DNA of 64,000 nt from Candidatus Chlorohelix allophototropha (GTDB lineage Bacteria > Chloroflexota > Chloroflexia > Chloroheliales > Chloroheliaceae): contig NZ_CP128399.1 in the NCBI RefSeq assembly GCF_030389965.1, forward strand, positions 930,001 through 994,000, read 5' to 3'. Below, piece by piece: positions 1 through 64,000 of the stretch. The notes below the pieces were generated by a model. The model did not search any database, had not been told where the DNA came from, and saw only the letters and a program-made list of their open reading frames with translations. The translations under genes were made by a program, and so were the position numbers. Each line of letters begins with the position of its first letter. The stretch's first letter is position 1.

Positions 1-1
1 G

Positions 2-493
2 GATAGCTCGCGCCCTTTGCACTCCGGCGACCTTGAGTTAATCGCTGCTGTACAATCTGAACTAGCTATACGCCCAACTACCAAAGCCATGCTGGTTTTG
101 AATAAAACGGATTTAAATCAGGGTGAGAATGAAAATTATAAGCTTGAATCGGAGTTGAATCAGAAGCTTCCAGAGTTGCCTCGTGTAAGTATATCGGCTC
201 AAACGGGCGATAGGTTGCAGGAATTGGAAGATGCGCTGGCAAATCTAGCGTTAGGGGGGCAAAATCTGGCTGGTAGAAGCTTGATGATTACCAACACTCG
301 GCACCGCCGCGCCCTTGAGCGTGCTCGCGAACATTTGCTTTCGGCAATTGCCAGCGATGAAGCAGGCATGGTCGCTGATTTTATCTCAATTGACTTGCGT
401 CTGGCAATGGAAGCAATGGGTGAAATTACAGGCGAGTCGGTGCAAGAATCTCTCCTGCATGAAATCTTCTCAACTTTCTGTATCGGAAAATAA
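2..493 (+). CDS. mnmE: tRNA modification GTPase MnmE, C-terminal part (5' end outside window)
   Basis: This is the 3' part of the GTPase that, with MnmG, installs the (carboxymethyl)aminomethyl group on the wobble uridine of several tRNAs. The reading frame is open from base 2, so the gene starts upstream of the window. Visible are the G4 motif NKTD, a G-domain end, the C-terminal helical domain and the family's terminal FCIGK, whose cysteine is a hallmark of MnmE. The stop is followed directly by a hairpin shared with the convergent exporter gene. Identity is secure from the C-terminal motif together with NKTD. Confidence 0.93.
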   Translation, partial: DSSRPLHSGDLELIAAVQSELAIRPTTKAMLVLNKTDLNQGENENYKLESELNQKLPELPRVSISAQTGDRLQELEDALANLALGGQNLAGRSLMITNTRHRRALERAREHLLSAIASDEAGMVADFISIDLRLAMEAMGEITGESVQESLLHEIFSTFCIGK

Positions 494-528
494 AAACGAC
501 CTCGCCTATTAAATAAGCAAGGTCGTTT
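494..528. terminator. Bidirectional hairpin between mnmE and the DHA2 exporter
   Basis: AAACGACC (494-501) pairs with GGTCGTTT (521-528), and further pairs continue inward toward an AT-rich loop. The hairpin starts within the mnmE stop region and lies 12 bases from the end of the convergent gene, so it can stop both transcripts. Confidence 0.75.
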
Positions 529-539
529 AAAGCAGTTAA

Positions 540-2105
540 CTATTCCATTATCATCGCGGGTTGCTCCGCATGGGACTCGATTTCTTTGCTAAGTCCTTCC
601 GCGCGATGCGGCTTCTTTGGTAAAATTACCGCTACCAGCAGTAGAATTACAGTGCCAATTGTTACGAACATAAACACATCGTTCATACCACTTGTGCCAG
701 CCTGTGCCACAATTAGAGCTTGTGCATCCGCTGTGGTCGGGCGTGGTAATGTACCGGCTGCAATCTGACTACCAATATCGGTGCCATGCTGCGCAGACTG
801 TTGTACGAATAGAGAAGCGAGAACAGCAATACCGATTGAGCTAAATATTTGCCGCGTTACGTTGAAAAGTGAACTGGCTTTCGGCAGCGCAGGGCCGGTT
901 AGCGACATCAAAGCCAGTGTTTGAACCGGTATTGCGGTCATGCCGAAGCCTAACCCACGTATTATTAACCATGGCATCAGGAAAAGCCCATCTGATTCGG
1001 GTTTCAAGGATGTCAACATAAAGGAACTGAAAACCAACAATACCGCTCCTGTCATAACCAAAACACGCGGACCAAAGCGGTTATACATTTTGCCGCCCAA
1101 CCCTACCGCTACTGCTGCTGCAAGACCTTGTGGCATTAGAGCAAGACCGGCATCTAACGCGCTTAAATGCGGTACTCTGACTTGCTCAAGGAAGATTGGT
1201 AGCATGAAGAGGCTGCCGAATACCACAATCGCGGATAGCCACGAAATGATGCTAGCCACCGTAAAATCGTAGCTTTTGAATAATCTCAAATCCAACACCG
1301 GGTCTTTGCTGATGTAGATTTCATAAATGGCAAAGATAGCCACCAGCGCCAAACCGGCAATTAATAGTATCCAGACAGGTGGGTAGCCCCAACCGTGAAT
1401 ATCACCTCGTGGATTGGCGGCAGTTATTGTGCTTGAATCAGACTCGCTAACCAACGCAAATGCGTAAACCACTGCCAATACACCCAGAATGGACAGGCTC
1501 AGACCGATATAATCGAATGCTTTTTTGCTCTGTGCCACGAGGTTGTCGGCAGGGAAAACCCGAATTGCTAGGAAAATTGCAACAAAACCTACCGGTACAT
1601 TGATGAAGAAAATGTATTCCCATCCAAAGTTAACCGTCAATAAACCACCGATAGTTGGACCAAAGGCTGGCGCTAATAGCACCGGAATACCTACCACTGC
1701 GCTGGCTGCCGCCCTTTCGCGTGGCGGGAAAGCCTGTAAGGCGATAGCGTTAGCCAATGGGAAGAGTGCGCCGCCACCAAGTCCCTGAATAATTCGGAAC
1801 CCGATTAACATGGTCTCACTCTGCGCGAGACCGCACAACAATGAGCCTAGTGTGAAGAAGGCAAGGCAGAGAATAAATAGTCGTTTGATACCAAATCGCA
1901 AACTAAAGTAACCAGAAATAGGAATTACTGCGGCTTGTGCTAGAAAGTAGCCGGTAATTACCCACTGAATTGAACTCAAATCGGCTTTCAGACCCGTAGC
2001 AATGGGTGTCAACGCCACGTTGACGATGGTGTTGTCTAACACCGCCATAAACAAGCCGAGTGCTGCCGTAAGTGCAATAGCATATTTTGAGGAAGGTTTC
2101 CGCAT
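540..2105 (-). CDS. DHA2-family (EmrB/QacA-type) drug:H+ antiporter, 14 TM
   Basis: This is a proton-driven multidrug or metabolite exporter of the major facilitator superfamily. The length of 521 residues and the number of hydrophobic segments fit the 14-helix DHA2 group. The first helix carries the group signature LDNTIVNVAL (about residues 23-32), and an antiporter motif C-like GPTIGG lies near residue 150. The start ATG has GGAG eight bases upstream. It lies 74 bases downstream of an ArsR-type regulator in the same orientation, so the pair is probably co-transcribed and the exporter under that repressor. The substrate cannot be read from the sequence. Confidence 0.9.
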   Translation of the reverse strand: MRKPSSKYAIALTAALGLFMAVLDNTIVNVALTPIATGLKADLSSIQWVITGYFLAQAAVIPISGYFSLRFGIKRLFILCLAFFTLGSLLCGLAQSETMLIGFRIIQGLGGGALFPLANAIALQAFPPRERAAASAVVGIPVLLAPAFGPTIGGLLTVNFGWEYIFFINVPVGFVAIFLAIRVFPADNLVAQSKKAFDYIGLSLSILGVLAVVYAFALVSESDSSTITAANPRGDIHGWGYPPVWILLIAGLALVAIFAIYEIYISKDPVLDLRLFKSYDFTVASIISWLSAIVVFGSLFMLPIFLEQVRVPHLSALDAGLALMPQGLAAAVAVGLGGKMYNRFGPRVLVMTGAVLLVFSSFMLTSLKPESDGLFLMPWLIIRGLGFGMTAIPVQTLALMSLTGPALPKASSLFNVTRQIFSSIGIAVLASLFVQQSAQHGTDIGSQIAAGTLPRPTTADAQALIVAQAGTSGMNDVFMFVTIGTVILLLVAVILPKKPHRAEGLSKEIESHAEQPAMIME

Positions 2106-2179
2106 TATTTACTCCACTATATATAATATGTTTATCAATAAGCTAAAGGGTTTTGGCAGCAGTGGCAAAACATATTCGC

Positions 2180-2779
2180 TTATTTGTTATTTTCAGTAAG
2201 GTTTAAATTCTTTGTAACAAATTCTACCAGTAATTCGGTAGGGCAACCGGGGATGCCCTGCTTGATTAACTCTCTTTTTTTGAGAAGTTTCTGATAGAGA
2301 TTTCCCACAATATCTATTAGATAATCCAAATCAACTCGATAATAGCGCTCTTTACCTTGGCGTTCTACTTTGAGCAAGCCTACTCGTTTCAATTCTTGGA
2401 GGTGGTGAGATACCGTTGAAAGAGAAATTTGCATACGCTCTGCAATTTCCGAAACGGTAAAACTGCCCATCTCCCCATTGGTGGTGCCGCGATGCATCAA
2501 GAAAAGAAAAATATCCATTCGTGACTCATCGGCAAATGCCCGCAAAGTTCCCACCTGTTCGCGCATTCGAGTCCGCTTCTGTTCGAGCAATTCCACAGTC
2601 CATTGTTCTGGGGCATGCTCAAGTCCAAGATATTCTGCGGCAACCGCAATTTTATCTAACTCAGCCGAAGTATAACCGGCTGCGCCTCCCGTAAATTTTA
2701 TATTACTACTATTCAAAGTAACGAAACCTTTTGTATATGATGAATATGCTTCATTTCGATGTTCATAACAATGTAGCAT
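2180..2779 (-). CDS. ArsR-type winged-helix transcriptional regulator
   Basis: The central part (about residues 75-165) is a winged-helix domain with ISLSTVSHHLQELKRVGL as recognition helix and a wing ending in KERYYRV, typical of ArsR/SmtB-like repressors. No CxC metal site is visible, so a non-metal signal is possible. The first ~21 residues are doubtful. A TTG at 2716 has AAAGG nine bases upstream and would place an imperfect 18-bp dyad (2737-2754) before the gene as a possible operator. Otherwise the ATG at 2779 is used. The exporter gene follows 74 bases downstream. Confidence 0.85.
   Translation of the reverse strand: MLHCYEHRNEAYSSYTKGFVTLNSSNIKFTGGAAGYTSAELDKIAVAAEYLGLEHAPEQWTVELLEQKRTRMREQVGTLRAFADESRMDIFLFLMHRGTTNGEMGSFTVSEIAERMQISLSTVSHHLQELKRVGLLKVERQGKERYYRVDLDYLIDIVGNLYQKLLKKRELIKQGIPGCPTELLVEFVTKNLNLTENNK
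2737..2754. promoter_or_regulatory. Possible operator dyad of the ArsR-type regulator
   Basis: ATGATGAATATGCTTCAT matches its own reverse complement at 14 of 18 positions. It lies upstream of the alternative TTG start of the regulator. ArsR proteins usually bind such imperfect dyads at their own promoters. The assignment is an inference. Confidence 0.3.
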
Positions 2780-2842
2780 TGAAAATATAACATTAGAAAG
2801 AGATTAGGTAAATAGGTCTTTAGTCGAATATTGTGTTAATGA

Positions 2843-2871
2843 TTGCGATAAGCAAAAATTTTGCATATACT
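2843..2871 (+). promoter_or_regulatory. Sigma-70-type promoter of the 254-residue gene
   Basis: TTGCGA (2843-2848), a 17-base spacer and TATACT (2866-2871) precede the gene at 2908. This leaves about 30 bases of leader containing a strong AAAGGAGG ribosome site at 2893-2900. Confidence 0.55.
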
Positions 2872-2907
2872 CGTCTTGTTGGCGCAATAGTAAAAGGAGG
2901 GTAATCC

Positions 2908-3672
2908 TTGAGTAATCCCTATGATCCTTACGGTGGTAATCCACCCGGCAATAATCCTTATCCGGTTTATAATAACTATGGTAGTTATACCGATCGTGAT
3001 GGTGTAAATGAAGCTGCCCTCGCTTTGCAATTGTTGGGCGGGACGATACGGCTCAACGATAGTATCGAAGCAGATGTGATGGATCCGGTTTTTTTTGGCA
3101 TGAATGACTTTACAGCCAATGGGGTGGTAAAGGCTGTCTCAGATTTGGCAATTGCCGATAATTCGGGTGATTTTAGCTTTTTGATGTTTGGTACGCAAGG
3201 TGATTTTGATTATTTGGTGGTGGAAGCTGATACAATCCAATACGCCCGCGCTTTTATTGCTCGTGAAGTTAAGAATTGGGACATGCTGCAATATTTGCTT
3301 GCTCAAAAAGAAGCCTATTTGGCAGATTCGGAAGCCAGTATTTACCCTTGCGATTTGAGCAGGTGGGGTCTAGGCGATTGGTCAATGTTCGCCTATCGCG
3401 CGCCGGGCAGATTGTTGTTGCGTGATGGCAGTTTTGGTTTCGTAAGTGCGCGTCCTAACTATCCGCTTGAATATCTAGATTTTACGCTATGTCCCGCCGG
3501 TGAAGAAGGTCCGCAAGCTCAACACTGGATGCGCCTTATACAGGTAGGGCATAATCAGGCTCTTTTACAGGGTGATGTGCTAGATATATCGCAAAGCTCG
3601 CAAAGCCCGGTAAGAATATGGCGGCAAGCGCAGGAACCACCTAAGAAGAAAAAAGGCTTATTTGGATTATGA
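2908..3672 (+). CDS. Hypothetical protein with Asn/Pro/Tyr-rich N-terminus
   Basis: I do not recognise a family. The start is TTG at 2908, seven bases after AAAGGAGG. Residues 1-30 are rich in Asn, Pro, Tyr and Gly and look disordered. The rest is acidic and mixed in secondary structure, with no signal peptide or membrane helix. The tail PPKKKKGLFGL is a short basic-hydrophobic stretch that could touch a membrane or partner. It has its own promoter and terminator, so it is a single-gene unit. Confidence 0.75.
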   Translation: MSNPYDPYGGNPPGNNPYPVYNNYGSYTDRDGVNEAALALQLLGGTIRLNDSIEADVMDPVFFGMNDFTANGVVKAVSDLAIADNSGDFSFLMFGTQGDFDYLVVEADTIQYARAFIAREVKNWDMLQYLLAQKEAYLADSEASIYPCDLSRWGLGDWSMFAYRAPGRLLLRDGSFGFVSARPNYPLEYLDFTLCPAGEEGPQAQHWMRLIQVGHNQALLQGDVLDISQSSQSPVRIWRQAQEPPKKKKGLFGL

Positions 3673-3680
3673 GAATGAGA

Positions 3681-3713
3681 AAAGGGGTTTGATCATGCCA
3701 ATCAAACCCCTTT
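3681..3713. terminator. Strong bidirectional terminator
   Basis: AAAGGGGTTTGAT (3681-3693) and ATCAAACCCCTTT (3701-3713) form a perfect 13-bp stem with a 7-base loop between two convergent genes. A T-rich run follows on the plus strand. Confidence 0.9.
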
Positions 3714-3738
3714 CTTGAATTCTTTTGTCTTTGCCGCT

Positions 3739-5097
3739 TTATAGAGAGCGGAAGACACCGGTTTGGAGATTGTAAGCTTTTTCCATTGATCTTAAAGCTT
3801 CCTCGGTTTGTCCTAATTGACTCAGCACTTGCCCATATTCAAAATAGGTTTGTGCCAGAATATCGTTTGAACCCGATTCTTTTAGTTGCTCAATGGCTTG
3901 CAGGAAATATTCCCGTGCTTTTTCATTATCTCCGTTTTGCATATAAGCTTGACCTAATTTAGCAAAAGACTGTCCGATTGTGGCAGTGTCATTGCTAAAT
4001 TTAGCGGTTTCGGCGCTCTCTAGGGCGTACATTAAAGCCTCTTGAGGCTTATTTAGTACGACCATTAAGCTGGTTAGATGCAAACTGGCAATAGCCGTCA
4101 ATCTGTTGTCATTCATACGAAGCGCAAGGTTACGAGCTTCTACCAAATATTGTTCCGCTTGCTGGTATTCATGCCGCTCATACAGCAAAATTCCCAACCT
4201 TGTTTTGGAACTTATCAGGCTACTCATACTTTCGATTGACTCATACAGAGCGATTGCTTTGGCAGTAAATGCTTTTGCCAACGGTAAATTATTGGCTTCG
4301 CGATACTGATTGGCAATGCGCCAAGTAATTCGTGCCAGCCCATTGCAATCTTGCAATTCGGCAGCAAGCTTAGTAGCTTCAGTCAATAAGCTGATTGAAT
4401 GCTCATTGTCACCCAGACTTCTATAGCAATCACCCAGATCAGAAAGGACTTCAAGTTTAAGTTTTATATCTTTTACTAGAAGATTATCAATCAGGTCAAG
4501 AGCTTTTCTGAAGTTTTCCAATGCCAGCATATATTTGGTTTGCATAACGTAGATAGCGCCCATACTATGCGTTACGCGCGCTTCTGTCTCAATATCACCT
4601 AGACTATGAGCCATTTGCAAGGCGGTTTTATATTCTGAAATGGCTAATTCGACATCTGAGGAAAGTAGATGCGTATGTCCAAGCAAAAAATGAAATTGTT
4701 TTAGCTGATCGGTGGATAACTGTCGAGTTTTTATTTTTTGAAGCAGTACGGCTTTGGCTTGTTCAGGGTTTTCCTGATAGAGTGCTACTCGTGCTTCATC
4801 CAGTGCCATATCCCAGCGGGAAAATATTTCAGGATCACCTTCTAAAGCAGATTGGTTTGAAGAACCCGGAGTTGCCATGCTCAAAAGCTGTTCAACCGTG
4901 ATACCAAGCCGATTAGCTATTACTCGTAGGGCTTTAGCAGATGGCACTACCCTACCAGATTCTATTAGGCTGATATAGCTTTTAGAAAACTCCCCTTCAA
5001 TTAAATCCTTTTGTTGTAAGCCTTGCTGTAATCGACTTTCTCTGATTTTCAAGCCAATAACCGCAGCCTGCTCATTTGTAAGTTGAAGTTCAGGCAT
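3739..5097 (-). CDS. XRE-family HTH regulator with TPR repeats
   Basis: An N-terminal XRE-type helix-turn-helix (about residues 12-66, with QKDLIEGEFSKSYISLIESG) is followed by a long array of tetratricopeptide repeats to residue ~445. This architecture is known from peptide- or protein-sensing cytoplasmic regulators (RRNPP-like and related), where the TPR part binds the signal. The start ATG is preceded by a G-rich ribosome site. A 900-base gene-free stretch lies upstream and probably holds its promoter. No pheromone-like small gene is evident beside it, so the ligand is unknown. Confidence 0.9.
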   Translation of the reverse strand: MPELQLTNEQAAVIGLKIRESRLQQGLQQKDLIEGEFSKSYISLIESGRVVPSAKALRVIANRLGITVEQLLSMATPGSSNQSALEGDPEIFSRWDMALDEARVALYQENPEQAKAVLLQKIKTRQLSTDQLKQFHFLLGHTHLLSSDVELAISEYKTALQMAHSLGDIETEARVTHSMGAIYVMQTKYMLALENFRKALDLIDNLLVKDIKLKLEVLSDLGDCYRSLGDNEHSISLLTEATKLAAELQDCNGLARITWRIANQYREANNLPLAKAFTAKAIALYESIESMSSLISSKTRLGILLYERHEYQQAEQYLVEARNLALRMNDNRLTAIASLHLTSLMVVLNKPQEALMYALESAETAKFSNDTATIGQSFAKLGQAYMQNGDNEKAREYFLQAIEQLKESGSNDILAQTYFEYGQVLSQLGQTEEALRSMEKAYNLQTGVFRSL

Positions 5098-6001
5098 TTA
5101 AATTTCCCCCATGATTTCCACGACTCTCAAAAAATGAGTATTTAGTAAAGTAATAACAAACACAATGGTTCTTGCGTGGCAAACAATCTATATTGAATAT
5201 TTTTGCTGGGTCTGTAAATTTCTACAAAATAAAACAGTTTAGCAAAGATAAGCTATGTTTTCACATTAAAGAGTGCTGACCGTATACAGTAACCTTGTGG
5301 AGAACGAACCCATCAATATAATGAATAATACCATTAACTCAATAGAAATGCAATAGCTTCAGGAGCAAATAGAAATAAATTAAATTAAATTTTCTTATTA
5401 AAATTCGGCAATTTGTGGAAATTGTTTAGTGATCTCTTTCACTTTATTCTTTAAGCCAAGCTATAGATACAAACCGTTTCATTTTATTGTACAGAGAATG
5501 TATTATGTTTATGCCAAACAAGTCTACCTTTCGATTTATTTTTCTAGTAAATTAAGCTCTAAGGTTGGTTCCCTTACGTTACAAGTTACTTTATTTGTCC
5601 AAGCCATATCTCAGATAAGATGCAATAACAAAATACAGCCATATTTGATAAATGCAGCTCTATGATTAATAATTTAGCTATTTAGCTACTAACGGATGAA
5701 TAGTTTTAAGACACTTATTATACAAATCTCGTTTAAAAATAAATGCTTATGCCATTTGAGCCGCATTAAGCTAAAGGCAGAGATGCTTCGATTGATCAGG
5801 AATCACCCTTAAAATTCTTTTCATTTATAAATGGAGAAAGCTGCTCTAGGCAAGATTTTGTTACGTGGACACGCAGATTAGCGATTAACTCTACTTTCGG
5901 TTCGTATTCTAAAGTTCATTCTATAAAAATTAATAATCCAAGTAAAATCTGTTTATCTCATACTATTACTAATTCTTCTTTAAGAGAAGGATAGTTAGAA
6001 T
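5098..6001. other. AT-rich 0.9-kb gene-free stretch
   Basis: No open frame here has a ribosome site, composition or motif typical of a gene. The stretch is markedly AT-rich. It contains the upstream region of the XRE-TPR gene and, at its right end (about 5970-5990), a small CTTCT/AGAAG hairpin that could weakly terminate the peptidase gene. I see no RNA gene or repeat. Confidence 0.6.
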
Positions 6002-7090
6002 TTATATTGTGGGAATTGTCAAGTGCGGTTCCCAAGGTTTTTGACCACTGTTAAGATAAAAGTTCCTGTTTTCCATCACGTAGAAATCGAAATCCTTTTT
6101 CCAAGCATATCGCTGATCTTGCCCTAATAGCTCCGTATAGCCCTGATAAAGCACCGGATTTTGGCTCGCAAAATAGTTGGGATTTCGGAAAAACATCTCA
6201 AAATAGCCGGCGCAGAACTCAGTGTCATTCTGGAATACGTAGGGATGTCCAATTGGAAGCGGGTCATTCTCAGAATAAGTGTTGTTAAACCGCTTAAGGT
6301 AACGTTCAAGTTCTATACGTTTACCTTCAACAAAAAGTTTTCGAGCGCGCGGTGTGTATATTTTACCATCAGACGGGCTTAGTCCGGGTAATAAACCTTC
6401 ACTATCCCCCATCTTGCCTGACCCCGAATTAAAGAAATCCAGCATATGACCAAACTCGTGTAGGAAGGGGGCAACTCCGGGCGTACTACCATAAAAGCCT
6501 TCGTACAAGCGCGAAAGCACCAATTGTATGCTCTCAGTTTCATGGTTATAGTCGCCCCCGGCTAAACCGCCATCTTGTTCAAAGGCTTTGGGGGTGGTAT
6601 ATAGCCAGATATGCCGGGGAGTGTTTAATAGGCGCGCAAGTATATCTCGTCTGTAAAAGAAAATCTCAGCCAGATGCCCGCCCACAATAAAAGGAATATC
6701 GGCGTGCATTTGTGCGGTTGCATCGGTTTTATTTTCAGCTTTAAGTTTAAGGTCGAGGTTAGGATGCTGGATAATTTCTTGAATAAAGCGGTAAAAATCG
6801 CTTAATTCAGCATCGTTCAGCATATTTGTGATTGGAAAATACCAATCGAGCGCTTGGTGCTTGCCCGTAACTATAAAAGTCAAAGCGGCAAGCTGTGTCC
6901 AGCAAGTTTTGGAAGTTAGGGAATTATAATAGTTGGCGGCTTCTGCCAAATCTTTTACGGCAACATTTCCGATAGGTTCTCCAAAGTTCAATTCATCAGA
7001 AAGGTTTAATCTGAGACTCCCTATTTCCAGTTCATTGTCGTTCAAAATCACTCGTTTATTGCGGAGATTTATAAAATCGAGGGTATTCAT
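6002..7090 (-). CDS. MtfA-like (M90) zinc metallopeptidase
   Basis: The zinc-binding HEFGH lies at residues 211-215, followed by MLDFF. About 75 residues later comes DTEFCAGYFEMFF (E291, E298), resembling the third-ligand region of MtfA-type peptidases, where a similar EF..., E-x-FF segment is followed by a P-x-LY segment (here NPVLY). No signal peptide is seen, so the protein is cytosolic. The first ~130 residues have no recognisable domain. Its ribosome site GAGG overlaps the end of the upstream nucleotidyltransferase gene, with a 9-base gap, so the two are translationally linked. In Enterobacteria MtfA is linked to control of glucose uptake; whether that holds here is unknown. Confidence 0.65.
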   Translation of the reverse strand: MNTLDFINLRNKRVILNDNELEIGSLRLNLSDELNFGEPIGNVAVKDLAEAANYYNSLTSKTCWTQLAALTFIVTGKHQALDWYFPITNMLNDAELSDFYRFIQEIIQHPNLDLKLKAENKTDATAQMHADIPFIVGGHLAEIFFYRRDILARLLNTPRHIWLYTTPKAFEQDGGLAGGDYNHETESIQLVLSRLYEGFYGSTPGVAPFLHEFGHMLDFFNSGSGKMGDSEGLLPGLSPSDGKIYTPRARKLFVEGKRIELERYLKRFNNTYSENDPLPIGHPYVFQNDTEFCAGYFEMFFRNPNYFASQNPVLYQGYTELLGQDQRYAWKKDFDFYVMENRNFYLNSGQKPWEPHLTIPTI

Positions 7091-7099
7091 CCGTTAACC

Positions 7100-9601
7100 T
7101 CAATGCTGCAAGTTATTTACTACAGTAGCATATTTATCAACCAATTGTTGCGCCTGTTCATGCGAATGCGACTCTGCTTGAATATGGAAAAGCGGGCGAT
7201 CAGGGTCAGGTAAAATTAATACCCACTCATCGCCAAGATTGATGCGAATCCCATCTACCTGACGTACAGTTGAGTTTTGATATTTTTCATTCAGCAAGCG
7301 CATAACCCTGCCTTTATCTTCCCAGCGGCAGTTTACCTTAGAACGTACCTGAGCATAAGCCGGTAAGTTGTTAATGACTTCACCGATACGCGCTTCTTGC
7401 TTAACGGTTAGTTCAATAATTTTGGCGATTGCGAACAAGCCGTCTGCTGCTGGCTGAAATTCTGGAAAAATGAAACTACCGTCACCATCTCCTACTAATA
7501 TAACGCCGTTACGAGTAGCTGCCTGCATTTGAGCAAAAGAATTAGCTCTGGTGCGAATTACTTCACCACTGTGCTCGGCGGCGATTCGCTCAATAATGCT
7601 CGGCGCGGTCACCGGTATAGCAATAATACCGCCATTGTTAGCTTTTAACATCAACTTGGCTACGGCTGCCAGCAATTGCATAGGCGGAATTTGATTTCCT
7701 CGCCCATCTACCGCATAAATCTTTTCTCCCCCAGTATCGATTTTTACTCCGAAATCTGCATCGAGTGTGTTAGTAATAACTCCCAATCGGCGCATATCTT
7801 GCTGGAATTGTTCAGGGGTGCGGAAAAGTTTTGCTTCATCCACTGCTGCGTTAAGCGCAACTACGTCACAGCCCAACTTGTCAAGAATTGCTGGTAATAT
7901 GGTTGAGGTATTGGAAGAACTGTAATCTACTACCAGTTTGCGTCCGCGCATTTGGGTATCATTTGGTAAAGCGTTGATTCTTTTCAAAAAATCGATGCTG
8001 TAATGCTCGGAAGGATTGGGTAGATATTCGATTCGCCCAATATCATCAGTATAAACCCGCCGAAAATCCTCGCGAAAGAAGATAGTTTCTACTTTGCGCT
8101 CAATACTCTTATCAATATCTATTCCACGCCTGTCCATAAAACGTATATCTACAGTGCGGTTATCAAATGGCGAAAGCCGTACGTGTACACCGCCTAAGAC
8201 ATGTTCCGAGATACGTGTGATGTAGCGAGCCACCGGAATTGGACAACTTCCAAGATCGGCGACATTAATTCCCGCGCTCGGCAAACCACTCAAGAGGGCG
8301 CGTTTAATCATTCGTGGGGTGTGATGCGCTTCTCGATTTACTGTAACCACGCTGCCTCTAGGCAATATCGCGCCATAGGATGCGCCCAACCTTGCCGCAA
8401 ATTCTGGCGTTATATCTACGTTGACCAATCCGGTAACGCCAAAGCGACCGAATAATACACGCCGTCCCTGATTACCCCAGATAATGCTGTTATTTACCTT
8501 AGCGCCGCGCTCAATTTCTTTGGAGGGCCATATCTTTACATTTGGCTGTATAACGGCATTTTCACCTACGATTGTGTTATCGCCAATTACCGCCCCTTCA
8601 AAAATCATTGCCCGGCTTTTAATAGTAACTTGCCGCCCTATCATGCAACCACGCAGTTCGGCGCGTTCTCCAATATAGCTGTTACGCCAGATGATGCTGC
8701 GATCAATATTGGCGCGGGCTTCGACCATACATTGGTCACGGATAACAGTAGGACCTCTTATAATTGCGCCGGGTTGTATTTTTACGCCACTACCGAGATA
8801 AATTGGTCCGTATAGTTGTGCGGTAGGGGCTATTACCACATCGTCTTCTACCCAGATTCCGCCACCCAGATGCTTTCCGGTGAGGGCAACGTTAACACGT
8901 CCTTCCAGCAAATCGGCAGTGCTGCGCATGTAATCGGCGATACTGCCCACATCCGACCAATAGCCTTCAGCCACATAGCCATAAACCGGATGATTTTTCT
9001 CTAGTAACATCGGGAAAAGCTGTTGGCTAAAATCAAAGGTTACATTTTTGTCGTAGTATTTGAATATTTCTGGTTCAAGGATGTAAATACCGGTATTAAC
9101 CGTATCCGAGAAAACTTCACCCCAACTTGGTTTTTCCTGCATCTGACGTATCCGCCCATCGGCATCGGTAATGATTACGCCATATTCAAGAGGGTTTGCC
9201 ACTCTGGTCAAGGTTAATGTGGCAATTGCATGACGCTCTTTATGGAATTTAATTATTTCGCTGAGGTTGAAATCGGTAAGAGCATCCCCGCTTATTACCA
9301 TAAAAGTATCGGTGAGCATCTCTTCTGCCAGTTTAACGCTCCCTGCAGTACCTAGGGGAATTTCTTCAATAGAATACTTTATATTGCAGCCGATTGACCT
9401 GCCATCGCCCAAATCATCTTGAATAACATCTGCCATATATTGCAGCGTTACGATGATGTCGGTAATACCATGTTTTTTCAGCAAGCTAATAATGTGCCGT
9501 AGTACCGATTGATTGGCAATGGGCACCATTGGCTTGGGGCGACCAACAGTTAGAGGTCGTAAGCGAGAGCCTTCACCGCCCGCCATAACCACCGCTTTCA
9601 T
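7100..9601 (-). CDS. Sugar-1-phosphate nucleotidyltransferase fused to a degenerate phosphomannomutase-like domain
   Basis: Residues 1-230 are a GDP-mannose pyrophosphorylase-type nucleotidyltransferase starting [18 protein letters not shown], with the nucleotide-binding loop and VISGDALTD for metal. Residues ~250-360 are a left-handed beta-helix of hexapeptide repeats. Residues ~375-830 have the fold of phosphomannomutase/phosphoglucomutase, but the phosphoserine loop (normally TxSHNP) reads [10 protein letters not shown] and the metal loop DGDxDR reads [10 protein letters not shown]. This fusion type is known in cyanobacteria and Chloroflexota. The mutase part is probably regulatory or binds sugar rather than acting as a mutase. 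It may supply activated mannose or a related sugar to the glycan locus. Confidence 0.85.
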
Positions 9602-9708
9602 TTTTGGTTGCCCCTTCTACTTTCGAGTTTTTTAGGGTTAAAGTCGACTGTTACCATTTACTGCTTATTGTAACAGACCGATTCACTTGTGTGCAACAAA
9701 TTTCACCG

Positions 9709-11622
9709 TTAACTCCGTGCTGCTGGCTTTTTTGCTACAAGTTTCATCGGCTTAACATTTAAACTCCGGTCATTTGTATAAGTAACCAATCCCGGATGCG
9801 CGCCTTTTACTTTCCGAACGAATTTTTGAGGCACATAAGTCACCTCAACTCTGGTGCTATTTTGTCCTTTTGAATAATATGCCGCTAAAGCGGCTGCTTC
9901 TACCATAGTACGTTCCGGTACATCACGGCTACCCGATTTTATTATAACGTGCGAACCGGGCATACCTCGTGCATGTAGCCAGATGTCTTGCTTGTCGCCA
10001 AGCTGAAAGGTTACATATTCATTGTGCTGCGCGCTTTTACCTACTAAGATGGTAAAACCATCGCTACTGATAAAAACAGGAGTCTGTAAAATCTTTCGTT
10101 TTTTGCGAGTCTTTGCAGCAGCTTTCTTGCTTTTCTCATCGTCTTTGGGTCTTGAACCATACCCGGCTTCATCAAACTCGGCTTTTAGGTACATTACCTC
10201 TTCAAAGGTTTCGGCAAGCTCAAGTTGAGTTAGCATTTCTTCAAGGTAGTCCAACTCTAGCCGAGTTTCTTCAACCAGTTCAGGCACACCCGCCAATGCT
10301 TTTCGGGCTTTGTCGTATTCGCGAAAATATGCTTGTGCGTTATCGCTGGAAGATAAACGTGGGTCGAGCGTTATCTTTAATCCATCTGCTACGAGGCTAG
10401 TTGCCCCTTCACTTATTTCATAGAGATTTGAGTAAATTGCTTCGCCTTTACGCCGCAGCAATTCTGCGCTTTCCGCCCGTTTCAGTGACTCTTCGAGTGA
10501 GGTAGCCCGCCGTTTTAGTTTATCTTGGTGTTCTCCTACAACGTCTGCAATTTGTTGTTTGCGCTGAGATTGCCCGCTAACGGATTCTAATTGGGCATAA
10601 TATTCTTCTGCGGCAAGGCTTAATGATTCCACTTGTTCTGGTTCAAGCCCATCCGGGATAAATTGCCGCAGTTCGTAAGGGGCAAAAGCTACTATTTGAG
10701 CCTGTTTATCTCTTACCAGTGAGGCTTTTAACCTTGCCAAGTCTTCCTGATAGAGTGGTCGCATCAGGTCTTTAAGTTCACTGTAAACCGCTTCAAAATT
10801 ATGCGTGTCTGCTAATTTTCTTTCGCTATTTTCCGGCGCGGTGCGATAGGCGATTTCTCTTGCTAATTGTGGGCTTACCCCACTAAAGGAACTAACCAAT
10901 GCTTGCCAGAGCGGCGTATTGGGATTTTGCGCTTTGCTGCCTTCTAATAGATGTACAAATTCGGCGGGCGATTCGTGGTGCAATAGGCGTTTTTCCTGCG
11001 GTGGTGGCGCAATGTAGGGTTGATGCGGCAAAATTGTTCGATAGCGATTTCTGCCGGAAGCAACCCGCTTGATCGCATCAATAATCAAATTATCTTCGCT
11101 AAGCAGCATAATATTGCTGTGTCGCCCCATAATTTCACAAACCAGCTTACTTTCATAAATCTCGGTTTCCTCGTCAGTGGCTACAAATTCCTCCTCCTGC
11201 TCAAGCTCAGTATCTTCCACCTCAATTTCTTCTTCTATCGCTAAACGCGCGCCGCCTTTTTGAGCAAAAGAGGGTCGCTTGCTTGCCGGAAACTTTTTAG
11301 CAATAGTAAGAATAATTATGCGCTCGAACGGCATCTGGTCTATAGCGGTTACAATGCCGTACCGCAAGTAGCGGCGTAAAACCAGCATAAAAGGATTAGC
11401 CTCTCCGGGCATCTGGCTGGCTTTTTTGCTTAGCATGTGAAAGCGGGCGTTTTGAGCATCTGCGCTCAGAATGAATTGAACTCTGCGCCTGTATTCTGGG
11501 TTATAAGCTTCCAGTACAATGCTCAAAGCTCCGGTAGGAATAATTTTCTGGATTCGGCAACCCTGTAGCAGGGTATCGGCTTCTTGGCACACCGCCGCTA
11601 ATGCCAATGCATCTATGGTCAA
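9709..11622 (-). CDS. rqcH: NFACT-family protein RqcH (ribosome-associated quality control)
   Basis: The 637-residue protein has the NFACT-N domain (start TIDALALAAVCQEADTLLQG), a long central coiled coil (about 280-470) and the C-terminal NFACT-R domain with DIWLHARGMPGSHVIIKSG. RqcH binds stalled 50S subunits and recruits tRNA-Ala to add C-terminal alanine tails that mark the chain for degradation. An acidic insert (EEEIEVEDTELEQEEEF) lies near residue 130. The start is TTG; GAGGG lies nine bases upstream and an in-frame stop just before it, so the start is well fixed. It probably heads an operon with the two genes downstream. Confidence 0.93.
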   Translation of the reverse strand: MTIDALALAAVCQEADTLLQGCRIQKIIPTGALSIVLEAYNPEYRRRVQFILSADAQNARFHMLSKKASQMPGEANPFMLVLRRYLRYGIVTAIDQMPFERIIILTIAKKFPASKRPSFAQKGGARLAIEEEIEVEDTELEQEEEFVATDEETEIYESKLVCEIMGRHSNIMLLSEDNLIIDAIKRVASGRNRYRTILPHQPYIAPPPQEKRLLHHESPAEFVHLLEGSKAQNPNTPLWQALVSSFSGVSPQLAREIAYRTAPENSERKLADTHNFEAVYSELKDLMRPLYQEDLARLKASLVRDKQAQIVAFAPYELRQFIPDGLEPEQVESLSLAAEEYYAQLESVSGQSQRKQQIADVVGEHQDKLKRRATSLEESLKRAESAELLRRKGEAIYSNLYEISEGATSLVADGLKITLDPRLSSSDNAQAYFREYDKARKALAGVPELVEETRLELDYLEEMLTQLELAETFEEVMYLKAEFDEAGYGSRPKDDEKSKKAAAKTRKKRKILQTPVFISSDGFTILVGKSAQHNEYVTFQLGDKQDIWLHARGMPGSHVIIKSGSRDVPERTMVEAAALAAYYSKGQNSTRVEVTYVPQKFVRKVKGAHPGLVTYTNDRSLNVKPMKLVAKKPAARS

Positions 11623-11667
11623 TTCCTTCTACCCTCAGTTCTGTTAAATATTTTCCCCAATAACTCT

Positions 11668-11695
11668 ATTATAACGTTTTGGAAAAATATGTCGA
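11668..11695 (-). promoter_or_regulatory. Promoter of rqcH
   Basis: Read on the minus strand, TCGACA (11695-11690), a 16-base spacer and a perfect TATAAT (11673-11668) precede rqcH. The predicted leader is about 40 bases. Confidence 0.6.
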
Positions 11696-11829
11696 AGGTA
11701 AACCAAACCGCATAATATTCCTATACAACAGGCTTGTATTATATAATTCCACCAACGCCTTGATTGAGAGACGAATACAAGTCATCGGACTAATGGACAG
11801 TTAATTTTATATTGGGCAGGAGAGTTGAA

Positions 11830-13404
11830 ATGATTTTTAAAAGCACTCTACCGGATGTTGAACTCCCCAATGTTGATTTCACCACGCATGTTTTGCACAG
11901 AGCTACCGAATTAGGCGATAAGGTAGCCTTTGTGGATAGTGGCAACGGTAACACTTATACCTATAAACAGGTTTCGGATAATGTCAGAAAAATGGCAGTA
12001 GGTTTGCACGAACGTGGCTTACAAAAAGGGGATGTGCTGGCATTATTTAGCCCCAATTCACCTGAATACTTTATCACTTTTCTGGCTGTAGCCTCACTTG
12101 GTGGTATTAATACCACAATTAACCCGCTTTATACTGTAGATGAACTGACCTTCCAATTGAACGATGCTGACGCGAAGTTTCTAATTACTATTCCCCCTTT
12201 ATTGGAAAAGGCGAAGGAAGCGGCTTCCAGAGCTAAGATTCAAGAGATTTTTGTCTATGGGGAAGCTGAAGGTCATACCTCTTTCAGCAAATTAGTTGAA
12301 AAAGATGGACAGTTGCCACAAATCGAGTGGGATTATAAGGAAGATTTGGCGGTTTTGCCCTATTCCAGTGGTACTACCGGATTGCCAAAAGGGGTAATGC
12401 TGACCCAATATAATTTGGTAGCTAACATAAACCAGATGTATGCTGCTCACTTGTATCAGGAAAACGATAACATTTTGTGCGTTTTACCCATGTTCCATAT
12501 TTACGGTATGATGGTTATCGGTGCAATGGGACTTTTCAACGGCGCAACCATTGTTACTGTACCGCGTTTTGAACTCGAACACTTCCTTCAGACAATGCAA
12601 GATACCCATATTACGGTAGCGCCGCTTGTACCACCGATTATGCTTGCCCTAGCCAAACATCCGCTTGTTGACAAATATGACCTATCCGGCTTGAAAGCAA
12701 TACTTTCGGCGGCGGCTCCGCTTAGCCGAGAATTGCAAGAAGCTTGCCAGAATCGTTTGGGTTGTATAGTTATTCAAGGTTATGGTTTGACCGAAACCAG
12801 TCCCGGTATGCATATTAGCCCAATCGACAAAGATAAGGCAAAAGCAGGCTCGGTGGGTATCAATCTGCCTTATGTGGATATCAAGGTTGTAGATATATCT
12901 AACGGAGAAGCGCTTGGGGTGAAGCAGGAGGGCGAAATCTGGACTAAGGGCCCACATGTAATGAAGGGTTATTTAAACCGCCCTGACTCCACTGCTGCTA
13001 CTATTGATAACGATGGTTGGCTACACACCGGAGATATTGGTTATGTGGATGAGGATGGCTATCTGTTCATTGTGGATAGGCTCAAAGAACTGATCAAGTA
13101 TAAAGGGTTGCAAGTAGCGCCTGCCGAACTTGAAGCGGTGATACTAACTCATCCTGCGGTTGCCGATGCTGCGGTAATTCCTTCTCCCGATGAGGAAGCT
13201 GGTGAAGTTCCAAAAGCCTTTGTAGTGCTGAAACCGGGCGTGCAGTTAAGTTCAGGTGAATTGGAGAGTTATGTGGCAGTACGTGTTGCGCCCCACAAGA
13301 AAATTCGGCGGCTTGAGTTTATAGATCAGATTCCTAAATCTGCTTCTGGGAAAATACTGCGGCGATTTTTGGTTGACCGTGAGCGTAAAGCTCTAGAACT
13401 TTAG
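11830..13404 (+). CDS. Acyl-CoA ligase of the 4-coumarate/long-chain fatty acid type
   Basis: This is an adenylate-forming enzyme that activates a carboxylic acid with ATP and transfers it to CoA. The P-loop-like SSGTTGLPKGV, the GYGLTETSP motif, HTGDIGYVDEDGY, the hinge DRLKELIKYKG and the catalytic-lysine motif PKSASGKILRR are all present, so the enzyme is complete (524 residues). ATG at 11830 is chosen because AGGAGA lies just before it; an upstream in-frame TTG would include that ribosome site. The 4CL-like overall pattern suggests an aromatic or medium/long-chain acid, but the substrate cannot be decided. It stands alone, divergent from rqcH. Confidence 0.9.
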   Translation: MIFKSTLPDVELPNVDFTTHVLHRATELGDKVAFVDSGNGNTYTYKQVSDNVRKMAVGLHERGLQKGDVLALFSPNSPEYFITFLAVASLGGINTTINPLYTVDELTFQLNDADAKFLITIPPLLEKAKEAASRAKIQEIFVYGEAEGHTSFSKLVEKDGQLPQIEWDYKEDLAVLPYSSGTTGLPKGVMLTQYNLVANINQMYAAHLYQENDNILCVLPMFHIYGMMVIGAMGLFNGATIVTVPRFELEHFLQTMQDTHITVAPLVPPIMLALAKHPLVDKYDLSGLKAILSAAAPLSRELQEACQNRLGCIVIQGYGLTETSPGMHISPIDKDKAKAGSVGINLPYVDIKVVDISNGEALGVKQEGEIWTKGPHVMKGYLNRPDSTAATIDNDGWLHTGDIGYVDEDGYLFIVDRLKELIKYKGLQVAPAELEAVILTHPAVADAAVIPSPDEEAGEVPKAFVVLKPGVQLSSGELESYVAVRVAPHKKIRRLEFIDQIPKSASGKILRRFLVDRERKALEL

Positions 13405-13429
13405 ATAAAACAACGAATCTTTTTATAAG

Positions 13430-13470
13430 GCGAGATAGAATATAGGATAGAATACCCTTATTCTACTCGC
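13430..13470. terminator. Terminator after the acyl-CoA ligase
   Basis: GCGAGATAGAATA (13430-13442) pairs with TATTCTACTCGC (13459-13470) with a single bulged base. A T-rich run follows on the plus strand. Confidence 0.6.
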
Positions 13471-13543
13471 AATTCTTTTGTTATAATGAACTTGTGAACT
13501 TTTAGTCAGAATAAGATTTATACATATCACGAGGTTTACGAAG

Positions 13544-14281
13544 TTGTTCGGCAAAAATTTGAAAAAGTGGGTATTTTTTTTCTTAATACCTGTTGTAATA
13601 ATTTTACTTGTAGTAATAGTGCTATTAACCGGTGATAACGGTGTAAAAGTAAGTAGTTTGCCTCCACATGTTGAGCCTACTAAAGCGGGTGGGATTCTGC
13701 CCTTTTTGCCTATTACAACTGTTGCAAATACACCCACAGCAGTACCACCCACTGCCACTCCAGTGCCTACCCTAGCCCCAGAACCCACTGCTACAGAGCT
13801 TCCTCCACGGCCTACCATTATGCCAATTGTCAGTATTATTCCGGCGCGCTTGAGGATTCCCGTGATTGGAATAGATGCCGATGTGGAACATGTGGGAAAG
13901 ACCAAAGATGGTGCGATGGATGTTCCCAAGAGCTATTGGACGGTGGGTTGGTACAAGCTTGGATTTAAACCCGGAGAGTTGGGTAATTCCGTGATTGATG
14001 GACATGTCGATAATCCGAAGGGTCCTTCTATTTTCTGGGATTTGAAAAAGCTTCAAGCGGGTAATAAAGTATATATTAGTGATAATCAGGGTAAAGAATT
14101 GACATTTGAAGTTATAAAACTGGAAAAATATTCTTATGATGGCGCTCCGCTTGATAAAATATTCGGTTCTGCCGACGATGTTTATTTAAATCTCATAACT
14201 TGTTCTGGTACTTTTGACCAATCAACCCATAATTATGATCAGCGTTTGGTAGTATTTACAAAGCTAACCACCCAATCATAG
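13544..14281 (+). CDS. Class E/F-type sortase with proline/threonine stalk
   Basis: This is a membrane-anchored transpeptidase or processing enzyme acting outside the cell. One N-terminal membrane helix (residues ~9-29) is followed by a Pro/Thr-rich linker (~63-95) and a sortase fold. The catalytic triad is H154 (IDGHVD), C220 (NLITCSG) and R234 (YDQRLVVFT). The start TTG at 13544 has GAGG about a dozen bases upstream, and a TATAAT at 13482-13487 may be its -10 box. No protein in the window shows a clear LPxTG-type sorting tail, so its substrate lies elsewhere or the signal is non-canonical. Confidence 0.85.
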   Translation: MFGKNLKKWVFFFLIPVVIILLVVIVLLTGDNGVKVSSLPPHVEPTKAGGILPFLPITTVANTPTAVPPTATPVPTLAPEPTATELPPRPTIMPIVSIIPARLRIPVIGIDADVEHVGKTKDGAMDVPKSYWTVGWYKLGFKPGELGNSVIDGHVDNPKGPSIFWDLKKLQAGNKVYISDNQGKELTFEVIKLEKYSYDGAPLDKIFGSADDVYLNLITCSGTFDQSTHNYDQRLVVFTKLTTQS

Positions 14282-14301
14282 GTTTTTTATCAATAAATTT
14301 A

Positions 14302-14338
14302 GCAGTGAGCGGCTTCATTTCAGAAAAATGCTCACTGC
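14302..14338 (+). terminator. Terminator after the sortase gene
   Basis: GCAGTGAGC (14302-14310) and GCTCACTGC (14330-14338) form a perfect 9-bp stem, 21 bases after the sortase stop. A run of T follows after several bases. Confidence 0.6.
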
Positions 14339-14531
14339 CAAACCAGTTTTTCCATTTTAACCCCTCCTTTTGTGCAAATAATACAAATATTTCTATTAAT
14401 CTTCGTGCGTAGTGATGTAGCATGCACTTGCAGGTTACTTATATGATTGCACTATCGAAGATTAAGAGAATTTTGAAGCTACAAATCAATCGCATGTTTT
14501 GTGACTTTTGCACAAGGAGGAATTTCGAGGG

Positions 14532-15830
14532 ATGAGTGTATTATCGGTTCTACTACAAACACAAACACCGCCTGCCCCCAAAATTGATTCTGGGGATACT
14601 GCCTGGATAATTGTGGCAACGGCTCTAGTAATGCTTATGACACCTGCTTTGGGCTTCTTCTATGGTGGTTTGGTTCGCAAAAAGAACGTGCTCTCCACCA
14701 TTATGCATAGTTTCTTCAGCCTTGGCGTAATAAGCGTGGTATGGGTACTCTGGGGTTACTCATTGGCTTTCGGTCCTAGCTCGATTAAAACTGATGCCGG
14801 AAGTTTTCTTGGTAGCTTGAATTGGTTCGGTCTTAATGGTGTAACCGGGATTGACACCAACTATGCTCCCACAATCCCCCATCTCTTATTCATGATGTTC
14901 CAGATGATGTTTGCAGTTATTACTCCCGCTCTAATTACGGGCGCTTTTGCCGAACGCAAACGTTTCAAGGCATTTACTCTGTTCCTTATTCTTTGGCTCA
15001 CTATTGTATATGTACCGATTTGCCACTGGGTTTGGGGCGGCGAAGATGGTACTCTCGGCTGGATTCGCCAATTGGGCGCTCTCGACTTTGCCGGTGGTAC
15101 TGTTGTACACATCAACTCCGGTATTGCGGCTCTGGTTGCGGCTCTGGTTCTTGGTAAACGCCTTGGTTATGGCAAAGAGCAGATGGAAGCTCACGACGTT
15201 CCGATGGTGGTTCTTGGTGCTGGCTTACTCTGGTTCGGTTGGTTCGGTTTCAATGCCGGTAGTGCCTTAACCGCCGGTGACCTTGCCGTAAACGCCTTTG
15301 TAGTTACTCACTTGGCTGCGGCAATGGGCGCTATCACTTGGACTACCCTTAGCTGGATCCGCCAGGGTGCGCCTAGCGTATTGGGTGCGGCGGCTGGTGC
15401 AGTAGCCGGTTTGGTTGCTATCACTCCTGCCAGTGGTTTCGTAGACTCTCGTGGCGCTCTGGTAATCGGTTTCGGCGCAGGTGCAATCTGCTACTTCGGC
15501 GTAGTGCTAAAGAGCAAGCTCGGCTTCGATGATGCATTAGATGTTTTCGCAGTACACGGTATGGGCGGTATCTGGGGTGCACTTGCTACTGGCTTGTTCG
15601 CCACTAAAGCGGTTAATACCGCAGGCGCTGATGGTCTGTTCTACGGTGGCGGTATCGATCAGCTTGGAAAACAGGCGATCGGTGTAGGTGTCACGGTTTT
15701 ATGGAGTGGTGTTATGACCTTCGTAATTCTCAAGGTGTTGGATCTGGTAATTGGTCTCCGGGTAGAATCACAGGAAGAACTTTCCGGTCTCGACTCTGCT
15801 TTACACGGTGAAAGCGCCTACGAACTCTAG
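14532..15830 (+). CDS. amt: Ammonium transporter (Amt family)
   Basis: This is a channel-like ammonium permease of the inner membrane with about 11 helices. FFYGGLVRKKNVLSTIMHSF, the conserved GGTVVHINSG and the second pore histidine in DVFAVHGMGGIWGALATGLF are all visible. ATG at 14532 is chosen because AAGGAGG lies 11 bases upstream; an earlier TTG would overlap that site. The 432-residue product begins with a short extracellular-type leader. No glnK lies beside it, which is unusual for bacteria. Instead two microprotein genes follow on the same strand after a hairpin. Confidence 0.95.
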   Translation: MSVLSVLLQTQTPPAPKIDSGDTAWIIVATALVMLMTPALGFFYGGLVRKKNVLSTIMHSFFSLGVISVVWVLWGYSLAFGPSSIKTDAGSFLGSLNWFGLNGVTGIDTNYAPTIPHLLFMMFQMMFAVITPALITGAFAERKRFKAFTLFLILWLTIVYVPICHWVWGGEDGTLGWIRQLGALDFAGGTVVHINSGIAALVAALVLGKRLGYGKEQMEAHDVPMVVLGAGLLWFGWFGFNAGSALTAGDLAVNAFVVTHLAAAMGAITWTTLSWIRQGAPSVLGAAAGAVAGLVAITPASGFVDSRGALVIGFGAGAICYFGVVLKSKLGFDDALDVFAVHGMGGIWGALATGLFATKAVNTAGADGLFYGGGIDQLGKQAIGVGVTVLWSGVMTFVILKVLDLVIGLRVESQEELSGLDSALHGESAYEL

Positions 15831-15842
15831 TATTTAGAAATG

Positions 15843-15868
15843 GGGACACAGTTTGTAAGCTGTGTCCC
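15843..15868 (+). terminator. Stem-loop between amt and the microprotein pair
   Basis: GGGACACAG (15843-15851) and CTGTGTCCC (15860-15868) form a perfect 9-bp stem with an 8-base loop. No T run follows, so it may be a partial terminator, an RNA-stabilising hairpin or an attenuator separating amt from the small genes rather than a full stop. Confidence 0.5.
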
Positions 15869-15906
15869 AGTACTCATCTAAAAGTTATTCAGGAAGGATA
15901 AATATT

Positions 15907-16041
15907 ATGGAATGGGTTGCATTAGTTCTTTTCCTTTTGATGGTTCTTTCATGGATTGCCTTACCAGATTCTAAGAAATCTACAAGTGCAGTTGAATTAA
16001 CTTCTGTAGAATTTTCTCCGGTAAAGGTTGAGAAGGCTTAA
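15907..16041 (+). CDS. 44-residue single-helix membrane microprotein A
   Basis: The protein begins MEWVALVLFLLMVLSWIALP, one membrane helix, then a polar tail of about 24 residues starting DSKK. AGGAAGGA ends eight bases before the ATG. The gene lies 76 bases after amt on the same strand and 69 bases before a homologous gene with an almost identical helix. I know no family for it. By analogy with small subunits such as KdpF or AcrZ, it might bind and tune a larger membrane protein, here perhaps the ammonium transporter. That is inference; the coding call rests on the ribosome site and the conserved paralogue. Confidence 0.75.
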   Translation: MEWVALVLFLLMVLSWIALPDSKKSTSAVELTSVEFSPVKVEKA

Positions 16042-16110
16042 TTTATATCAAGTTTGTATCAAAGTTGCTACTGCTTAGTGTAGAAGCGAAGAAAGGGAAC
16101 GAAGAGAATT

Positions 16111-16257
16111 ATGGAATGGGTTGCACTTGTATTGTTTCTGCTAATTGTACTTTCGTGGATTATTTTACCAGACGCAAAGAAAATTACCACTGGTGCGGAG
16201 TTTACTTCTTTGGGTGATGATGCTAAAAAAGAAGCCAAAGCCACAGCTAGAAACTAA
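16111..16257 (+). CDS. 48-residue single-helix membrane microprotein B (paralogue of A)
   Basis: It begins MEWVALVLFLLIVLSWIILP and then DAKK, identical to microprotein A at 18 of the first 20 residues. The tails diverge: this one is charged (DDAKKEAKATARN). A GAAAGGGA stretch lies upstream of the ATG. High identity in the helix and loose similarity in the tail show a tandem duplication under selection on the membrane segment. A good terminator follows, so amt, A and B could form one unit. Confidence 0.75.
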   Translation: MEWVALVLFLLIVLSWIILPDAKKITTGAEFTSLGDDAKKEAKATARN

Positions 16258-16282
16258 CTAAGTTACAATCATTTGTGAAATA

Positions 16283-16319
16283 ATCAGGGAGACAATTTTT
16301 CTTCCTGATATTTTGTTTT
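16283..16319 (+). terminator. Terminator after the microprotein pair
   Basis: ATCAGGGAGA (16283-16292) pairs with TCTTCCTGAT (16300-16309), with one G-T pair and a 7-base loop. ATTTTGTTTT follows. Confidence 0.8.
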
Positions 16320-16415
16320 CATACCGGAATTTGACTTTGGATAAATAAACTTGCTGTCTAGTTTCAAAACCTCAAAATCCCCTTCTCCATCCGATAAACC
16401 CCGGCAGTTTTGAAG

Positions 16416-17780
16416 CTACAAACTTTCCAATGATTCACGATTTCTGTTCATTAGTATCCAGGCTATCGGTACAGACATAAAGCTTAATACCATACAAATG
16501 CCCATAGAAAAAGGTGTGCCACCGACTGAAGCCAGCCACCCTGCCAGTAAACCGCCAATTGGGGTTGTGCCTGCAAACACAAGCATATAAACGCTCATTA
16601 CCCTTCCACGCAAGTTATCGGGGGTAATCATTTGAACAAGGGTATTTGCGGAAGCCATAACGTTGCTCATTGAGGCTCCTAAACCCACCATTAGCGCTAC
16701 CGAAACCCAGAAGAACGGTGATATAGCTACTCCAAATCCAAACAAACTAAAGAAACAAGCTCCTTTAACCAGTGTCATATGTTTAGGTTTTTTGCCTGCC
16801 ATTGCCAGCGTGAGCGCTCTGCCTAATGCGCCAACACCGATGCCAGACATCAATATTCCGTAGCCTTCTGCACCAACTTTCAGATAATTATTTGCGAGAA
16901 CGGGTATCCATACATTGAAGTTAACCCCAAGCAAGCCTACTATTCCGACCAATATCATGATTATATTAACTGCGGGGGTGTGGAGGGTATATCCTAAACC
17001 TTCTTTCAAATGCACGAAAATTTTCCCGGTAGGCTTTTTGCCGATTCCTCCAAACAATTCAGCGTCTCTCATCAAAAATAATCCGGTTAAAACTGCCACG
17101 AAACTAAATCCATTTAACCAGAATGCCGGCGCAATACCGATCCATCCGATTAATAGCCCTGCTACCGCCGGACCAACTACTCTTGCTGCATTAAAGATTG
17201 AAGAGTTTAGCGCAACCGCATTCATCAATTCTTCTTTGCCAACCATTTCAGAGACAAACGATTGTCTCACCGGCATATCCACGGCATTAACCAGCCCTAG
17301 CATTGTAGCCAATACATAAATTTCCCAGAGTTGAACAATATTAAAACTGACTAGAGTTGCCAATATAAAAGCCAAAGACATTGCCGAAGTTTGGGTGAAC
17401 AGCAGGGTACGACGTTTTGGTAGGCGATCTGCGATAATTCCGCCAAACAACGTGAGAAACATTACTGGCAAAAATTGGAGTGCTGTTACCAACCCCAATG
17501 CCAGTGGGTCGTTGGTAATTTTCAGTACCAGCCAACCCTGCGCCAAATTTTGCATCCAAGTTCCGATCAAGGAGACTAACTGACCGAAAAAGAACAAGCG
17601 ATAATTCCGGTGGTGTAGCGCAGCCGCGCCTCTGGCAAAATAAGCCGGAACAGCTTTTAGCAGCTTTTTAAATTGATTGCTATCTGGCGCAAGTGGTGTA
17701 TTACCAGCCTCTTCAAGCTTTAGTGTAGGATTTGGATAGGGTGAGTCGAGTTTCCCAGCTTGTGTGGTTTTGGTAGGCAT
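16416..17780 (-). CDS. MFS transporter of the DHA3/EntS-like type, 12 TM
   Basis: This is a 454-residue major facilitator with about 12 helices after an N-terminal cytosolic stretch of ~50 residues. The segment NYRLFFFGQLVSLIGTWMQ at the first helix and the motif A-like GGIIADRLPKRRTL are typical of the enterobactin-exporter/macrolide-efflux-like MFS group. The ATG has GAGGA nine bases upstream. It lies 21 bases downstream of a MarR-type regulator on the same strand, so both form an operon controlled by the two palindromes described separately. The substrate is unknown. Confidence 0.9.
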   Translation of the reverse strand: MPTKTTQAGKLDSPYPNPTLKLEEAGNTPLAPDSNQFKKLLKAVPAYFARGAAALHHRNYRLFFFGQLVSLIGTWMQNLAQGWLVLKITNDPLALGLVTALQFLPVMFLTLFGGIIADRLPKRRTLLFTQTSAMSLAFILATLVSFNIVQLWEIYVLATMLGLVNAVDMPVRQSFVSEMVGKEELMNAVALNSSIFNAARVVGPAVAGLLIGWIGIAPAFWLNGFSFVAVLTGLFLMRDAELFGGIGKKPTGKIFVHLKEGLGYTLHTPAVNIIMILVGIVGLLGVNFNVWIPVLANNYLKVGAEGYGILMSGIGVGALGRALTLAMAGKKPKHMTLVKGACFFSLFGFGVAISPFFWVSVALMVGLGASMSNVMASANTLVQMITPDNLRGRVMSVYMLVFAGTTPIGGLLAGWLASVGGTPFSMGICMVLSFMSVPIAWILMNRNRESLESL

Positions 17781-17801
17781 TTCTATATATCCTCGATTTG
17801 A

Positions 17802-18281
17802 TTATTCCGATATTTTTTGAAAGACCGGCAGCACCGCAACGATATTTTCAAGCTCTTGCGGGGTTAACTGCTCAAGGCGTCTTTGTAATGTCACATAGCG
17901 CGCAGCATCAAAAACCAGTAACGCCCGCTGTCCGCGTTCGGTTGGTCTCACCCAAACGCTACGCCAATCGCTATCATCCCGAGTTCGTTCAATATAACCC
18001 TGTAGCACCAACCGCTTGACCATTGAGGTAACAGTCGAGGGAGTAACACCCAATAATTCTGCCAGTTCCTGCATTTTGCATGTTTCTTGTCGCACCAGCA
18101 CACGCATTAACCGCAATTGTCCTGTTGTAGTTCTCAGTTCGGATACATCTTGCCAGGTAGAATCGTCTTTTTGGTTTAATTCTTGTTCTTGTATTTGACC
18201 TAAACGGTAGAGTAAGTTGGGTAGAAGGTCTAGGAGCGCGGTGGCGATTTCCATGATATTGTCAGTATTGGTCTTAGACAT
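17802..18281 (-). CDS. MarR-family repressor
   Basis: A winged helix of the MarR type is visible (CKMQELAELLGVTPSTVTSMVKRLVLQGYIERTRDDSDWRS in pieces), with a basic wing and a dimerising C-terminal helix. ATG at 18281 is chosen: AAGGA lies eight bases upstream, and the longer possible start at 18311 would overlap an operator palindrome. MarR repressors release DNA on binding small, often phenolic, ligands. The linked MFS exporter would then be induced by its own substrate. Confidence 0.9.
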   Translation of the reverse strand: MSKTNTDNIMEIATALLDLLPNLLYRLGQIQEQELNQKDDSTWQDVSELRTTTGQLRLMRVLVRQETCKMQELAELLGVTPSTVTSMVKRLVLQGYIERTRDDSDWRSVWVRPTERGQRALLVFDAARYVTLQRRLEQLTPQELENIVAVLPVFQKISE

Positions 18282-18299
18282 AAGTAACATCCTTATTAC

Positions 18300-18345
18300 T
18301 TTGATTATCAAACAATGTTATTAATAAATTACTTTGATTATCAAA
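18300..18345. promoter_or_regulatory. Twin MarR operator palindromes
   Basis: The perfect palindrome TTTGATTATCAAA occurs at 18300-18312 and again at 18333-18345. The 33-base start-to-start distance is close to three helical turns, so two dimers would bind on one face. Both lie just upstream of the MarR gene start and would cover its promoter. Confidence 0.8.
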
Positions 18346-18374
18346 ATATATTATAGTCATAATATAAAGTCAGG

Positions 18375-18850
18375 TCAATATATATAAAAGTCAAAGATTG
18401 GGGTTTCACAGACACTTTGGGCATTGATATAGCGCTCATTGGTCACCGTTATTAGCTGGTGTGTCACGGCATTGAGCGCACCCAGCACATTAAAACGTTG
18501 CCGACCGCTTGGAGCGCGGATAACTATTCTGATCAGACACCATAGATAGCCCAGGTAAGCCCCTAACACTAAATGAGCGCTATCTACGAAAAAGACGCTG
18601 CGCTTAGCGGCTTTTGCTTCTTCTAAACGCGGTTCTAATTCGTTTTTTTAAAATGAGTTTGTTGTGCCTGATCAAACTTGGCTGGCACGCTGTAAGTTTT
18701 TAAGCGTTTGAGACCCAGCTTTTTGAGGAAGATACCAACCTGAGTGGGATTACCCTTAAGACCAGTTAATTCTTCAATCTTTGCCACCGCCTGTGGAATA
18801 CTGACAGGCGGGGATGTACTAAGAAATAGGCTTCGAGGCTCGCATAAAGT
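18375..18850 (-). pseudogene. IS630-family transposase remnant
   Basis: Read on the minus strand, the N-terminal piece (LTGLKGNPTQVGIFLKKLGL, HTH) lies at about 18820-18650. It is separated by a frame disruption at a T run near 18645 from FFVDSAHLVLGAYLGYLWC and GRQRFNVLGALNAVTH. The D of FFVDSAH is the first DDE residue. The C-terminal third with the remaining catalytic residues is missing, so it is inactive. It stands between the MarR operators and the HTH-SUMF1 gene. Confidence 0.8.
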
Positions 18851-18896
18851 AATAGTTTGTTTTAATATTTCCTATTCTTAACATTCTATAGGTTAG

Positions 18897-20477
18897 TTAA
18901 GGATTTCTGGCGCAACGGAAACCTAAAGTATCATTGGTGGTATCGGGGCGGTCAATGCGCCATGCGGCGTGGAGATAACCGGGGCGAGTTGCCCAGCCTC
19001 CCCCTCGTTTAGAATGCTGGACTTTCTGAGTATCTTGGGGTGCATTAAATGGGTTTCGAGTTGGTGCAGTCCGGTAGAAATCGGGATTATACTCATCGGC
19101 TATCCACTCTGAAACATTGCCAAGCATATCGTAAAGCCCGTAGTAGCTTTTACCCACCGGGAATTTGCCGACTTCTTCCAGCCCTCTTACTTGGGTATCT
19201 CCATTGGATAGGATTTCCACCCAATTTCCAGCATCGGGATTCCAGTCGTTGCCCCACGGGTACAGGTTGCCGGATGGACCACGAGCAGCTTTTTCCCATT
19301 CTGCATCGGTTGGTAATCTTTTTTTATCCCACGCACAAAAGTTTTGGGCATCTTCAAAAGAGACATGTACTACCGGATAGCGTGGCTGTGAAATTGAGGT
19401 TGTGCCCGGTCCACCCGGCATGTTCCAATTAGCCCAATTGACAATTGCGTACTGGTTGGTATTGTTGTTAAATACCCCGCTCTGCCCAGTTTTTTCGGCG
19501 GTAGTAAAATAGTTGGTTTCTTTTACAAAACGCTCAAACTGAGCATTTGTAACCTCGTAAATGTCGATATAAAAGGCGCTTAAATAAACTTGTCGATGTG
19601 GCAAGCCCGGTTTTGGATCAGCTACCAATTCGTCGGTGAAAAAATCTAGCATGCAATCTGGTTTGGGTACTTTCAAGCAAAGAGCGTCAAATTTCTGCAA
19701 TTCTTCAAGGGTACTGCCCTGTATAAAGTTACCTTCCGGGATAAACGCCATATTATCAACAATAGTAGGCGTGAATGAACTAATTGGGGTAATACCGGGT
19801 GATAAAACCAATGCCAGTATTCCCAAAGTGGCTGCCACAAAAATAATTGAGCCGGTAATTGCAATTGATGTAGCATTCCACCGCTGGATAAAAAACCCAC
19901 CTTGACGGCGCGGCACAGGCTTTGGACTCGGTTCGAGACGTAGCGATAAAGAACTGTTTGCTTCCGGTTCTTCCTCACGTAACAGCGTGGTTTCTTCTGG
20001 CTCTATTTCTGCTAGAACCCTATTCGCTTGAGCGTCGGATTCCACTGATTGGATTTGGTCGATTTCATTCTCAGGTAAAACTAAAAGAGGCGCATCAGTC
20101 ACTTTGCTTATGGCTGTGGACTCAGATTTTCCAATTGGCGTAGGTTCCGTTTTTGCTTCTTCATATTGTATTTGCTCTGCTTCAAATCGTTCTTTGTAGC
20201 CTTTATAGTTATTCTGATCCGCGGCTAATTGCCAGAGTTCCTCTGCTTCTACTAGGGTTGTAATGACCTTGCGACTCATAAATAAGCCGATCAATTTATA
20301 CGTATTTTTTTCGTCCGGCGCGTATTTGCCATGAATCCATCCGCTTACGGATTTGGTATCTTTCATGCCAACCAATCGCGCTAGAACGGTATTATTTAGA
20401 TTTGCTTTCGCGCTATATTCCTGTATACGTTTGCCAAGCCAGTTCGATTCATCGTAATTAGGATCAGTATTTTGCAT
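18897..20477 (-). CDS. HTH - transmembrane - SUMF1-like fusion protein
   Basis: The N-terminal ~60 residues resemble a helix-turn-helix (NTVLARLVGMKDTKSVSGWI). A polar linker follows, then one membrane helix (about residues 210-232) and a C-terminal SUMF1/formylglycine-generating-enzyme fold (MAFIPEGNFIQGS, RLPTDAEWEKAARG, GFRCARNP). The two catalytic cysteines of true formylglycine-generating enzymes, expected after RGGGW, are replaced (ATRPGYL), so it should not oxidise sulfatase cysteines and may bind ligand outside the cell. The topology places the DNA-binding-like domain inside and SUMF1 outside. ATG at 20477 is chosen over a TTG three codons earlier. Confidence 0.8.
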   Translation of the reverse strand: MQNTDPNYDESNWLGKRIQEYSAKANLNNTVLARLVGMKDTKSVSGWIHGKYAPDEKNTYKLIGLFMSRKVITTLVEAEELWQLAADQNNYKGYKERFEAEQIQYEEAKTEPTPIGKSESTAISKVTDAPLLVLPENEIDQIQSVESDAQANRVLAEIEPEETTLLREEEPEANSSLSLRLEPSPKPVPRRQGGFFIQRWNATSIAITGSIIFVAATLGILALVLSPGITPISSFTPTIVDNMAFIPEGNFIQGSTLEELQKFDALCLKVPKPDCMLDFFTDELVADPKPGLPHRQVYLSAFYIDIYEVTNAQFERFVKETNYFTTAEKTGQSGVFNNNTNQYAIVNWANWNMPGGPGTTSISQPRYPVVHVSFEDAQNFCAWDKKRLPTDAEWEKAARGPSGNLYPWGNDWNPDAGNWVEILSNGDTQVRGLEEVGKFPVGKSYYGLYDMLGNVSEWIADEYNPDFYRTAPTRNPFNAPQDTQKVQHSKRGGGWATRPGYLHAAWRIDRPDTTNDTLGFRCARNP

Positions 20478-20486
20478 AATATTCAA

Positions 20487-20857
20487 GAAGTGAAAAACAA
20501 GTGCTTTGATTTAGACGATAATGTTAAAAGGAATGAAATAAGGAACAAAATAGGGAATAAAATAGGGAATAATAAGCTTAAAAAGATTCAATAAATATCC
20601 TAGAATTATCAAGGGTTTAGCTAATTATTTCGTGATTATAGTTATATTAACTGTTCGATTTAGGCAGTCTGTGCAGCGCAAGCGAATAGTAGTATTTATT
20701 TGTGCATTATAACATGGGGTTAATGATTATTTAAATCCTTTCATAAAACTCCGCACTCTTCCAGAGAACTCCTAATGCATCCAATTTTCCGAAATTTTGT
20801 ATAAATGTTTCAAGCTTTTTGTAATATAGTTCTGGCAGACACAAAGGAAATAAGGGT
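20487..20857. other. AT-rich intergenic region with 12-base tandem repeats
   Basis: This gene-free stretch separates the HTH-SUMF1 gene from a divergent small gene. Four 12-base tandem units lie at 20530-20577 (listed separately). The rest is AT-rich and should contain both promoters; I cannot place them firmly. Confidence 0.6.
20530..20577. repeat. Four tandem 12-bp units upstream of the HTH-SUMF1 gene
   Basis: The units are GGAATGAAATAA, GGAACAAAATAG, GGAATAAAATAG and GGAATAATAAGC. They lie 53 bases upstream of the gene whose product carries a helix-turn-helix, so they could be iterated binding sites. A 12-base period is not a multiple of the helical turn, so neighbouring sites would be rotated against each other. 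Confidence 0.7.
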
Positions 20858-21187
20858 ATGATTACTTCGGGTAAGCATCTGGAAGAATATCAGTTACTAA
20901 TTGAAAAATTGGTAAAACAGGGCAATACTCGCAACTCGATTGCAACAATCTTAAAAAAACAGGAATTCCAGTCTCTGGTTAATCGTGATTTGATCACCGC
21001 TATGATGGTTTATGCCTTAGCTGCTGCAACTGCGGGAGATTCAGGTGACCTTAAAGCCTCCACCTATTCTACCCAAATATTCGCACGCGCTCGTATCGTT
21101 GCTGATATTCTTGGTCAAAGTGTACCTGAAAGACTCGACCATTTGTTGTCAGAAATTGATGAATCCTATAAGTTTGGACTTAACTGA
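20858..21187 (+). CDS. Hypothetical 109-residue soluble protein
   Basis: I do not recognise the family. The protein is helical by composition, with no signal peptide or membrane segment. The N-terminal part (LLIEKLVKQGNTRNSIATIL) looks like a small helical bundle, followed by an Ala-rich helix. AAAGGAAATAAGGGT precedes the ATG. It stands alone, convergent with the PEP-mutase-family gene. Confidence 0.6.
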   Translation: MITSGKHLEEYQLLIEKLVKQGNTRNSIATILKKQEFQSLVNRDLITAMMVYALAAATAGDSGDLKASTYSTQIFARARIVADILGQSVPERLDHLLSEIDESYKFGLN

Positions 21188-21269
21188 TCTTAAGGGCTTC
21201 GAAAAAATTAAAGCGAAAGGGTTGCACAAAGTGAGTACAACCCCACATATTTGTACGCCAGCTTTTATT

Positions 21270-22145
21270 TTAGTTTGGAGTTTCTTCTCGACTGAAATTT
21301 TTGTCCACGTTAAGCCACCAACTCATCCTCATCTTTTCAAAGATGTCGTTGGTTAGCTCTAGTTTTTGTTCATACTCATCGTTTCCGGTCTCCTTGAGTA
21401 TTTGCAAGCGTTGTTCAATCGCAAATATAGCAGCGTAAAGAGCCGTAGTTGGATAAATAACCAACTTATAACCCATCTCTTGTAATTGTGGGTAAGGTAT
21501 CATTGGCGTTCTGCCCCCGGTGGGTAAATTCATCATGACCGGAGCTTTAACCAGTTTGGGAATAAGCGCCATTTCTTCAACGTTGATAGGTGACTCCACG
21601 AAAATCATATCCGCCCCTGCTTCATGGTAATAATTAGCGCGTTCGATAGCATCATCGAAACCGTTTATTGCTCTAGCATCGGTACGTGCAATGATTACTA
21701 GATCGGGGTCGGTGCGGTATTCTGCTGCTGCCCGGATTTTCTGGGCAAATTCCTCTTTGGGTATAACCTGCTTGCCGCTCACATGCCCACAACGCTTGGG
21801 GAAAGTTTGATCTTCTAGATGCAGCGCCGCCACTCCGCTACGTTCATATAACCGGACGGTGCGCACCACATTTAGAGGGTTGCCGTATCCAGTATCAGCA
21901 TCGGCAATCACCGGAACCGAAACACACTCTGCAATATTAGCTGCGTGGTTTGCCATTTCCGTTTGGGTGGTAAGACCCAAATCGGGATTGCCCAACAGGC
22001 TGGCAGATGTTCCTGCTCCCGTCATATAAATTGCTTTGAATCCGGCTCGTTCAATAAGCCGCGCCGAAATTCCATCGTAAGCGCCCGGCGCAACGATAAT
22101 ACCTTCTTCGCTCATCATTTTTCTGAGCATGGTTGATGCGCGCAT
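21270..22145 (-). CDS. Isocitrate lyase/PEP mutase superfamily enzyme (methylisocitrate-lyase-like)
   Basis: This is a 291-residue TIM-barrel enzyme of the family that cleaves or forms C-C or C-P bonds in 2-oxo/2-hydroxy acids. DADTGYG (82-88) binds Mg2+. EDQTFPKRCGH (111-121) is the flexible catalytic loop with the lyase-type cysteine, which argues for a lyase (2-methylisocitrate or dimethylmalate) rather than a phosphonate mutase. An AAGGGGG ribosome site precedes the ATG. No prpC or prpD lies nearby, so a propionate role cannot be assumed. Confidence 0.85.
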   Translation of the reverse strand: MRASTMLRKMMSEEGIIVAPGAYDGISARLIERAGFKAIYMTGAGTSASLLGNPDLGLTTQTEMANHAANIAECVSVPVIADADTGYGNPLNVVRTVRLYERSGVAALHLEDQTFPKRCGHVSGKQVIPKEEFAQKIRAAAEYRTDPDLVIIARTDARAINGFDDAIERANYYHEAGADMIFVESPINVEEMALIPKLVKAPVMMNLPTGGRTPMIPYPQLQEMGYKLVIYPTTALYAAIFAIEQRLQILKETGNDEYEQKLELTNDIFEKMRMSWWLNVDKNFSREETPN

Positions 22146-22266
22146 ATAACCCCCTTTTGCAAAGCCCAGAATCTTGAAATTCTATTTTTTGAGGCACTTC
22201 TCTCATAGAAACCATTTTATTACATCACACCGCACTTATCACTGTCCAACCAATTCTCTTAAAACA

Positions 22267-22300
22267 AAAAGTCGAAGGGTTTTATAAGCCTTCGACTTTT
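22267..22300. terminator. Terminator downstream of sulP
   Basis: AAAAGTCGAAGG (22267-22278) and CCTTCGACTTTT (22289-22300) form a perfect 12-bp stem with A and T runs at either end. It is placed to end the sulP transcript before the PEP-mutase-family gene. Confidence 0.9.
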
Positions 22301-22321
22301 CGCTAACCTATAGAGCGAGCG

Positions 22322-24076
22322 TTACTTCATTTTTATCACTCCGAAAGGTATCTCGTCATTCGGTTCCTCTTCAGTCCCAACCAATTTACGCCCGGCGTGC
22401 CATTCACAAGAAGGATTTTCTGTAAATTGCTCGGTCGCTTTTACAATTGCCTGATCCGCGCCCCAGCAGAACTTATCCACCCCGATAGAGTCAACCAATC
22501 CAGCGCGTTCTAGCATACGCTGTACCTGTGGCTGCAAACCCGTGAGAAAAAGCAGCCCACCTTTTTTAATCTGGTCATGCCAGATATTCTCAATAGCATG
22601 GATTCCAGAAGCATCAATAACCGGCACGCCGCGCATAGAGAGAATTAGCGCGCTACTAGATGGTAAGCTTTCCAAGCGTTCGGTAAATTGGCTGGCTGCC
22701 CCGAAAAAGAGCGAACCGCTGATATATACCACCCTGATATCACTCAATTCGTTACTTACCTTTAACCCGGCGGCACGTAATCGTTCCCAATCCACTTCGG
22801 TAGGTACTATATCGAGGCTTGCTACTTGGCTGATAAATAATAGCAAGCTAAACATGATACCGATCAAAATCGCTTGAGTAAGGTCGAAGGTTACCGTGGA
22901 AATCATGGTAACAAGCAAAACTAAGGTAGGACTTTTGAGGCGGCGCTTGAAGTAAAACTTTATCAAATGCCATTCGTTCATGCGCCAAGCTGTTACCATT
23001 AGCACTCCAGAAAGGGCGGCTAACGGTATTTGACCGATCAGGCTACCCAGTAAAAGAGCGCTTGCTAGCAGTGTGGCGGAATGAATAAAGCTAACCATGC
23101 GAGTGACACCGCCCGCCTTGACTCCCACGCTGATACGGGCAATAGCGGCTGTAGCCGGTACTCCCCCTACAAAAGGTAGCAACATATTGCCAAAACCTTG
23201 TGCGATCAACTCCTGATTTGCATCGAGTTTTGTCCCGGTCATACGCCCTGCTACTACCCCTGCCAGCAAGCTCTCGATTGCGCCCAGCGCTGCGATGGCT
23301 GAAGCCGGACCTAGCAGCTCTCCAATCTGCGAAAAGCGGTTAGGGTCAATATTGAAATGATCATCAAGGATAATGGTGGCAGGTACATTACCGATAAGCG
23401 CTACGTTCCAGTTCAATAACCAAGATATAAGGGAGGAAAGCACGATTCCCAATAATGCCGCAGGAACTTTAGCGGTAAGCGTTATCTTGGGAAGCGTCAT
23501 CATCACCGCCATTACTATCAAGCCGCATGCAATCGAATTCCAGTTTATGTTTGGTATAGACCCGGTGAAATAGCCGATGATTTTCAAGGTAGTGGTATCC
23601 GCAGGCTTAGTTTTTACGCCTAAAAAATTATCAATCTGTCCTACGAAAATAATAACCGCGATTCCGCTAGTAAAACCAGTAATCACCGGAGCAGGAATGA
23701 AGTTCACGACCCGTCCCAGTCTCAGGATTCCTAGTACCAAAATCATTGCACCTGCCATCCCACCTGCCATCCACAAGCCTTGTAACCCGTAGCGTTGCGC
23801 GACCAGTATCAGCACAGCGGACATCGCTCCGGTAGGACCGCTTATTTGGTAAGGTGCGCCGCTCAATGCTCCGATAACGAACCCGCTAATTATTGCGGTG
23901 ACCAGACCAGCAGCGGGGGTTGCGCCGCTGGCGACCCCAAAAGCTAAAGCGAGCGGTAACGCTACAGCCGCAACCGTAAGACCAGCCATAATATCGCTCT
24001 TAAAATGGGTGGCGTTATAGCCGCTGAACTCAGACTGCCATAATTTAAATATTGCCGGTTTCTTTACAAGTTGCAT
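22322..24076 (-). CDS. SulP-family anion transporter with STAS domain
   Basis: This is an inner-membrane permease of the SLC26/SulP family for sulfate, bicarbonate or dicarboxylates. About 12-14 helices span residues 20-420, with the family signature near AAVALPLALAFGVASG. The cytosolic STAS domain lies at ~435-545 and includes PVIDASGIHAIENI (family DSSG here DASG). A final ~40-residue tail follows. AGGAGGGG precedes the ATG. The gene follows xylB by 39 bases on the same strand, which suggests co-transcription, though the metabolic link is not obvious. Confidence 0.9.
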   Translation of the reverse strand: MQLVKKPAIFKLWQSEFSGYNATHFKSDIMAGLTVAAVALPLALAFGVASGATPAAGLVTAIISGFVIGALSGAPYQISGPTGAMSAVLILVAQRYGLQGLWMAGGMAGAMILVLGILRLGRVVNFIPAPVITGFTSGIAVIIFVGQIDNFLGVKTKPADTTTLKIIGYFTGSIPNINWNSIACGLIVMAVMMTLPKITLTAKVPAALLGIVLSSLISWLLNWNVALIGNVPATIILDDHFNIDPNRFSQIGELLGPASAIAALGAIESLLAGVVAGRMTGTKLDANQELIAQGFGNMLLPFVGGVPATAAIARISVGVKAGGVTRMVSFIHSATLLASALLLGSLIGQIPLAALSGVLMVTAWRMNEWHLIKFYFKRRLKSPTLVLLVTMISTVTFDLTQAILIGIMFSLLLFISQVASLDIVPTEVDWERLRAAGLKVSNELSDIRVVYISGSLFFGAASQFTERLESLPSSSALILSMRGVPVIDASGIHAIENIWHDQIKKGGLLFLTGLQPQVQRMLERAGLVDSIGVDKFCWGADQAIVKATEQFTENPSCEWHAGRKLVGTEEEPNDEIPFGVIKMK

Positions 24077-24115
24077 AATATGAAAATTTCCCCTCCTAAA
24101 AAAGTTCTTAAATGC

Positions 24116-25645
24116 TTACAATTGACGATAAAGCGGTTTTAACTTTACATAAATCTCTTTATAAAGCGGATAATATCTGCGATAAACCTCTGAATTGGCG
24201 TGGATGGGGGCGGTACGTGAGTTTATTCGGATGCTAGAATCGCATGCGCTTTGCACGTCTTTCCAGAATCCTGTACCTACTCCTGCCAGTAAGGCTACCC
24301 CGTAAGCGGGTCCCTCGGTAGCATTAATAGTAACGACTTCACGCTCGAACATATCGGCTTGAATTTGCCGCCATAGCGAGCTTTTGCCACCACCTCCGCT
24401 TGCCCGAATTTCCTCAATCGGCAAACCCATGTTTTCTAACAAGCTGAGACAATCCTTTAGGCTGTATGAAACCCCTTCCAGTACCGAACGCACCAAATGG
24501 CTGCGGTGATGCGCGGCGGTTAGACCAAACCAGACTCCGCGTGCTTGCGGGTCAAGATGTGGCGTGCGTTCTCCCATCAGGTAAGGCAGGAAAATCAAGC
24601 CTTCGCTACCAGCCGAGGCTTCTGCCGCTTGCTGAGTTAAAATTTCATATATGTCTGTACCAGAAGCTTGTGCCGCTTCAATTTCGTGTTTGCCCGCTAT
24701 TTCGTCTCTGAACCAGCGCAAACTGATACCCGCGCCCTGTGTTACGCCCATTACGTGCCATGCCCCCGGTACGGCATGGCAAAAGGTATGTACTCTGCCG
24801 CCGGGGTCGAGCACTGGGGCGGTGCTATGGGCGAATACTACTCCGCTTGAGCCGATAGTGCTGCTCACTAACCCTGCTCGGACAATCCCGTTACCAACTG
24901 CACCCGCCGCCTGATCGCCACCGCCGCCAACCACAGGCGTTCCTGTCATTAGACCGGTTTGCGCGGCTGCTTGTGCGCTTACCTGTCCGGACACTACCCA
25001 CGATTCATAAACATCAGGTAGCAAATCCGAATCGATTTCCAACTTGCGGCACATTTCTTCTGACCATTTGCGATTTGCCACATCAAATAGAAGCGTACCG
25101 CTGGCATCGCTAACCTCGCTGGCAAATTCTCCGGTCAATTTATAGCGAATAAAATCTTTTGGTAACAGGAAATGCGCTGCTTTTAGGAATTGATCTGGGC
25201 GATGTTCGCGCAGCCATATCAGTTTTGGCGCGCTGAAGCCTACTATTGCCGGGTTTGCGGTCAATTCGATAAGCTTTTCAGCGCCTACTTCCTCGGTTAT
25301 GTAGTCGCATTGCGCTTGTGCGCGACCATCGCACCAAATAAGGGAAGGTCCAAGTACACTACCTTCCTCATCCAGCAAGACCACACCGTGCATTTGTCCG
25401 CTCAATCCAATAGCGGCGATTTCGGGGGCTTTCCCCAGTTTTTTCGCGCCATCGGAAAGCGCTTTTTTAACCGCCTCAATTGTACCGCTCCACCAATCTG
25501 CCGGGTTTTGTTCTGCCCAGAGCGGTTGGGGGGTATAGAGAAGGTATTCGCTGCTGCCTGCCGCTACTACCTGACCGTTTTCACCATCTACAATGATGGC
25601 TCTCGCGCCAGTAGTGCCCAGATCAATTCCCATAAAATAACTCAT
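24116..25645 (-). CDS. xylB: Xylulokinase
   Basis: This is a sugar kinase of the FGGY family that phosphorylates D-xylulose to D-xylulose 5-phosphate. MGIDLGTTGARAIIVD at the N-terminus binds the phosphates. LSGQMHGVVLLD is the xylulokinase-type substrate loop, GGGDQAAGAVGNG holds the catalytic aspartate, and RASGGGGKSSLWRQIQADMF is the ATP-site signature. The length (509) is normal. A GAGG ribosome site precedes the ATG. No xylA or sugar transporter lies near, so it may serve a dispersed pentose pathway. Confidence 0.92.
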   Translation of the reverse strand: MSYFMGIDLGTTGARAIIVDGENGQVVAAGSSEYLLYTPQPLWAEQNPADWWSGTIEAVKKALSDGAKKLGKAPEIAAIGLSGQMHGVVLLDEEGSVLGPSLIWCDGRAQAQCDYITEEVGAEKLIELTANPAIVGFSAPKLIWLREHRPDQFLKAAHFLLPKDFIRYKLTGEFASEVSDASGTLLFDVANRKWSEEMCRKLEIDSDLLPDVYESWVVSGQVSAQAAAQTGLMTGTPVVGGGGDQAAGAVGNGIVRAGLVSSTIGSSGVVFAHSTAPVLDPGGRVHTFCHAVPGAWHVMGVTQGAGISLRWFRDEIAGKHEIEAAQASGTDIYEILTQQAAEASAGSEGLIFLPYLMGERTPHLDPQARGVWFGLTAAHHRSHLVRSVLEGVSYSLKDCLSLLENMGLPIEEIRASGGGGKSSLWRQIQADMFEREVVTINATEGPAYGVALLAGVGTGFWKDVQSACDSSIRINSRTAPIHANSEVYRRYYPLYKEIYVKLKPLYRQL

Positions 25646-25792
25646 AAGTGCCTCATTACACTAATGTATAAATAAAAGCCAATGCAAAACAGCCGGGCAA
25701 AAATCATCAAGACCTTTGCCGGCACAAATTTTTACAAAATTTTTAGTTTTAGATATATATTTAATTCCCTACCCCGAAGGGAGGGAGGAAAG

Positions 25793-25824
25793 AGCTAATG
25801 ATTAAGCAATTGGTAGAATTAGCT
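25793..25824 (-). terminator. Possible terminator of the HEAT-repeat gene
   Basis: AGCTAAT (25793-25799) pairs with ATTAGCT (25818-25824), just past the gene end on the minus strand. The stem is short and AT-rich and the following T run on that strand is poor. Confidence 0.35.
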
Positions 25825-25826
25825 TT

Positions 25827-26924
25827 TTAATTATTTTCGCGTGCTTTGGTGCTTGCCGATGGCAAAAACCGCCCACCTGCGCTTAGGCTGGAGGCAGTAG
25901 TACCCGGCGGCAATTGCTTGATACTATCCAATGCGTTGGCGGCAGCGGCAGCCACATGTTGGTTTGGGTCTTGCAATACTACATTGAGAGCTTCGGTCGC
26001 CTGCTGGATATTTAACTCGCCCAAAGCGTTAGCAGCCGCAGCGCGCACCTCCGGCATACGGTCTCGCAAAAGCTGAAGCAAACTCTCTGCGTGCTGATCT
26101 TCGCCCAACATAACCAGCGCGCGCGCTAACGCCATTCGCACTTCGGGAAATTCGCTGTTAATCAGCGGTATAATATAGGGTACAGCGCGGCGATCACGTC
26201 TTTCGCCCAACGCCATAATGATACCTTCCTGCCGTCTGAAAACTTGCATCTTATCTTCAAAGGGCTTGAATGCTGAATTTTCTAGCAGAATCCTGAACGT
26301 TCTATCTTGTTGCATCATACCCAGCGCAGTAGTGGCGCTGTTACGTACCGGAGGCGGTTCGCTATCGCGTAAAACCTCGATCAAGGCATTGGCAGCGGCA
26401 GGGGTGTCAAGAAAACCCAAGCCAAATGCTCCTGCTTGTCTCATTTGGGTTTGCCAATCGCTAGGTGCATGGATATAACCCTTGCGCAAGGCTCTGATTA
26501 GTATTTCTAGGGCTTTTTCATTTTTGAGGCGACCAAGGGCAATAACCGACTGAATGGTGGCTTTATGTTGGGCTTCACTATTTGGTGAATTTCGCAAACC
26601 ATATTCTGCCAGTTTAATTAGCGGTTTTAGAGCCGTAGCGTCTCCGATTAATCCAAGAGTAATCGCAGCAGCTTCTCGCACCGGCAAAAAACGATCTTCC
26701 AACAATTTTATGAGGATGGGAACAGCTCTAATATCTCGGTATTCGACCAACGCCTGAGCGGCAGCAGCCCGCACTTCTCCTTCGGGGTCATTTAGCGCTT
26801 GTAGCAAATAGGGAACAGTAGAAGCCTCTTTAAGTTCGCCTAGTGCAAGGGCAGCCCGACTGCGTAACTCCGGTCCGCCAAATTTGAGTTCGTTTAAAGC
26901 CTGATCAAGGGTAATATTTGTCAC
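25827..26924 (-). CDS. HEAT-repeat (PBS-lyase-like) protein
   Basis: This is an alpha-solenoid of about ten 30-residue repeats of the form 'V..L...L.D....VR..AA.ALG.....' across residues 5-345, with a disordered C-terminus. Such repeats occur in phycobilin lyases and many scaffold proteins; no enzymatic motif is visible. The first codon is GTG with a G-rich ribosome site upstream. A role in protein-protein binding is likely, the partner unknown. Confidence 0.85.
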   Translation of the reverse strand: MTNITLDQALNELKFGGPELRSRAALALGELKEASTVPYLLQALNDPEGEVRAAAAQALVEYRDIRAVPILIKLLEDRFLPVREAAAITLGLIGDATALKPLIKLAEYGLRNSPNSEAQHKATIQSVIALGRLKNEKALEILIRALRKGYIHAPSDWQTQMRQAGAFGLGFLDTPAAANALIEVLRDSEPPPVRNSATTALGMMQQDRTFRILLENSAFKPFEDKMQVFRRQEGIIMALGERRDRRAVPYIIPLINSEFPEVRMALARALVMLGEDQHAESLLQLLRDRMPEVRAAAANALGELNIQQATEALNVVLQDPNQHVAAAAANALDSIKQLPPGTTASSLSAGGRFLPSASTKARENN

Positions 26925-27061
26925 TTCCTAACCCCGGTCTCGCGCCGTATACTTGCGGCAGTCGTATTGTTAATTCTCTCCAGCCACATTTTACCGTATC
27001 CGGTGGCGAATGTGGAAATAATTATACAACGATATTATTATTAAGTCATTAAGAGTGGGAA

Positions 27062-27261
27062 ATGAAAAGGAGTTTATTACGATGCATAGCGGTAAAATTC
27101 GCCCTATTGTACTTTGCGCCATACAAAACGAGAATAGCTTGTTGGTTTATGATGGGTACGACCCCAAGCGAGAACTTACTTTTATCGCTTTTTGGGTGGT
27201 GGAATCGAATTTGGCGAAAACAGCCTCAAAGGGAAATCGGTGGAAGAGACTTTGCTGGTAG
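27062..27261 (+). pseudogene. Truncated Nudix hydrolase fragment
   Basis: The N-terminal Nudix strands are recognisable (KIRPIVLCAIQNENSLLVYDGYD). After ELTF the frame slips by one base near 27183 and the Nudix-box beginning FLGGGIEFGEN continues in the next frame up to GKSVEET. The rest of the Nudix box, with the catalytic REExxEE, is absent. The homology stops near 27261, where the sequence turns into the antisense of a rhodanese gene. Confidence 0.7.
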
Positions 27262-27581
27262 TAAGTGTGGGCGGTGAACGGTACACTTTGCGAACCAGGG
27301 AGATGTTCTGTCCAGTAATGTTCCGGTTCGCGAATATCCAGAAGTTTCGCCCCCGTCGGAATTTTAGCCCGCACCTCCTCCCACTGTAATTCGGTTAGCT
27401 GCGTTTGCATCTCTGGTGAACCGTCCCGGTTTAACCCTATCATGCGTTTGAAATCGGGCGGGGCAGGAGGTAAATCCGCAGTTAGAAAGTCTACGACCCG
27501 CTTGCGGTCAAAAATTTGAAGAGCTGGGTTGGTTTTTTTCTGATAGCCGATGCCCTGAGCATACTCATACGGTTCGCGCAC
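27262..27581 (-). pseudogene. Fragment of an MBL-fold/rhodanese fusion hydrolase
   Basis: Only the segment linking the metallo-beta-lactamase and rhodanese domains is left (YAQGIGYQKKTNPALQI, DLPPAPPDFKRMIGLNRDG), plus the start of the rhodanese domain (LLDIREPEHYWTEHLPGS). Both the zinc-site part and the active-site cysteine loop are missing. The full protein type is a sulfur-transfer/persulfide dioxygenase-like enzyme. The gene meets the Nudix fragment tail to tail at about 27262. Confidence 0.75.
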
Positions 27582-27822
27582 ATAACTTGCTGCCTTTTAT
27601 CTGCTGCTCAGCTTGCTGTTGCCTTATTTCCTAAAAAAGCAAGGCTTTATAATTGAACATTTAGTCTCTTTATTCCTTATTATTCTAGTTTTAATGGCAA
27701 TTTTGAAGTTTGAAGTTGGTATTTTCTCATCCGGCTGTCACATTAATATGTTAACAAGAAAAAGTGAAGAATCTTTGTGGCAAATATGAAGAATAGTTAA
27801 AGAATATTCACCAACAAAAAAA

Positions 27823-27852
27823 CAGTAGTGGAAAGAAATTCTTCCACTACTG
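27823..27852 (-). terminator. Terminator of the polyferredoxin operon
   Basis: CAGTAGTGGAA (27823-27833) and TTCCACTACTG (27842-27852) form a perfect 11-bp stem. On the minus strand it is followed by a T run (seen as seven A before 27823). Confidence 0.9.
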
Positions 27853-27875
27853 CTCTTTGAAAAACAAGCAGATTG

Positions 27876-28301
27876 TTATGGTTTGGTCTTATCTCCTCCG
27901 GCTTTTGGTGTAGAAACCGTTGGTGGGGCTGCTACTCCTAATTTTTGCGCTATCCATGCCTTTAGGGTGGTAGTTGAAAAGTTTTCGCCCTTTCCTTCTA
28001 AGTCTTTTACTGCTGTAGAAGCTGCTGTGTCAGCCGGTAGCTTGAAAGCCGCTACTATAGCTGCCAGCGGTACATTATAAGCCGTTGCGATATCTCCCAG
28101 TAACATCCAGCCCTTTATCTCAGGCGGGTCTTTGCCCGTAATCTCCACTGCCTTACCGCTGGTATCCACTTTGCCACTGGTAGTCCACACGCCCATTGCT
28201 TGTGCTCCCAGAATTATCCCCATAAAGGTAACTACTGCCATAACCCCATACACGTAATGGTTTACTTTCGGTGCCAGTCGCCGCTTTGTAGTCGTTCCCA
28301 T
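27876..28301 (-). CDS. Membrane-anchored partner of the polyferredoxin
   Basis: A short basic N-terminus and one membrane helix (about residues 17-37) are followed by an extracytoplasmic domain. Its core (EIKGWMLLGDIATAYNVP, then LAAIVAAFKLP) resembles the small domain found beside or fused to NapH-like 4Fe-4S membrane proteins. The tail is Pro/Lys-rich. A very strong GAGGAGGTGA site precedes the ATG, and the gene starts 13 bases after the polyferredoxin gene. I cannot name a biochemical function; acting as a subunit of the redox complex is likely from the context. Confidence 0.7.
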   Translation of the reverse strand: MGTTTKRRLAPKVNHYVYGVMAVVTFMGIILGAQAMGVWTTSGKVDTSGKAVEITGKDPPEIKGWMLLGDIATAYNVPLAAIVAAFKLPADTAASTAVKDLEGKGENFSTTTLKAWIAQKLGVAAPPTVSTPKAGGDKTKP

Positions 28302-28314
28302 AATTTCACCTCCT

Positions 28315-29253
28315 CTACAGTTCTTTCTTAGCGGCTTCTCCCGCCATTACCAGTTCATTTTCTTCTTTTTTGAAAGTCGGTAGCATCGGCAAACGCACTG
28401 CCAACGCTCCGGTCGGGCAACCTGCCACACAACTCATGCAGTTTACACATTCACTGCTGCTGATACTCTTCATTTTCTTTACTTCCAGTTTGGAAGGGCA
28501 GGCATTGTTGCAGATGGTACAGCCGGATAGGCAGGTGCTTTCATCTCGTCTGATTTTCAGCAAACTAGCTTTTCCCACCAATCCGATTGTTGCACCAAGT
28601 GGACAGGCATAAGTACACCAAGGTCGTTCTACGAACAGCGATAACACCAGAGTGGTGAATAGGATAATAGTTCCACCCAGCGCGGCTTCTTTACCCAGGT
28701 TTAACAGGGCTGACCAAGGATCATAATCGCGGAAGACCATATATCCAGCCTGAGCGGTTTCCCACAGCAACCAAGCCAACACTAAGTATTTGACACCGTG
28801 AAGGGCTTTATCCAGCCAGCGTGGCATAGTGAAGGGTAGCTTTAGGTCTTTCTTGAAGAAGAGGCGGCGGAAATTGTGCAGCCAATCCTGAATTGCACCA
28901 AGCGGGCAAATCCAACCGCAGAAAGCGGATTTAGAGACCAGCGTCAGACCTAGCACTGCCACCAGCAGCACTACGTTGGAAAGGTGGGTATGCGCTATAT
29001 ACTTACCACCGGTAGAAATGAAGTTGTAGGCAGTTTCGAGACCACCAAAGGGGCAATAAGCCTCTGGATTGGCGATAGCGCCGTTATCGCCGTTGATGAG
29101 ATTGCCCACCACGTGGTAAGCGATTAATGTGGTGAAGCCCACCTGCGATGCTCGGCGAAGAAGATGAATTTGCTTGGTGTCTTTTACCAGTTCGGGTTTA
29201 CGCCGAATTGGGAACGGATGCTTTTTGTCTGTTCCTGAACTTGCGGTAGTCAT
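28315..29253 (-). CDS. NapH/YccM-like membrane polyferredoxin
   Basis: This is a multi-helix membrane protein that passes electrons. CGWICPLG and CTYACPLG are the two cytoplasmic CxxxCP signatures of the NapH type. The C-terminal part has two ferredoxin-like clusters: CLSGCTICNNACP and CVNCMSCVAGCP. About five helices are visible. ATG at 29253 is chosen since AAGGAAAGG lies ten bases upstream. It forms a two-gene operon with the single-helix partner. No nitrate or nitrous-oxide reductase lies near, so the electron acceptor is unknown. Confidence 0.85.
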   Translation of the reverse strand: MTTASSGTDKKHPFPIRRKPELVKDTKQIHLLRRASQVGFTTLIAYHVVGNLINGDNGAIANPEAYCPFGGLETAYNFISTGGKYIAHTHLSNVVLLVAVLGLTLVSKSAFCGWICPLGAIQDWLHNFRRLFFKKDLKLPFTMPRWLDKALHGVKYLVLAWLLWETAQAGYMVFRDYDPWSALLNLGKEAALGGTIILFTTLVLSLFVERPWCTYACPLGATIGLVGKASLLKIRRDESTCLSGCTICNNACPSKLEVKKMKSISSSECVNCMSCVAGCPTGALAVRLPMLPTFKKEENELVMAGEAAKKEL

Positions 29254-29430
29254 AATCTGCTTGCCTTTCCTTATCATAAGGAGTTGGAATGTTTTCTACA
29301 TTCAGTATGGGGTAGAAAAATCAAGGCAAGATGGGAGAAATATCAAGATTTGGTCAAGCTTGGCAGTAAGTAGAAACAAGCGGCAGTAAGACAAAGCAGG
29401 GAAAATTGACAGGTTTGGTAAATTAACAAG

Positions 29431-29552
29431 ATGAGACTAGAAGAAGAATTGCAGCAGGCTAAAGCTGAAAATGCTGAACTTAGGCAAAAGCTGGCTCAAG
29501 CCTTGGAGCGAGTAGCTTTGCTTGAGGCGCACCTGGCTCAAAATAGCCGTCA
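29431..29552 (+). pseudogene. 5' fragment of an IS66-type transposase gene
   Basis: MRLEEELQQAKAENAELRQK and LAQALERVALLEAHLAQNSR form the N-terminal coiled-coil of IS66 TnpC. The family continues NSSKPPSSD, but here the sequence switches to the antisense of an IS3 OrfB at about 29553. Confidence 0.65.
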
Positions 29553-29937
29553 CCAACTGATTTGCCTCTCTGGCAGCTTTAGGATCATTGACACTGGTCA
29601 GTGGTTTCCTCCGTCTCCAGCGTTTCCAGCCCAACCCCCATTTCTTCAGTAAGCGCCTAACCCGCTTGTGGTTGATCTTTTCACCTGCCTTTTGTAAGGC
29701 TTTGGTTACGCGCCGATAGCCATACCCGCTGTAAGTACCTAGTATTTGCTCCACTCTTTGCTTCAGGCTTTCCTCCTCCGGGTTGGCTTTTTCCACCTTA
29801 TTTTGGCGCTGGTAATACCAAGCCCGGTTGACCCCAAACAGATGACATAATTTCCTCAGAGAATAGCCCAGTCCTTGCTTTTGGCTGAGCCGGTATAACC
29901 CACCGATCATTTCACACCATTGGGCGATGGGGTACAA
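29553..29937 (-). pseudogene. Truncated IS3-family OrfB
   Basis: Only the first ~130 residues are left: an HTH_21 region (GYGYRRVTKALQKAG and KINHKRVRRLLKKWGL). The rve catalytic core with DDE residues is lost at the junction with the IS66 fragment near 29553. Confidence 0.75.
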
Positions 29938-29938
29938 T

Positions 29939-30247
29939 TCAGCATCGTCGAGACTTTTTTAGGATCGATATTTCCAGGGCCTGTTGACCCGCTAGTCGTT
30001 CCAGTTCACCCACTCGCTGGCGTAAGGCTTCCAACTCCGACTGTTCGGTTGAGGCCGCAAGAGTGCGGGATTGGGTGGGAGCGGTGAAAGCGGCTTCCCC
30101 TTTCTCCCGGTAGAGTTTTTTCCAATTATGGATCAGGCTGTCACTGAGATTATGTTCCCGGCAGAGTTGTATTATGGGTTTTTCGCCACTTAACACCGCT
30201 CTGACCAGTTTCAACTTAAATTCCGGAGTAAAGGTTCTTCCCTTCAT
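29939..30247 (-). CDS. IS3-family OrfA (HTH), remnant element 1
   Basis: A typical IS3 OrfA: TFTPEFKLKLVRAVLSGEKP, an HTH (LCREHNLSDSLIHNWKKL) and a C-terminal leucine zipper. It lies directly before the truncated OrfB. ATG at 30247 has AAAGGA nine bases upstream. It is intact but cannot move without OrfB. Confidence 0.8.
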   Translation of the reverse strand: MKGRTFTPEFKLKLVRAVLSGEKPIIQLCREHNLSDSLIHNWKKLYREKGEAAFTAPTQSRTLAASTEQSELEALRQRVGELERLAGQQALEISILKKSRRC

Positions 30248-30325
30248 TGCTTCCAGTCCTTTCACATACTAATCTGCTTTTATTCTACCCATTTCTTCTT
30301 AGTTTGTGGTCTGGTCTGAAAGGGT

Positions 30326-30508
30326 TCACTCCAGGGATTGTTCGAATATAGGCTCAATTTCTGCTCCTAGTTCCCGGTCAGCCTTGGCTCTGGCACTTTC
30401 TGGTCGTTTCCGCCAGGCGTAATAGCCGCTCTCAGAAACCACCTGCACCTTGCACATTAACCTCACCGCAAATTCCTGCTTGTGCTCATAAATGAACTGA
30501 AACCTCAC
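30326..30508 (-). pseudogene. Truncated OrfB of a second IS3-family element
   Basis: The first 60 residues of an IS3 OrfB (FAVRLMCKVQVVSESGYYAW) are left before the sequence ends near 30326. The start GTG overlaps the OrfA stop by four bases. Confidence 0.7.
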
Positions 30509-30801
30509 TTTTGGTTCTGCGTGAAGATGGCTAGGGCTTTTTTTAAGATATCCCTTTCCATCCGCAGTCGTTCATTCTCCATTCGCAGCCGACGGAGTTC
30601 TTCTTCAGCCTCAGTTTGATGACCTTTACCAGGAAAAGCTTGCTCTCCTTTTTCAGCCAATATTTTACGCCAATGGTAGAGTACACTGTCGGATACCCCT
30701 AGTTCTCTAGCGATTTGTACCGCTGTTTTACCGCTGGTTTCCATTAACCGCACTGCTTCTCGCTTAAATTCTACTGGATACTCTTTCTGCTTATCTCCCA
30801 T
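30505..30801 (-). CDS. IS3-family OrfA, remnant element 2
   Basis: YPVEFKREAVRLMETSGK, the HTH VQIARELGVSDSVLYHWRK and a leucine zipper of heptads identify OrfA. ATG at 30801 is used, with GGAAGAGG upstream. This element is different from remnant 1 by sequence, so two IS3 copies were lost side by side. Confidence 0.8.
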   Translation of the reverse strand: MGDKQKEYPVEFKREAVRLMETSGKTAVQIARELGVSDSVLYHWRKILAEKGEQAFPGKGHQTEAEEELRRLRMENERLRMERDILKKALAIFTQNQK

Positions 30802-31062
30802 TTCTGCCTCTTCCTTTACTCCACGATTCCGGGGCAACTTCAAATTCTAAAAACTCCAATTCGGGCGTATGGGAAAAAAGAATTGGAAACAAAGCAAACC
30901 CACCTCTCTTTTCTTTGAGAGACAGTGAGTAGATATATGTTAATTATACTGGTAAACATAGCCAAGATCAGCGAACCTGCGGAGGAGCCTTATTGACAAC
31001 CACAATCTACAACACCCTTATGAAAGTGTATTCCTACTCTCCACTTTTCCGGGTCAAACTCA

Positions 31063-32988
31063 TTATGAGCTAATATTCCATTGCTTCAGCCAAATAGTCA
31101 GCGCTAACAGATTCCAGATAGAAATAAATGGCTCGTTTTCTTCATAGTGGGAGTTTTCCCCTCTTAGAAAAGGATACGCAAATGACTCTACAGCCCGTCC
31201 ATCGAACAGACCTAACCCTTTAAACGAAGACTGATTCAATTGAGATAAGGCATATTCATTGAGAATCCCCTCTAACCAAGCTTTACCCGGCGCAGCAAAA
31301 GGACGTTTGGGACGGTTTAGGACAAAATCGGGCAAAATATCCTTATAAGCTTCTCTTAAAAGAGTCTTTTGTTCTGTGCCTTTAAACTTACGGCTAACCC
31401 TTATAGTCAAAGCCATATCTACTATAGAATTATCCTGAAAAGGTACGCGCCCCTCTACTGAGGAAATCATAGTCATGCGATCAATACGTTGGTTAAAATG
31501 CTCTCTAACCCATAATAATAAGTCGGCAAAGGCAAATTGGTCGGCAGTGGCGGCTTCTTTTACAGGTTTAAGGGTTAAATCTAAAAACTCCTGTACCACA
31601 CTAACTCCTTCTGTGGCTCTAGGAATGAGTTTTGCTAGACTGCTGGGCTTAAAATGGCTGTAATTTTGAAGGTATTTAATATAATTGGGCTGTCGATACT
31701 TTAGATATAAATCTGTAACTTTTTTATGGAAAATGCTAGAAGGAAGGATAGAGCTTGCCAAGCGTAAGGGTTGGCGTAGAAACGGGATTCGCTCATATTT
31801 TTCTAAGGTGGTAGCTCCTAGATACCAAGGATAACCTCCAAAAAGCTCATCGCTACCATCCCCGCTCAATAGCACTTTAACACCTTCTTCTTTTGCCAGT
31901 ATTGACATTGCATAAATTGACAGATAAGAAGGTTCCCAAACAGGCTCATCCAACGCAAATAGCAACTTTTCTAACAGTTGAATTAAAGTGGAATCATCTT
32001 TGATTAATACTTCGTGGTGCTGGGTTTTTAGTTTCAGCGCCACTTTTTTGGCGTAGAAAGAATCCCAGTTGTACATTTCCTCCATACGAGACTTACCAGT
32101 TTCAAATCCTACAGAAAAGGTATGCAATGAGTTCAGCTGTTTCCTTGAAGCAATGGCAGCAATTATAGTGGAATCCAATCCTCCGCTTAGCATAATACCC
32201 ACCGGAACATCACTCATTAATTGGGTTTCTACTGCTCCATCAAGAGTCGCCCGAATCTGTTCCGAAAGTTGTCGGTCATCTCGCAAGTCTGGATTGGGAA
32301 TAGAAAGAGTCGGCGTCCAGAAAGGGATATCTTTCAGAATACCTTCTTGAAGCACCATATAATGACCCGGTAGAAGCTTTTTCACACCTGCAATCAGGCA
32401 GTAAGGAGAGGGCACATAACCGAAAGTTAGATATAAATCGAGGGCTTTAGGATTAAGTTTGCGGATTATGTCTGGATGAGTCATCAGAGATTTTAATTCA
32501 GAAGAGAATATTAGCCTTTTTCCGTTCCAGAAATAATACAGCGGCTTTATACCCATACGGTCTCGCGCTAGCACCACTCTAGCATTGATCCGGTCGTATA
32601 TTGCCAAGGCAAACATGCCATTCAACTTTTTAAAGCAATCTAAGCCAAATTCCTCATAGGCATATAACAGAGTTTCAGTATCAGTGCGAGAATGATACAA
32701 ATATTCTCGTTTTTCCAAATCAACTTTTAAATCATTATGATTATAAATTTCACCGTTATAGACTAGTACAATATCTCCGGTTCTGTTTTTCATCGGCATA
32801 TGCCCTGCCAAACTAAGGTCAAGAATACTAAGACGCAGGGAACCCAGTCCTATGGAAAATTTGGAAGTATTCTCCAGAAAGATGCCGGAATCGTCCGGAC
32901 CCCGATGTGAAATTAACTGGCACATTTTTAGTAGTATATCTGGATTAACCGTTTTTTCCAGATCAATGATTCCGACAATACCACACAT
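31063..32988 (-). CDS. asnB: Asparagine synthase (glutamine-hydrolysing)
   Basis: Glutamine amidotransferase type 2 domain with Cys2 as nucleophile (MCGIVGIIDL), and asparagine-synthase domain with the PP-loop LSGGLDST (268-273 core). At 641 residues it has normal length. Such paralogues are common in capsule and lipopolysaccharide loci, where some amidate sugar carboxyls; here it stands at the edge of the glycan locus, divergent from it. The activity on aspartate or on a sugar acid cannot be decided. AAGG precedes the ATG. Confidence 0.9.
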   Translation of the reverse strand: MCGIVGIIDLEKTVNPDILLKMCQLISHRGPDDSGIFLENTSKFSIGLGSLRLSILDLSLAGHMPMKNRTGDIVLVYNGEIYNHNDLKVDLEKREYLYHSRTDTETLLYAYEEFGLDCFKKLNGMFALAIYDRINARVVLARDRMGIKPLYYFWNGKRLIFSSELKSLMTHPDIIRKLNPKALDLYLTFGYVPSPYCLIAGVKKLLPGHYMVLQEGILKDIPFWTPTLSIPNPDLRDDRQLSEQIRATLDGAVETQLMSDVPVGIMLSGGLDSTIIAAIASRKQLNSLHTFSVGFETGKSRMEEMYNWDSFYAKKVALKLKTQHHEVLIKDDSTLIQLLEKLLFALDEPVWEPSYLSIYAMSILAKEEGVKVLLSGDGSDELFGGYPWYLGATTLEKYERIPFLRQPLRLASSILPSSIFHKKVTDLYLKYRQPNYIKYLQNYSHFKPSSLAKLIPRATEGVSVVQEFLDLTLKPVKEAATADQFAFADLLLWVREHFNQRIDRMTMISSVEGRVPFQDNSIVDMALTIRVSRKFKGTEQKTLLREAYKDILPDFVLNRPKRPFAAPGKAWLEGILNEYALSQLNQSSFKGLGLFDGRAVESFAYPFLRGENSHYEENEPFISIWNLLALTIWLKQWNISS

Positions 32989-33119
32989 ATTTTACCTTGA
33001 TTATATATTTCATAGATTTTTGCCTCTGCCTACTTGCAAGTTTAGATAAACAATATACAGTGTGTCAACATTTGAAGAAAGTAAGGTTTTAATGCTCATA
33101 TAAAAATTTCATTAAAATA

Positions 33120-33148
33120 TTGTAGACTAGTGTCCGTGGTGATATAAT
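33120..33148 (+). promoter_or_regulatory. Candidate promoter of the glycan locus
   Basis: TTGTAG (33120-33125), a 17-base spacer and a perfect TATAAT (33143-33148) lie 175 bases upstream of the beta-helix gene. The 330-base region between asnB and that gene holds no other feature I can support. Confidence 0.5.
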
Positions 33149-33322
33149 AAACAATTATAACTATGCCGAAATCTAATTCTAACATTTTAAAATTAACAAT
33201 CATCATTAGATAGATAAATGGAATCGGAAAAATGATCTGGTTTTTGGTTCATTTTCGGCTTAACCCGGTTTGATGTACGTTATTTTATCGCATATTTAGA
33301 ATTATGGAAGGAAAGCAATTTG

Positions 33323-35848
33323 ATGAGTGGTAAAGATAATGTTGGGGCTACTCCCTTTATCAGGGGACGGGTAAAATCAAGAATTAGTTTGCTCGCTTTT
33401 GCGCTTTTAGCCGTAGCTCTTTCGATAATATTTATGCCGGGTATTAAAAAGGCGCATGCTGCTACCTGTGCAGTACCATCGGGTTACACTACTATAAGCC
33501 TCGCTTTAGCTGCTGGGGCTGGGACCTGCGACACAATTAATGTTGCAGCAGGCACCTACAAGGAAACTCTTACCATTACCTACCCGGTTACTTTGCAGGG
33601 AGCCGGCGCTGCAACTACCATAATCCAAGACCCTGCTACCGTCAATCCATTTGCCGATATTTTAATCAGCATTAATGCCAGTAACGTGACAATCGACGGC
33701 TTTACCATAAGTGGCGCCGGTGCATTTACTACAAACAATGCCGTTTTTACGACGAAAACTTCCACTAACCTGAATATTCAGCATAATGTTGTCCAGAATT
33801 TCTTCCATGGTATCGTATTGACAGGACCGGATGATACCACTGAGTCTGGCGGTAATGTCATAAGCAATAACACGATAAGCGGTATTTATGGGCAGGGTCG
33901 AGCGATTGAAATGTATAATAATTTCTACGCTACGGTCCAAAACAATACCATTACGGATGCTTATATCGGAATCTCCTCTGAATATGCTACCGCCGGAACC
34001 GGCACTACCCCAATGCTGATTACCGGAAACACCATAACCTCAAGAGATACCGGCTTATATTTTCGTGAATTATTAAACACCCCTGTACCCTACACTATTA
34101 GCGGTAATACTATGCATACCGCCCCCATAACGGATGCGGCTACCCAGAATCAGAGGGGTATGCTTTTTGTCCATATAGATGGAAGTACAAGCCTGAGCGT
34201 AAGCAACAATAATGTAGATGGGGCTTTAATCGGCGCTTATATCTGCGGTGTGAGTGGTGCAGCAGGTCTGACCATTAGCGGTGGTACTTTAGATAACAAT
34301 ACCAACGGGGTAATCCTTGAGAATAAAAGTACAAACCCTGTTCTTTGTAGAGGTCAAGACACTCGCATCCCCCCCAACATCTTTACCTTTGGAGGATTAG
34401 TAACCCTCAGCGGTGTTACAATCCAAAATTCAATCGATAATGGCATCTGGATTCGCGATACCGATAATACCCAAACTGCGGCTAATTTTATCAAGTTAGT
34501 ATTGACTAATGCAACCGCAATTACCAATTTTGGGATTGATGGTGTAAAGATTCAAAACCCCAACGCCCAGTTCGTCCCTAATAACGCTGCTTTTAGCGGA
34601 CAGAGCGGAAGCCAATTATATATGGAATTGGTTGTTAACCCCATTGATATTGATGCAACCGCTACTACCTTTGAGGGCGTATTGGGGAATTCCCTATCTG
34701 GCACGCAATTACAATACGTTAAGGACCACAATCATTACAAGCTGCAAGACAATACCTTGGGAGATATCTTTATCAACCAGACCGGGATGATTGTTGCGCC
34801 TAAAAATATGCTTATTAAAACATTGACTACTGATTTGCATAGCAACTTTGCCAAGTTTTCTATCACAAACACGGCGCTATCTCCCGGAACGCTTGCCTGG
34901 TCACTGGGTAACTTTAGCTATACCGGCGATTTAAGCAATTGGCTATCCTGCGCTGCAACAAGCGGAAGCCTAGTTCCGGGAAATTCAGTTGATGTTAATT
35001 GCACGCTCGCTGCCATTGGTCGTCCGGGTACGTATCAGGTTACCATTCCGGTAGATTCTGTTCCTACCATTCCTCCTATATTGAACCCCAATCAAGTTGT
35101 CACTATAATACTTATAGTCGGGCTTCCCGAACCAGGGGATTTGGTTGCCCAATTAAGAGTTACTCCCGACCGAGAAGTTTCCAATGTAGCCGGTAGCTTG
35201 GTCACCTACAATATCCTGGTTAAAAACATCAGTAATTCGGGAATTGCGCAGGATATTAATGTTAGAGTTCCGATTGATCCAAACTTGGAAACAGGCTACG
35301 CAACCTTTACCAATCCAAAAGCTTGGGTAAAAGCGATTGTGCTTGATGCTCCTACACCCTATGTCCTGATTGGATTACCAAACCTCGGGGCAGGCGTAAC
35401 TGTAGGAGGTACACTGGTATTCCGTGTAAAGCAAGCTGATACCACAGGCGCCAGCCTCTTTGCTCGCTTTACCGTTGACTGGTACAACGGAATACACCCC
35501 GTTAATACAACCAGCAACGGAGCCCGTGTCTTCTTTTCTGCTAATGGCGACAGGAATGAAACCGATGGCAATGTGTTGCTATTTTCACCTCCAACCAGCC
35601 AAGTTAAAAGCGGTGACAGCCTAGATATTGTATCCGATTTCTACGCACCGTCAGAAATAGTTGATTTGTGGTACACCGACAAAAACGGGCAGAGTGTATC
35701 GCTTGGTTATCAGTGGGCTAATCGAGATGGAATCCTAGTTATCCATTTGTCTACTAACTCTCTGATAGCTGGCGAATCCTATGTAGTGGCGGGACACGGA
35801 AGGCGCAGTGATATAATAGGCAGCGCTGTCCTTTATATTTTGCCATAA
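33323..35848 (+). CDS. Secreted right-handed beta-helix protein with C-terminal beta-sandwich domain
   Basis: A signal peptide (about residues 18-48, ending AHAA) precedes a parallel beta-helix region (NosD/pectate-lyase-like; many N-rich turns such as NNTISG, GNTMHT, NNNVDG) to residue ~440. A middle beta region follows, then a DUF11-like domain (VAQLRVTPDREVSNVAG, TYNILVKNISNSG) and a final beta-sandwich. ATG at 33323 has AAGGAAAG upstream. Such helices bind or cleave uronate-type polysaccharides; no catalytic set is recognised. There is no sorting tail and no C-terminal membrane helix. Confidence 0.8.
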   Translation: MSGKDNVGATPFIRGRVKSRISLLAFALLAVALSIIFMPGIKKAHAATCAVPSGYTTISLALAAGAGTCDTINVAAGTYKETLTITYPVTLQGAGAATTIIQDPATVNPFADILISINASNVTIDGFTISGAGAFTTNNAVFTTKTSTNLNIQHNVVQNFFHGIVLTGPDDTTESGGNVISNNTISGIYGQGRAIEMYNNFYATVQNNTITDAYIGISSEYATAGTGTTPMLITGNTITSRDTGLYFRELLNTPVPYTISGNTMHTAPITDAATQNQRGMLFVHIDGSTSLSVSNNNVDGALIGAYICGVSGAAGLTISGGTLDNNTNGVILENKSTNPVLCRGQDTRIPPNIFTFGGLVTLSGVTIQNSIDNGIWIRDTDNTQTAANFIKLVLTNATAITNFGIDGVKIQNPNAQFVPNNAAFSGQSGSQLYMELVVNPIDIDATATTFEGVLGNSLSGTQLQYVKDHNHYKLQDNTLGDIFINQTGMIVAPKNMLIKTLTTDLHSNFAKFSITNTALSPGTLAWSLGNFSYTGDLSNWLSCAATSGSLVPGNSVDVNCTLAAIGRPGTYQVTIPVDSVPTIPPILNPNQVVTIILIVGLPEPGDLVAQLRVTPDREVSNVAGSLVTYNILVKNISNSGIAQDINVRVPIDPNLETGYATFTNPKAWVKAIVLDAPTPYVLIGLPNLGAGVTVGGTLVFRVKQADTTGASLFARFTVDWYNGIHPVNTTSNGARVFFSANGDRNETDGNVLLFSPPTSQVKSGDSLDIVSDFYAPSEIVDLWYTDKNGQSVSLGYQWANRDGILVIHLSTNSLIAGESYVVAGHGRRSDIIGSAVLYILP

Positions 35849-35880
35849 CCGCTAAAAAACCCGTAGTAAAAAGCGTATTC

Positions 35881-35921
35881 TATAATAGAGTCGGCTCTTA
35901 GTAGCTGGCTCTATTGTAATA
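35881..35921 (+). terminator. Possible terminator after the beta-helix gene
   Basis: AATAGAG (35884-35890) pairs with CTCTATT (35909-35915), with extra pairs at the base. The T run is poor, so read-through into the next gene is likely. Confidence 0.4.
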
Positions 35922-35955
35922 GCAGCTTTAACCTCTTAATATCTGAGCAAAATAC

Positions 35956-37491
35956 TTGAAGTTTGGATACAAGTCATTCGAAAATAGACTCGTTATTTTC
36001 CTCAAAACGTTATTTGTCAAGGAATTTTTCGTAATAGCTTTATTTGTTTTATTCCTCCTTACTGATTTAGTACACAACACTAGGCTAAAATCAAATCCAC
36101 TCTTAAATGCCTTTCCTGCTATTTTTCTTTTCATAATAATAGTAGGGATATTAACCTCTAAATCGGGAAAACCTGATTCACAGCAGCCCAATAAAAAGCT
36201 CCTTTTGTTTTTATTCATGTGCCATTTTTTTGCAGTTATAGGCGTTTTTTCCATTCAGGGGTTACTGTTTAACAACATTGGGTATCAATTCTTTTGGTTT
36301 GAGCCGGGGATTTTAGGGCTATGCTTTTTTATCTTTTTAGTAATATTTAAGATAGGGCTTGACCAAAATCGTTATAGCTATGAGGTGCCGTTATTCTTTT
36401 TCCGGTTGCCTTTCTTTATAATTTTATCCCTTTTGCTATTGACCTTGATATTAGTATTGCAAATTATTTTTTATCCTCTGCTACCGGGTCGCGCCGATAT
36501 GCTACCGCTGGTACAGAATGCAGCAGATTCCTTCATTAAAGGCTTGCCCCCCTACCAAATGTATCGCTTGCCCACTGGGGTAGACCATGTATCACCTGTC
36601 GGCTATTTGCCTGTTACTTGGTTACTATATGTTCCGTCAGTTTTATTACAGATTGACCCGCGCTGGATGCAATTACCTGCGGCACTGGCGCTTTCAACTT
36701 TAACTTACGAACTTGTTAAAAGGAAGCTTAATATTTGGTGGGGTCTTATACTGCTTGCCCTTACCCTAAATTTATATAACATCTGGCGACACGACTTATA
36801 TTTATTGCCCTACACCGCTCTGCTAGGTAGCGCTTTATTCTGTTTTGGTAATAAACATTGGATTGTAGCCACTATTCTTTTCGCCCTATGTACTTGCGCC
36901 CGCCAGACCTGCCTTCCTATTATTCCTTTCTATTTTCTTATTCTCTGGCGCGAGAAGGGGCTGAAGCAAGCTTTACTGAATTTTTTGATTTTTGGAGTTG
37001 TTGGGGCTGGCATAATCGTTCCATTCTTATTATGGCAAGGTGAGACTTTTGTTTATAGCATTGTGGGCGGTACCCTTCGATGGGATACTGTTGATGCCAA
37101 GCTTGATAGCTCAGTTTTCAGCGCCGCTTCCCAACGAGCGGCGGAAGGGCTTGAAATGCCCGGCAGGTTCGGTGGCTTTAGCCTTGTTCCCGTCATATCT
37201 CTCATAATCCCAATGCAATCCAAAGCTTATTTCCTCTGGCTGATTGCTTGGTTTATACTAAGTTTAGTAGCGCTATTGGCTGGACTGCTAGAACAAAAAC
37301 CTGTAAAAGCAATGGGTTTAATGCTCTTACAGATGATGCTCTTTGTTATCTTTTTGGCAGGAGATGAGGTACATTATGCGAGTGAAATAGGCATAATCAG
37401 CCTATTCTATGTGGCTTATACTTACAAACAAAGCTTAGAAATATCTCCTGAAAACCTTAGCTCGCGGGCTTTAGATAAAGATCCACCATAG
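35956..37491 (+). CDS. Multi-pass membrane protein, GT-C-type glycosyltransferase-like
   Basis: About 12 hydrophobic helices; the region after the first three (LPGRADMLPLVQNAADSFIKG, in pieces) and the loop GLPPYQMYRLPTGVDH resemble the GT87/GT39 class, which use polyprenyl-phosphate sugars and have acidic residues in the first external loop. No soluble GT fold is present. The start is TTG with a weak ribosome site. It is the first membrane gene of the glycan locus. Confidence 0.6.
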   Translation: MKFGYKSFENRLVIFLKTLFVKEFFVIALFVLFLLTDLVHNTRLKSNPLLNAFPAIFLFIIIVGILTSKSGKPDSQQPNKKLLLFLFMCHFFAVIGVFSIQGLLFNNIGYQFFWFEPGILGLCFFIFLVIFKIGLDQNRYSYEVPLFFFRLPFFIILSLLLLTLILVLQIIFYPLLPGRADMLPLVQNAADSFIKGLPPYQMYRLPTGVDHVSPVGYLPVTWLLYVPSVLLQIDPRWMQLPAALALSTLTYELVKRKLNIWWGLILLALTLNLYNIWRHDLYLLPYTALLGSALFCFGNKHWIVATILFALCTCARQTCLPIIPFYFLILWREKGLKQALLNFLIFGVVGAGIIVPFLLWQGETFVYSIVGGTLRWDTVDAKLDSSVFSAASQRAAEGLEMPGRFGGFSLVPVISLIIPMQSKAYFLWLIAWFILSLVALLAGLLEQKPVKAMGLMLLQMMLFVIFLAGDEVHYASEIGIISLFYVAYTYKQSLEISPENLSSRALDKDPP

Positions 37492-37779
37492 ATATTAAAA
37501 GTGTATAAAAAATATAAAAATGAGGTGAATTATAGATAGTATTAGTCTTACTATAACTATATAATCATTATGAAGCAGAAAATTTAACAAAGAGAGCCTA
37601 GTGTAAGGTATGTAATAAAGGCTATGACAACACCTAGAAAAAAGCATTCACCCAAATCACTTCTGCTCAAGGCTCTAAAACCGCGCTTTTCAACCAATTG
37701 TTAAAGAGTCTAGCATACCTTTCAGATTGTAACGTAGCCTTCCGTTATACCGTTCAACTATTTGTGGAGATACAATTTA

Positions 37780-38778
37780 GTGTACACATCTGTCAGGATT
37801 GAAAAATGTGGTGAAGCATCTTTTACTTCACCCTCATGGGGGATAAACCACTTTCAAAGCTTGGCTGTAGTTATTCCCGCATATAATGAGGAACGTTTTA
37901 TCGGCAGCGTGGTTATTCATGCACTTCGCTACGCTCCAAAAGTAATTGTCATAGATGATGGTAGCTCTGATGCTACTGCCTATATTGCCGAACAAGCCGG
38001 AGCAACAGTTATAAAGCATGAAACTAATCTGGGTAAAAGTGAGGCGGTAAATACTGCGCTTAAGTGGGCTAAGCAAAACGACACCCAAGCACTCGTTTTC
38101 ATAGATGGCGATGGGCAGCATAAACCAGACGAAATTTTAAGAGTTTTTGAACCGATTCTGGCAGGCAAAGCCGATTTGGTGGTAGGCTCACGCTTTTTAA
38201 CGATTAAAAGTGAAATTCCAGTATATCGGCAAATTGGTCAGCATTTACTAACCTCCTTTGTCAACTTAGCAAGTAATGTTGCAGTTACTGACTCACAGAG
38301 CGGTTTTAGAGCTTATTCACGCCGCGCAATTGAGTTATTACATTTTAATGGTTCGGGTCTATCAGTTGAATCAGAAATGCAATTTCTGATCGAAGAACAT
38401 ACTTTGCGAGTGGTTGAAGTGCCAATCAGCGTTATTTATAAAGAAAAGTCCAAGCGCAACCCCTTTTCACATGGTATGCAGATAATTTCAAATGTGGCAC
38501 GTTTAATGGGGCAGCATCGTCCTCTCTTAATGTTTGGGATACCCGGCTTATTTGCCATATTGATGAGCGTTATAACGGGGCTTCTAGTATTTGACATATA
38601 CTCCGAAACCCATGAAGTAGCATTGGGGTACTCTTTAATCACTATTATGCTAATAATACTGGGTGTATTATCAATCTTTGTAGGGCTAATTCTTCATTCG
38701 GTAAGAGCCTTTTTTTTGGATTTGAAGAAAACGATGCAACATAACTGCGTACTTTCCAATAGAGTCAGCAGGAGGTAA
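37780..38778 (+). CDS. GT2 glycosyltransferase, dolichyl-phosphate mannose synthase-like
   Basis: The GT2 fold shows AVVIPAYNEERFIGSVV, VIDDGSSDATAYIAEQAG and the DxD-like DGDGQHKPDEI. Two C-terminal membrane helices anchor it (about residues 253-275 and 288-310). DPM1-like enzymes build polyprenyl-phosphate sugars, which the neighbouring GT-C proteins would use. GTG at 37780 is preferred to a TTG at 37762 because GGAGA lies nine bases before it. Confidence 0.85.
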   Translation: MYTSVRIEKCGEASFTSPSWGINHFQSLAVVIPAYNEERFIGSVVIHALRYAPKVIVIDDGSSDATAYIAEQAGATVIKHETNLGKSEAVNTALKWAKQNDTQALVFIDGDGQHKPDEILRVFEPILAGKADLVVGSRFLTIKSEIPVYRQIGQHLLTSFVNLASNVAVTDSQSGFRAYSRRAIELLHFNGSGLSVESEMQFLIEEHTLRVVEVPISVIYKEKSKRNPFSHGMQIISNVARLMGQHRPLLMFGIPGLFAILMSVITGLLVFDIYSETHEVALGYSLITIMLIILGVLSIFVGLILHSVRAFFLDLKKTMQHNCVLSNRVSRR

Positions 38779-38786
38779 GACGTTTT

Positions 38787-39923
38787 TTGGCAGGAAAGCA
38801 TTCATTTGAGTTAGAATATATAGGTTCGTCTGTGCAAACCCTTAAAACAAGGGCTTACCTTCACCAAAATACCCAAGAATATTCAAAGACTGCCACTATT
38901 ACAATAGTTTGTTATAACCATAGCCGTCATATAGAAGCCTGCCTTTCCTCTGTGCTGAAAACGCTTCCGGAAGGCTGTGAAGTAATAGTGGTGGACAATG
39001 CTTCTACCGATGGGAGCGCCGAACTGGTGGAGAAGCTTTTCCCTCAGTTTAGGCTTATAAAGAATACGGTAAATGAGGGATTTGCCGGAGCCAATAATAC
39101 CGCTTTTAAAGAAGCCAATGGGCGTTACCTAGTTGCACTCAATCCCGATACAGTCGTTACTGAGGGGTGGTTGGAAGCTCTATTGGTTCCTTTCAAGGAG
39201 GCTGAAACCGGACTGACTACTGCCCGGATAATGCTGTTGCAAAAACCAAGTCAGGCAAATACATGTGGTAATGAAATGCATTTCACTGGCATAACCACTT
39301 GCCGAGGGCTGGGTTGGTCTTTAGATGAACCCGAACTTTATCGTTCCGCAATAGTTCCGGCTATTTCAGGGGCATGTTTTGCAATCAGGACGGAGTTGTG
39401 GAACGAGTTGGGCGGGTTTGACCCCACTTTCTTTACTTACCTAGAAGATACCGATTTATCGCTTAGAGTACGCTTGTCCGGTTATAAATGTGTCTATCTA
39501 CCAGACGCAGTGATATATCATGATTACACCAATCAATTTTCTTCCCGCAAGCTCTATTTTCTGGAACGCAACCGCCTGTTACTATTATTGAAATGCTATT
39601 CAACGCGCTCTCTATTGCTTTTATTACCAGCTCTTTTGTTGGCAGAGGCACTGGTCTGGGGTTATGCGTTTACCCATGGCGCTACTCGCTCAATTCTGGA
39701 GGCATATGGCTGGGTTTTTATACAGCGCAAGGAAATACTCCAGAAACGGAAGATTGTAAAATCTTACAGGCGAATAAATGATTATGAATTGTTCCGTGAA
39801 ATGCAATGGAGGCTAAATATCGGGCAGTTGAGCGGACCAACATTGGCTAAACTTGCAGATTTAGCTCTAAATCCGATCTTTTGGCTTACTTATAAAGCCT
39901 TCCAGCTTAAGATGTGGCGTTGA
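38787..39923 (+). CDS. GT2 glycosyltransferase (rhamnosyltransferase-like)
   Basis: ATITIVCYNHSRHIEACL, VVDNASTDGSAELV and ALNPDTVVTEGWLE define a GT2 enzyme of the WbbL/rhamnosyltransferase type. A C-terminal hydrophobic segment (LLLLLPALLLAEALVWGYAF) anchors it to the membrane. AGGAGG lies 11 bases before the TTG, at the end of the upstream gene. It overlaps the next gene by one base. Confidence 0.85.
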   Translation: MAGKHSFELEYIGSSVQTLKTRAYLHQNTQEYSKTATITIVCYNHSRHIEACLSSVLKTLPEGCEVIVVDNASTDGSAELVEKLFPQFRLIKNTVNEGFAGANNTAFKEANGRYLVALNPDTVVTEGWLEALLVPFKEAETGLTTARIMLLQKPSQANTCGNEMHFTGITTCRGLGWSLDEPELYRSAIVPAISGACFAIRTELWNELGGFDPTFFTYLEDTDLSLRVRLSGYKCVYLPDAVIYHDYTNQFSSRKLYFLERNRLLLLLKCYSTRSLLLLLPALLLAEALVWGYAFTHGATRSILEAYGWVFIQRKEILQKRKIVKSYRRINDYELFREMQWRLNIGQLSGPTLAKLADLALNPIFWLTYKAFQLKMWR

Positions 39924-41146
39924 TGAGTGTGGTTGTTACTCCAACAACTGCCCGTACTCCCCACAACTGGCGCCCGCTTCGCATAGCGCAGATAACTGCT
40001 ACCTTCCCACCTTATCATGGCGGCACCGGAAATGTCTGTTATTATAATTCTAGAGAACTGGGCAAGCTCGGTCACCAAGTGCATGTTTTTACCCGAACAT
40101 TGAAAGGGCTTCCCGCTCAAGAAAAGGGTGAGGGGTTTATGGTTCATCGCCTCAGACCTCTTATAAGAATTGGGAATGCTCCAGTTTTGCCGGGACTTTT
40201 GAAAGAGTTGCGAGGTTTTGATATTATCCACCTCCATTATCCCTTCTTCGGAGGCGAGTTGTCGGCTCTTAGCGCGGTCTTGCACGGTGTACCCCTCGTA
40301 ATAACTTATCACCAAGATGTATTGCTAACGGGGGTTTTAGGAGTGGTTGAAAACATATTGAGCCACACCACCGGGCGCATGACCCTCCGTAGCGCCGCCA
40401 AGCTTCTTTTCACCTCCACCGATTATGCAACCTATTCTAACGCTCGCCCACTGCTTAAAGGGCGTGAGGCTATAATAGGCGAATTACCAAACGGGGTTGA
40501 TATTACTATCTTTACACCCGGCGTTCCTCGTTTGGATTTGCTGGCTCGGTACAAGCTAGAGCCTCAGAATCGAATTGCGCTTCTTGTAGCGGCATTGGAT
40601 CGTCCCCACTATTTTAAAGGGGTCAATGTTTTCCTCGATGCTATGGAGTTGCTTCCGCCCTCGTACAAAGGGTTAATAGTAGGCGAGGGGGAATTGCGAC
40701 AGGAATACGAGAAACATGCCGAAGAGCTAGGAATTAAATCTCGGATAACTTTTGTCGGTAGGGTTAGTCAGGAAGAATTGCCGGATTATTACAGGCTGGC
40801 GCATATTACTATCCTTCCTTCAACAACAAGAGGCGAAGCCTTTGGCATGGTGCTGCTGGAATCCCTAGCCTGTGGGATACCGGTGATAGCTACGGATATG
40901 CCGGGTGTGCGTACAGTGGTTGAACCGGGCAGAGACGGGTTACTGGTCACACCGGGTGATTCGATACAATTGAGCCAAGCGATTGAGCAGCTTTTAGAAT
41001 CGGATGCCCTGCGTCAAACAATGGGAATACAGGGGCGGGCTAGAGTTGAGGAGCATTACAACTGGCTTTCGCTCATTTCCCGTTTGGAAAAAATATATTT
41101 TCAGGCGCTGAGTGAAGCCGGAACAGACCGGCGAGGTTTAGCTTGA
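39923..41146 (+). CDS. GT4 glycosyltransferase
   Basis: A GT-B retaining transferase with QITATFPPYHGGTGNVCYYN in the acceptor half. In the donor half, STTRGEAFGMVLLESLACG carries the E-x7-E motif. The stop of the upstream gene and the ATG share a base (TGATG), so translation is coupled. A GTG nine bases earlier is possible. The sugar donor is not readable. Confidence 0.88.
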   Translation: MSVVVTPTTARTPHNWRPLRIAQITATFPPYHGGTGNVCYYNSRELGKLGHQVHVFTRTLKGLPAQEKGEGFMVHRLRPLIRIGNAPVLPGLLKELRGFDIIHLHYPFFGGELSALSAVLHGVPLVITYHQDVLLTGVLGVVENILSHTTGRMTLRSAAKLLFTSTDYATYSNARPLLKGREAIIGELPNGVDITIFTPGVPRLDLLARYKLEPQNRIALLVAALDRPHYFKGVNVFLDAMELLPPSYKGLIVGEGELRQEYEKHAEELGIKSRITFVGRVSQEELPDYYRLAHITILPSTTRGEAFGMVLLESLACGIPVIATDMPGVRTVVEPGRDGLLVTPGDSIQLSQAIEQLLESDALRQTMGIQGRARVEEHYNWLSLISRLEKIYFQALSEAGTDRRGLA

Positions 41147-41715
41147 AAACTGCGGTCGCCAATATCCCATTAGAGTATTTGTATGCGTTGGATGCTGTAA
41201 TGCCGTTGCTAGCAAAAAACGGCTATAAAACAGTCCTGTGTAATATTCAGGAATTGCTCTCAGAACTGAATATGCGTTTGGAAAGCGTTGAAAATCGAGC
41301 GGTGGGAGGCGTAAGCTTATGGATAGAACCTCAAGCCGATGACTGGCAGGCACAATTGAGCCATTTTTCAACTTTAATTACAAGTGGAAATACTTTGCTT
41401 ATAATTGCTTCCAGACCACTGGCGCGGCTATTACCGGAACGGCGTTTATGGCAGGGCAACCCGCTGGGATTGCAACCGGGAGGTATCCGCCAGCTTAAGA
41501 AAAGACTGCCGCTGTCAGGTTTTCGGCTTGAAGCTGCACACGGGATTCACACGCTTTTATCAACCGGGATAAATAGCTTTAGTACGGCGCTTGGTAAGGC
41601 TCAGTTGCCTTCTCTCTCCGACCGCCTGTACTTTGCCGCCCGGCTTAATTACAGGGCGAGCGGTTGGCTTTCATCTCTTTCCACTGTTTCGCTGATAGAA
41701 GCAAGTGTGTTGTAA
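41143..41715 (+). CDS. Hypothetical protein in the glycan locus
   Basis: I do not recognise the family. The middle (LITSGNTLLIIASRPLARLLP) and the C-terminal half (GFRLEAAHGIHTLLSTGINS) vaguely recall class I methyltransferase C-terminal parts, but the SAM-binding glycine loop is absent. TTG at 41143 overlaps the upstream stop by four bases. Its tight packing suggests a role in the same pathway. Confidence 0.6.
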   Translation: MKTAVANIPLEYLYALDAVMPLLAKNGYKTVLCNIQELLSELNMRLESVENRAVGGVSLWIEPQADDWQAQLSHFSTLITSGNTLLIIASRPLARLLPERRLWQGNPLGLQPGGIRQLKKRLPLSGFRLEAAHGIHTLLSTGINSFSTALGKAQLPSLSDRLYFAARLNYRASGWLSSLSTVSLIEASVL

Positions 41716-41762
41716 AGCTGTAACCCTACACTGGAAAAAATATTCTGGAAAAACTTAGAGCC

Positions 41763-43067
41763 GTGTCCGAACTGACTAATAGCCCTATTGATGACGCGCT
41801 TGCCCGGTTGGAAGCTTGGCTGGAAACTATGCGCTGCCCCGGCGGTTACGGTGGACCTGTGGCGCACTGGTGGCAACAGAGTCTTCTGTATACTGGTCCC
41901 GGCTTGGATTGGCGCTACGAGGGTATAATTCTTGGGTATTTGCTGCTATGGAAAAATACTGGACAAGCACAATGGCTAGAGAAAGCTTGTCGAGCTGGAA
42001 ATGATTTGCTGGAAGGACAGCTAAAAAGTAAAAATTTCAAAGCTTCTTCCTTCGAGAGAAATCCGGCTATCGCAGGGACACCGCATGAAGCAGCTTGCGA
42101 TATAGGGCTGCTATCTCTGGCATTAGCCCTAGGGGAAATTGACCAGCCTAAGTATGCCATCTGCGCCGAGCAAAATATCAAAGAGTTTCTGATAGAAAAG
42201 CTCTGGGATGAACAATCCCGTTCTTTCTGCGATAACATTGCCAAAAACACCTTTGTACCAAATAAGGCGGCTACCATTTGCGAAGCCCTTTTTCTGTTGG
42301 CAGAAGTGACCGGGGAGTCTCGTTGGGTGGACTATTACGCTTTACCTACCCTCAACCGCATATTACAATATCAGTGCGGGAAAGAACAGGGCAGGTTGGA
42401 AGGCGCGGTAGCTCAGAACAGTATAGATAATCAGATGGTGTTAAAATATTTCCCGCTGTATAACGCCAGATGTGTAACTGCTCTGCTAAAAGGCTATCGG
42501 TGGAGTGGGCAGGCGCGTTTCCTAGATTCGGCGATAAAGATTATGCGCTTTATTACAAGCTGGTCTTTCGGCGAAGGCAGTTTTCCTACTGTGGTATATT
42601 CCAATGGGACAACCAATACTGCTCCGAACTGGATAGCGGCGTTAGGTGATATATTACGGGCTAATGCTGAGTTAGCGACCTTTGGCGCAGATTTCAAAAT
42701 GGATGGGTCGCTTCAGAGATTACTGAATGGTCAAGATGATACGGGCGGTATCCAAACGGCGAGTGGCTTTGCTCGCCAAGCTGGAAGAAACAGGTTAAAC
42801 TTGCCAGATGTGCGCGATGTTTTGCATGTGGCGGGATGGTGTGATAAAGCGTTTCGCTTTTTGGCAGGGTACGTTTCAAAAGCCCCTTTGCCTGAAGCAA
42901 CAAGCGGAACATTTGAAGTAGCGTGTGTGTTAAAGGGACAGGCTCTTAAGGTGGTAGAAACCCCGGAATTCCTAGAAGTCAAAAACCGCCAATCACAAAT
43001 CCGGTATCGCTGGCAGAAGGGCAAGATGTGGGCAACGGTAGCTGAAGCTGAATTTTGGCTGAAGTGA
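41763..43067 (+). CDS. Alpha/alpha-barrel (six-hairpin glycosidase-like) protein
   Basis: Repeated helical hairpins with aromatic and acidic clusters (HWWQQSLLYTGPGLDWRYEG, AACDIGLLSLALALGE, CEALFLLAEVTGES) fit an alpha/alpha toroid as in GH88/GH127 and C5-epimerase-like proteins. No signal peptide is present, so it acts in the cytosol or on lipid-linked intermediates at the inner face. The start is GTG. Whether it cleaves or epimerises sugars is open. Confidence 0.65.
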   Translation: MSELTNSPIDDALARLEAWLETMRCPGGYGGPVAHWWQQSLLYTGPGLDWRYEGIILGYLLLWKNTGQAQWLEKACRAGNDLLEGQLKSKNFKASSFERNPAIAGTPHEAACDIGLLSLALALGEIDQPKYAICAEQNIKEFLIEKLWDEQSRSFCDNIAKNTFVPNKAATICEALFLLAEVTGESRWVDYYALPTLNRILQYQCGKEQGRLEGAVAQNSIDNQMVLKYFPLYNARCVTALLKGYRWSGQARFLDSAIKIMRFITSWSFGEGSFPTVVYSNGTTNTAPNWIAALGDILRANAELATFGADFKMDGSLQRLLNGQDDTGGIQTASGFARQAGRNRLNLPDVRDVLHVAGWCDKAFRFLAGYVSKAPLPEATSGTFEVACVLKGQALKVVETPEFLEVKNRQSQIRYRWQKGKMWATVAEAEFWLK

Positions 43068-43079
43068 GATAACCTGATT

Positions 43080-44261
43080 ATGATGACAATTTATAAAATG
43101 CCCGAATCTTCTATTTTAAAGAAACTGCTACAGAAAAAGCATGAGAAAAAGCATGTAGGTAAAACCATTTTATCCATAGGGATAACTGCGGTTGCATTTC
43201 TAAATTTGCGTCTGTGGCAACGCGATAAGCGACTATTGACTGAGTTAAAAGCCGAAATAAATCGGGAAGCTTTACTGAGTTACACCCCTAAAATAAGTGT
43301 ATTGGTAGCGGCTTGGAATGAGCGAGCTAATATAGAAGCGCATCTGCTTTCTTTCAAAAATCTGACCTATCCTGATATTGAGCTTATTTTGTGTGCCGGT
43401 GGCGCCGATAACACCCTAGAGCTGGCATGCCGCCATGTCGCGGAGAACATCCTTATTTTGGAACAGTTTCCCGGCGAAGGCAAACAACACGCTTTGTCCC
43501 GTTGTTATGAACGAGCAAGTGGTGAACTTATTTACCTGACCGATGCAGATTGCCTGTACCAAGATAGAGCGTTGCTATATTTGCTGGAGCCTGTTACAGA
43601 GAATGGAGAACAGGCTGTTACCGGCGCTTCCCGCCCATGGGATTGTCAGATGGGCAAGCCCCTGCCAGACTATCTCTGGGCTTCCGATACGGTTTCAAGT
43701 GCGCGTAGCCCTCATTATATTCAGGGGTTACTCGGTCGGAATACGGTTATTACACGCCAAGCTCTTGACCGCAGCGGTGGAATGAATTTCCCGGCTTCCA
43801 GCGGCACCGATTACCAACTCGCCCGGCGTTTGGTTAGCAGTGGCGTTCGAATACGCTATGTCCGCGCCAGCCAGATACCTACGGTTTACCCGGAAGCTTT
43901 AGGGGTTTATCGGCGCAAGCAATCTCGCTGGTTGCGCAATCTGCTGCAATACGGGTGGCAGTATCGCGCAAAACAAGACTTGTGGCTAACCGTCAAAACG
44001 GTATCAATCGGCTTGATAATGCTGGTTTGTCCACTGTTAGCGCTATTATTCAGGTCCAAAACCCTAGCAATCTGGTTCTTAGTGTTAACGCATTCTGTTT
44101 TTTCAAAAATGCGTTATCTTAGGTTTACTGCCAAGCTTTACCAGCGTCCGATTTCGCCCCGCACTCTTTTGTATTTATTGCCTCTGACGCTTGCGGATTT
44201 TTTCATTTGGGCATCGCCCTTGCTTGACATGTTTCTGTCTAGGAATCGCATTCGATGGTAG
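43080..44261 (+). CDS. Membrane GT2 glycosyltransferase
   Basis: An N-terminal hydrophobic segment (about residues 23-40) is followed by a GT2 domain with ISVLVAAWNERANIEAHL, DADCLYQD and a QxxRW-like QSRWLRN. Two or three C-terminal helices follow. This arrangement is that of processive or polyprenyl-linked sugar transferases (N-acetylglucosaminyltransferase type). It overlaps the next gene by seven bases. Confidence 0.8.
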   Translation: MMTIYKMPESSILKKLLQKKHEKKHVGKTILSIGITAVAFLNLRLWQRDKRLLTELKAEINREALLSYTPKISVLVAAWNERANIEAHLLSFKNLTYPDIELILCAGGADNTLELACRHVAENILILEQFPGEGKQHALSRCYERASGELIYLTDADCLYQDRALLYLLEPVTENGEQAVTGASRPWDCQMGKPLPDYLWASDTVSSARSPHYIQGLLGRNTVITRQALDRSGGMNFPASSGTDYQLARRLVSSGVRIRYVRASQIPTVYPEALGVYRRKQSRWLRNLLQYGWQYRAKQDLWLTVKTVSIGLIMLVCPLLALLFRSKTLAIWFLVLTHSVFSKMRYLRFTAKLYQRPISPRTLLYLLPLTLADFFIWASPLLDMFLSRNRIRW

Positions 44262-45418
44262 AAACTTTTATGCTAAAGACTTCGGTGAAAACTTCATCTC
44301 CCAAAAATGAAGCTCTAGCTATAAGGCTTGTGGGCTACAATCCCAACCGCCCCATTTCCAGTGGTGGCATTACAAATTATATACAACAACTGGCAGCCAA
44401 TTTGCAGAATTTGGAGTCTAGCTTCCAACTTCAAGGCGCAGAAGTGCAGCAGCTTTTCCGGGTATATCCCTACTGTCGAGGGGAAATTTTGCATATTCCA
44501 ATGATAATGGGAGCGCAGGTATTGCTGACAAGACGGTTCAATCCGGCAGTGGTGACTGTGCATGACCTAGGGGGTTTGCTTTTCCCCTCCGATTTTACCA
44601 ACCGGAAGTTGGTGGATAAAGTAGTTTTCCGGCTGGCTTTATCAGGAATGCGAAGAGCCACGCATATTTTAGCCGATTCCCTTTACACTAAAATGACTTT
44701 AATAAAGCATCTGGCGATACCTGAAAATAAAATAACAGCGATTCCTCTAGGGGTTGACCACGCCCACTTTACGCCACAAGATAAAGCTTACGCCCGTAGC
44801 CAACTTGCGACCCGCTTTGGTTTATTCTTTCCAGAAAACCAGCCTACCTTGCTCTATGTAGGAAGTGAGTTGCCTCGTAAAAACTTGGGCGTACTATGGC
44901 AAGCCCTTAATCACCTACGAAAAAGCTATCCGAAAGCACTGCTCTTAAAAGTTGGAAAGCCCGGTGGAGCATTTCGGGAGAGAACCATGCGTGAAATTGA
45001 GCAGTTCAATGTTTCAGAGGCAGTTCATTTTCTGGATGAGGTGGCAGACGAGCATTTGCCCCTGTTTTATAGCGCTGCCGATATCCTCATACAGCCCTCT
45101 CTCTACGAGGGTTTCAGTTTGCCCACTGTAGAAGCTATGGCATGCGGTTGTCCTGTTCTGGCAGCAAGAGCAACCTGTTTGCCGGAAGTGATTGGGGAAG
45201 GGGGCATCTTTTTTGACCCCTATTCGTTTGAGGAACTGGCTATGCTTATTGAGAGCCTATATCAAGATGAATGGAAAAAGAAGTTCTTGCGTGAATACGG
45301 TCAAAAACAAGCCCTTAAATACGATTGGGCAACCGTTGCAAACCAGACTCTCGGTGTTTATTATAAAATAGCTGAGGCTAACATTATGAACCACCCTAAA
45401 AAGCGCATAGGTTTTTAG
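44255..45418 (+). CDS. GT4 glycosyltransferase (mannosyltransferase-like)
   Basis: RPISSGGITNYIQQLAANL, HDLGGLLFPSDF, ILADSLYTKMTLIKHL and PSLYEGFSLPTVEAMACG with E-x7-E define a GT4 enzyme. It is a paralogue of the genes at 50981 and 52105, with the same core motifs. ATG at 44255 lies in the end of the upstream gene; a second ATG five codons on is possible. Confidence 0.88.
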   Translation: MVETFMLKTSVKTSSPKNEALAIRLVGYNPNRPISSGGITNYIQQLAANLQNLESSFQLQGAEVQQLFRVYPYCRGEILHIPMIMGAQVLLTRRFNPAVVTVHDLGGLLFPSDFTNRKLVDKVVFRLALSGMRRATHILADSLYTKMTLIKHLAIPENKITAIPLGVDHAHFTPQDKAYARSQLATRFGLFFPENQPTLLYVGSELPRKNLGVLWQALNHLRKSYPKALLLKVGKPGGAFRERTMREIEQFNVSEAVHFLDEVADEHLPLFYSAADILIQPSLYEGFSLPTVEAMACGCPVLAARATCLPEVIGEGGIFFDPYSFEELAMLIESLYQDEWKKKFLREYGQKQALKYDWATVANQTLGVYYKIAEANIMNHPKKRIGF

Positions 45419-45422
45419 TAAA

Positions 45423-48400
45423 ATGACCGTACAAAGTAAGAATCAGGGCGGGCAAATTGCTAAGCCGGACGGGAAATCTGCTCTGGCAAAAACTACTATT
45501 CTGATGTCTTTTGTTAGCGCGCTGATGGTATTTCTAAATGCCCTCAGCGGTTTCTATGTAGCGCGAAATCTAATACCGTATGAATACGGGCGGCTCACCT
45601 ACTTTACAAGCCTTTTTCTAATCGTTTCACTTGTTTTCGGTTTTGGTCTGACCGTTTCAGCCATTCAGCACCTCTCCCGCTTTAACATCGTGAAAAACTA
45701 CTCCGAACTGAACCGGATGTTTTACTCCCTGTTTCTTATGCGCCTTTCAGTACTGCTACCATTGTTGCTGTTAAGCGGGTGTCTGTCTCTGATTACAGGG
45801 GACGACTTATATTTCCTAGTTGGTTTGGCGGCTAGCCTATCGGTGGTAGCGGACTTCCTGTGCGGGGTTTTTCAGGGATTACAGCAAATCTGGCGAACTG
45901 CCCTGCTTTATCTGCTGCAACCCATCGCCTTTATAGTGTTGCTGGTAGCAGGTTTGAATCAATCCAGCAAATCCGTAATATTAGCGCTTGAGCTATCCTT
46001 TGGGCTTGCCTGTGTGTTAGGCATATTATTATTATGGGGAACAGGTATTGCGCGTCCCTTGCTGAAATTTTTTTCGCTGCCTCATATTAAAGTTGCTTTG
46101 CCTATTTCAGGTCAATCTTACACTATTTCTCTTTTTCAGACGTTATACTACACTTATGCGCTGGTGTGGCTTGGTAGCCTGAACCAGTATGGTGAGGCAG
46201 CTTTACTCAACATCGCGTGGACTTTGGTGAGGATTTTACCGCTTGGGCTAACTCCTTTGCTGAATACTGTGCTATTCCCCCGTCTTAGAAGTTTGGTCAC
46301 TTCGATCGATGACCTTAATGATAGGAAGAAGGCTGCCTCGAATTTGGTAGCAATCTATTTCAAGGGGGTTGTAGTTTTGGGGTTAAGCGTTTCCGCGCTT
46401 ATGGCGTTTTTCCCTGAGATAGTAATTGAGTTCTTCTATACCTCGAAATATCTTGCAGCTGCTCCTATCCTAGTAATCCTAGCTCCTACTGTCCTATTTT
46501 TAGGGCTTGAGCCGCTCTTGACCGTTACTTTGATTGCGCTTGAAAAAACCATGTTGCCTATAATGGCTAACCTGTTGCGCCTTTTGCTGGTGGGAGTCAT
46601 TGGGCTAGGTGGTTATATGCTGGGCGCTTTGGATTTGAATCTTTTGCTGGCTTTAGCTTATCTGTTGTCTGCGTTTGCTGGAACTGCCTTGCTGGCTTTT
46701 TACTACTTCAGGCTATCAGGCACCTTTCACGCCGGGTTGTTGTTTGGCTTTGCCGCTTCAAGTATGGGTATTGCCGCGACTTGCCGACTTTTACTCCCGG
46801 AAATTTCGGGCGACTTTATAGTGCGCCTTTACCGCCCGGCGGTGGGCGGACTTTTAATGGCAGGGATAGCGTTGGTTTTTCTAAAGAAGGATTTCAAATT
46901 CAATTTTTTCCGAATAAAGTCGGCAAAGAAAATAGGTGCGCTTGCTCTGTTAGGGTTGTTACCTCTGACATTCATTGCTGCCCCGACTCAATCCACAGCC
47001 CTAGCTCAATCAGATTTGAATTGCAGCGGAGCCGCGCAATCACCTCGAATATTAAAACTAGATTGTCTCTCGGAAAGCTCCACCGCCCATTTCTTGATTA
47101 CAATGTATTCCAGAACAGACCTGCTCTCCAATGTAAGCTGGGAAAAGCAACTGAATTATGAGGATTCCATCTGGCTAATCAGGGTTGCTAACGATGAGCG
47201 GGTTAAATTGGCGCTGGATTTTCATCGCGAAGGAAAAGCGCAGTACGCCGACCTGTATGACGATGGGGACGGTGATGGTAACGTTCGCTACGATCTATAT
47301 GCCGGTAGCCCACGAATATTAGAAAATCAGGGTCGCTGGACTGTGCGAGTAACGGCACAGGAGGGTTGGTGGAAACCAAATGGCAAGCTCAATTTCAATC
47401 TGGATATTTTGGTGGATGGCTCGCTTAGAGGCTCTTATGGGTCTGGTTTTATTTATGATTATAAGAAATTACTAAAAAATGACGGTCAGCTTGATTTTGA
47501 GATTCATGTGCGAGACCCTAATAATAGCGGTTTTCCAAAATACGAGTGGCGGCAAGATCGGTCTCCGCTGCCGGAAGACCCCACAGTTAGCGGACAGTAT
47601 CGTACAGAAATTAATGCAAACTTTGAAGGAAATGAAGCGCCTATTAGCGGGGCATTATTCTGGCCCTATTTAAGCCAAATAGTCGGGAATTATATTAAGG
47701 GCTATAACGTAAGCGCATCCCCAATTCAGGTGGACTGGGAAAAGGGCAAAATTGTGCAGATTTCCGAGTTTGTAGCTTCACGCGGGAAACCGGGCAATTT
47801 TTTTGTCTATTCCTTAAACCGAATCAAGGAGGGACAGCTTAATTCTACCAATTTTGAGAATCCTTTTGCTTTTTATGACCTTTCTGGCGTAAAAGATGGG
47901 TGGCCCGATACAGCGATTCGCTTTGAAGCCGCGCTACCCTTTCAATTGCCCGGTGATTTGTCTATTCCGAAACCGATTAATATTCTAGAATATGCTTGGG
48001 GAAAAGAACACAATCATAACCTGACTTATCAGGTGAGCCTTTGCGGGACAAAGCCGATAGATCAGATAATTTCCTTCCCGGAATTTACAATAAAGGCAGT
48101 GCCTCCTCAAAAGCTACCCGGTTGGGTAACAGGGCAAAACTGGGATGCGGCTACTTTTGTGGAAGTAGAAAAACAGCCCTACTGGACTTCAGAGATAATA
48201 TACGAATGGACGGTGGAACAGGCTGATAGTAAAGGTCGCGAAAAGGTATTGCCTTGGCGCTATATTACCGGACTTGAAAATACCCCCCCTGCCGATGCTT
48301 TTTCCCATATACAAGCCGGATTTCGCGGGGAGTATTCGCTTAACTTGCAGGCAAAACCTTACTTGTATTTCAGCCCGGTGGATCATAAACTTCACTTGTT

Positions 48401-49400
48401 AAAAGCGGATGGAGGAGTTTGGAATTTAGATGGGCAGTCGGAAATTAGCTACACCGACCTTGACCACGATGGCTATATCGATATGTGGCGTTATAGTTCG
48501 CCTGCCTCAAGCGATAGCTTGACTCCTGAAATTCGCCAGCTAAATTTGGCGGGAGATTATTTAGTTTATCAGGACGGGTCGCAAGTATTACTTCGCAAAG
48601 CGCGGGTAAACGCCTTTTCTTTTGTCACCTTACCCCCTACCAATCAAACTGAGTGGGAGAATTTGGGCAAAAAACTTAAGGAACAGCAGGCAAGTTTTCA
48701 GCCTACAGATTTTAAGGCGATGCTGAATCAGTTCGAGGGGCAGGATATACTATTTTCCCATGCTAGTTTCAGTGATTTTCGGTCTCTTAAAAACGGCTCG
48801 TTTAGATTTATTCTTGAGCTTAGAGAGGCTTTCCACTCTCAGGAGAAAGCTTTACCCGGTATTACAGACCTCAAGCCCGGTAAGTATGTGGTGGAAGATT
48901 TGGATGGCGCTTTAAGAATTACGCCCTCCACCCCTCCTGCGCTAAGGGTAACACTTTCCACTCAGCCTAAACGCTATCTGGAGCAGAATGAAGTTCTAAT
49001 AGCTATAAATAATGATGGGGAGGAAGATATTAGCGAGGGTCAACTGGAATTATGGGTCTCGCGCTCCCAAGAAGAGCTGCGCCTAGTAAGTTCGCAGACC
49101 ATCTCACTACCCGCCAACAGCAAAATTTCGCTGCCTTTTATCTGGACTCCTAGTAGCGCCGGTCTATGGTTGCTTACTCCCAAGCTGCGCTATAAAAATG
49201 AGGAGCTAATCAGTCACGTTTCTGAACAGATTACGGTTTTACCTGAGAAAGGGGCTTCATCGGATAATATTGCGCAAATACTCTGGGCTGACACGAACTT
49301 ATTATTTGTGTTGCTTTGTCTAGGGGCAATCGCTACCCTAGGTGGGTTAGTTTTCTGGAAGCATTGGCAAACTTCAGGTCAGGCGCATGATGCTGAATAA
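45423..49400 (+). CDS. Wzx-like flippase fused to a giant extracytoplasmic domain
   Basis: Residues ~20-495 are a polysaccharide-biosynthesis (MVF/Wzx-like) flippase with about 12-14 helices (ARNLIPYEYGRLTYFTSLFL). Then comes KKIGALALLGLLPLTFIAAP and QSTALAQS, which looks like a signal peptide with an AxA-type cleavage site (about residue 527). Residues ~530-1285 are beta-rich, with two acidic loops of the EF-hand/dockerin kind (DDGDGDGN near 613, DLDHDGYID near 1013) and a CARDB-like domain near 1185-1275. One helix (~1290-1310) ends the protein. It is one uninterrupted frame and overlaps the next gene by 14 bases. I know no standard family with this fusion. Confidence 0.85.
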   Translation: MTVQSKNQGGQIAKPDGKSALAKTTILMSFVSALMVFLNALSGFYVARNLIPYEYGRLTYFTSLFLIVSLVFGFGLTVSAIQHLSRFNIVKNYSELNRMFYSLFLMRLSVLLPLLLLSGCLSLITGDDLYFLVGLAASLSVVADFLCGVFQGLQQIWRTALLYLLQPIAFIVLLVAGLNQSSKSVILALELSFGLACVLGILLLWGTGIARPLLKFFSLPHIKVALPISGQSYTISLFQTLYYTYALVWLGSLNQYGEAALLNIAWTLVRILPLGLTPLLNTVLFPRLRSLVTSIDDLNDRKKAASNLVAIYFKGVVVLGLSVSALMAFFPEIVIEFFYTSKYLAAAPILVILAPTVLFLGLEPLLTVTLIALEKTMLPIMANLLRLLLVGVIGLGGYMLGALDLNLLLALAYLLSAFAGTALLAFYYFRLSGTFHAGLLFGFAASSMGIAATCRLLLPEISGDFIVRLYRPAVGGLLMAGIALVFLKKDFKFNFFRIKSAKKIGALALLGLLPLTFIAAPTQSTALAQSDLNCSGAAQSPRILKLDCLSESSTAHFLITMYSRTDLLSNVSWEKQLNYEDSIWLIRVANDERVKLALDFHREGKAQYADLYDDGDGDGNVRYDLYAGSPRILENQGRWTVRVTAQEGWWKPNGKLNFNLDILVDGSLRGSYGSGFIYDYKKLLKNDGQLDFEIHVRDPNNSGFPKYEWRQDRSPLPEDPTVSGQYRTEINANFEGNEAPISGALFWPYLSQIVGNYIKGYNVSASPIQVDWEKGKIVQISEFVASRGKPGNFFVYSLNRIKEGQLNSTNFENPFAFYDLSGVKDGWPDTAIRFEAALPFQLPGDLSIPKPINILEYAWGKEHNHNLTYQVSLCGTKPIDQIISFPEFTIKAVPPQKLPGWVTGQNWDAATFVEVEKQPYWTSEIIYEWTVEQADSKGREKVLPWRYITGLENTPPADAFSHIQAGFRGEYSLNLQAKPYLYFSPVDHKLHLLKADGGVWNLDGQSEISYTDLDHDGYIDMWRYSSPASSDSLTPEIRQLNLAGDYLVYQDGSQVLLRKARVNAFSFVTLPPTNQTEWENLGKKLKEQQASFQPTDFKAMLNQFEGQDILFSHASFSDFRSLKNGSFRFILELREAFHSQEKALPGITDLKPGKYVVEDLDGALRITPSTPPALRVTLSTQPKRYLEQNEVLIAINNDGEEDISEGQLELWVSRSQEELRLVSSQTISLPANSKISLPFIWTPSSAGLWLLTPKLRYKNEELISHVSEQITVLPEKGASSDNIAQILWADTNLLFVLLCLGAIATLGGLVFWKHWQTSGQAHDAE

Positions 49401-50973
49401 ACAGAAACTACCTCAAGGCAACTCGCCTCAAGTTGCGACTAATTATCTTGTTTGTGGCACCCTAGTTGGGTATGTTTTACTTTTAGCCATCTATTATATA
49501 GGTCGCTATGGTGGGAACTGGGCAGAGTTAGACTCTAGCGTATTGAGCAAGATAACCCGGAATTTTATTGAAAATAAGCAATTGGTGCCTAGCAGTGGTG
49601 AAGTTTATCCAAACGGCTATTCCTACCAAGCCCTAACCGCCTTTATCACCACCCTTACGGGTCTGACTGTCGCGGATTTACAGCAGTTGGTCTATCCTTT
49701 GACCGCTATATTGGCAGTTCTACCGGCGTGGTTACTCTATTATGAGCTTACCGGTAGCCTTAAAGGCACTATTCTTGCCACGCTTCTACTTTTCACCCAG
49801 CCCGAATATTTGTTTGTGTTATTTCGCAGTTCCCATGAAAAGTTTACGAGAAGCCTCATGTTGCTTTCACTGTACTTTTTGGTAAAAAGCTTTGAGAAAC
49901 AGGGGCGACCCAGAAAATCCATTCCTTATGTGATTCTTTTTTATTTCGCAATTTACACCCTGATGAGCTTTAATAACCTCATGGGGGCTTCTTTTATTTT
50001 TGCGCTATTCTTGACCACAGTAATAGCGTTGCCGGTAGGTAAAATAGGCTTGCAATTGTGGTCTCATGCGTTGCTCCGCTTTCGCTATATAATTTTAACC
50101 TGTCTAGTTCTAGCTTACCTATTTACCTTTTATATATACCCTCCGGCAATGCACGATCTTGTATTCCTTAGAAATATCTGGGATCGCGCTATAGCTCTAT
50201 TCTTGAGTACCCCCAAAGAGCCTGATATTCCGGTTAGTGATGTGATTGGATGGGTAAATCCGATAATTTACCTGTTATTGAGTCTACCTACCTGGATTAT
50301 TACGATAGCCGCGTTTGTTATCTGGTTGGGAATGAGTTGGAAATGGCTGGTAAAGCAAGAAAAGCCTGACTCACCAGTGCTCTCTTTTGTATGGCTTTTA
50401 TATCTTGGGTTTGGTATTCAAGGCGTATTATCATGGATAGCGGATAAAAGCGGTAGTGGCGGTAATTTGGTATATCGCCTTTTCCCTTCAATTTCTCTGT
50501 TGTCTGTGGCGCTGGCTGGTCGTTTCCTTGCAAACTGGAAACCTCCCAGATATATTAGAGTCTGGAAGGTAGGGCTTGCGTTTGCAATTGCCTGTCTTGC
50601 GTTTGTTTCTATCTTAAAAGTCACAAACGAGCCTACTCTTAGCAATAAATGGACTTTCTACTCTATTTCAGAACTGGTAGCGCTGGATTGGACTGATAAA
50701 ACTGTTCAATATTCACAAGTTTGGACAGATTTTGATGAGCGGCTTTCGGTCGCGTATGCAATTGCAAGGGGGGAATCAAAAAACCACAACGATTTTTATG
50801 GTTATGAACTAAGAGAAACGATAACACGCTACTTGCTGGATAGTAGCCTTAACAGATTGCGTAGTAAGCGCTTGCAAAAAGTTATGCCATTTCCGCCGGA
50901 CGCTCTGATAATATATGATAATGGAGAGACGCAATTACACCGATTATATCCAAAAACCCCTTTTCAGGATTAA
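49387..50973 (+). CDS. GT-C-type membrane protein (STT3/GT39-like)
   Basis: About 12 helices with an acidic first loop (NWAELDSSVLSKITRNFIEN), a long external stretch (SSGEVYPNGYSYQALTAFIT) and RSSHEKFTRSLMLLSLYFL, recalling oligosaccharyltransferase/mannosyltransferase type GT-C proteins. The short C-terminal part is not the WWDYG domain of STT3. The ATG overlaps the flippase gene. It probably transfers or elongates a lipid-linked glycan outside the membrane. Confidence 0.65.
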   Translation: MMLNKQKLPQGNSPQVATNYLVCGTLVGYVLLLAIYYIGRYGGNWAELDSSVLSKITRNFIENKQLVPSSGEVYPNGYSYQALTAFITTLTGLTVADLQQLVYPLTAILAVLPAWLLYYELTGSLKGTILATLLLFTQPEYLFVLFRSSHEKFTRSLMLLSLYFLVKSFEKQGRPRKSIPYVILFYFAIYTLMSFNNLMGASFIFALFLTTVIALPVGKIGLQLWSHALLRFRYIILTCLVLAYLFTFYIYPPAMHDLVFLRNIWDRAIALFLSTPKEPDIPVSDVIGWVNPIIYLLLSLPTWIITIAAFVIWLGMSWKWLVKQEKPDSPVLSFVWLLYLGFGIQGVLSWIADKSGSGGNLVYRLFPSISLLSVALAGRFLANWKPPRYIRVWKVGLAFAIACLAFVSILKVTNEPTLSNKWTFYSISELVALDWTDKTVQYSQVWTDFDERLSVAYAIARGESKNHNDFYGYELRETITRYLLDSSLNRLRSKRLQKVMPFPPDALIIYDNGETQLHRLYPKTPFQD

Positions 50974-50980
50974 TGCTCTG

Positions 50981-52108
50981 ATGAGAATTGGCTATCTAAC
51001 TTATGGTCTTGACCGCTATCCCACCGGAATAGGTCGCTATGCCACCGAGCTTTTAAAAGGTTTTTATGCTTTGCCCGAATCCCCTGATATTGTATTGCTG
51101 ACCACAGAACAAGAAGATAAAGCAGGGTTATGGAATCATTTTGAGCATTACCCTTTAACAGGTTGCCGTTTGCTGCCCGCACTTATGGCAATAGGAAATC
51201 TGGCTCTTTCCCGCGCTTCCCTAAAATATAAGTTGGATCTAATTCATGACCCAAACGGAATCGCCCCTTTCTTTGGTCATGCTGCGGGAGTTGCCCGCGT
51301 AGTTACAATCCATGATGCTTTTACGTACATTTATCCCGAAAAGCATAATTGGCTGGATAATTGGCGGTATAAATACTATTTTCCTCACACTGCCCGTAAA
51401 GCTGATGCCGTTATTACAGTAAGTAATTGTTCTAAGCAAGATATTATCCGCTATTTAAAACTAGATCCTGATAAGGTTTTTGTCATTCCGGAAGGGGTGG
51501 GGGCAGACTTTATAGCACAGCCAGAAGGCAAGAAAAGACGGCAAATACTTGAGCGGTATGGGATTAAAAAACCTTATTTGTTATATGTGGGAGCAATAAA
51601 TGGGCGTAAAAACTTGGAGGGGCTTCTCAGTGCCTATGCGCTTTTACTTCTGCGCTATCCAGACCTTAACCTGACTATCGTAGGTAAGCGACAATGGAAA
51701 ACTGGAGGTGTGGAAACCGCTTTACAGCGTCTTAAACTTGAAAATCGAATAAACTTCACCGGATACATAGAAGATGGACATCTGCCGGATATATATAGCG
51801 CCGCTGAAGTTTTTGTATTTCCTTCGCTGTATGAAGGCTTTGGGCTTCCCCCACTAGAAGCGATGTCATGCGGCGTACCTGTAGTTACCTCAAATGTCGG
51901 ATCGCTCCCAGAGGTAGTGGGTAGCGCTGGTCTTATGGTTGACCCCTACGATGTACCTAGCCTTGTCGATGCCATTGAGAAGGCTATGATAGATAGTGAA
52001 TTGAAAGCAAGGCTAATAAAAAAAGGTTTCGAGCGAGTGGCAGGGTTTACTTGGGAAAATGCGGCGGCGAAAACATTTGAGGTGTACCGAAAACTGAGCA
52101 AAATATGA
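50981..52108 (+). CDS. GT4 glycosyltransferase
   Basis: [20 protein letters not shown] at the N-terminus, [39 protein letters not shown] and [19 protein letters not shown] are those of GT4 mannosyltransferases. ATG at 50981 is chosen over an earlier in-frame ATG at 50915 that would overlap the upstream gene; the usual GT4 N-terminus begins at 50981. The stop overlaps the next start by four bases. Confidence 0.88.
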
Positions 52109-53298
52109 CGAGTCATAATATAGTGAAAGAGGAGGAGATACGCCAATTTGCTGTAAGGTTGGTCGGACTAAGCGAAGGTAGTTCCACTGGCTTATCGCGC
52201 TATGCTCGAAGCCTTTACCAAGAATTGACCCTGCAAGAGGTAACGGTAGGGGTAACAGATTTTAAAACCCCTTCTATTCCTCCTTTTGTTGGAAAACTGG
52301 GATTTGATTCGGCTAAGTTTTTTAGCACTTTCCCTGTAGCGTTACCTGACGCTGTGGGTAACACCGTAACGCATTTGACTACCCAGAATCACGCCTCTGC
52401 CGTAGCATTTAAAAAGGTCAAGCGGTTGGTGGTAACGGTTCACGATCTGATTACCCTGTGCTATAATCACTACCCTGAGTTCACTACCCATTTAAAATAT
52501 TATGATAAATTCTTTAATCGGTTGGCAGCGTATGGTTTGAAGAAAGCTCGTATGCTAATTGCCGTTTCTGAATATACGCGCCAAGACATTATTCGACTCT
52601 TATCATATCCCTCTGACCGAATTAAAGTGGTATATGAAGGAGTAGATCGGCAGAATTTTAGAGTTAAAGAAGTGCCGACCAATTTCTATCAACGCTATAA
52701 TCTGCGTGAAGATATACCCTATTTGCTAAACGTTGGCTCCGAAGATCCTCGCAAAAACATACGGCGGCTTTTAGCGGCATTTGCCAAGGTTTCAGCAGAA
52801 TTCCCCACTGTAAGATTACTAAAAGTTGGGGCTGCCGAGTTCCGTCACGAGAGGCAATATTTGTTGGATGAGGCAAAACTGCTAGGAATAAGCGACAAGG
52901 TGGTTTTTTTTGACCGGGTTTCGGATACAGACTTGGCTTATTTCTATAATATTGCGACAGCCTTTATCTTTCCCTCGCTCTATGAGGGTTTCGGATTACC
53001 TGCTCTGGAAGCTATGTCTTGCGGAACTCCGGTTATATGTTCCAATGCTGCTTCCCTTCCTGAAGTGGTAGGAGATGCCGCTTTGTTGTTCAGTCCAACC
53101 GATACATTGGAAATGGCTACCTTAATAAAGCGGGTACTTAGCGAACCTGATTTACAAAAGCATTTGCGCCGCTTAAGTATTGAACAAGCTGCCTTGTTTA
53201 ACTGGGAGAAAACAGCCATAGAAACAGCCAAAATTTACAGGCAAGTGGTAGAGTTAGAAAAAGAGGCTTCCATGAAAAGAAAGCCATCCGTATGCTAA
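52105..53298 (+). CDS. GT4 glycosyltransferase
   Basis: SEGSSTGLSRYARSLYQEL, TVHDLITLCYNHYPEF, DPRKNIRRLLAAFAKVS and [19 protein letters not shown] show a GT4 enzyme close to the preceding gene. ATGA links the two. Tandem copies with diverged N-terminal halves indicate different acceptors. Confidence 0.88.
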   Translation: MTSHNIVKEEEIRQFAVRLVGLSEGSSTGLSRYARSLYQELTLQEVTVGVTDFKTPSIPPFVGKLGFDSAKFFSTFPVALPDAVGNTVTHLTTQNHASAVAFKKVKRLVVTVHDLITLCYNHYPEFTTHLKYYDKFFNRLAAYGLKKARMLIAVSEYTRQDIIRLLSYPSDRIKVVYEGVDRQNFRVKEVPTNFYQRYNLREDIPYLLNVGSEDPRKNIRRLLAAFAKVSAEFPTVRLLKVGAAEFRHERQYLLDEAKLLGISDKVVFFDRVSDTDLAYFYNIATAFIFPSLYEGFGLPALEAMSCGTPVICSNAASLPEVVGDAALLFSPTDTLEMATLIKRVLSEPDLQKHLRRLSIEQAALFNWEKTAIETAKIYRQVVELEKEASMKRKPSVC

Positions 53299-54140
53299 AA
53301 GGTTTGAAAGTGCAGTCTAATAATTTTGACTTGCTATTGATAACCCTACTGGCTCTTTTGCTACCTGTTGTGGTACAACTATCTTTACCATGGTTAAGGG
53401 TGCCTTTTGGACTGATTATGGTGTTGTTGGCGCCGGGTTATGCCATGTTACAGGCAATCTTCAACTCCGAAGTTGCGCCCGATTGGATATCGCGGCTTGC
53501 CCTCAGTTTTGGTTTAAGCCTTACAGCAGTAGCGCTACTGGTACTTATTCTCAACCTACTCCCACAAGGCATCAACCTATGGTCGATTACCATTTCTGTT
53601 TCATTATGGGTTATACTTTTCAGTGTAATTGCTGTTATCAGGCGCGGGAATCAGACACGTTTAATAGTAGAAGAGCCGAAAGAGGTAAGTACTCTTGAAA
53701 AATGGCAACCTGCCCAAAATTCGTCATCCCGTCTTATTTATATAGTTGGCGGTCTGGTTGTAGTGGTACTCCTGAGTCTTTTGCTAATAGAGTTACAATC
53801 CTCTCGTTCGGAGCATTTGACTGAATTTTACATTCTGGGATCAACCGGAAAAGCCGAAAATTATCCTTATAACGTGGTGATAGGTCAGCCTATAAAGATT
53901 CAAGCTGGAATTACTAACCGGGAAAATCGGCAGGTAAGTTATCGGATTGAAATACGAGACGGTCTTGAAGTTCTGGCGAGAACGGAAGTAATAAAGCTAG
54001 AGAACGAGGGTTTCTGGTTACAACCGCTGCAATTTAATGTCGGTTCTCAGGTAGGAATTCGAACAATTGATTTGTTGCTATATTTCGATAATAATCTTGA
54101 CCCTTACCGCCAACTAAGACTACGCCTTAACGTGAATTAG
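53292..54140 (+). CDS. DUF1616-type membrane protein
   Basis: Four helices (residues ~10-110) with LPWLRVPFGLIMVLLAPGYA and RLALSFGLSLTA match DUF1616. A fifth helix (~147-170) is followed by an external beta domain to residue 282. DUF1616 proteins are of unknown function and common near archaeal and bacterial surface-glycan genes. The start overlaps the upstream GT4 gene by seven bases. Confidence 0.75.
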   Translation: MLKGLKVQSNNFDLLLITLLALLLPVVVQLSLPWLRVPFGLIMVLLAPGYAMLQAIFNSEVAPDWISRLALSFGLSLTAVALLVLILNLLPQGINLWSITISVSLWVILFSVIAVIRRGNQTRLIVEEPKEVSTLEKWQPAQNSSSRLIYIVGGLVVVVLLSLLLIELQSSRSEHLTEFYILGSTGKAENYPYNVVIGQPIKIQAGITNRENRQVSYRIEIRDGLEVLARTEVIKLENEGFWLQPLQFNVGSQVGIRTIDLLLYFDNNLDPYRQLRLRLNVN

Positions 54141-54166
54141 CCCTACTAAAAGGAATCCATAAACCT

Positions 54167-55075
54167 GTGAAAGCCAGCAACATTGCTACTCCCACTCCTT
54201 TTGTGCATTATAGGTTAAGCTGGTTTTATCTGGCTCTTTTCGCAGGGGCAGAACTGTTAATAGCTACTGCTAACCCAATGCCCGGTCTTGCGCTGCACTG
54301 TTTAATTCTTTCAGCCCTTATCCTGCATAGCGCGTATCTAGCGAACTCTGACCTAGCCAATTTATACCGCTCTCTGATGGTGATAGCGATTTTGCGAATT
54401 CTCTCGATGAGCTTACCGCTGGATTTATTCCCACCTATAGCCCGTTACCCTATGATATACCTGCCTGTATTATTTTCAATTTGGCAGGTTGCTAGGCTGG
54501 CGGGGCTTCGCGCAGCTGAGTTAAAACTAAGAACCGGTAATTTATTCCTACAACTTCTTATTGCGTCTGGCGGGTTTGGGCTAGGCGCGTTGGAATACCT
54601 TATATTACAATCTTCGATACTGTCCGAACCTTTCGCTTGGGTCTCTTTTCTTACATGGACTCTGGTTTTAGTATTATGCACGGGTTTTTGCGAACAATTA
54701 TTGTTTTCGGGTCTATTGTTAACTTTTTCCACTCGAACCTTTGGAAAGTATGCCATTCTTTATGTTTCACTGCTTTATGCAGCTTTGAACATCAGTACTG
54801 GTTCCTTACTCCAATGCATAATTGCATTTGGAATAGGGCTGAGCTTTGCTTTCCTAGCAAAGTGGGGAAATTCGCTACTTTGTGTATCACTTGCTCAGGG
54901 GACAGCAAACCTAACGGTACTTTTGTTAATGCCTTATCTGGAGGGAAATAGTACAAACTGGTTGGCAACGTTGACGCGCTGGGTCATTTGGATCAGTTTA
55001 CCGGCAGCTATCGGTGGTGTATTTGTTCTCTGGTGGCGCTTTAGGCAAGGAAAGGTCAAAATCTCACTACAATGA
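54167..55075 (+). CDS. CPBP-fold membrane protein with lost catalytic residues
   Basis: Seven to eight helices of the CAAX-protease/bacteriocin-processing (CPBP) type. The motif EExxxR is CEQLLFSG (E176, second E lost), the FxxxH motif reads YAALN (H lost, N209), and the third-histidine motif reads SLAQGTAN. The predicted glutamyl protease is therefore probably inactive. It sits in the glycan locus between DUF1616 and a two-helix protein, with a GTG start. It may act as a scaffold. Confidence 0.65.
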   Translation: MKASNIATPTPFVHYRLSWFYLALFAGAELLIATANPMPGLALHCLILSALILHSAYLANSDLANLYRSLMVIAILRILSMSLPLDLFPPIARYPMIYLPVLFSIWQVARLAGLRAAELKLRTGNLFLQLLIASGGFGLGALEYLILQSSILSEPFAWVSFLTWTLVLVLCTGFCEQLLFSGLLLTFSTRTFGKYAILYVSLLYAALNISTGSLLQCIIAFGIGLSFAFLAKWGNSLLCVSLAQGTANLTVLLLMPYLEGNSTNWLATLTRWVIWISLPAAIGGVFVLWWRFRQGKVKISLQ

Positions 55076-55305
55076 ATATCAGCTTAATACCCAGCAAAAT
55101 ATTATCCAGTAATGGTGATTCTATGTTAGCCCTAGTCGGAATCCTCACCTTATTGGGAGCGCTGTTAGCTAAGGAAGTCACATTATTCAGCGCAAAGCCC
55201 CGTGTGAAATTCATCAATAAGAGTTTGAATATAGTTCTTATACCTCTCTTACTCCTTATATTGGTAAACGCTCTAAGCAAGTTTCTGGATATAATGGTTT
55301 TATGA
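55072..55305 (+). CDS. Small two-helix membrane protein
   Basis: The 77 residues show two hydrophobic segments (about 18-35 and 54-74). ATGA overlap with the upstream gene shows translational coupling, which supports the coding call. No family is recognised. It closes the operon. Confidence 0.7.
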   Translation: MNISLIPSKILSSNGDSMLALVGILTLLGALLAKEVTLFSAKPRVKFINKSLNIVLIPLLLLILVNALSKFLDIMVL

Positions 55306-55373
55306 TCTTGAGGTTGGTTCCGGCGAATTTCAGACAAGAGAACAAATATTCCTCTCGTAGCACCCTTTCAGCT

Positions 55374-56226
55374 TTAAACTCCTATTTCACTTTGCCGCCA
55401 TACTAACTGCCTGTTCGTAAACTTACCCTTGAGCTGATAAAACTTGCTGACAAAATCTACCCGCCTCCACCTTGCACCTTTCCTATCTTTATGCCAGCGT
55501 CGGTGATTAAAAAAGTCTCTCTGCTCATCGTACGCTTGACAGAACCGTTCAGCACTTTCAGGCTTCTTGAAGCCTTTCATACTCCTGTATCTACTTTTTA
55601 TGCCGCGGTGGTCTTGTTCGAGTCGATTATTAAGTATATCGAATCGCTCGATGTTCCACTCCACTACCCAGCGCTTTTTCGATTGCTTTGGGATAGGTCA
55701 CTTCTTTGTCGCTGGTGACCTGAGTTGGCTTGAAGCCCACTGTAGCCACCGTCTGCTCGAAAAAAGAAGTAGTTGCCTCGATATTCCTAACCTCTGAAAG
55801 TTTTACCTCCACCAACTTTCCGTTACTGTCGATGGCTCGGTACAAATAATAATATTTTGAACCTACTTTTATAAGTGTTTCATCGGCTTTCCAGCGAAGG
55901 GTGGCTTTACCTTTTCGAGATTGCTTTAGCTCGCTGGTAATTAGAGGAGCATATTTCTCCTGCCAATGCCGGAAAGTCTCTTTTGAGAAGCGAAAGCCTT
56001 TAAGCAGAAATATTTCGGTCAGATCCTGGAAACTGAGCTTGAACCGCAATCGGTAGAGTACTACTTCGAGGATTGTCTGGTTTTTGGCTTGAGTTCTGTT
56101 GAAGGGTGAATTGGTTCTTTCATTGAAAGTTCGACGGCAAAAATTACAAAAAAAGGTAGGGTAACCGTGTTTGGTTAACCTGGAGCGATTAGAAATGGCA
56201 TGCGAATAACAATGAGGGCATTGCAT
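55374..56226 (-). pseudogene. IS6-family transposase with a frameshift
   Basis: The N-terminal zinc ribbon CPHCYSH and CNFCRRTFNERTN is followed by WKADETLIKVG (first D), SDKEVTYPKAI (second D) and, in the other frame, NNRLEQDHRGIK (E). Frame 1 stops at 55630; the C-terminal frame resumes upstream, so a one-base slip within 55640-55660 interrupts the gene before the catalytic glutamate. Programmed shifting is not excluded, but I see no slippery heptamer. No terminal repeats are seen. Confidence 0.8.
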
Positions 56227-56249
56227 AAAAACCGGATCTTCTCCACAGC

Positions 56250-57747
56250 TTGACGTTTAGATAAACCAAAGGGCAAGCAGTGTTGGCACAACTTGCCCAG
56301 ACGAGTAATGTTCTAATTGAGAAAGGACACTACTCGTATGAACCTTAACACACTTAAAGAATTTCGGCACGAAATCTATGACTGCTTTGAATACGCCAGT
56401 GACGCATTGTTTAATCTGGCGGATGCCCTTATGACAGAAAGCCAGGCTCAATCGGTACTGGAACTGACCCTTTCGCCCAATTTTGAGCGAAAATGGCCCA
56501 GTTTGTATGAGGCTTTGCAAATGGGTCAAGTTAACCAAACTCGCTTCGAGCAAACCATGGTGCGCTACGCCCCTCATCCCTTCGATGGTGAAAGATTGGT
56601 ACTGGCAGTGGATGCTACCAATATCGAGCGACCCTTTAGCACTACATCTGCAGATCGTGGCTGGCTTTACAAACACAATCTGCCCAATTGTGATAAGCCC
56701 GTGACCGTGGGTTGGCAATTCTCGACCGTGGTGGTGGTGCCGGCTCAAACCAGTAGCCATACATACATTGTCTCCAACCGCAGGATCAAAACCAGTCAAA
56801 CACCAGCAGAGGTAGCCAGCCAGCAACTGAGCGAATTGCGCCCATATTTTGCTGAAAGACCGCTCAATCTGGGAGACCGGTACTACCCCACCAAAGCATT
56901 TATTCAAAATAGCAGTAAGGACTATGACTTGCTGCTGCGGCTCAAGTCTAACCGAGTATTCTATCGAAAAGTGGTGAGAGATGAGCAGAAACGAGGTCGC
57001 GGCGCTCCCGCTAAACACGGTGCTCGTTTCCAATGTAATGATCCCAATACGCACGGTTTGCCGCAGCGAGTGTGGGTTGGGACGGACGAAAATGGACACA
57101 AACTGGTAGTAAGCGCATGGACTGAGCTGCATTTGAGGGAAGCACCTGAACTGGCACTGAGCATAATCCGAATACAGCGTGAGGCAGCCAGTGGTAAAAC
57201 CCATGACCCTCTGGAAAGTTGGTATGTGTGGTCGGGTCAAACTGAGCTTGACCTGACGCAAGTCTGGTCGTATTACAAGAGGCGTTACTCGATAGAACAC
57301 GGCTATCGTTTTGACAAACAAGATTTGTTGTGGGAAAAACCACGCTTGCGCTATCCGAGCCAGTTTGAGTTGTGGACGGCGATAGTCAGTTTGGTACACG
57401 ACGAATTGCAAATCGCTCAAGGCTTGGGCTTGGAAGTGTTGCGACCTTGGGAAAATAGTCAACGAAAGCCAAGCCCTCAGCAAATTCGACGAGGCTTGTC
57501 CGGAATAATTGTGCAGTTGGGCAGTCCGGCCAAAGCCAGCAAAGTGCGAGGAAATGGGAAGGGTCGAGCGGTTGGCACCAAAGTAAGACCGGCTACCCGC
57601 TATAAGGTGGTCAAAAAGGGGTTTTCTACCTCTAATTTGACGAATATTCGCTGTTAAATTTGCTGGTAACTGGCTACAAACTGTCATTCTTTTGTAAGTT
57701 CCGATACGGGTTTCTATTTCCTATAGCCCCGTTTATCTAAACGTCAA
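56250..57747 (+). mobile_element. Complete IS element with perfect 17-bp inverted ends
   Basis: The ends TTGACGTTTAGATAAAC (56250-56266) and GTTTATCTAAACGTCAA (57731-57747) are perfect inverted repeats. They enclose one transposase gene and are flanked by a 7-bp target duplication, which shows simple, recent insertion. The length is 1498 bases. Confidence 0.9.
56338..57657 (+). CDS. DDE transposase of the complete IS (IS701-like/NF041680 type)
   Basis: The 439-residue protein has VLAVDATNIERPFS (first D), LNLGDRYYPTKAF (second D) and SYYKRRYSIEHGYRFDKQDLL (E). This is the DDE pattern of IS701/IS4-like enzymes. ATG at 56338 is used, with an earlier start at 56317 possible; GAAAGGA lies before it. 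No frame defect is visible, so the element is probably active. Confidence 0.85.
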   Translation: MNLNTLKEFRHEIYDCFEYASDALFNLADALMTESQAQSVLELTLSPNFERKWPSLYEALQMGQVNQTRFEQTMVRYAPHPFDGERLVLAVDATNIERPFSTTSADRGWLYKHNLPNCDKPVTVGWQFSTVVVVPAQTSSHTYIVSNRRIKTSQTPAEVASQQLSELRPYFAERPLNLGDRYYPTKAFIQNSSKDYDLLLRLKSNRVFYRKVVRDEQKRGRGAPAKHGARFQCNDPNTHGLPQRVWVGTDENGHKLVVSAWTELHLREAPELALSIIRIQREAASGKTHDPLESWYVWSGQTELDLTQVWSYYKRRYSIEHGYRFDKQDLLWEKPRLRYPSQFELWTAIVSLVHDELQIAQGLGLEVLRPWENSQRKPSPQQIRRGLSGIIVQLGSPAKASKVRGNGKGRAVGTKVRPATRYKVVKKGFSTSNLTNIRC

Positions 57748-57800
57748 CCACAGCAGGTTGGACAGAATTAATAAACCAATTGTCAGGGGAAGTTTAACAT

Positions 57801-57869
57801 AGAGGAAGAGGACAACCAATCAAGAAGAGCAAACTAATAAACCAAATTTGCACGATTTGCTCTTCCTCT
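57801..57869. promoter_or_regulatory. Two mutually exclusive perfect stems
   Basis: AGAGGAAGAG (57801-57810) can pair with CTCTTCCTCT (57860-57869), while GAAGAGCAAA (57824-57833) can pair with TTTGCTCTTC (57856-57865). The right arms overlap, so only one stem forms at a time. The function is unknown. Confidence 0.5.
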
Positions 57870-58013
57870 CCCGCTATTTCTGGCAGGTTGTTTTTGTCAA
57901 GGGAAAAATGGTTCTGGCGCACTATGCGTGAATCGGTGGAAAGGGTAGCTAGCTATTATTGGTATAATTTAGGGGGTAGTAATTGTGTTCTAATTCCTAG
58001 AAATAGCTAGCCT

Positions 58014-58714
58014 ATGTTAGAAGAAATTGTTTTACCTACACGCTGGGAAATTCAGCTTGATGCCTGTAAAGAAGAAGGCAGTACCCTGCTTCTCGAAGCA
58101 CATTTAACATACCAGACTACACAATGTCCGAGTTGTAGATTTACGGCGGAGCGGGTGCATAGCCGTTACAAAAGACAACCGACAGACTTGCCGTTAATCG
58201 GGCAACAAGTAAGCTTGAGTTTAACCATACGCCGTTTCTTTTGTGATAATTCTGGTTGCCCGCGTCGCACTTTTGCGGAACAAGTACCAATTCTGCTCGA
58301 AAGAAAAGCCAGGCGTACCATTCGCCAATATCATTTGCTCGAAAATCTGGCTTTTGCGCTGGGAGGTAGACCGGGTGTTCGGCAAGCTGCTAAAGAGGGT
58401 GTAAAAGTAAGCCGTGATACTCTATTACGCATTATTCGAAAAACGCCGATCCCTTTACAACCTACTCCTCGAATTCTAGGAGTGGACGATTGGAGTTACA
58501 AGAAAGGGGTCGAATACGGCACGATCTTGATCGATTTAGAGCAACATTGCCCGGTAGATTTACTAGCTGACCGAAAAGCCGACACATTAGCTAAATGGCT
58601 GGAGGAACATCCAGGGGTGGAGGTAGTCAGTAGGGATCGTGCCAGTGCTTATGCTGATGGTGCCAGGCGAGGAGCACCAGAAGCGATTCAGGTGGCTGAT
58701 AGATTTCACCTCTT
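58014..58714 (+). CDS. ISL3 transposase, exon 1
   Basis: The N-terminal zinc ribbon ([17 protein letters not shown], second pair [11 protein letters not shown]), the HTH and the first catalytic residues ([17 protein letters not shown]) up to VADRFHLL are intact. Here GTGCG begins the group II intron; joined to exon 2 the frame continues VNLGDH, exactly the family sequence. The start is at the ATG of 58014. Confidence 0.85.
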
Positions 58715-59266
58715 GGTGCGCCGTATAGACGCTTGTTGGATACCTTTTAGAGAAAGGAGCGGTTGAGAGTAACAGACCGTTAGGACGGTGGCTTACTCGA
58801 TGGGGAAAACCCAGACAGGACAGTAGCATGCCACAAAACCTCAGCAGACTGAAGACGTTTAGGTCTGGTTGAGGGTGTCCTGCTCGCTATGGTGAAGCTG
58901 AATTGCCGAACCTAATCTACCAACGGTGGTAAGGAACACTCAGCGTTAATAACGTTTATCGCGCTGTCACCGAAATATGCATCAGATTACGAGGGATGCA
59001 AAACACTCTCTTCGGTGAGTGATGGGTAATGAACCCATTCAAGGAGATGAAAGGGCACCTAAGGCGAGCTAGAACGTCTAACAAGTGGGATGCGGGATGA
59101 CCTACGGGTCGCGAGACCTACGGTCACGGAACCCCCATAGTAGTCCGGGCTGAGGAAAACTCAGTACATGGCGAAGGGGCAGCCTTTGAAAGAAGGCCAG
59201 AGTTGACCCTTTGACAAAGGTCAGCAGGGTAGGTGTCGGCGAGTTGAGTATAGAAAGGGGCGCGTG

Positions 59267-61078
59267 ATGCGTGAAGCCCGTAATATCCTCGAACTCATCC
59301 AAAAGCGCGGTACTCAAAACTTACCACTAGAAAGAGTGTATCGCCTTCTCTACAATCCTAATCTCTACCTAATGGCTTACGGTAAGATATATCGGAACAA
59401 AGGAGCCATGACGGCAGGAGCGGATAAAGAAACCGCTGATGGGATGAGCCTGACTAAAATTGAAGCTATCATCGAGAAATTACGTCAGGAGAAATACCAT
59501 TGGAAACCAGCCAAACGAGTTTACATTCCACGCAAAGATGGCAAACAGAGACCGCTCGGTCTACAATCTTGGTCGGATAAACTGTTACAAGAAGTAATTC
59601 GCCTCATTCTTGAAGCTTACTATGAGCAAAGTTTCAGCAACTTCTCACATGGATTTCGACCAAAACGAGGTTGTCATACCGCTTTACAACAAATCTATCA
59701 TAATTGGGTTGGCACAGTTTGGTTTATAGAAGGAGATATCTCAAAATGCTTCGAGAGTCTGTCTCATGAAAAGATTGAGGCCAGGCTCAGAGAGGATATT
59801 AAAGATGAGAGGTTTGTTCGGCTCATCAGCCAATTGCTAAAAGCAGGCTACCTGGAAAATTGGCGATGGAATGCCACCTATAGCGGAGCACCGCAGGGTT
59901 CAATTCTTAGCCCCCTTTTGTCGAACCTACTTTTAGACCAACTGGACAAATGGGTCGAAACTACACTTATTCCAGAATACACCAGGGGCGAACGAAGAAG
60001 ACTTAATCCACAATACGAGAAGATCAAGCACAGTGCCTATTACCAAACTTCCAAAGGGCGAACGGAAATAGGACGCGAACTATGGAAACAGGTTCAAAAA
60101 CTGCCTTCGCAAGACCCTGATGATCCAAACTACCGACGTTTAAGATACATTCGGTATTGCGACGACTTTCTATTAGGTTTTATTGGCTCTAAGGCGGAAG
60201 CAGAAGAGATTAAGCGAAAAATCGGAGAGTTTTTAAGCCAGAAATTGGAATTAAAATTATCCGAGGCTAAAACGTTGATCACGCATGCCAAAACCCAAAA
60301 AGCCAACTTTCTCAATTACGAGATACACACAATCCACGAAAACAGTCGGCGCGATACAACTGGTCGTCGTTGTGTCAATGGAAACATTGGCCTCAGAGTG
60401 CCAAAGGAGGTTGTGAAAAGTAAATGCCAGCGTTACAAACAACACAGCCGCAAAGTTTTACAAAGAACGGAACTAATTAACGATAGCGTTTTCACCATCA
60501 TAAATCTGTATCGTTATGAGTTTCGAGGGTTAGTCGAATACTACCGACTAGCCTACAACCTCCACACGTTTACCCGATTAGATGGGGTAATGGAAACTTC
60601 CTTAACCAAAACAATAGCGGCAAAACTCAAATTGTCGGTACCTAAAATCTACCAGAAATACCAGACAGAATATGAGTTAGAAGGAAAACGTTACAAAGTC
60701 TTGGAAGAAACCATTGAAAGACCAGGGAAGAAACCGTTGGTAGCACGCTGGGGCGATATTTCACTGAAGTGGGATATTAAAGCCTCGATTGAAGACGAGA
60801 AGAAAGTTTTCAACTGGCCACCTCGAACGGAATTGGTCAAACGACTTTTAGCGGACAAATGTGAAAATTGTGGAGCCAGCGGAAAAGCTGAGCGAATACA
60901 AGTCCATCACATTAGAGCGTTAAAAGAGCTTGAGCGATACCCTGGGCGAGAGAAGCCAGGCTGGGTCAAAGTAATGGCGGCAAGAAAGCGCAAAACTTTA
61001 GTTTTATGTGAAAGTTGCCATCAAGATGTAACCTATGGACGACCATTTCGACGAGTACCGAAGTCCGCGACAGGCTAG
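59267..61078 (+). CDS. ltrA: Group II intron reverse transcriptase/maturase with HNH endonuclease
   Basis: The RT domain holds GADKETADG, YIPRKDGKQRPLGLQSWSDK, HGFRPKRGCHTAL, EGDISKCFESL, GAPQGSILSPLLSNLLLDQL and the catalytic IRYCDDFLLGF (near residue 295). The maturase X region follows, with a C-terminal HNH (CENCGASGKAERIQVHHIR, CESCHQDV) for second-strand cleavage. ATG at 59267 has GAAAGGGG upstream. The 603-residue enzyme looks complete, so the intron may still move. Confidence 0.93.
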   Translation: MREARNILELIQKRGTQNLPLERVYRLLYNPNLYLMAYGKIYRNKGAMTAGADKETADGMSLTKIEAIIEKLRQEKYHWKPAKRVYIPRKDGKQRPLGLQSWSDKLLQEVIRLILEAYYEQSFSNFSHGFRPKRGCHTALQQIYHNWVGTVWFIEGDISKCFESLSHEKIEARLREDIKDERFVRLISQLLKAGYLENWRWNATYSGAPQGSILSPLLSNLLLDQLDKWVETTLIPEYTRGERRRLNPQYEKIKHSAYYQTSKGRTEIGRELWKQVQKLPSQDPDDPNYRRLRYIRYCDDFLLGFIGSKAEAEEIKRKIGEFLSQKLELKLSEAKTLITHAKTQKANFLNYEIHTIHENSRRDTTGRRCVNGNIGLRVPKEVVKSKCQRYKQHSRKVLQRTELINDSVFTIINLYRYEFRGLVEYYRLAYNLHTFTRLDGVMETSLTKTIAAKLKLSVPKIYQKYQTEYELEGKRYKVLEETIERPGKKPLVARWGDISLKWDIKASIEDEKKVFNWPPRTELVKRLLADKCENCGASGKAERIQVHHIRALKELERYPGREKPGWVKVMAARKRKTLVLCESCHQDVTYGRPFRRVPKSATG

Positions 61079-61090
61079 ACCGATGCTGGA

Positions 61091-61124
61091 AAGCGGTGTG
61101 CATTGAAAGATGCCCGCACCGTTT
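61091..61124 (+). ncRNA. Group II intron domain V
   Basis: AAGCGGTGTGCAT, a GAAA tetraloop and ATGC, a CC bulge and GCACCGTTT fold into the 34-base hairpin. AGC occupies the catalytic triad position, close to the 5' side of the hairpin. Confidence 0.85.
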
Positions 61125-61187
61125 GGGAGAAGGCCGTTGGAAAAGTGCTTTTCTTTGGAAGAGTAACTCGCTGGCGGCCCATCTCAC

Positions 61188-62258
61188 GTGAATCTGGGAG
61201 ACCATCTCAAAACTATGTTTGAGCGTAAAAGTGCTTGTTTACTCCCCAGGCAAGTTAAGACGGAGCAACTGGAATGTAGCCGGGTAGAACAAGTTGAAAA
61301 CCAAGAATTTGAGCCTGTAATTCTTTCAGAGAACGAACAAAGAAGGAAGGTAGGGCTAAAACTTGAGACTGCTTTAACCACCCTAGAAAATGAAGATAAG
61401 GAAATTTCTGCTGAAGAAACGCCACTAACCATACCAATTAGTCGCAAAGATTATTTATTTGAACATATTAAGGCACTATGTGAGGAGGGCTTAACCCAAC
61501 GCAGAATTGCCAGGGAATTAAGAATTAGCAGGCAAACTGTAAAGAAATATTTGATAGCCGAACAAGTACCACGTTACACTCCCCGTGCCTCCGGGCCAAG
61601 TATATTGGATTTGTACAAACCTTATATTGCACTGAGATAGGCAGAAGGAGTTTACAAAGGGGTACAACTTTTCCTTGAGATTAAAGAGCGTGGTTACACC
61701 GGGTCGTGGGCACTTATGGCTCAATATCTGGCAAAATACCGATTGAATCATCCTCCGCCAAAACCACTGAAAACTGGTCGTGGAAGACCACCTGGAGCAA
61801 GTAGTGCAGAAGGTAAGGCGCTCCCTAAGCTAAAACCACAACCACTGCTAAGTGCCAGAAAAGCCAGTTTTGTAATGTTGAAGAATACAGAGGATTTAAC
61901 CGAAAAGCAGCAGGAGTTGTTGATCCATCTACGAACCTTTGATAGTGAAATAGAAACAGCTTACCAACTCAGTCAGGAATTTGTGAAAATGCTACGAGGG
62001 CGGCAAGGTCAGAATTTAGAAGAGTGGCTGAAAAAGGTGGAACAGCAGGTGGGGCTGGCACAATTACAGGAATTGGGAAGTTTTGCGAATGGGATAAGGC
62101 AAGACCAGGCAGCAGTGAAAGCTGGTCTAACCTTGGAGTTCAGCCAAGGTCAGGTAGAGGGTCAGGTTAATCGATTGAAAACGATTAAGAAAACAATGTT
62201 CGGTCGCGCTAGATTCACGTTGCTAAGGGCGAGGGTATTACGCCCTACTGCGGCTTAA
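61188..62258 (+). pseudogene. ISL3 transposase, exon 2 with an amber codon
   Basis: The frame begins VNLGDHLKTMFERK directly after the intron. A HTH-like stretch (GLTQRRIARELRISRQTVKKY) is intact. TAG at 61638-61640 replaces the tryptophan of the usual RWxEG motif, and the frame then continues without further stops to 62258 (GLTLEFSQGQVEGQVNRLK, NRLKTIKKTMFGRA), which carries the last catalytic glutamate. Even a spliced mRNA would therefore yield a truncated protein unless amber is suppressed. Confidence 0.85.
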
Positions 62259-62320
62259 CTAATCTGGGTTATCGCCCATATTTTCACGCAAAGTGCGCCA
62301 GAACCCTTTTTAAATTATCA

Positions 62321-62719
62321 TAAACAGATATTGTCAAAAAACGCTTCTATGTCGGCATCCACCGCCCAACGGTAGCCTTCCCGATAGACTTTTTCAATCT
62401 CATCCAGCGCGGTTCGGGTAGAGCGGTCAGGTCGGAAACCAAAGCTGCAGGGCAGAAATTCCGGCTCGAAAGCGGCACAATTACGTTCAGCGCCACCCGT
62501 TGCGCCACTCTATCGCGCACAGTGAGTATTGAAAGTACCCGGTAACCACCGCCCGGTTTGGGCAAGCGAAAATTGACAATCGGGTCGGGACGGTAACGCC
62601 CACTTAACAACTGGTAGCGCAGGTTGGTCAGGCGCTGTGGTAGGCTGCGCTCGAACAAGTCCAATGAAACTCGATCTGCCGCCCCACTCCAGCGCCGCGC
62701 GTTGATCCCACGCCCCTTG
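62321..62719 (-). pseudogene. Truncated, frameshifted reverse transcriptase gene
   Basis: Reading on the minus strand, GKGRGINARRWSG, LRYQLLSGRYRPDPIVNF and RLPKPGGGYRVLSILTVRDR are followed by a one-base loss near 62469 and then, in another frame, GFRPDRSTRTALDEIEK and WAVDADIEAFFDNI. This is the RT0-RT3 part of a group II-like or CRISPR-associated RT. The catalytic YxDD part is gone at the ISL3 end, so the gene is dead. Confidence 0.8.
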
Positions 62720-63195
62720 CCGTGAAGTGACGTGAAAGGAGATGAGTTGGAGCGCGTTGAGGCTGTTATCTGCCTGCAATCTTTCTATCACGCCCCGGCA
62801 CAGGGTCGGGATGCAGCTTGAAGTATCTTCGCGTACTCCTCCGGCCGAGTTAGGAATAGTTCGCCCGGTGAGGGCATCATGTTCAAATTCCTCGATTAAG
62901 GAAAGCAGGGTGGCACGGGTGGAGAGTTATCTAGGGTCTGGAGTAAATGAGCGGTATTGGCTGCTTTGAAGGGATCGGTTACCTGAAAGCTCAACACTCC
63001 TGCTAGAGTTACCTGCCATTTGTCCAGACTGAGGGCGGTTTTGCACCGTCATGTTGACCACCTGCACTACCAAAGGTCCGGCGGGTAGGCTCAAATGAGC
63101 GTGGTTGCTGGATCTTAAGGCGGCTTCGTAACCCTGATTGCCTGTGAGCAGGGCACAGGTGCCGGGTCGGACGTTGATGCGCCCGAACAGTTTGA
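62720..63195 (-). pseudogene. Degenerate SPFH/stomatin-like gene
   Basis: Minus-strand frames show FGRINVRPGTCALLTGNQGY, LSLPAGPLVVQVVNMTVQNR, then after a shift LDKWQVTLAGVLSFQVTDP, LIEEFEHDALTGR and LNALQLISFHVTS. These are the pieces of a band-7/SPFH domain in order, broken by at least two shifts and joined to the RT remnant near 62720. The N-terminal part and the oligomerising tail are missing. Confidence 0.65.
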
Positions 63196-63290
63196 AGACA
63201 CCTAATCCTCGGAAGGGGATTGAAACTTGACACTTTCTTCACCAGTATAACCCGCAAAGAGTATGTCGGAAAGCACCTAATCCTCGGAAG
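63190..63290. CRISPR. CRISPR-like repeat pair with one spacer, degenerate
   Basis: The first 37 bases (63190-63226) start GTTTG and end GGATTGAAAC, with CACCTAATCCTCGGAAG inside. The same 17 bases recur at 63274-63290, 75 bases later, but the second copy has lost both ends. The distance fits a 37-base repeat and 38-base spacer (63227-63264). No cas gene is nearby apart from the dead RT. It could be a terminal array scar, or a chance duplication. Confidence 0.45.
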
Positions 63291-63354
63291 TTCATCCCAA
63301 TTGCTGAAAACCTAAACCTAATAGAGGCAAAATTAACTTGGTGAATGTCTATAG

Positions 63355-63430
63355 GTAATGACGATTACCATTGTTGGAACTTGGCAAGCCTCATTCCTAA
63401 GTAATGACAATATCTGTTGTGGGAACTTGG
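63355..63430. repeat. Two imperfect 30-base direct repeats before the integrase
   Basis: Both copies begin GTAATGAC (63355 and 63401) and end GGAACTTGG (63384 and 63430), with a period of 46 bases. They lie 62 bases upstream of the integrase start, as expected for arm- or core-type binding sites. Confidence 0.65.
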
Positions 63431-63491
63431 ATAGCTGTGGTACACTGTAATAGAAATAAATCAGGTTAAAAACCTCAGCGAAAGAACAAAT

Positions 63492-64000
63492 ATGGCAGAT
63501 GAGCAGGTAATACCAGTAGCACAATCAGTAGAAATAGTCTCGGTAAACCAGGAGGAAACTAACTCGCTGCCGCTTGATCAGAATCCGGCAGCGGTTTATC
63601 TCGCTACTCTGCGCCCGGTTGGTCGGCGTGGAATGCTCCGTGCTCTCACTCTTATAGCCGAAGTCGTCAGTGGTGGCAAACAAACTGCCCTGACCCTGCC
63701 CTGGCATAAACTGCGTTACCAGCATACCGCTGCCATCGCCCCCGTCCTGGTGGAACGCGGCTACCGCCCCGCCACCGTCAATCAGGCTTTGTCAGGCTTG
63801 CGTAGTGTCCTCTACCATGCTTGGAAATTGGGGCTAATGGAAAGCGAAGATTACCAGCGTGCCCGCGATGTTAAAAACCGCCGGGGTGAAACCCTCCCGC
63901 GGGGTCGCGCTTTGGATAAAGATGAGTTAAAGGCCCTGATCAAAACCTGCCAAGCTGAAAAAACGCCGGGCGGGTTACGGGATGCTGCCCTGATCGGGTT
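63492..64000 (+). CDS. Tyrosine recombinase/integrase, N-terminal part (3' end outside window)
   Basis: The frame starts ATG at 63492 and is open to the window end. Residues ~30-120 are a core-binding SAM-like domain (NPAAVYLATLRPVGRRGML, RPATVNQALSGLRSVLYHAW). Then GRALDKDELKALIKTC and LRDAALIGF begin the catalytic domain, as in XerC/D-like enzymes. The catalytic R, H and Y are beyond the window. Codons are richer in G and C than in the neighbouring region, which suggests transfer. Confidence 0.85.
   Translation, partial: MADEQVIPVAQSVEIVSVNQEETNSLPLDQNPAAVYLATLRPVGRRGMLRALTLIAEVVSGGKQTALTLPWHKLRYQHTAAIAPVLVERGYRPATVNQALSGLRSVLYHAWKLGLMESEDYQRARDVKNRRGETLPRGRALDKDELKALIKTCQAEKTPGGLRDAALIG

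Follow-up and report, generated by a model that had tools for sequence, protein, structure and literature searches.

A single open reading frame of 1325 codons in 'Candidatus Chlorohelix allophototropha' L227-S17 joins a flippase to a large β-rich domain, and the explanation we favor, which we hold to be probable, is that two adjacent and normally translationally linked genes were fused and that the resulting chain is cut into a flippase and an anchored β-domain standing beside a GT-C protein. The frame (45423-49400, plus strand) lies in a 64,000-nucleotide stretch, here called the window, of a genome composed of chromosomes of 2.96 and 2.45 Mb, a 375-kb chromid, and plasmids of 241 and 55 kb (PMC10972752). 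It contains no internal stop, and its GC3 shows no break where flippase and domain join. A preliminary description of the window had reported this continuous frame, residue limits for the flippase, the β-rich part, and a final helix, and an AxA-like site (TALAQS) after a hydrophobic segment. Our analysis bore these out: the frame is uninterrupted, the limits agree with Pfam, hydropathy, and AlphaFold2, and TALAQS lies at residues 525-530 (Table 1).

Table 1. Features of the fusion ORF and of the surrounding glycan locus, in window coordinates.
Feature	Position	Strand	Description and basis
Flippase part, MOP/Wzx-type	45423..46910	+	Residues 1-496; 14 predicted helices, both ends cytosolic; PF01943
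Join	46911..46916	+	Codons CGA ATA; TAA ATG in frame at the equivalent spot of G095
Inherited signal peptide, (I)KSAKKIGALALLGLLPLTFIAAPTQSTALA	46914..47006	+	Likely cut A528/Q529; corresponds to the N-terminal signal peptide of separate homologues
Extracytoplasmic β-rich domain, including anchor	47007..49397	+	Residues 529-1325; DxDxDG loops near 614, 698, and 1012; AlphaFold2, homologues, motifs
CARDB-like Ig-type domain	48948..49166	+	About residues 1176-1248; sub-threshold Pfam CARDB; sequence and fold match to PDB 3idu/2kl6
C-terminal membrane anchor	49299..49355	+	Residues 1293-1311, short polar tail; hydropathy and helix in model
GT-C-fold membrane glycosyltransferase-like partner (predicted)	49387..50973	+	Shares 14 nt with the fusion ORF; AlphaFold2 and Foldseek
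Upstream locus genes: GT2, GT2, GT4, two unnamed, GT2, GT4	37762..45418	+	Conserved locus; 37762, 38787, and 39914 assigned by sequence, not individually scanned with Pfam
Two GT4-type glycosyltransferases	50915..53298	+	Sequence; similarity to homologues at the equivalent place
DUF1616 membrane protein	53292..54140	+	PF07760, E 9e-42; conserved position
CPBP (Rce1-like) intramembrane protease homologue	54167..55075	+	PF02517, E 1.9e-8; conserved position

The N-terminal half matches PF01943 over residues 30-289 (E 3.5e-7; 30.4 bits against a cut-off of 28.2), and the separate flippase homologue of the nearest relative, genome G095, is a 488-aa PF01943 protein. We class this half as a MOP-type flippase for a lipid-linked sugar, the transport role being predicted. 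By hydropathy its helices show a positive-inside bias (21 Lys and Arg residues inside versus 12 outside), and their even number places the C terminus of the flippase inside; a 15th hydrophobic segment follows at residues 504-522, then the extracytoplasmic domain, and then the last helix.

No Pfam or NCBIfam family scored above its cut-off on the C-terminal half. AlphaFold2 nevertheless gave a confident β-rich model of residues 529-1325 ending in a helix (pLDDT 89.7, pTM 0.84), as the preliminary description had proposed for this part. The domain is single-copy in its own genome, absent from all four same-family genomes, and present in 16 of the 158 genomes from its class and in 22 of 400 genomes sampled across the phylum; eight of these 22 match weakly, and over the C-terminal part alone. 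A search with alignment A1 placed it at 42 loci of a named collection, after a scan with the window domain alone had returned none. Named carriers are Chloroploca, Kouleothrix, Thermoflexus, Anaerolineae, and Thermomicrobiales; Bacillota/Sulfobacillus are more distant, and Planctomycetes, Verrucomicrobia, Lentisphaerae, and Acidobacteriota remote. In nearly all of these places the domain stands alone as a protein of about 800-850 aa, which begins with a signal peptide of its own and has a helix at the C terminus. The C-terminal half belongs to an unnamed Chloroflexota family, found also in Bacillota, whose members are normally separate and carry a cleavable-looking signal peptide. As a separate observation, a remote relative from a Planctomycete (L099:7431-10322) ends in a DUF4861 domain (PF16153, E 1.9e-58), which could be a lead to a carbohydrate-related role.

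Within the domain, residues E812, R833, W859, D987, and H991 are conserved, DxDxDG loops recur at matching places among homologues, and two surface-domain families give weak matches, each in 7 of 43 family members: CARDB (best E 2.1e-4) and FG-GAP (best 6e-4). In the window protein itself CARDB stays below threshold (E 0.2; 12.3 bits against 22.7), and the CARDB-like region has a fold match to PDB 3idu with a TMt of about 0.7. A fold search found no propeller with a good TM-score and no convincing structural match for most of the domain outside the CARDB-like part; integrin-alpha, returned at an E of about 1e-6, was rejected on a TM-score of about 0.1.

Flippase and domain are usually encoded by separate neighboring genes, an arrangement that comparison of loci brings out and that is not visible from a single sequence. 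A flippase gene lies directly upstream of the domain gene in about 19 of 35 nonredundant loci (a hand count, limited by contig ends), and in many of these the two genes touch or share a few bases (TAA/ATG, ATGA), whereas in others a short gap separates them. In the nearest relative the junction reads, in frame, GCT TAA ATG CGC AAG, and the window at the equivalent place reads TTC CGA ATA AAG. CGA is one transition from TGA, ATA is one transition from ATG, and the peptide that follows the ATA, KSAKKIGALALLGLLPLTFIAAPTQSTALA, is a normal signal peptide. We rate a path through TGA to CGA and ATG to ATA as likely, since by a rough estimate a transition-only stop/start pair would occur within ten codons by chance in about 2% of cases. 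A single-base frameshift does not account for the join and was rejected, since none of the frames offers a clean stop followed by a usable start.

The preliminary description had suggested searching Chloroflexota for the same fusion and for split neighbors, and besides the split neighbors we found three other loci with flippase and domain in a single frame, all resting on metagenome-assembled sequence: L064 (from groundwater), L074 (Anaerolineae SKYB113), and L076 (626A.7, cut by a contig end). Their flippase parts match PF01943, that of L064 just below the cut-off, and each has a hydrophobic segment with an AxA-like site. In a tree of 31 domains the four fused proteins stand on separate branches, and well-supported forks force four changes. 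Joining is not confined to the flippase side: an Anaerolineae MAG carries the domain and a GT-C homologue in one frame (L072:1995-5975), with no start codon near the join. The mergers elsewhere, rarer and independent, suggest that flippase and domain protein cooperate with a membrane glycosyltransferase. A class search around genome G370 found no further fusion. Two other long frames, in G040 (1333) and G103 (1206), were rejected as GC-rich artefacts because their N-terminal parts are rich in Arg, Gly, and Ala without a Pfam match and a flippase-like ORF lies in another frame.

The genome of the window holds further fused flippases of other kinds. One (L107:289-2943; G000:C2, ~1056930) is an 884-aa protein in which about 400 N-terminal residues of an unnamed multi-helix membrane protein precede PF01943, and another (L109:373-2733; G000:C1, ~2243450) combines a polysaccharide pyruvyl transferase (PF04230) with PF01943 in one 786-aa ORF, so that three of the five PF01943 flippases of this genome are fusions.

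The segment after the flippase (residues 498-528) has the build of a signal peptide, with a positively charged KKDFKFNFFRIKSAKK, then 17 hydrophobic residues that form a core around a central proline, and finally ALA/QS. An AxA site alone is weak evidence, because in related membrane proteins one follows about 10% of 518 helices (32% for a looser motif). Homology to the signal peptides of the separate proteins is the stronger argument: at the place matching the window segment, 35 of 38 scored sequences of separate homologues end the signal peptide with an AxA-like site. Since the separate relatives have their own signal peptide and the nearest relative has TAA/ATG in frame at the junction, we conclude that the internal hydrophobic segment is the inherited signal peptide. 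Two type I signal peptidase genes are present in the genome. The preliminary description had read the segment in this way and had offered two outcomes, a cut by signal peptidase or a tethered domain that would receive the flipped glycan; its signal-peptide reading is well supported by the matching peptides of the homologues and the two peptidases, and cleavage appears the better of the two outcomes, with tethering as its main rival. The product is described here as probably a polyprotein that signal peptidase I would cleave, supplying the flippase and the β-domain of a flippase/β-domain/GT-C glycan module.

If the segment were left uncut, it would form a 15th membrane helix and the β-domain would stay at the flippase exit as in MviN of Mycobacterium tuberculosis, holding or handing over the flipped sugar-lipid. 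The recurrence of the fusion is what would be expected if joining were useful, and MviN provides a precedent for a C-terminal extracytoplasmic domain on a flippase; against this, all four fusions have kept a typical signal peptide with an AxA-like site, and the separate homologues share the cleavable-looking peptide. We regard tethering as rather unlikely on this balance. A separate domain could also be produced by internal initiation, some ribosomes starting within the flippase frame to make a secreted domain and others making the fusion. TTG484, with a weakly spaced AGG 7 nt upstream, could serve in the window, and L074 has a strong candidate in an internal GTG that is preceded at 7 nt by GGAGG, while L076 has an internal ATG. 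We think this improbable for the window protein, which has no ATG or GTG from codon 479 to the signal-peptide core and in which a TTG484 start would add a 20-residue n-region; neither it nor L064 has a good internal start. We consider it very improbable that the fusion is an assembly error, in which a stop and a start codon would have disappeared from the deposited sequence of an organism whose two genes are separate. In favor of such an error, most relatives have two genes, and two substitutions would turn the join into a stop/start pair. Against it, the sequence would have to be wrong twice in a six-base stretch, shifting by a single base does not produce a clean stop and start there, and the published assembly is closed, hybrid, and polished (PMC10972752).

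Under the fusion-and-cleavage explanation, loss of the flippase stop and of the neighbor's start would have created the fused ORF, and Sec would insert its product as a single chain. The 15th hydrophobic segment, the old signal peptide, would enter from the cytosolic side and carry the 750-residue domain across, and signal peptidase I would most likely cut after Ala528, giving flippase and membrane-anchored domain at 1:1. The domain would then act outside the membrane, on the sugar-lipid delivered by the flippase and beside the GT-C-type protein encoded immediately downstream.

That downstream protein has no Pfam family, and the GT-C alignment matched nothing in the PDB by sequence, the fold search alone giving a match. 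Its AlphaFold2 model (pLDDT 86.7) matches OST/AglB/ArnT/PMT structures in Foldseek (E 5.6e-6, prob 1.00, TMq 0.4-0.54), and its family has WxExD in the first outer loop, with Asp49 invariant in 33 sequences. We therefore predict a GT-C fold of the OST/ArnT-like kind and a glycosyltransferase-like protein. Where the sequence reaches far enough, most loci have a GT-C homologue downstream of the domain, and this applies also to Bacillota/Sulfobacillus loci in which the flippase is not adjacent. Many loci, in a comparison partly cut by contig ends, share the order GT2, GT4, unnamed, GT2, flippase, domain, GT-C, GT, DUF1616, CPBP. Among the locus proteins scanned with Pfam, a set that leaves aside the GT genes at 37762, 38787, 39914, 50915, and 52105, there was no priming transferase, Wzy, or Wzz, although such genes may also be located in other parts of the genome, and because of this result, oligosaccharide transfer or extension outside the membrane would fit the locus better than classical Wzx/Wzy polymerization.

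Other features of the window were noted in passing. An 842-aa secreted protein with a DUF1565-type parallel β-helix match (33320-35848) stands at the start of the glycan locus; a sortase-domain protein (PF04203) with an N-terminal helix (13544-14281) is distant from it. At 58014-62258 apparent pieces of an ISL3-type transposase flank a group II intron-type reverse transcriptase/maturase (59264-61078), as if a group II intron had inserted into the transposase.

The β-domain family is large and has no Pfam or NCBIfam model, and gene order and two-sided fusions link it to a flippase and a GT-C-type transferase, a linkage that offers a testable function for it in the export or attachment of Chloroflexota surface glycans. 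We propose, tentatively and as less likely than not to hold in full, an undescribed Chloroflexota machine for glycan assembly outside the membrane, in which the β-domain would physically bridge flippase and GT-C protein, the parts would have been joined into single chains independently in several lineages, and the internal-signal-peptide polyprotein would set their stoichiometry. If the internal signal peptide is cut, the window protein would be an example, uncommon in bacteria, of a polytopic transporter synthesized as a polyprotein; left uncut, it would give the flippase exit a built-in outer domain.

Among known systems, the flippase half resembles PF01943/Wzx-like MOP flippases in its family match and its glycosyltransferase locus, but unlike them the window protein bears a C-terminal signal peptide and a 750-residue secreted domain. 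The β-domain recalls the FG-GAP and CARDB surface-domain families in its weak matches, its DxDxDG loops, and the CARDB fold match near the C terminus, whereas most of it has no confident structural match, the top integrin TM-scores being near 0.1. The partner resembles GT-C transferases (OST/AglB/PglB, ArnT, PMT) in predicted fold, a likeness known from fold prediction only, and differs from them in having no Pfam family. The preliminary description knew of no described family with this layout, which holds for the Pfam and NCBIfam releases searched, and the literature searched contained no flippase/outer-domain fusion described in Chloroflexota; but the layout recurs in other Chloroflexota, and the M. 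tuberculosis flippase MviN can carry a C-terminal extracytoplasmic domain of sugar-binding type (PMC12599244). MviN (Rv3910), which is MurJ-type, likewise has flippase and C-terminal extracytoplasmic domain on one chain, but it differs from the window fusion in its cytosolic pseudokinase, its single linking helix, and its place in the lipid II pathway. In the window protein about 16 residues separate the last flippase helix from the next segment, with no kinase family match and no pseudokinase between flippase and domain. To our knowledge, MviN has no signal peptide with an AxA site. FbcH of Bradyrhizobium japonicum is a single chain in which a polytopic cytochrome b and a secreted cytochrome c1 are made together and cut by signal peptidase at an internal signal sequence. 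In both cases a polytopic membrane protein is linked by an internal signal sequence to a secreted partner with a C-terminal anchor. For the window protein, relatives encode the two parts separately whereas here they share one ORF, and the signal peptide at the join, with its AxA site (ALA/QS), is homologous to those of the separate proteins. FbcH consists of respiratory proteins, whereas the window fusion belongs to a glycan locus. The layout combines the MviN-like and FbcH-like patterns and is a member of neither family.
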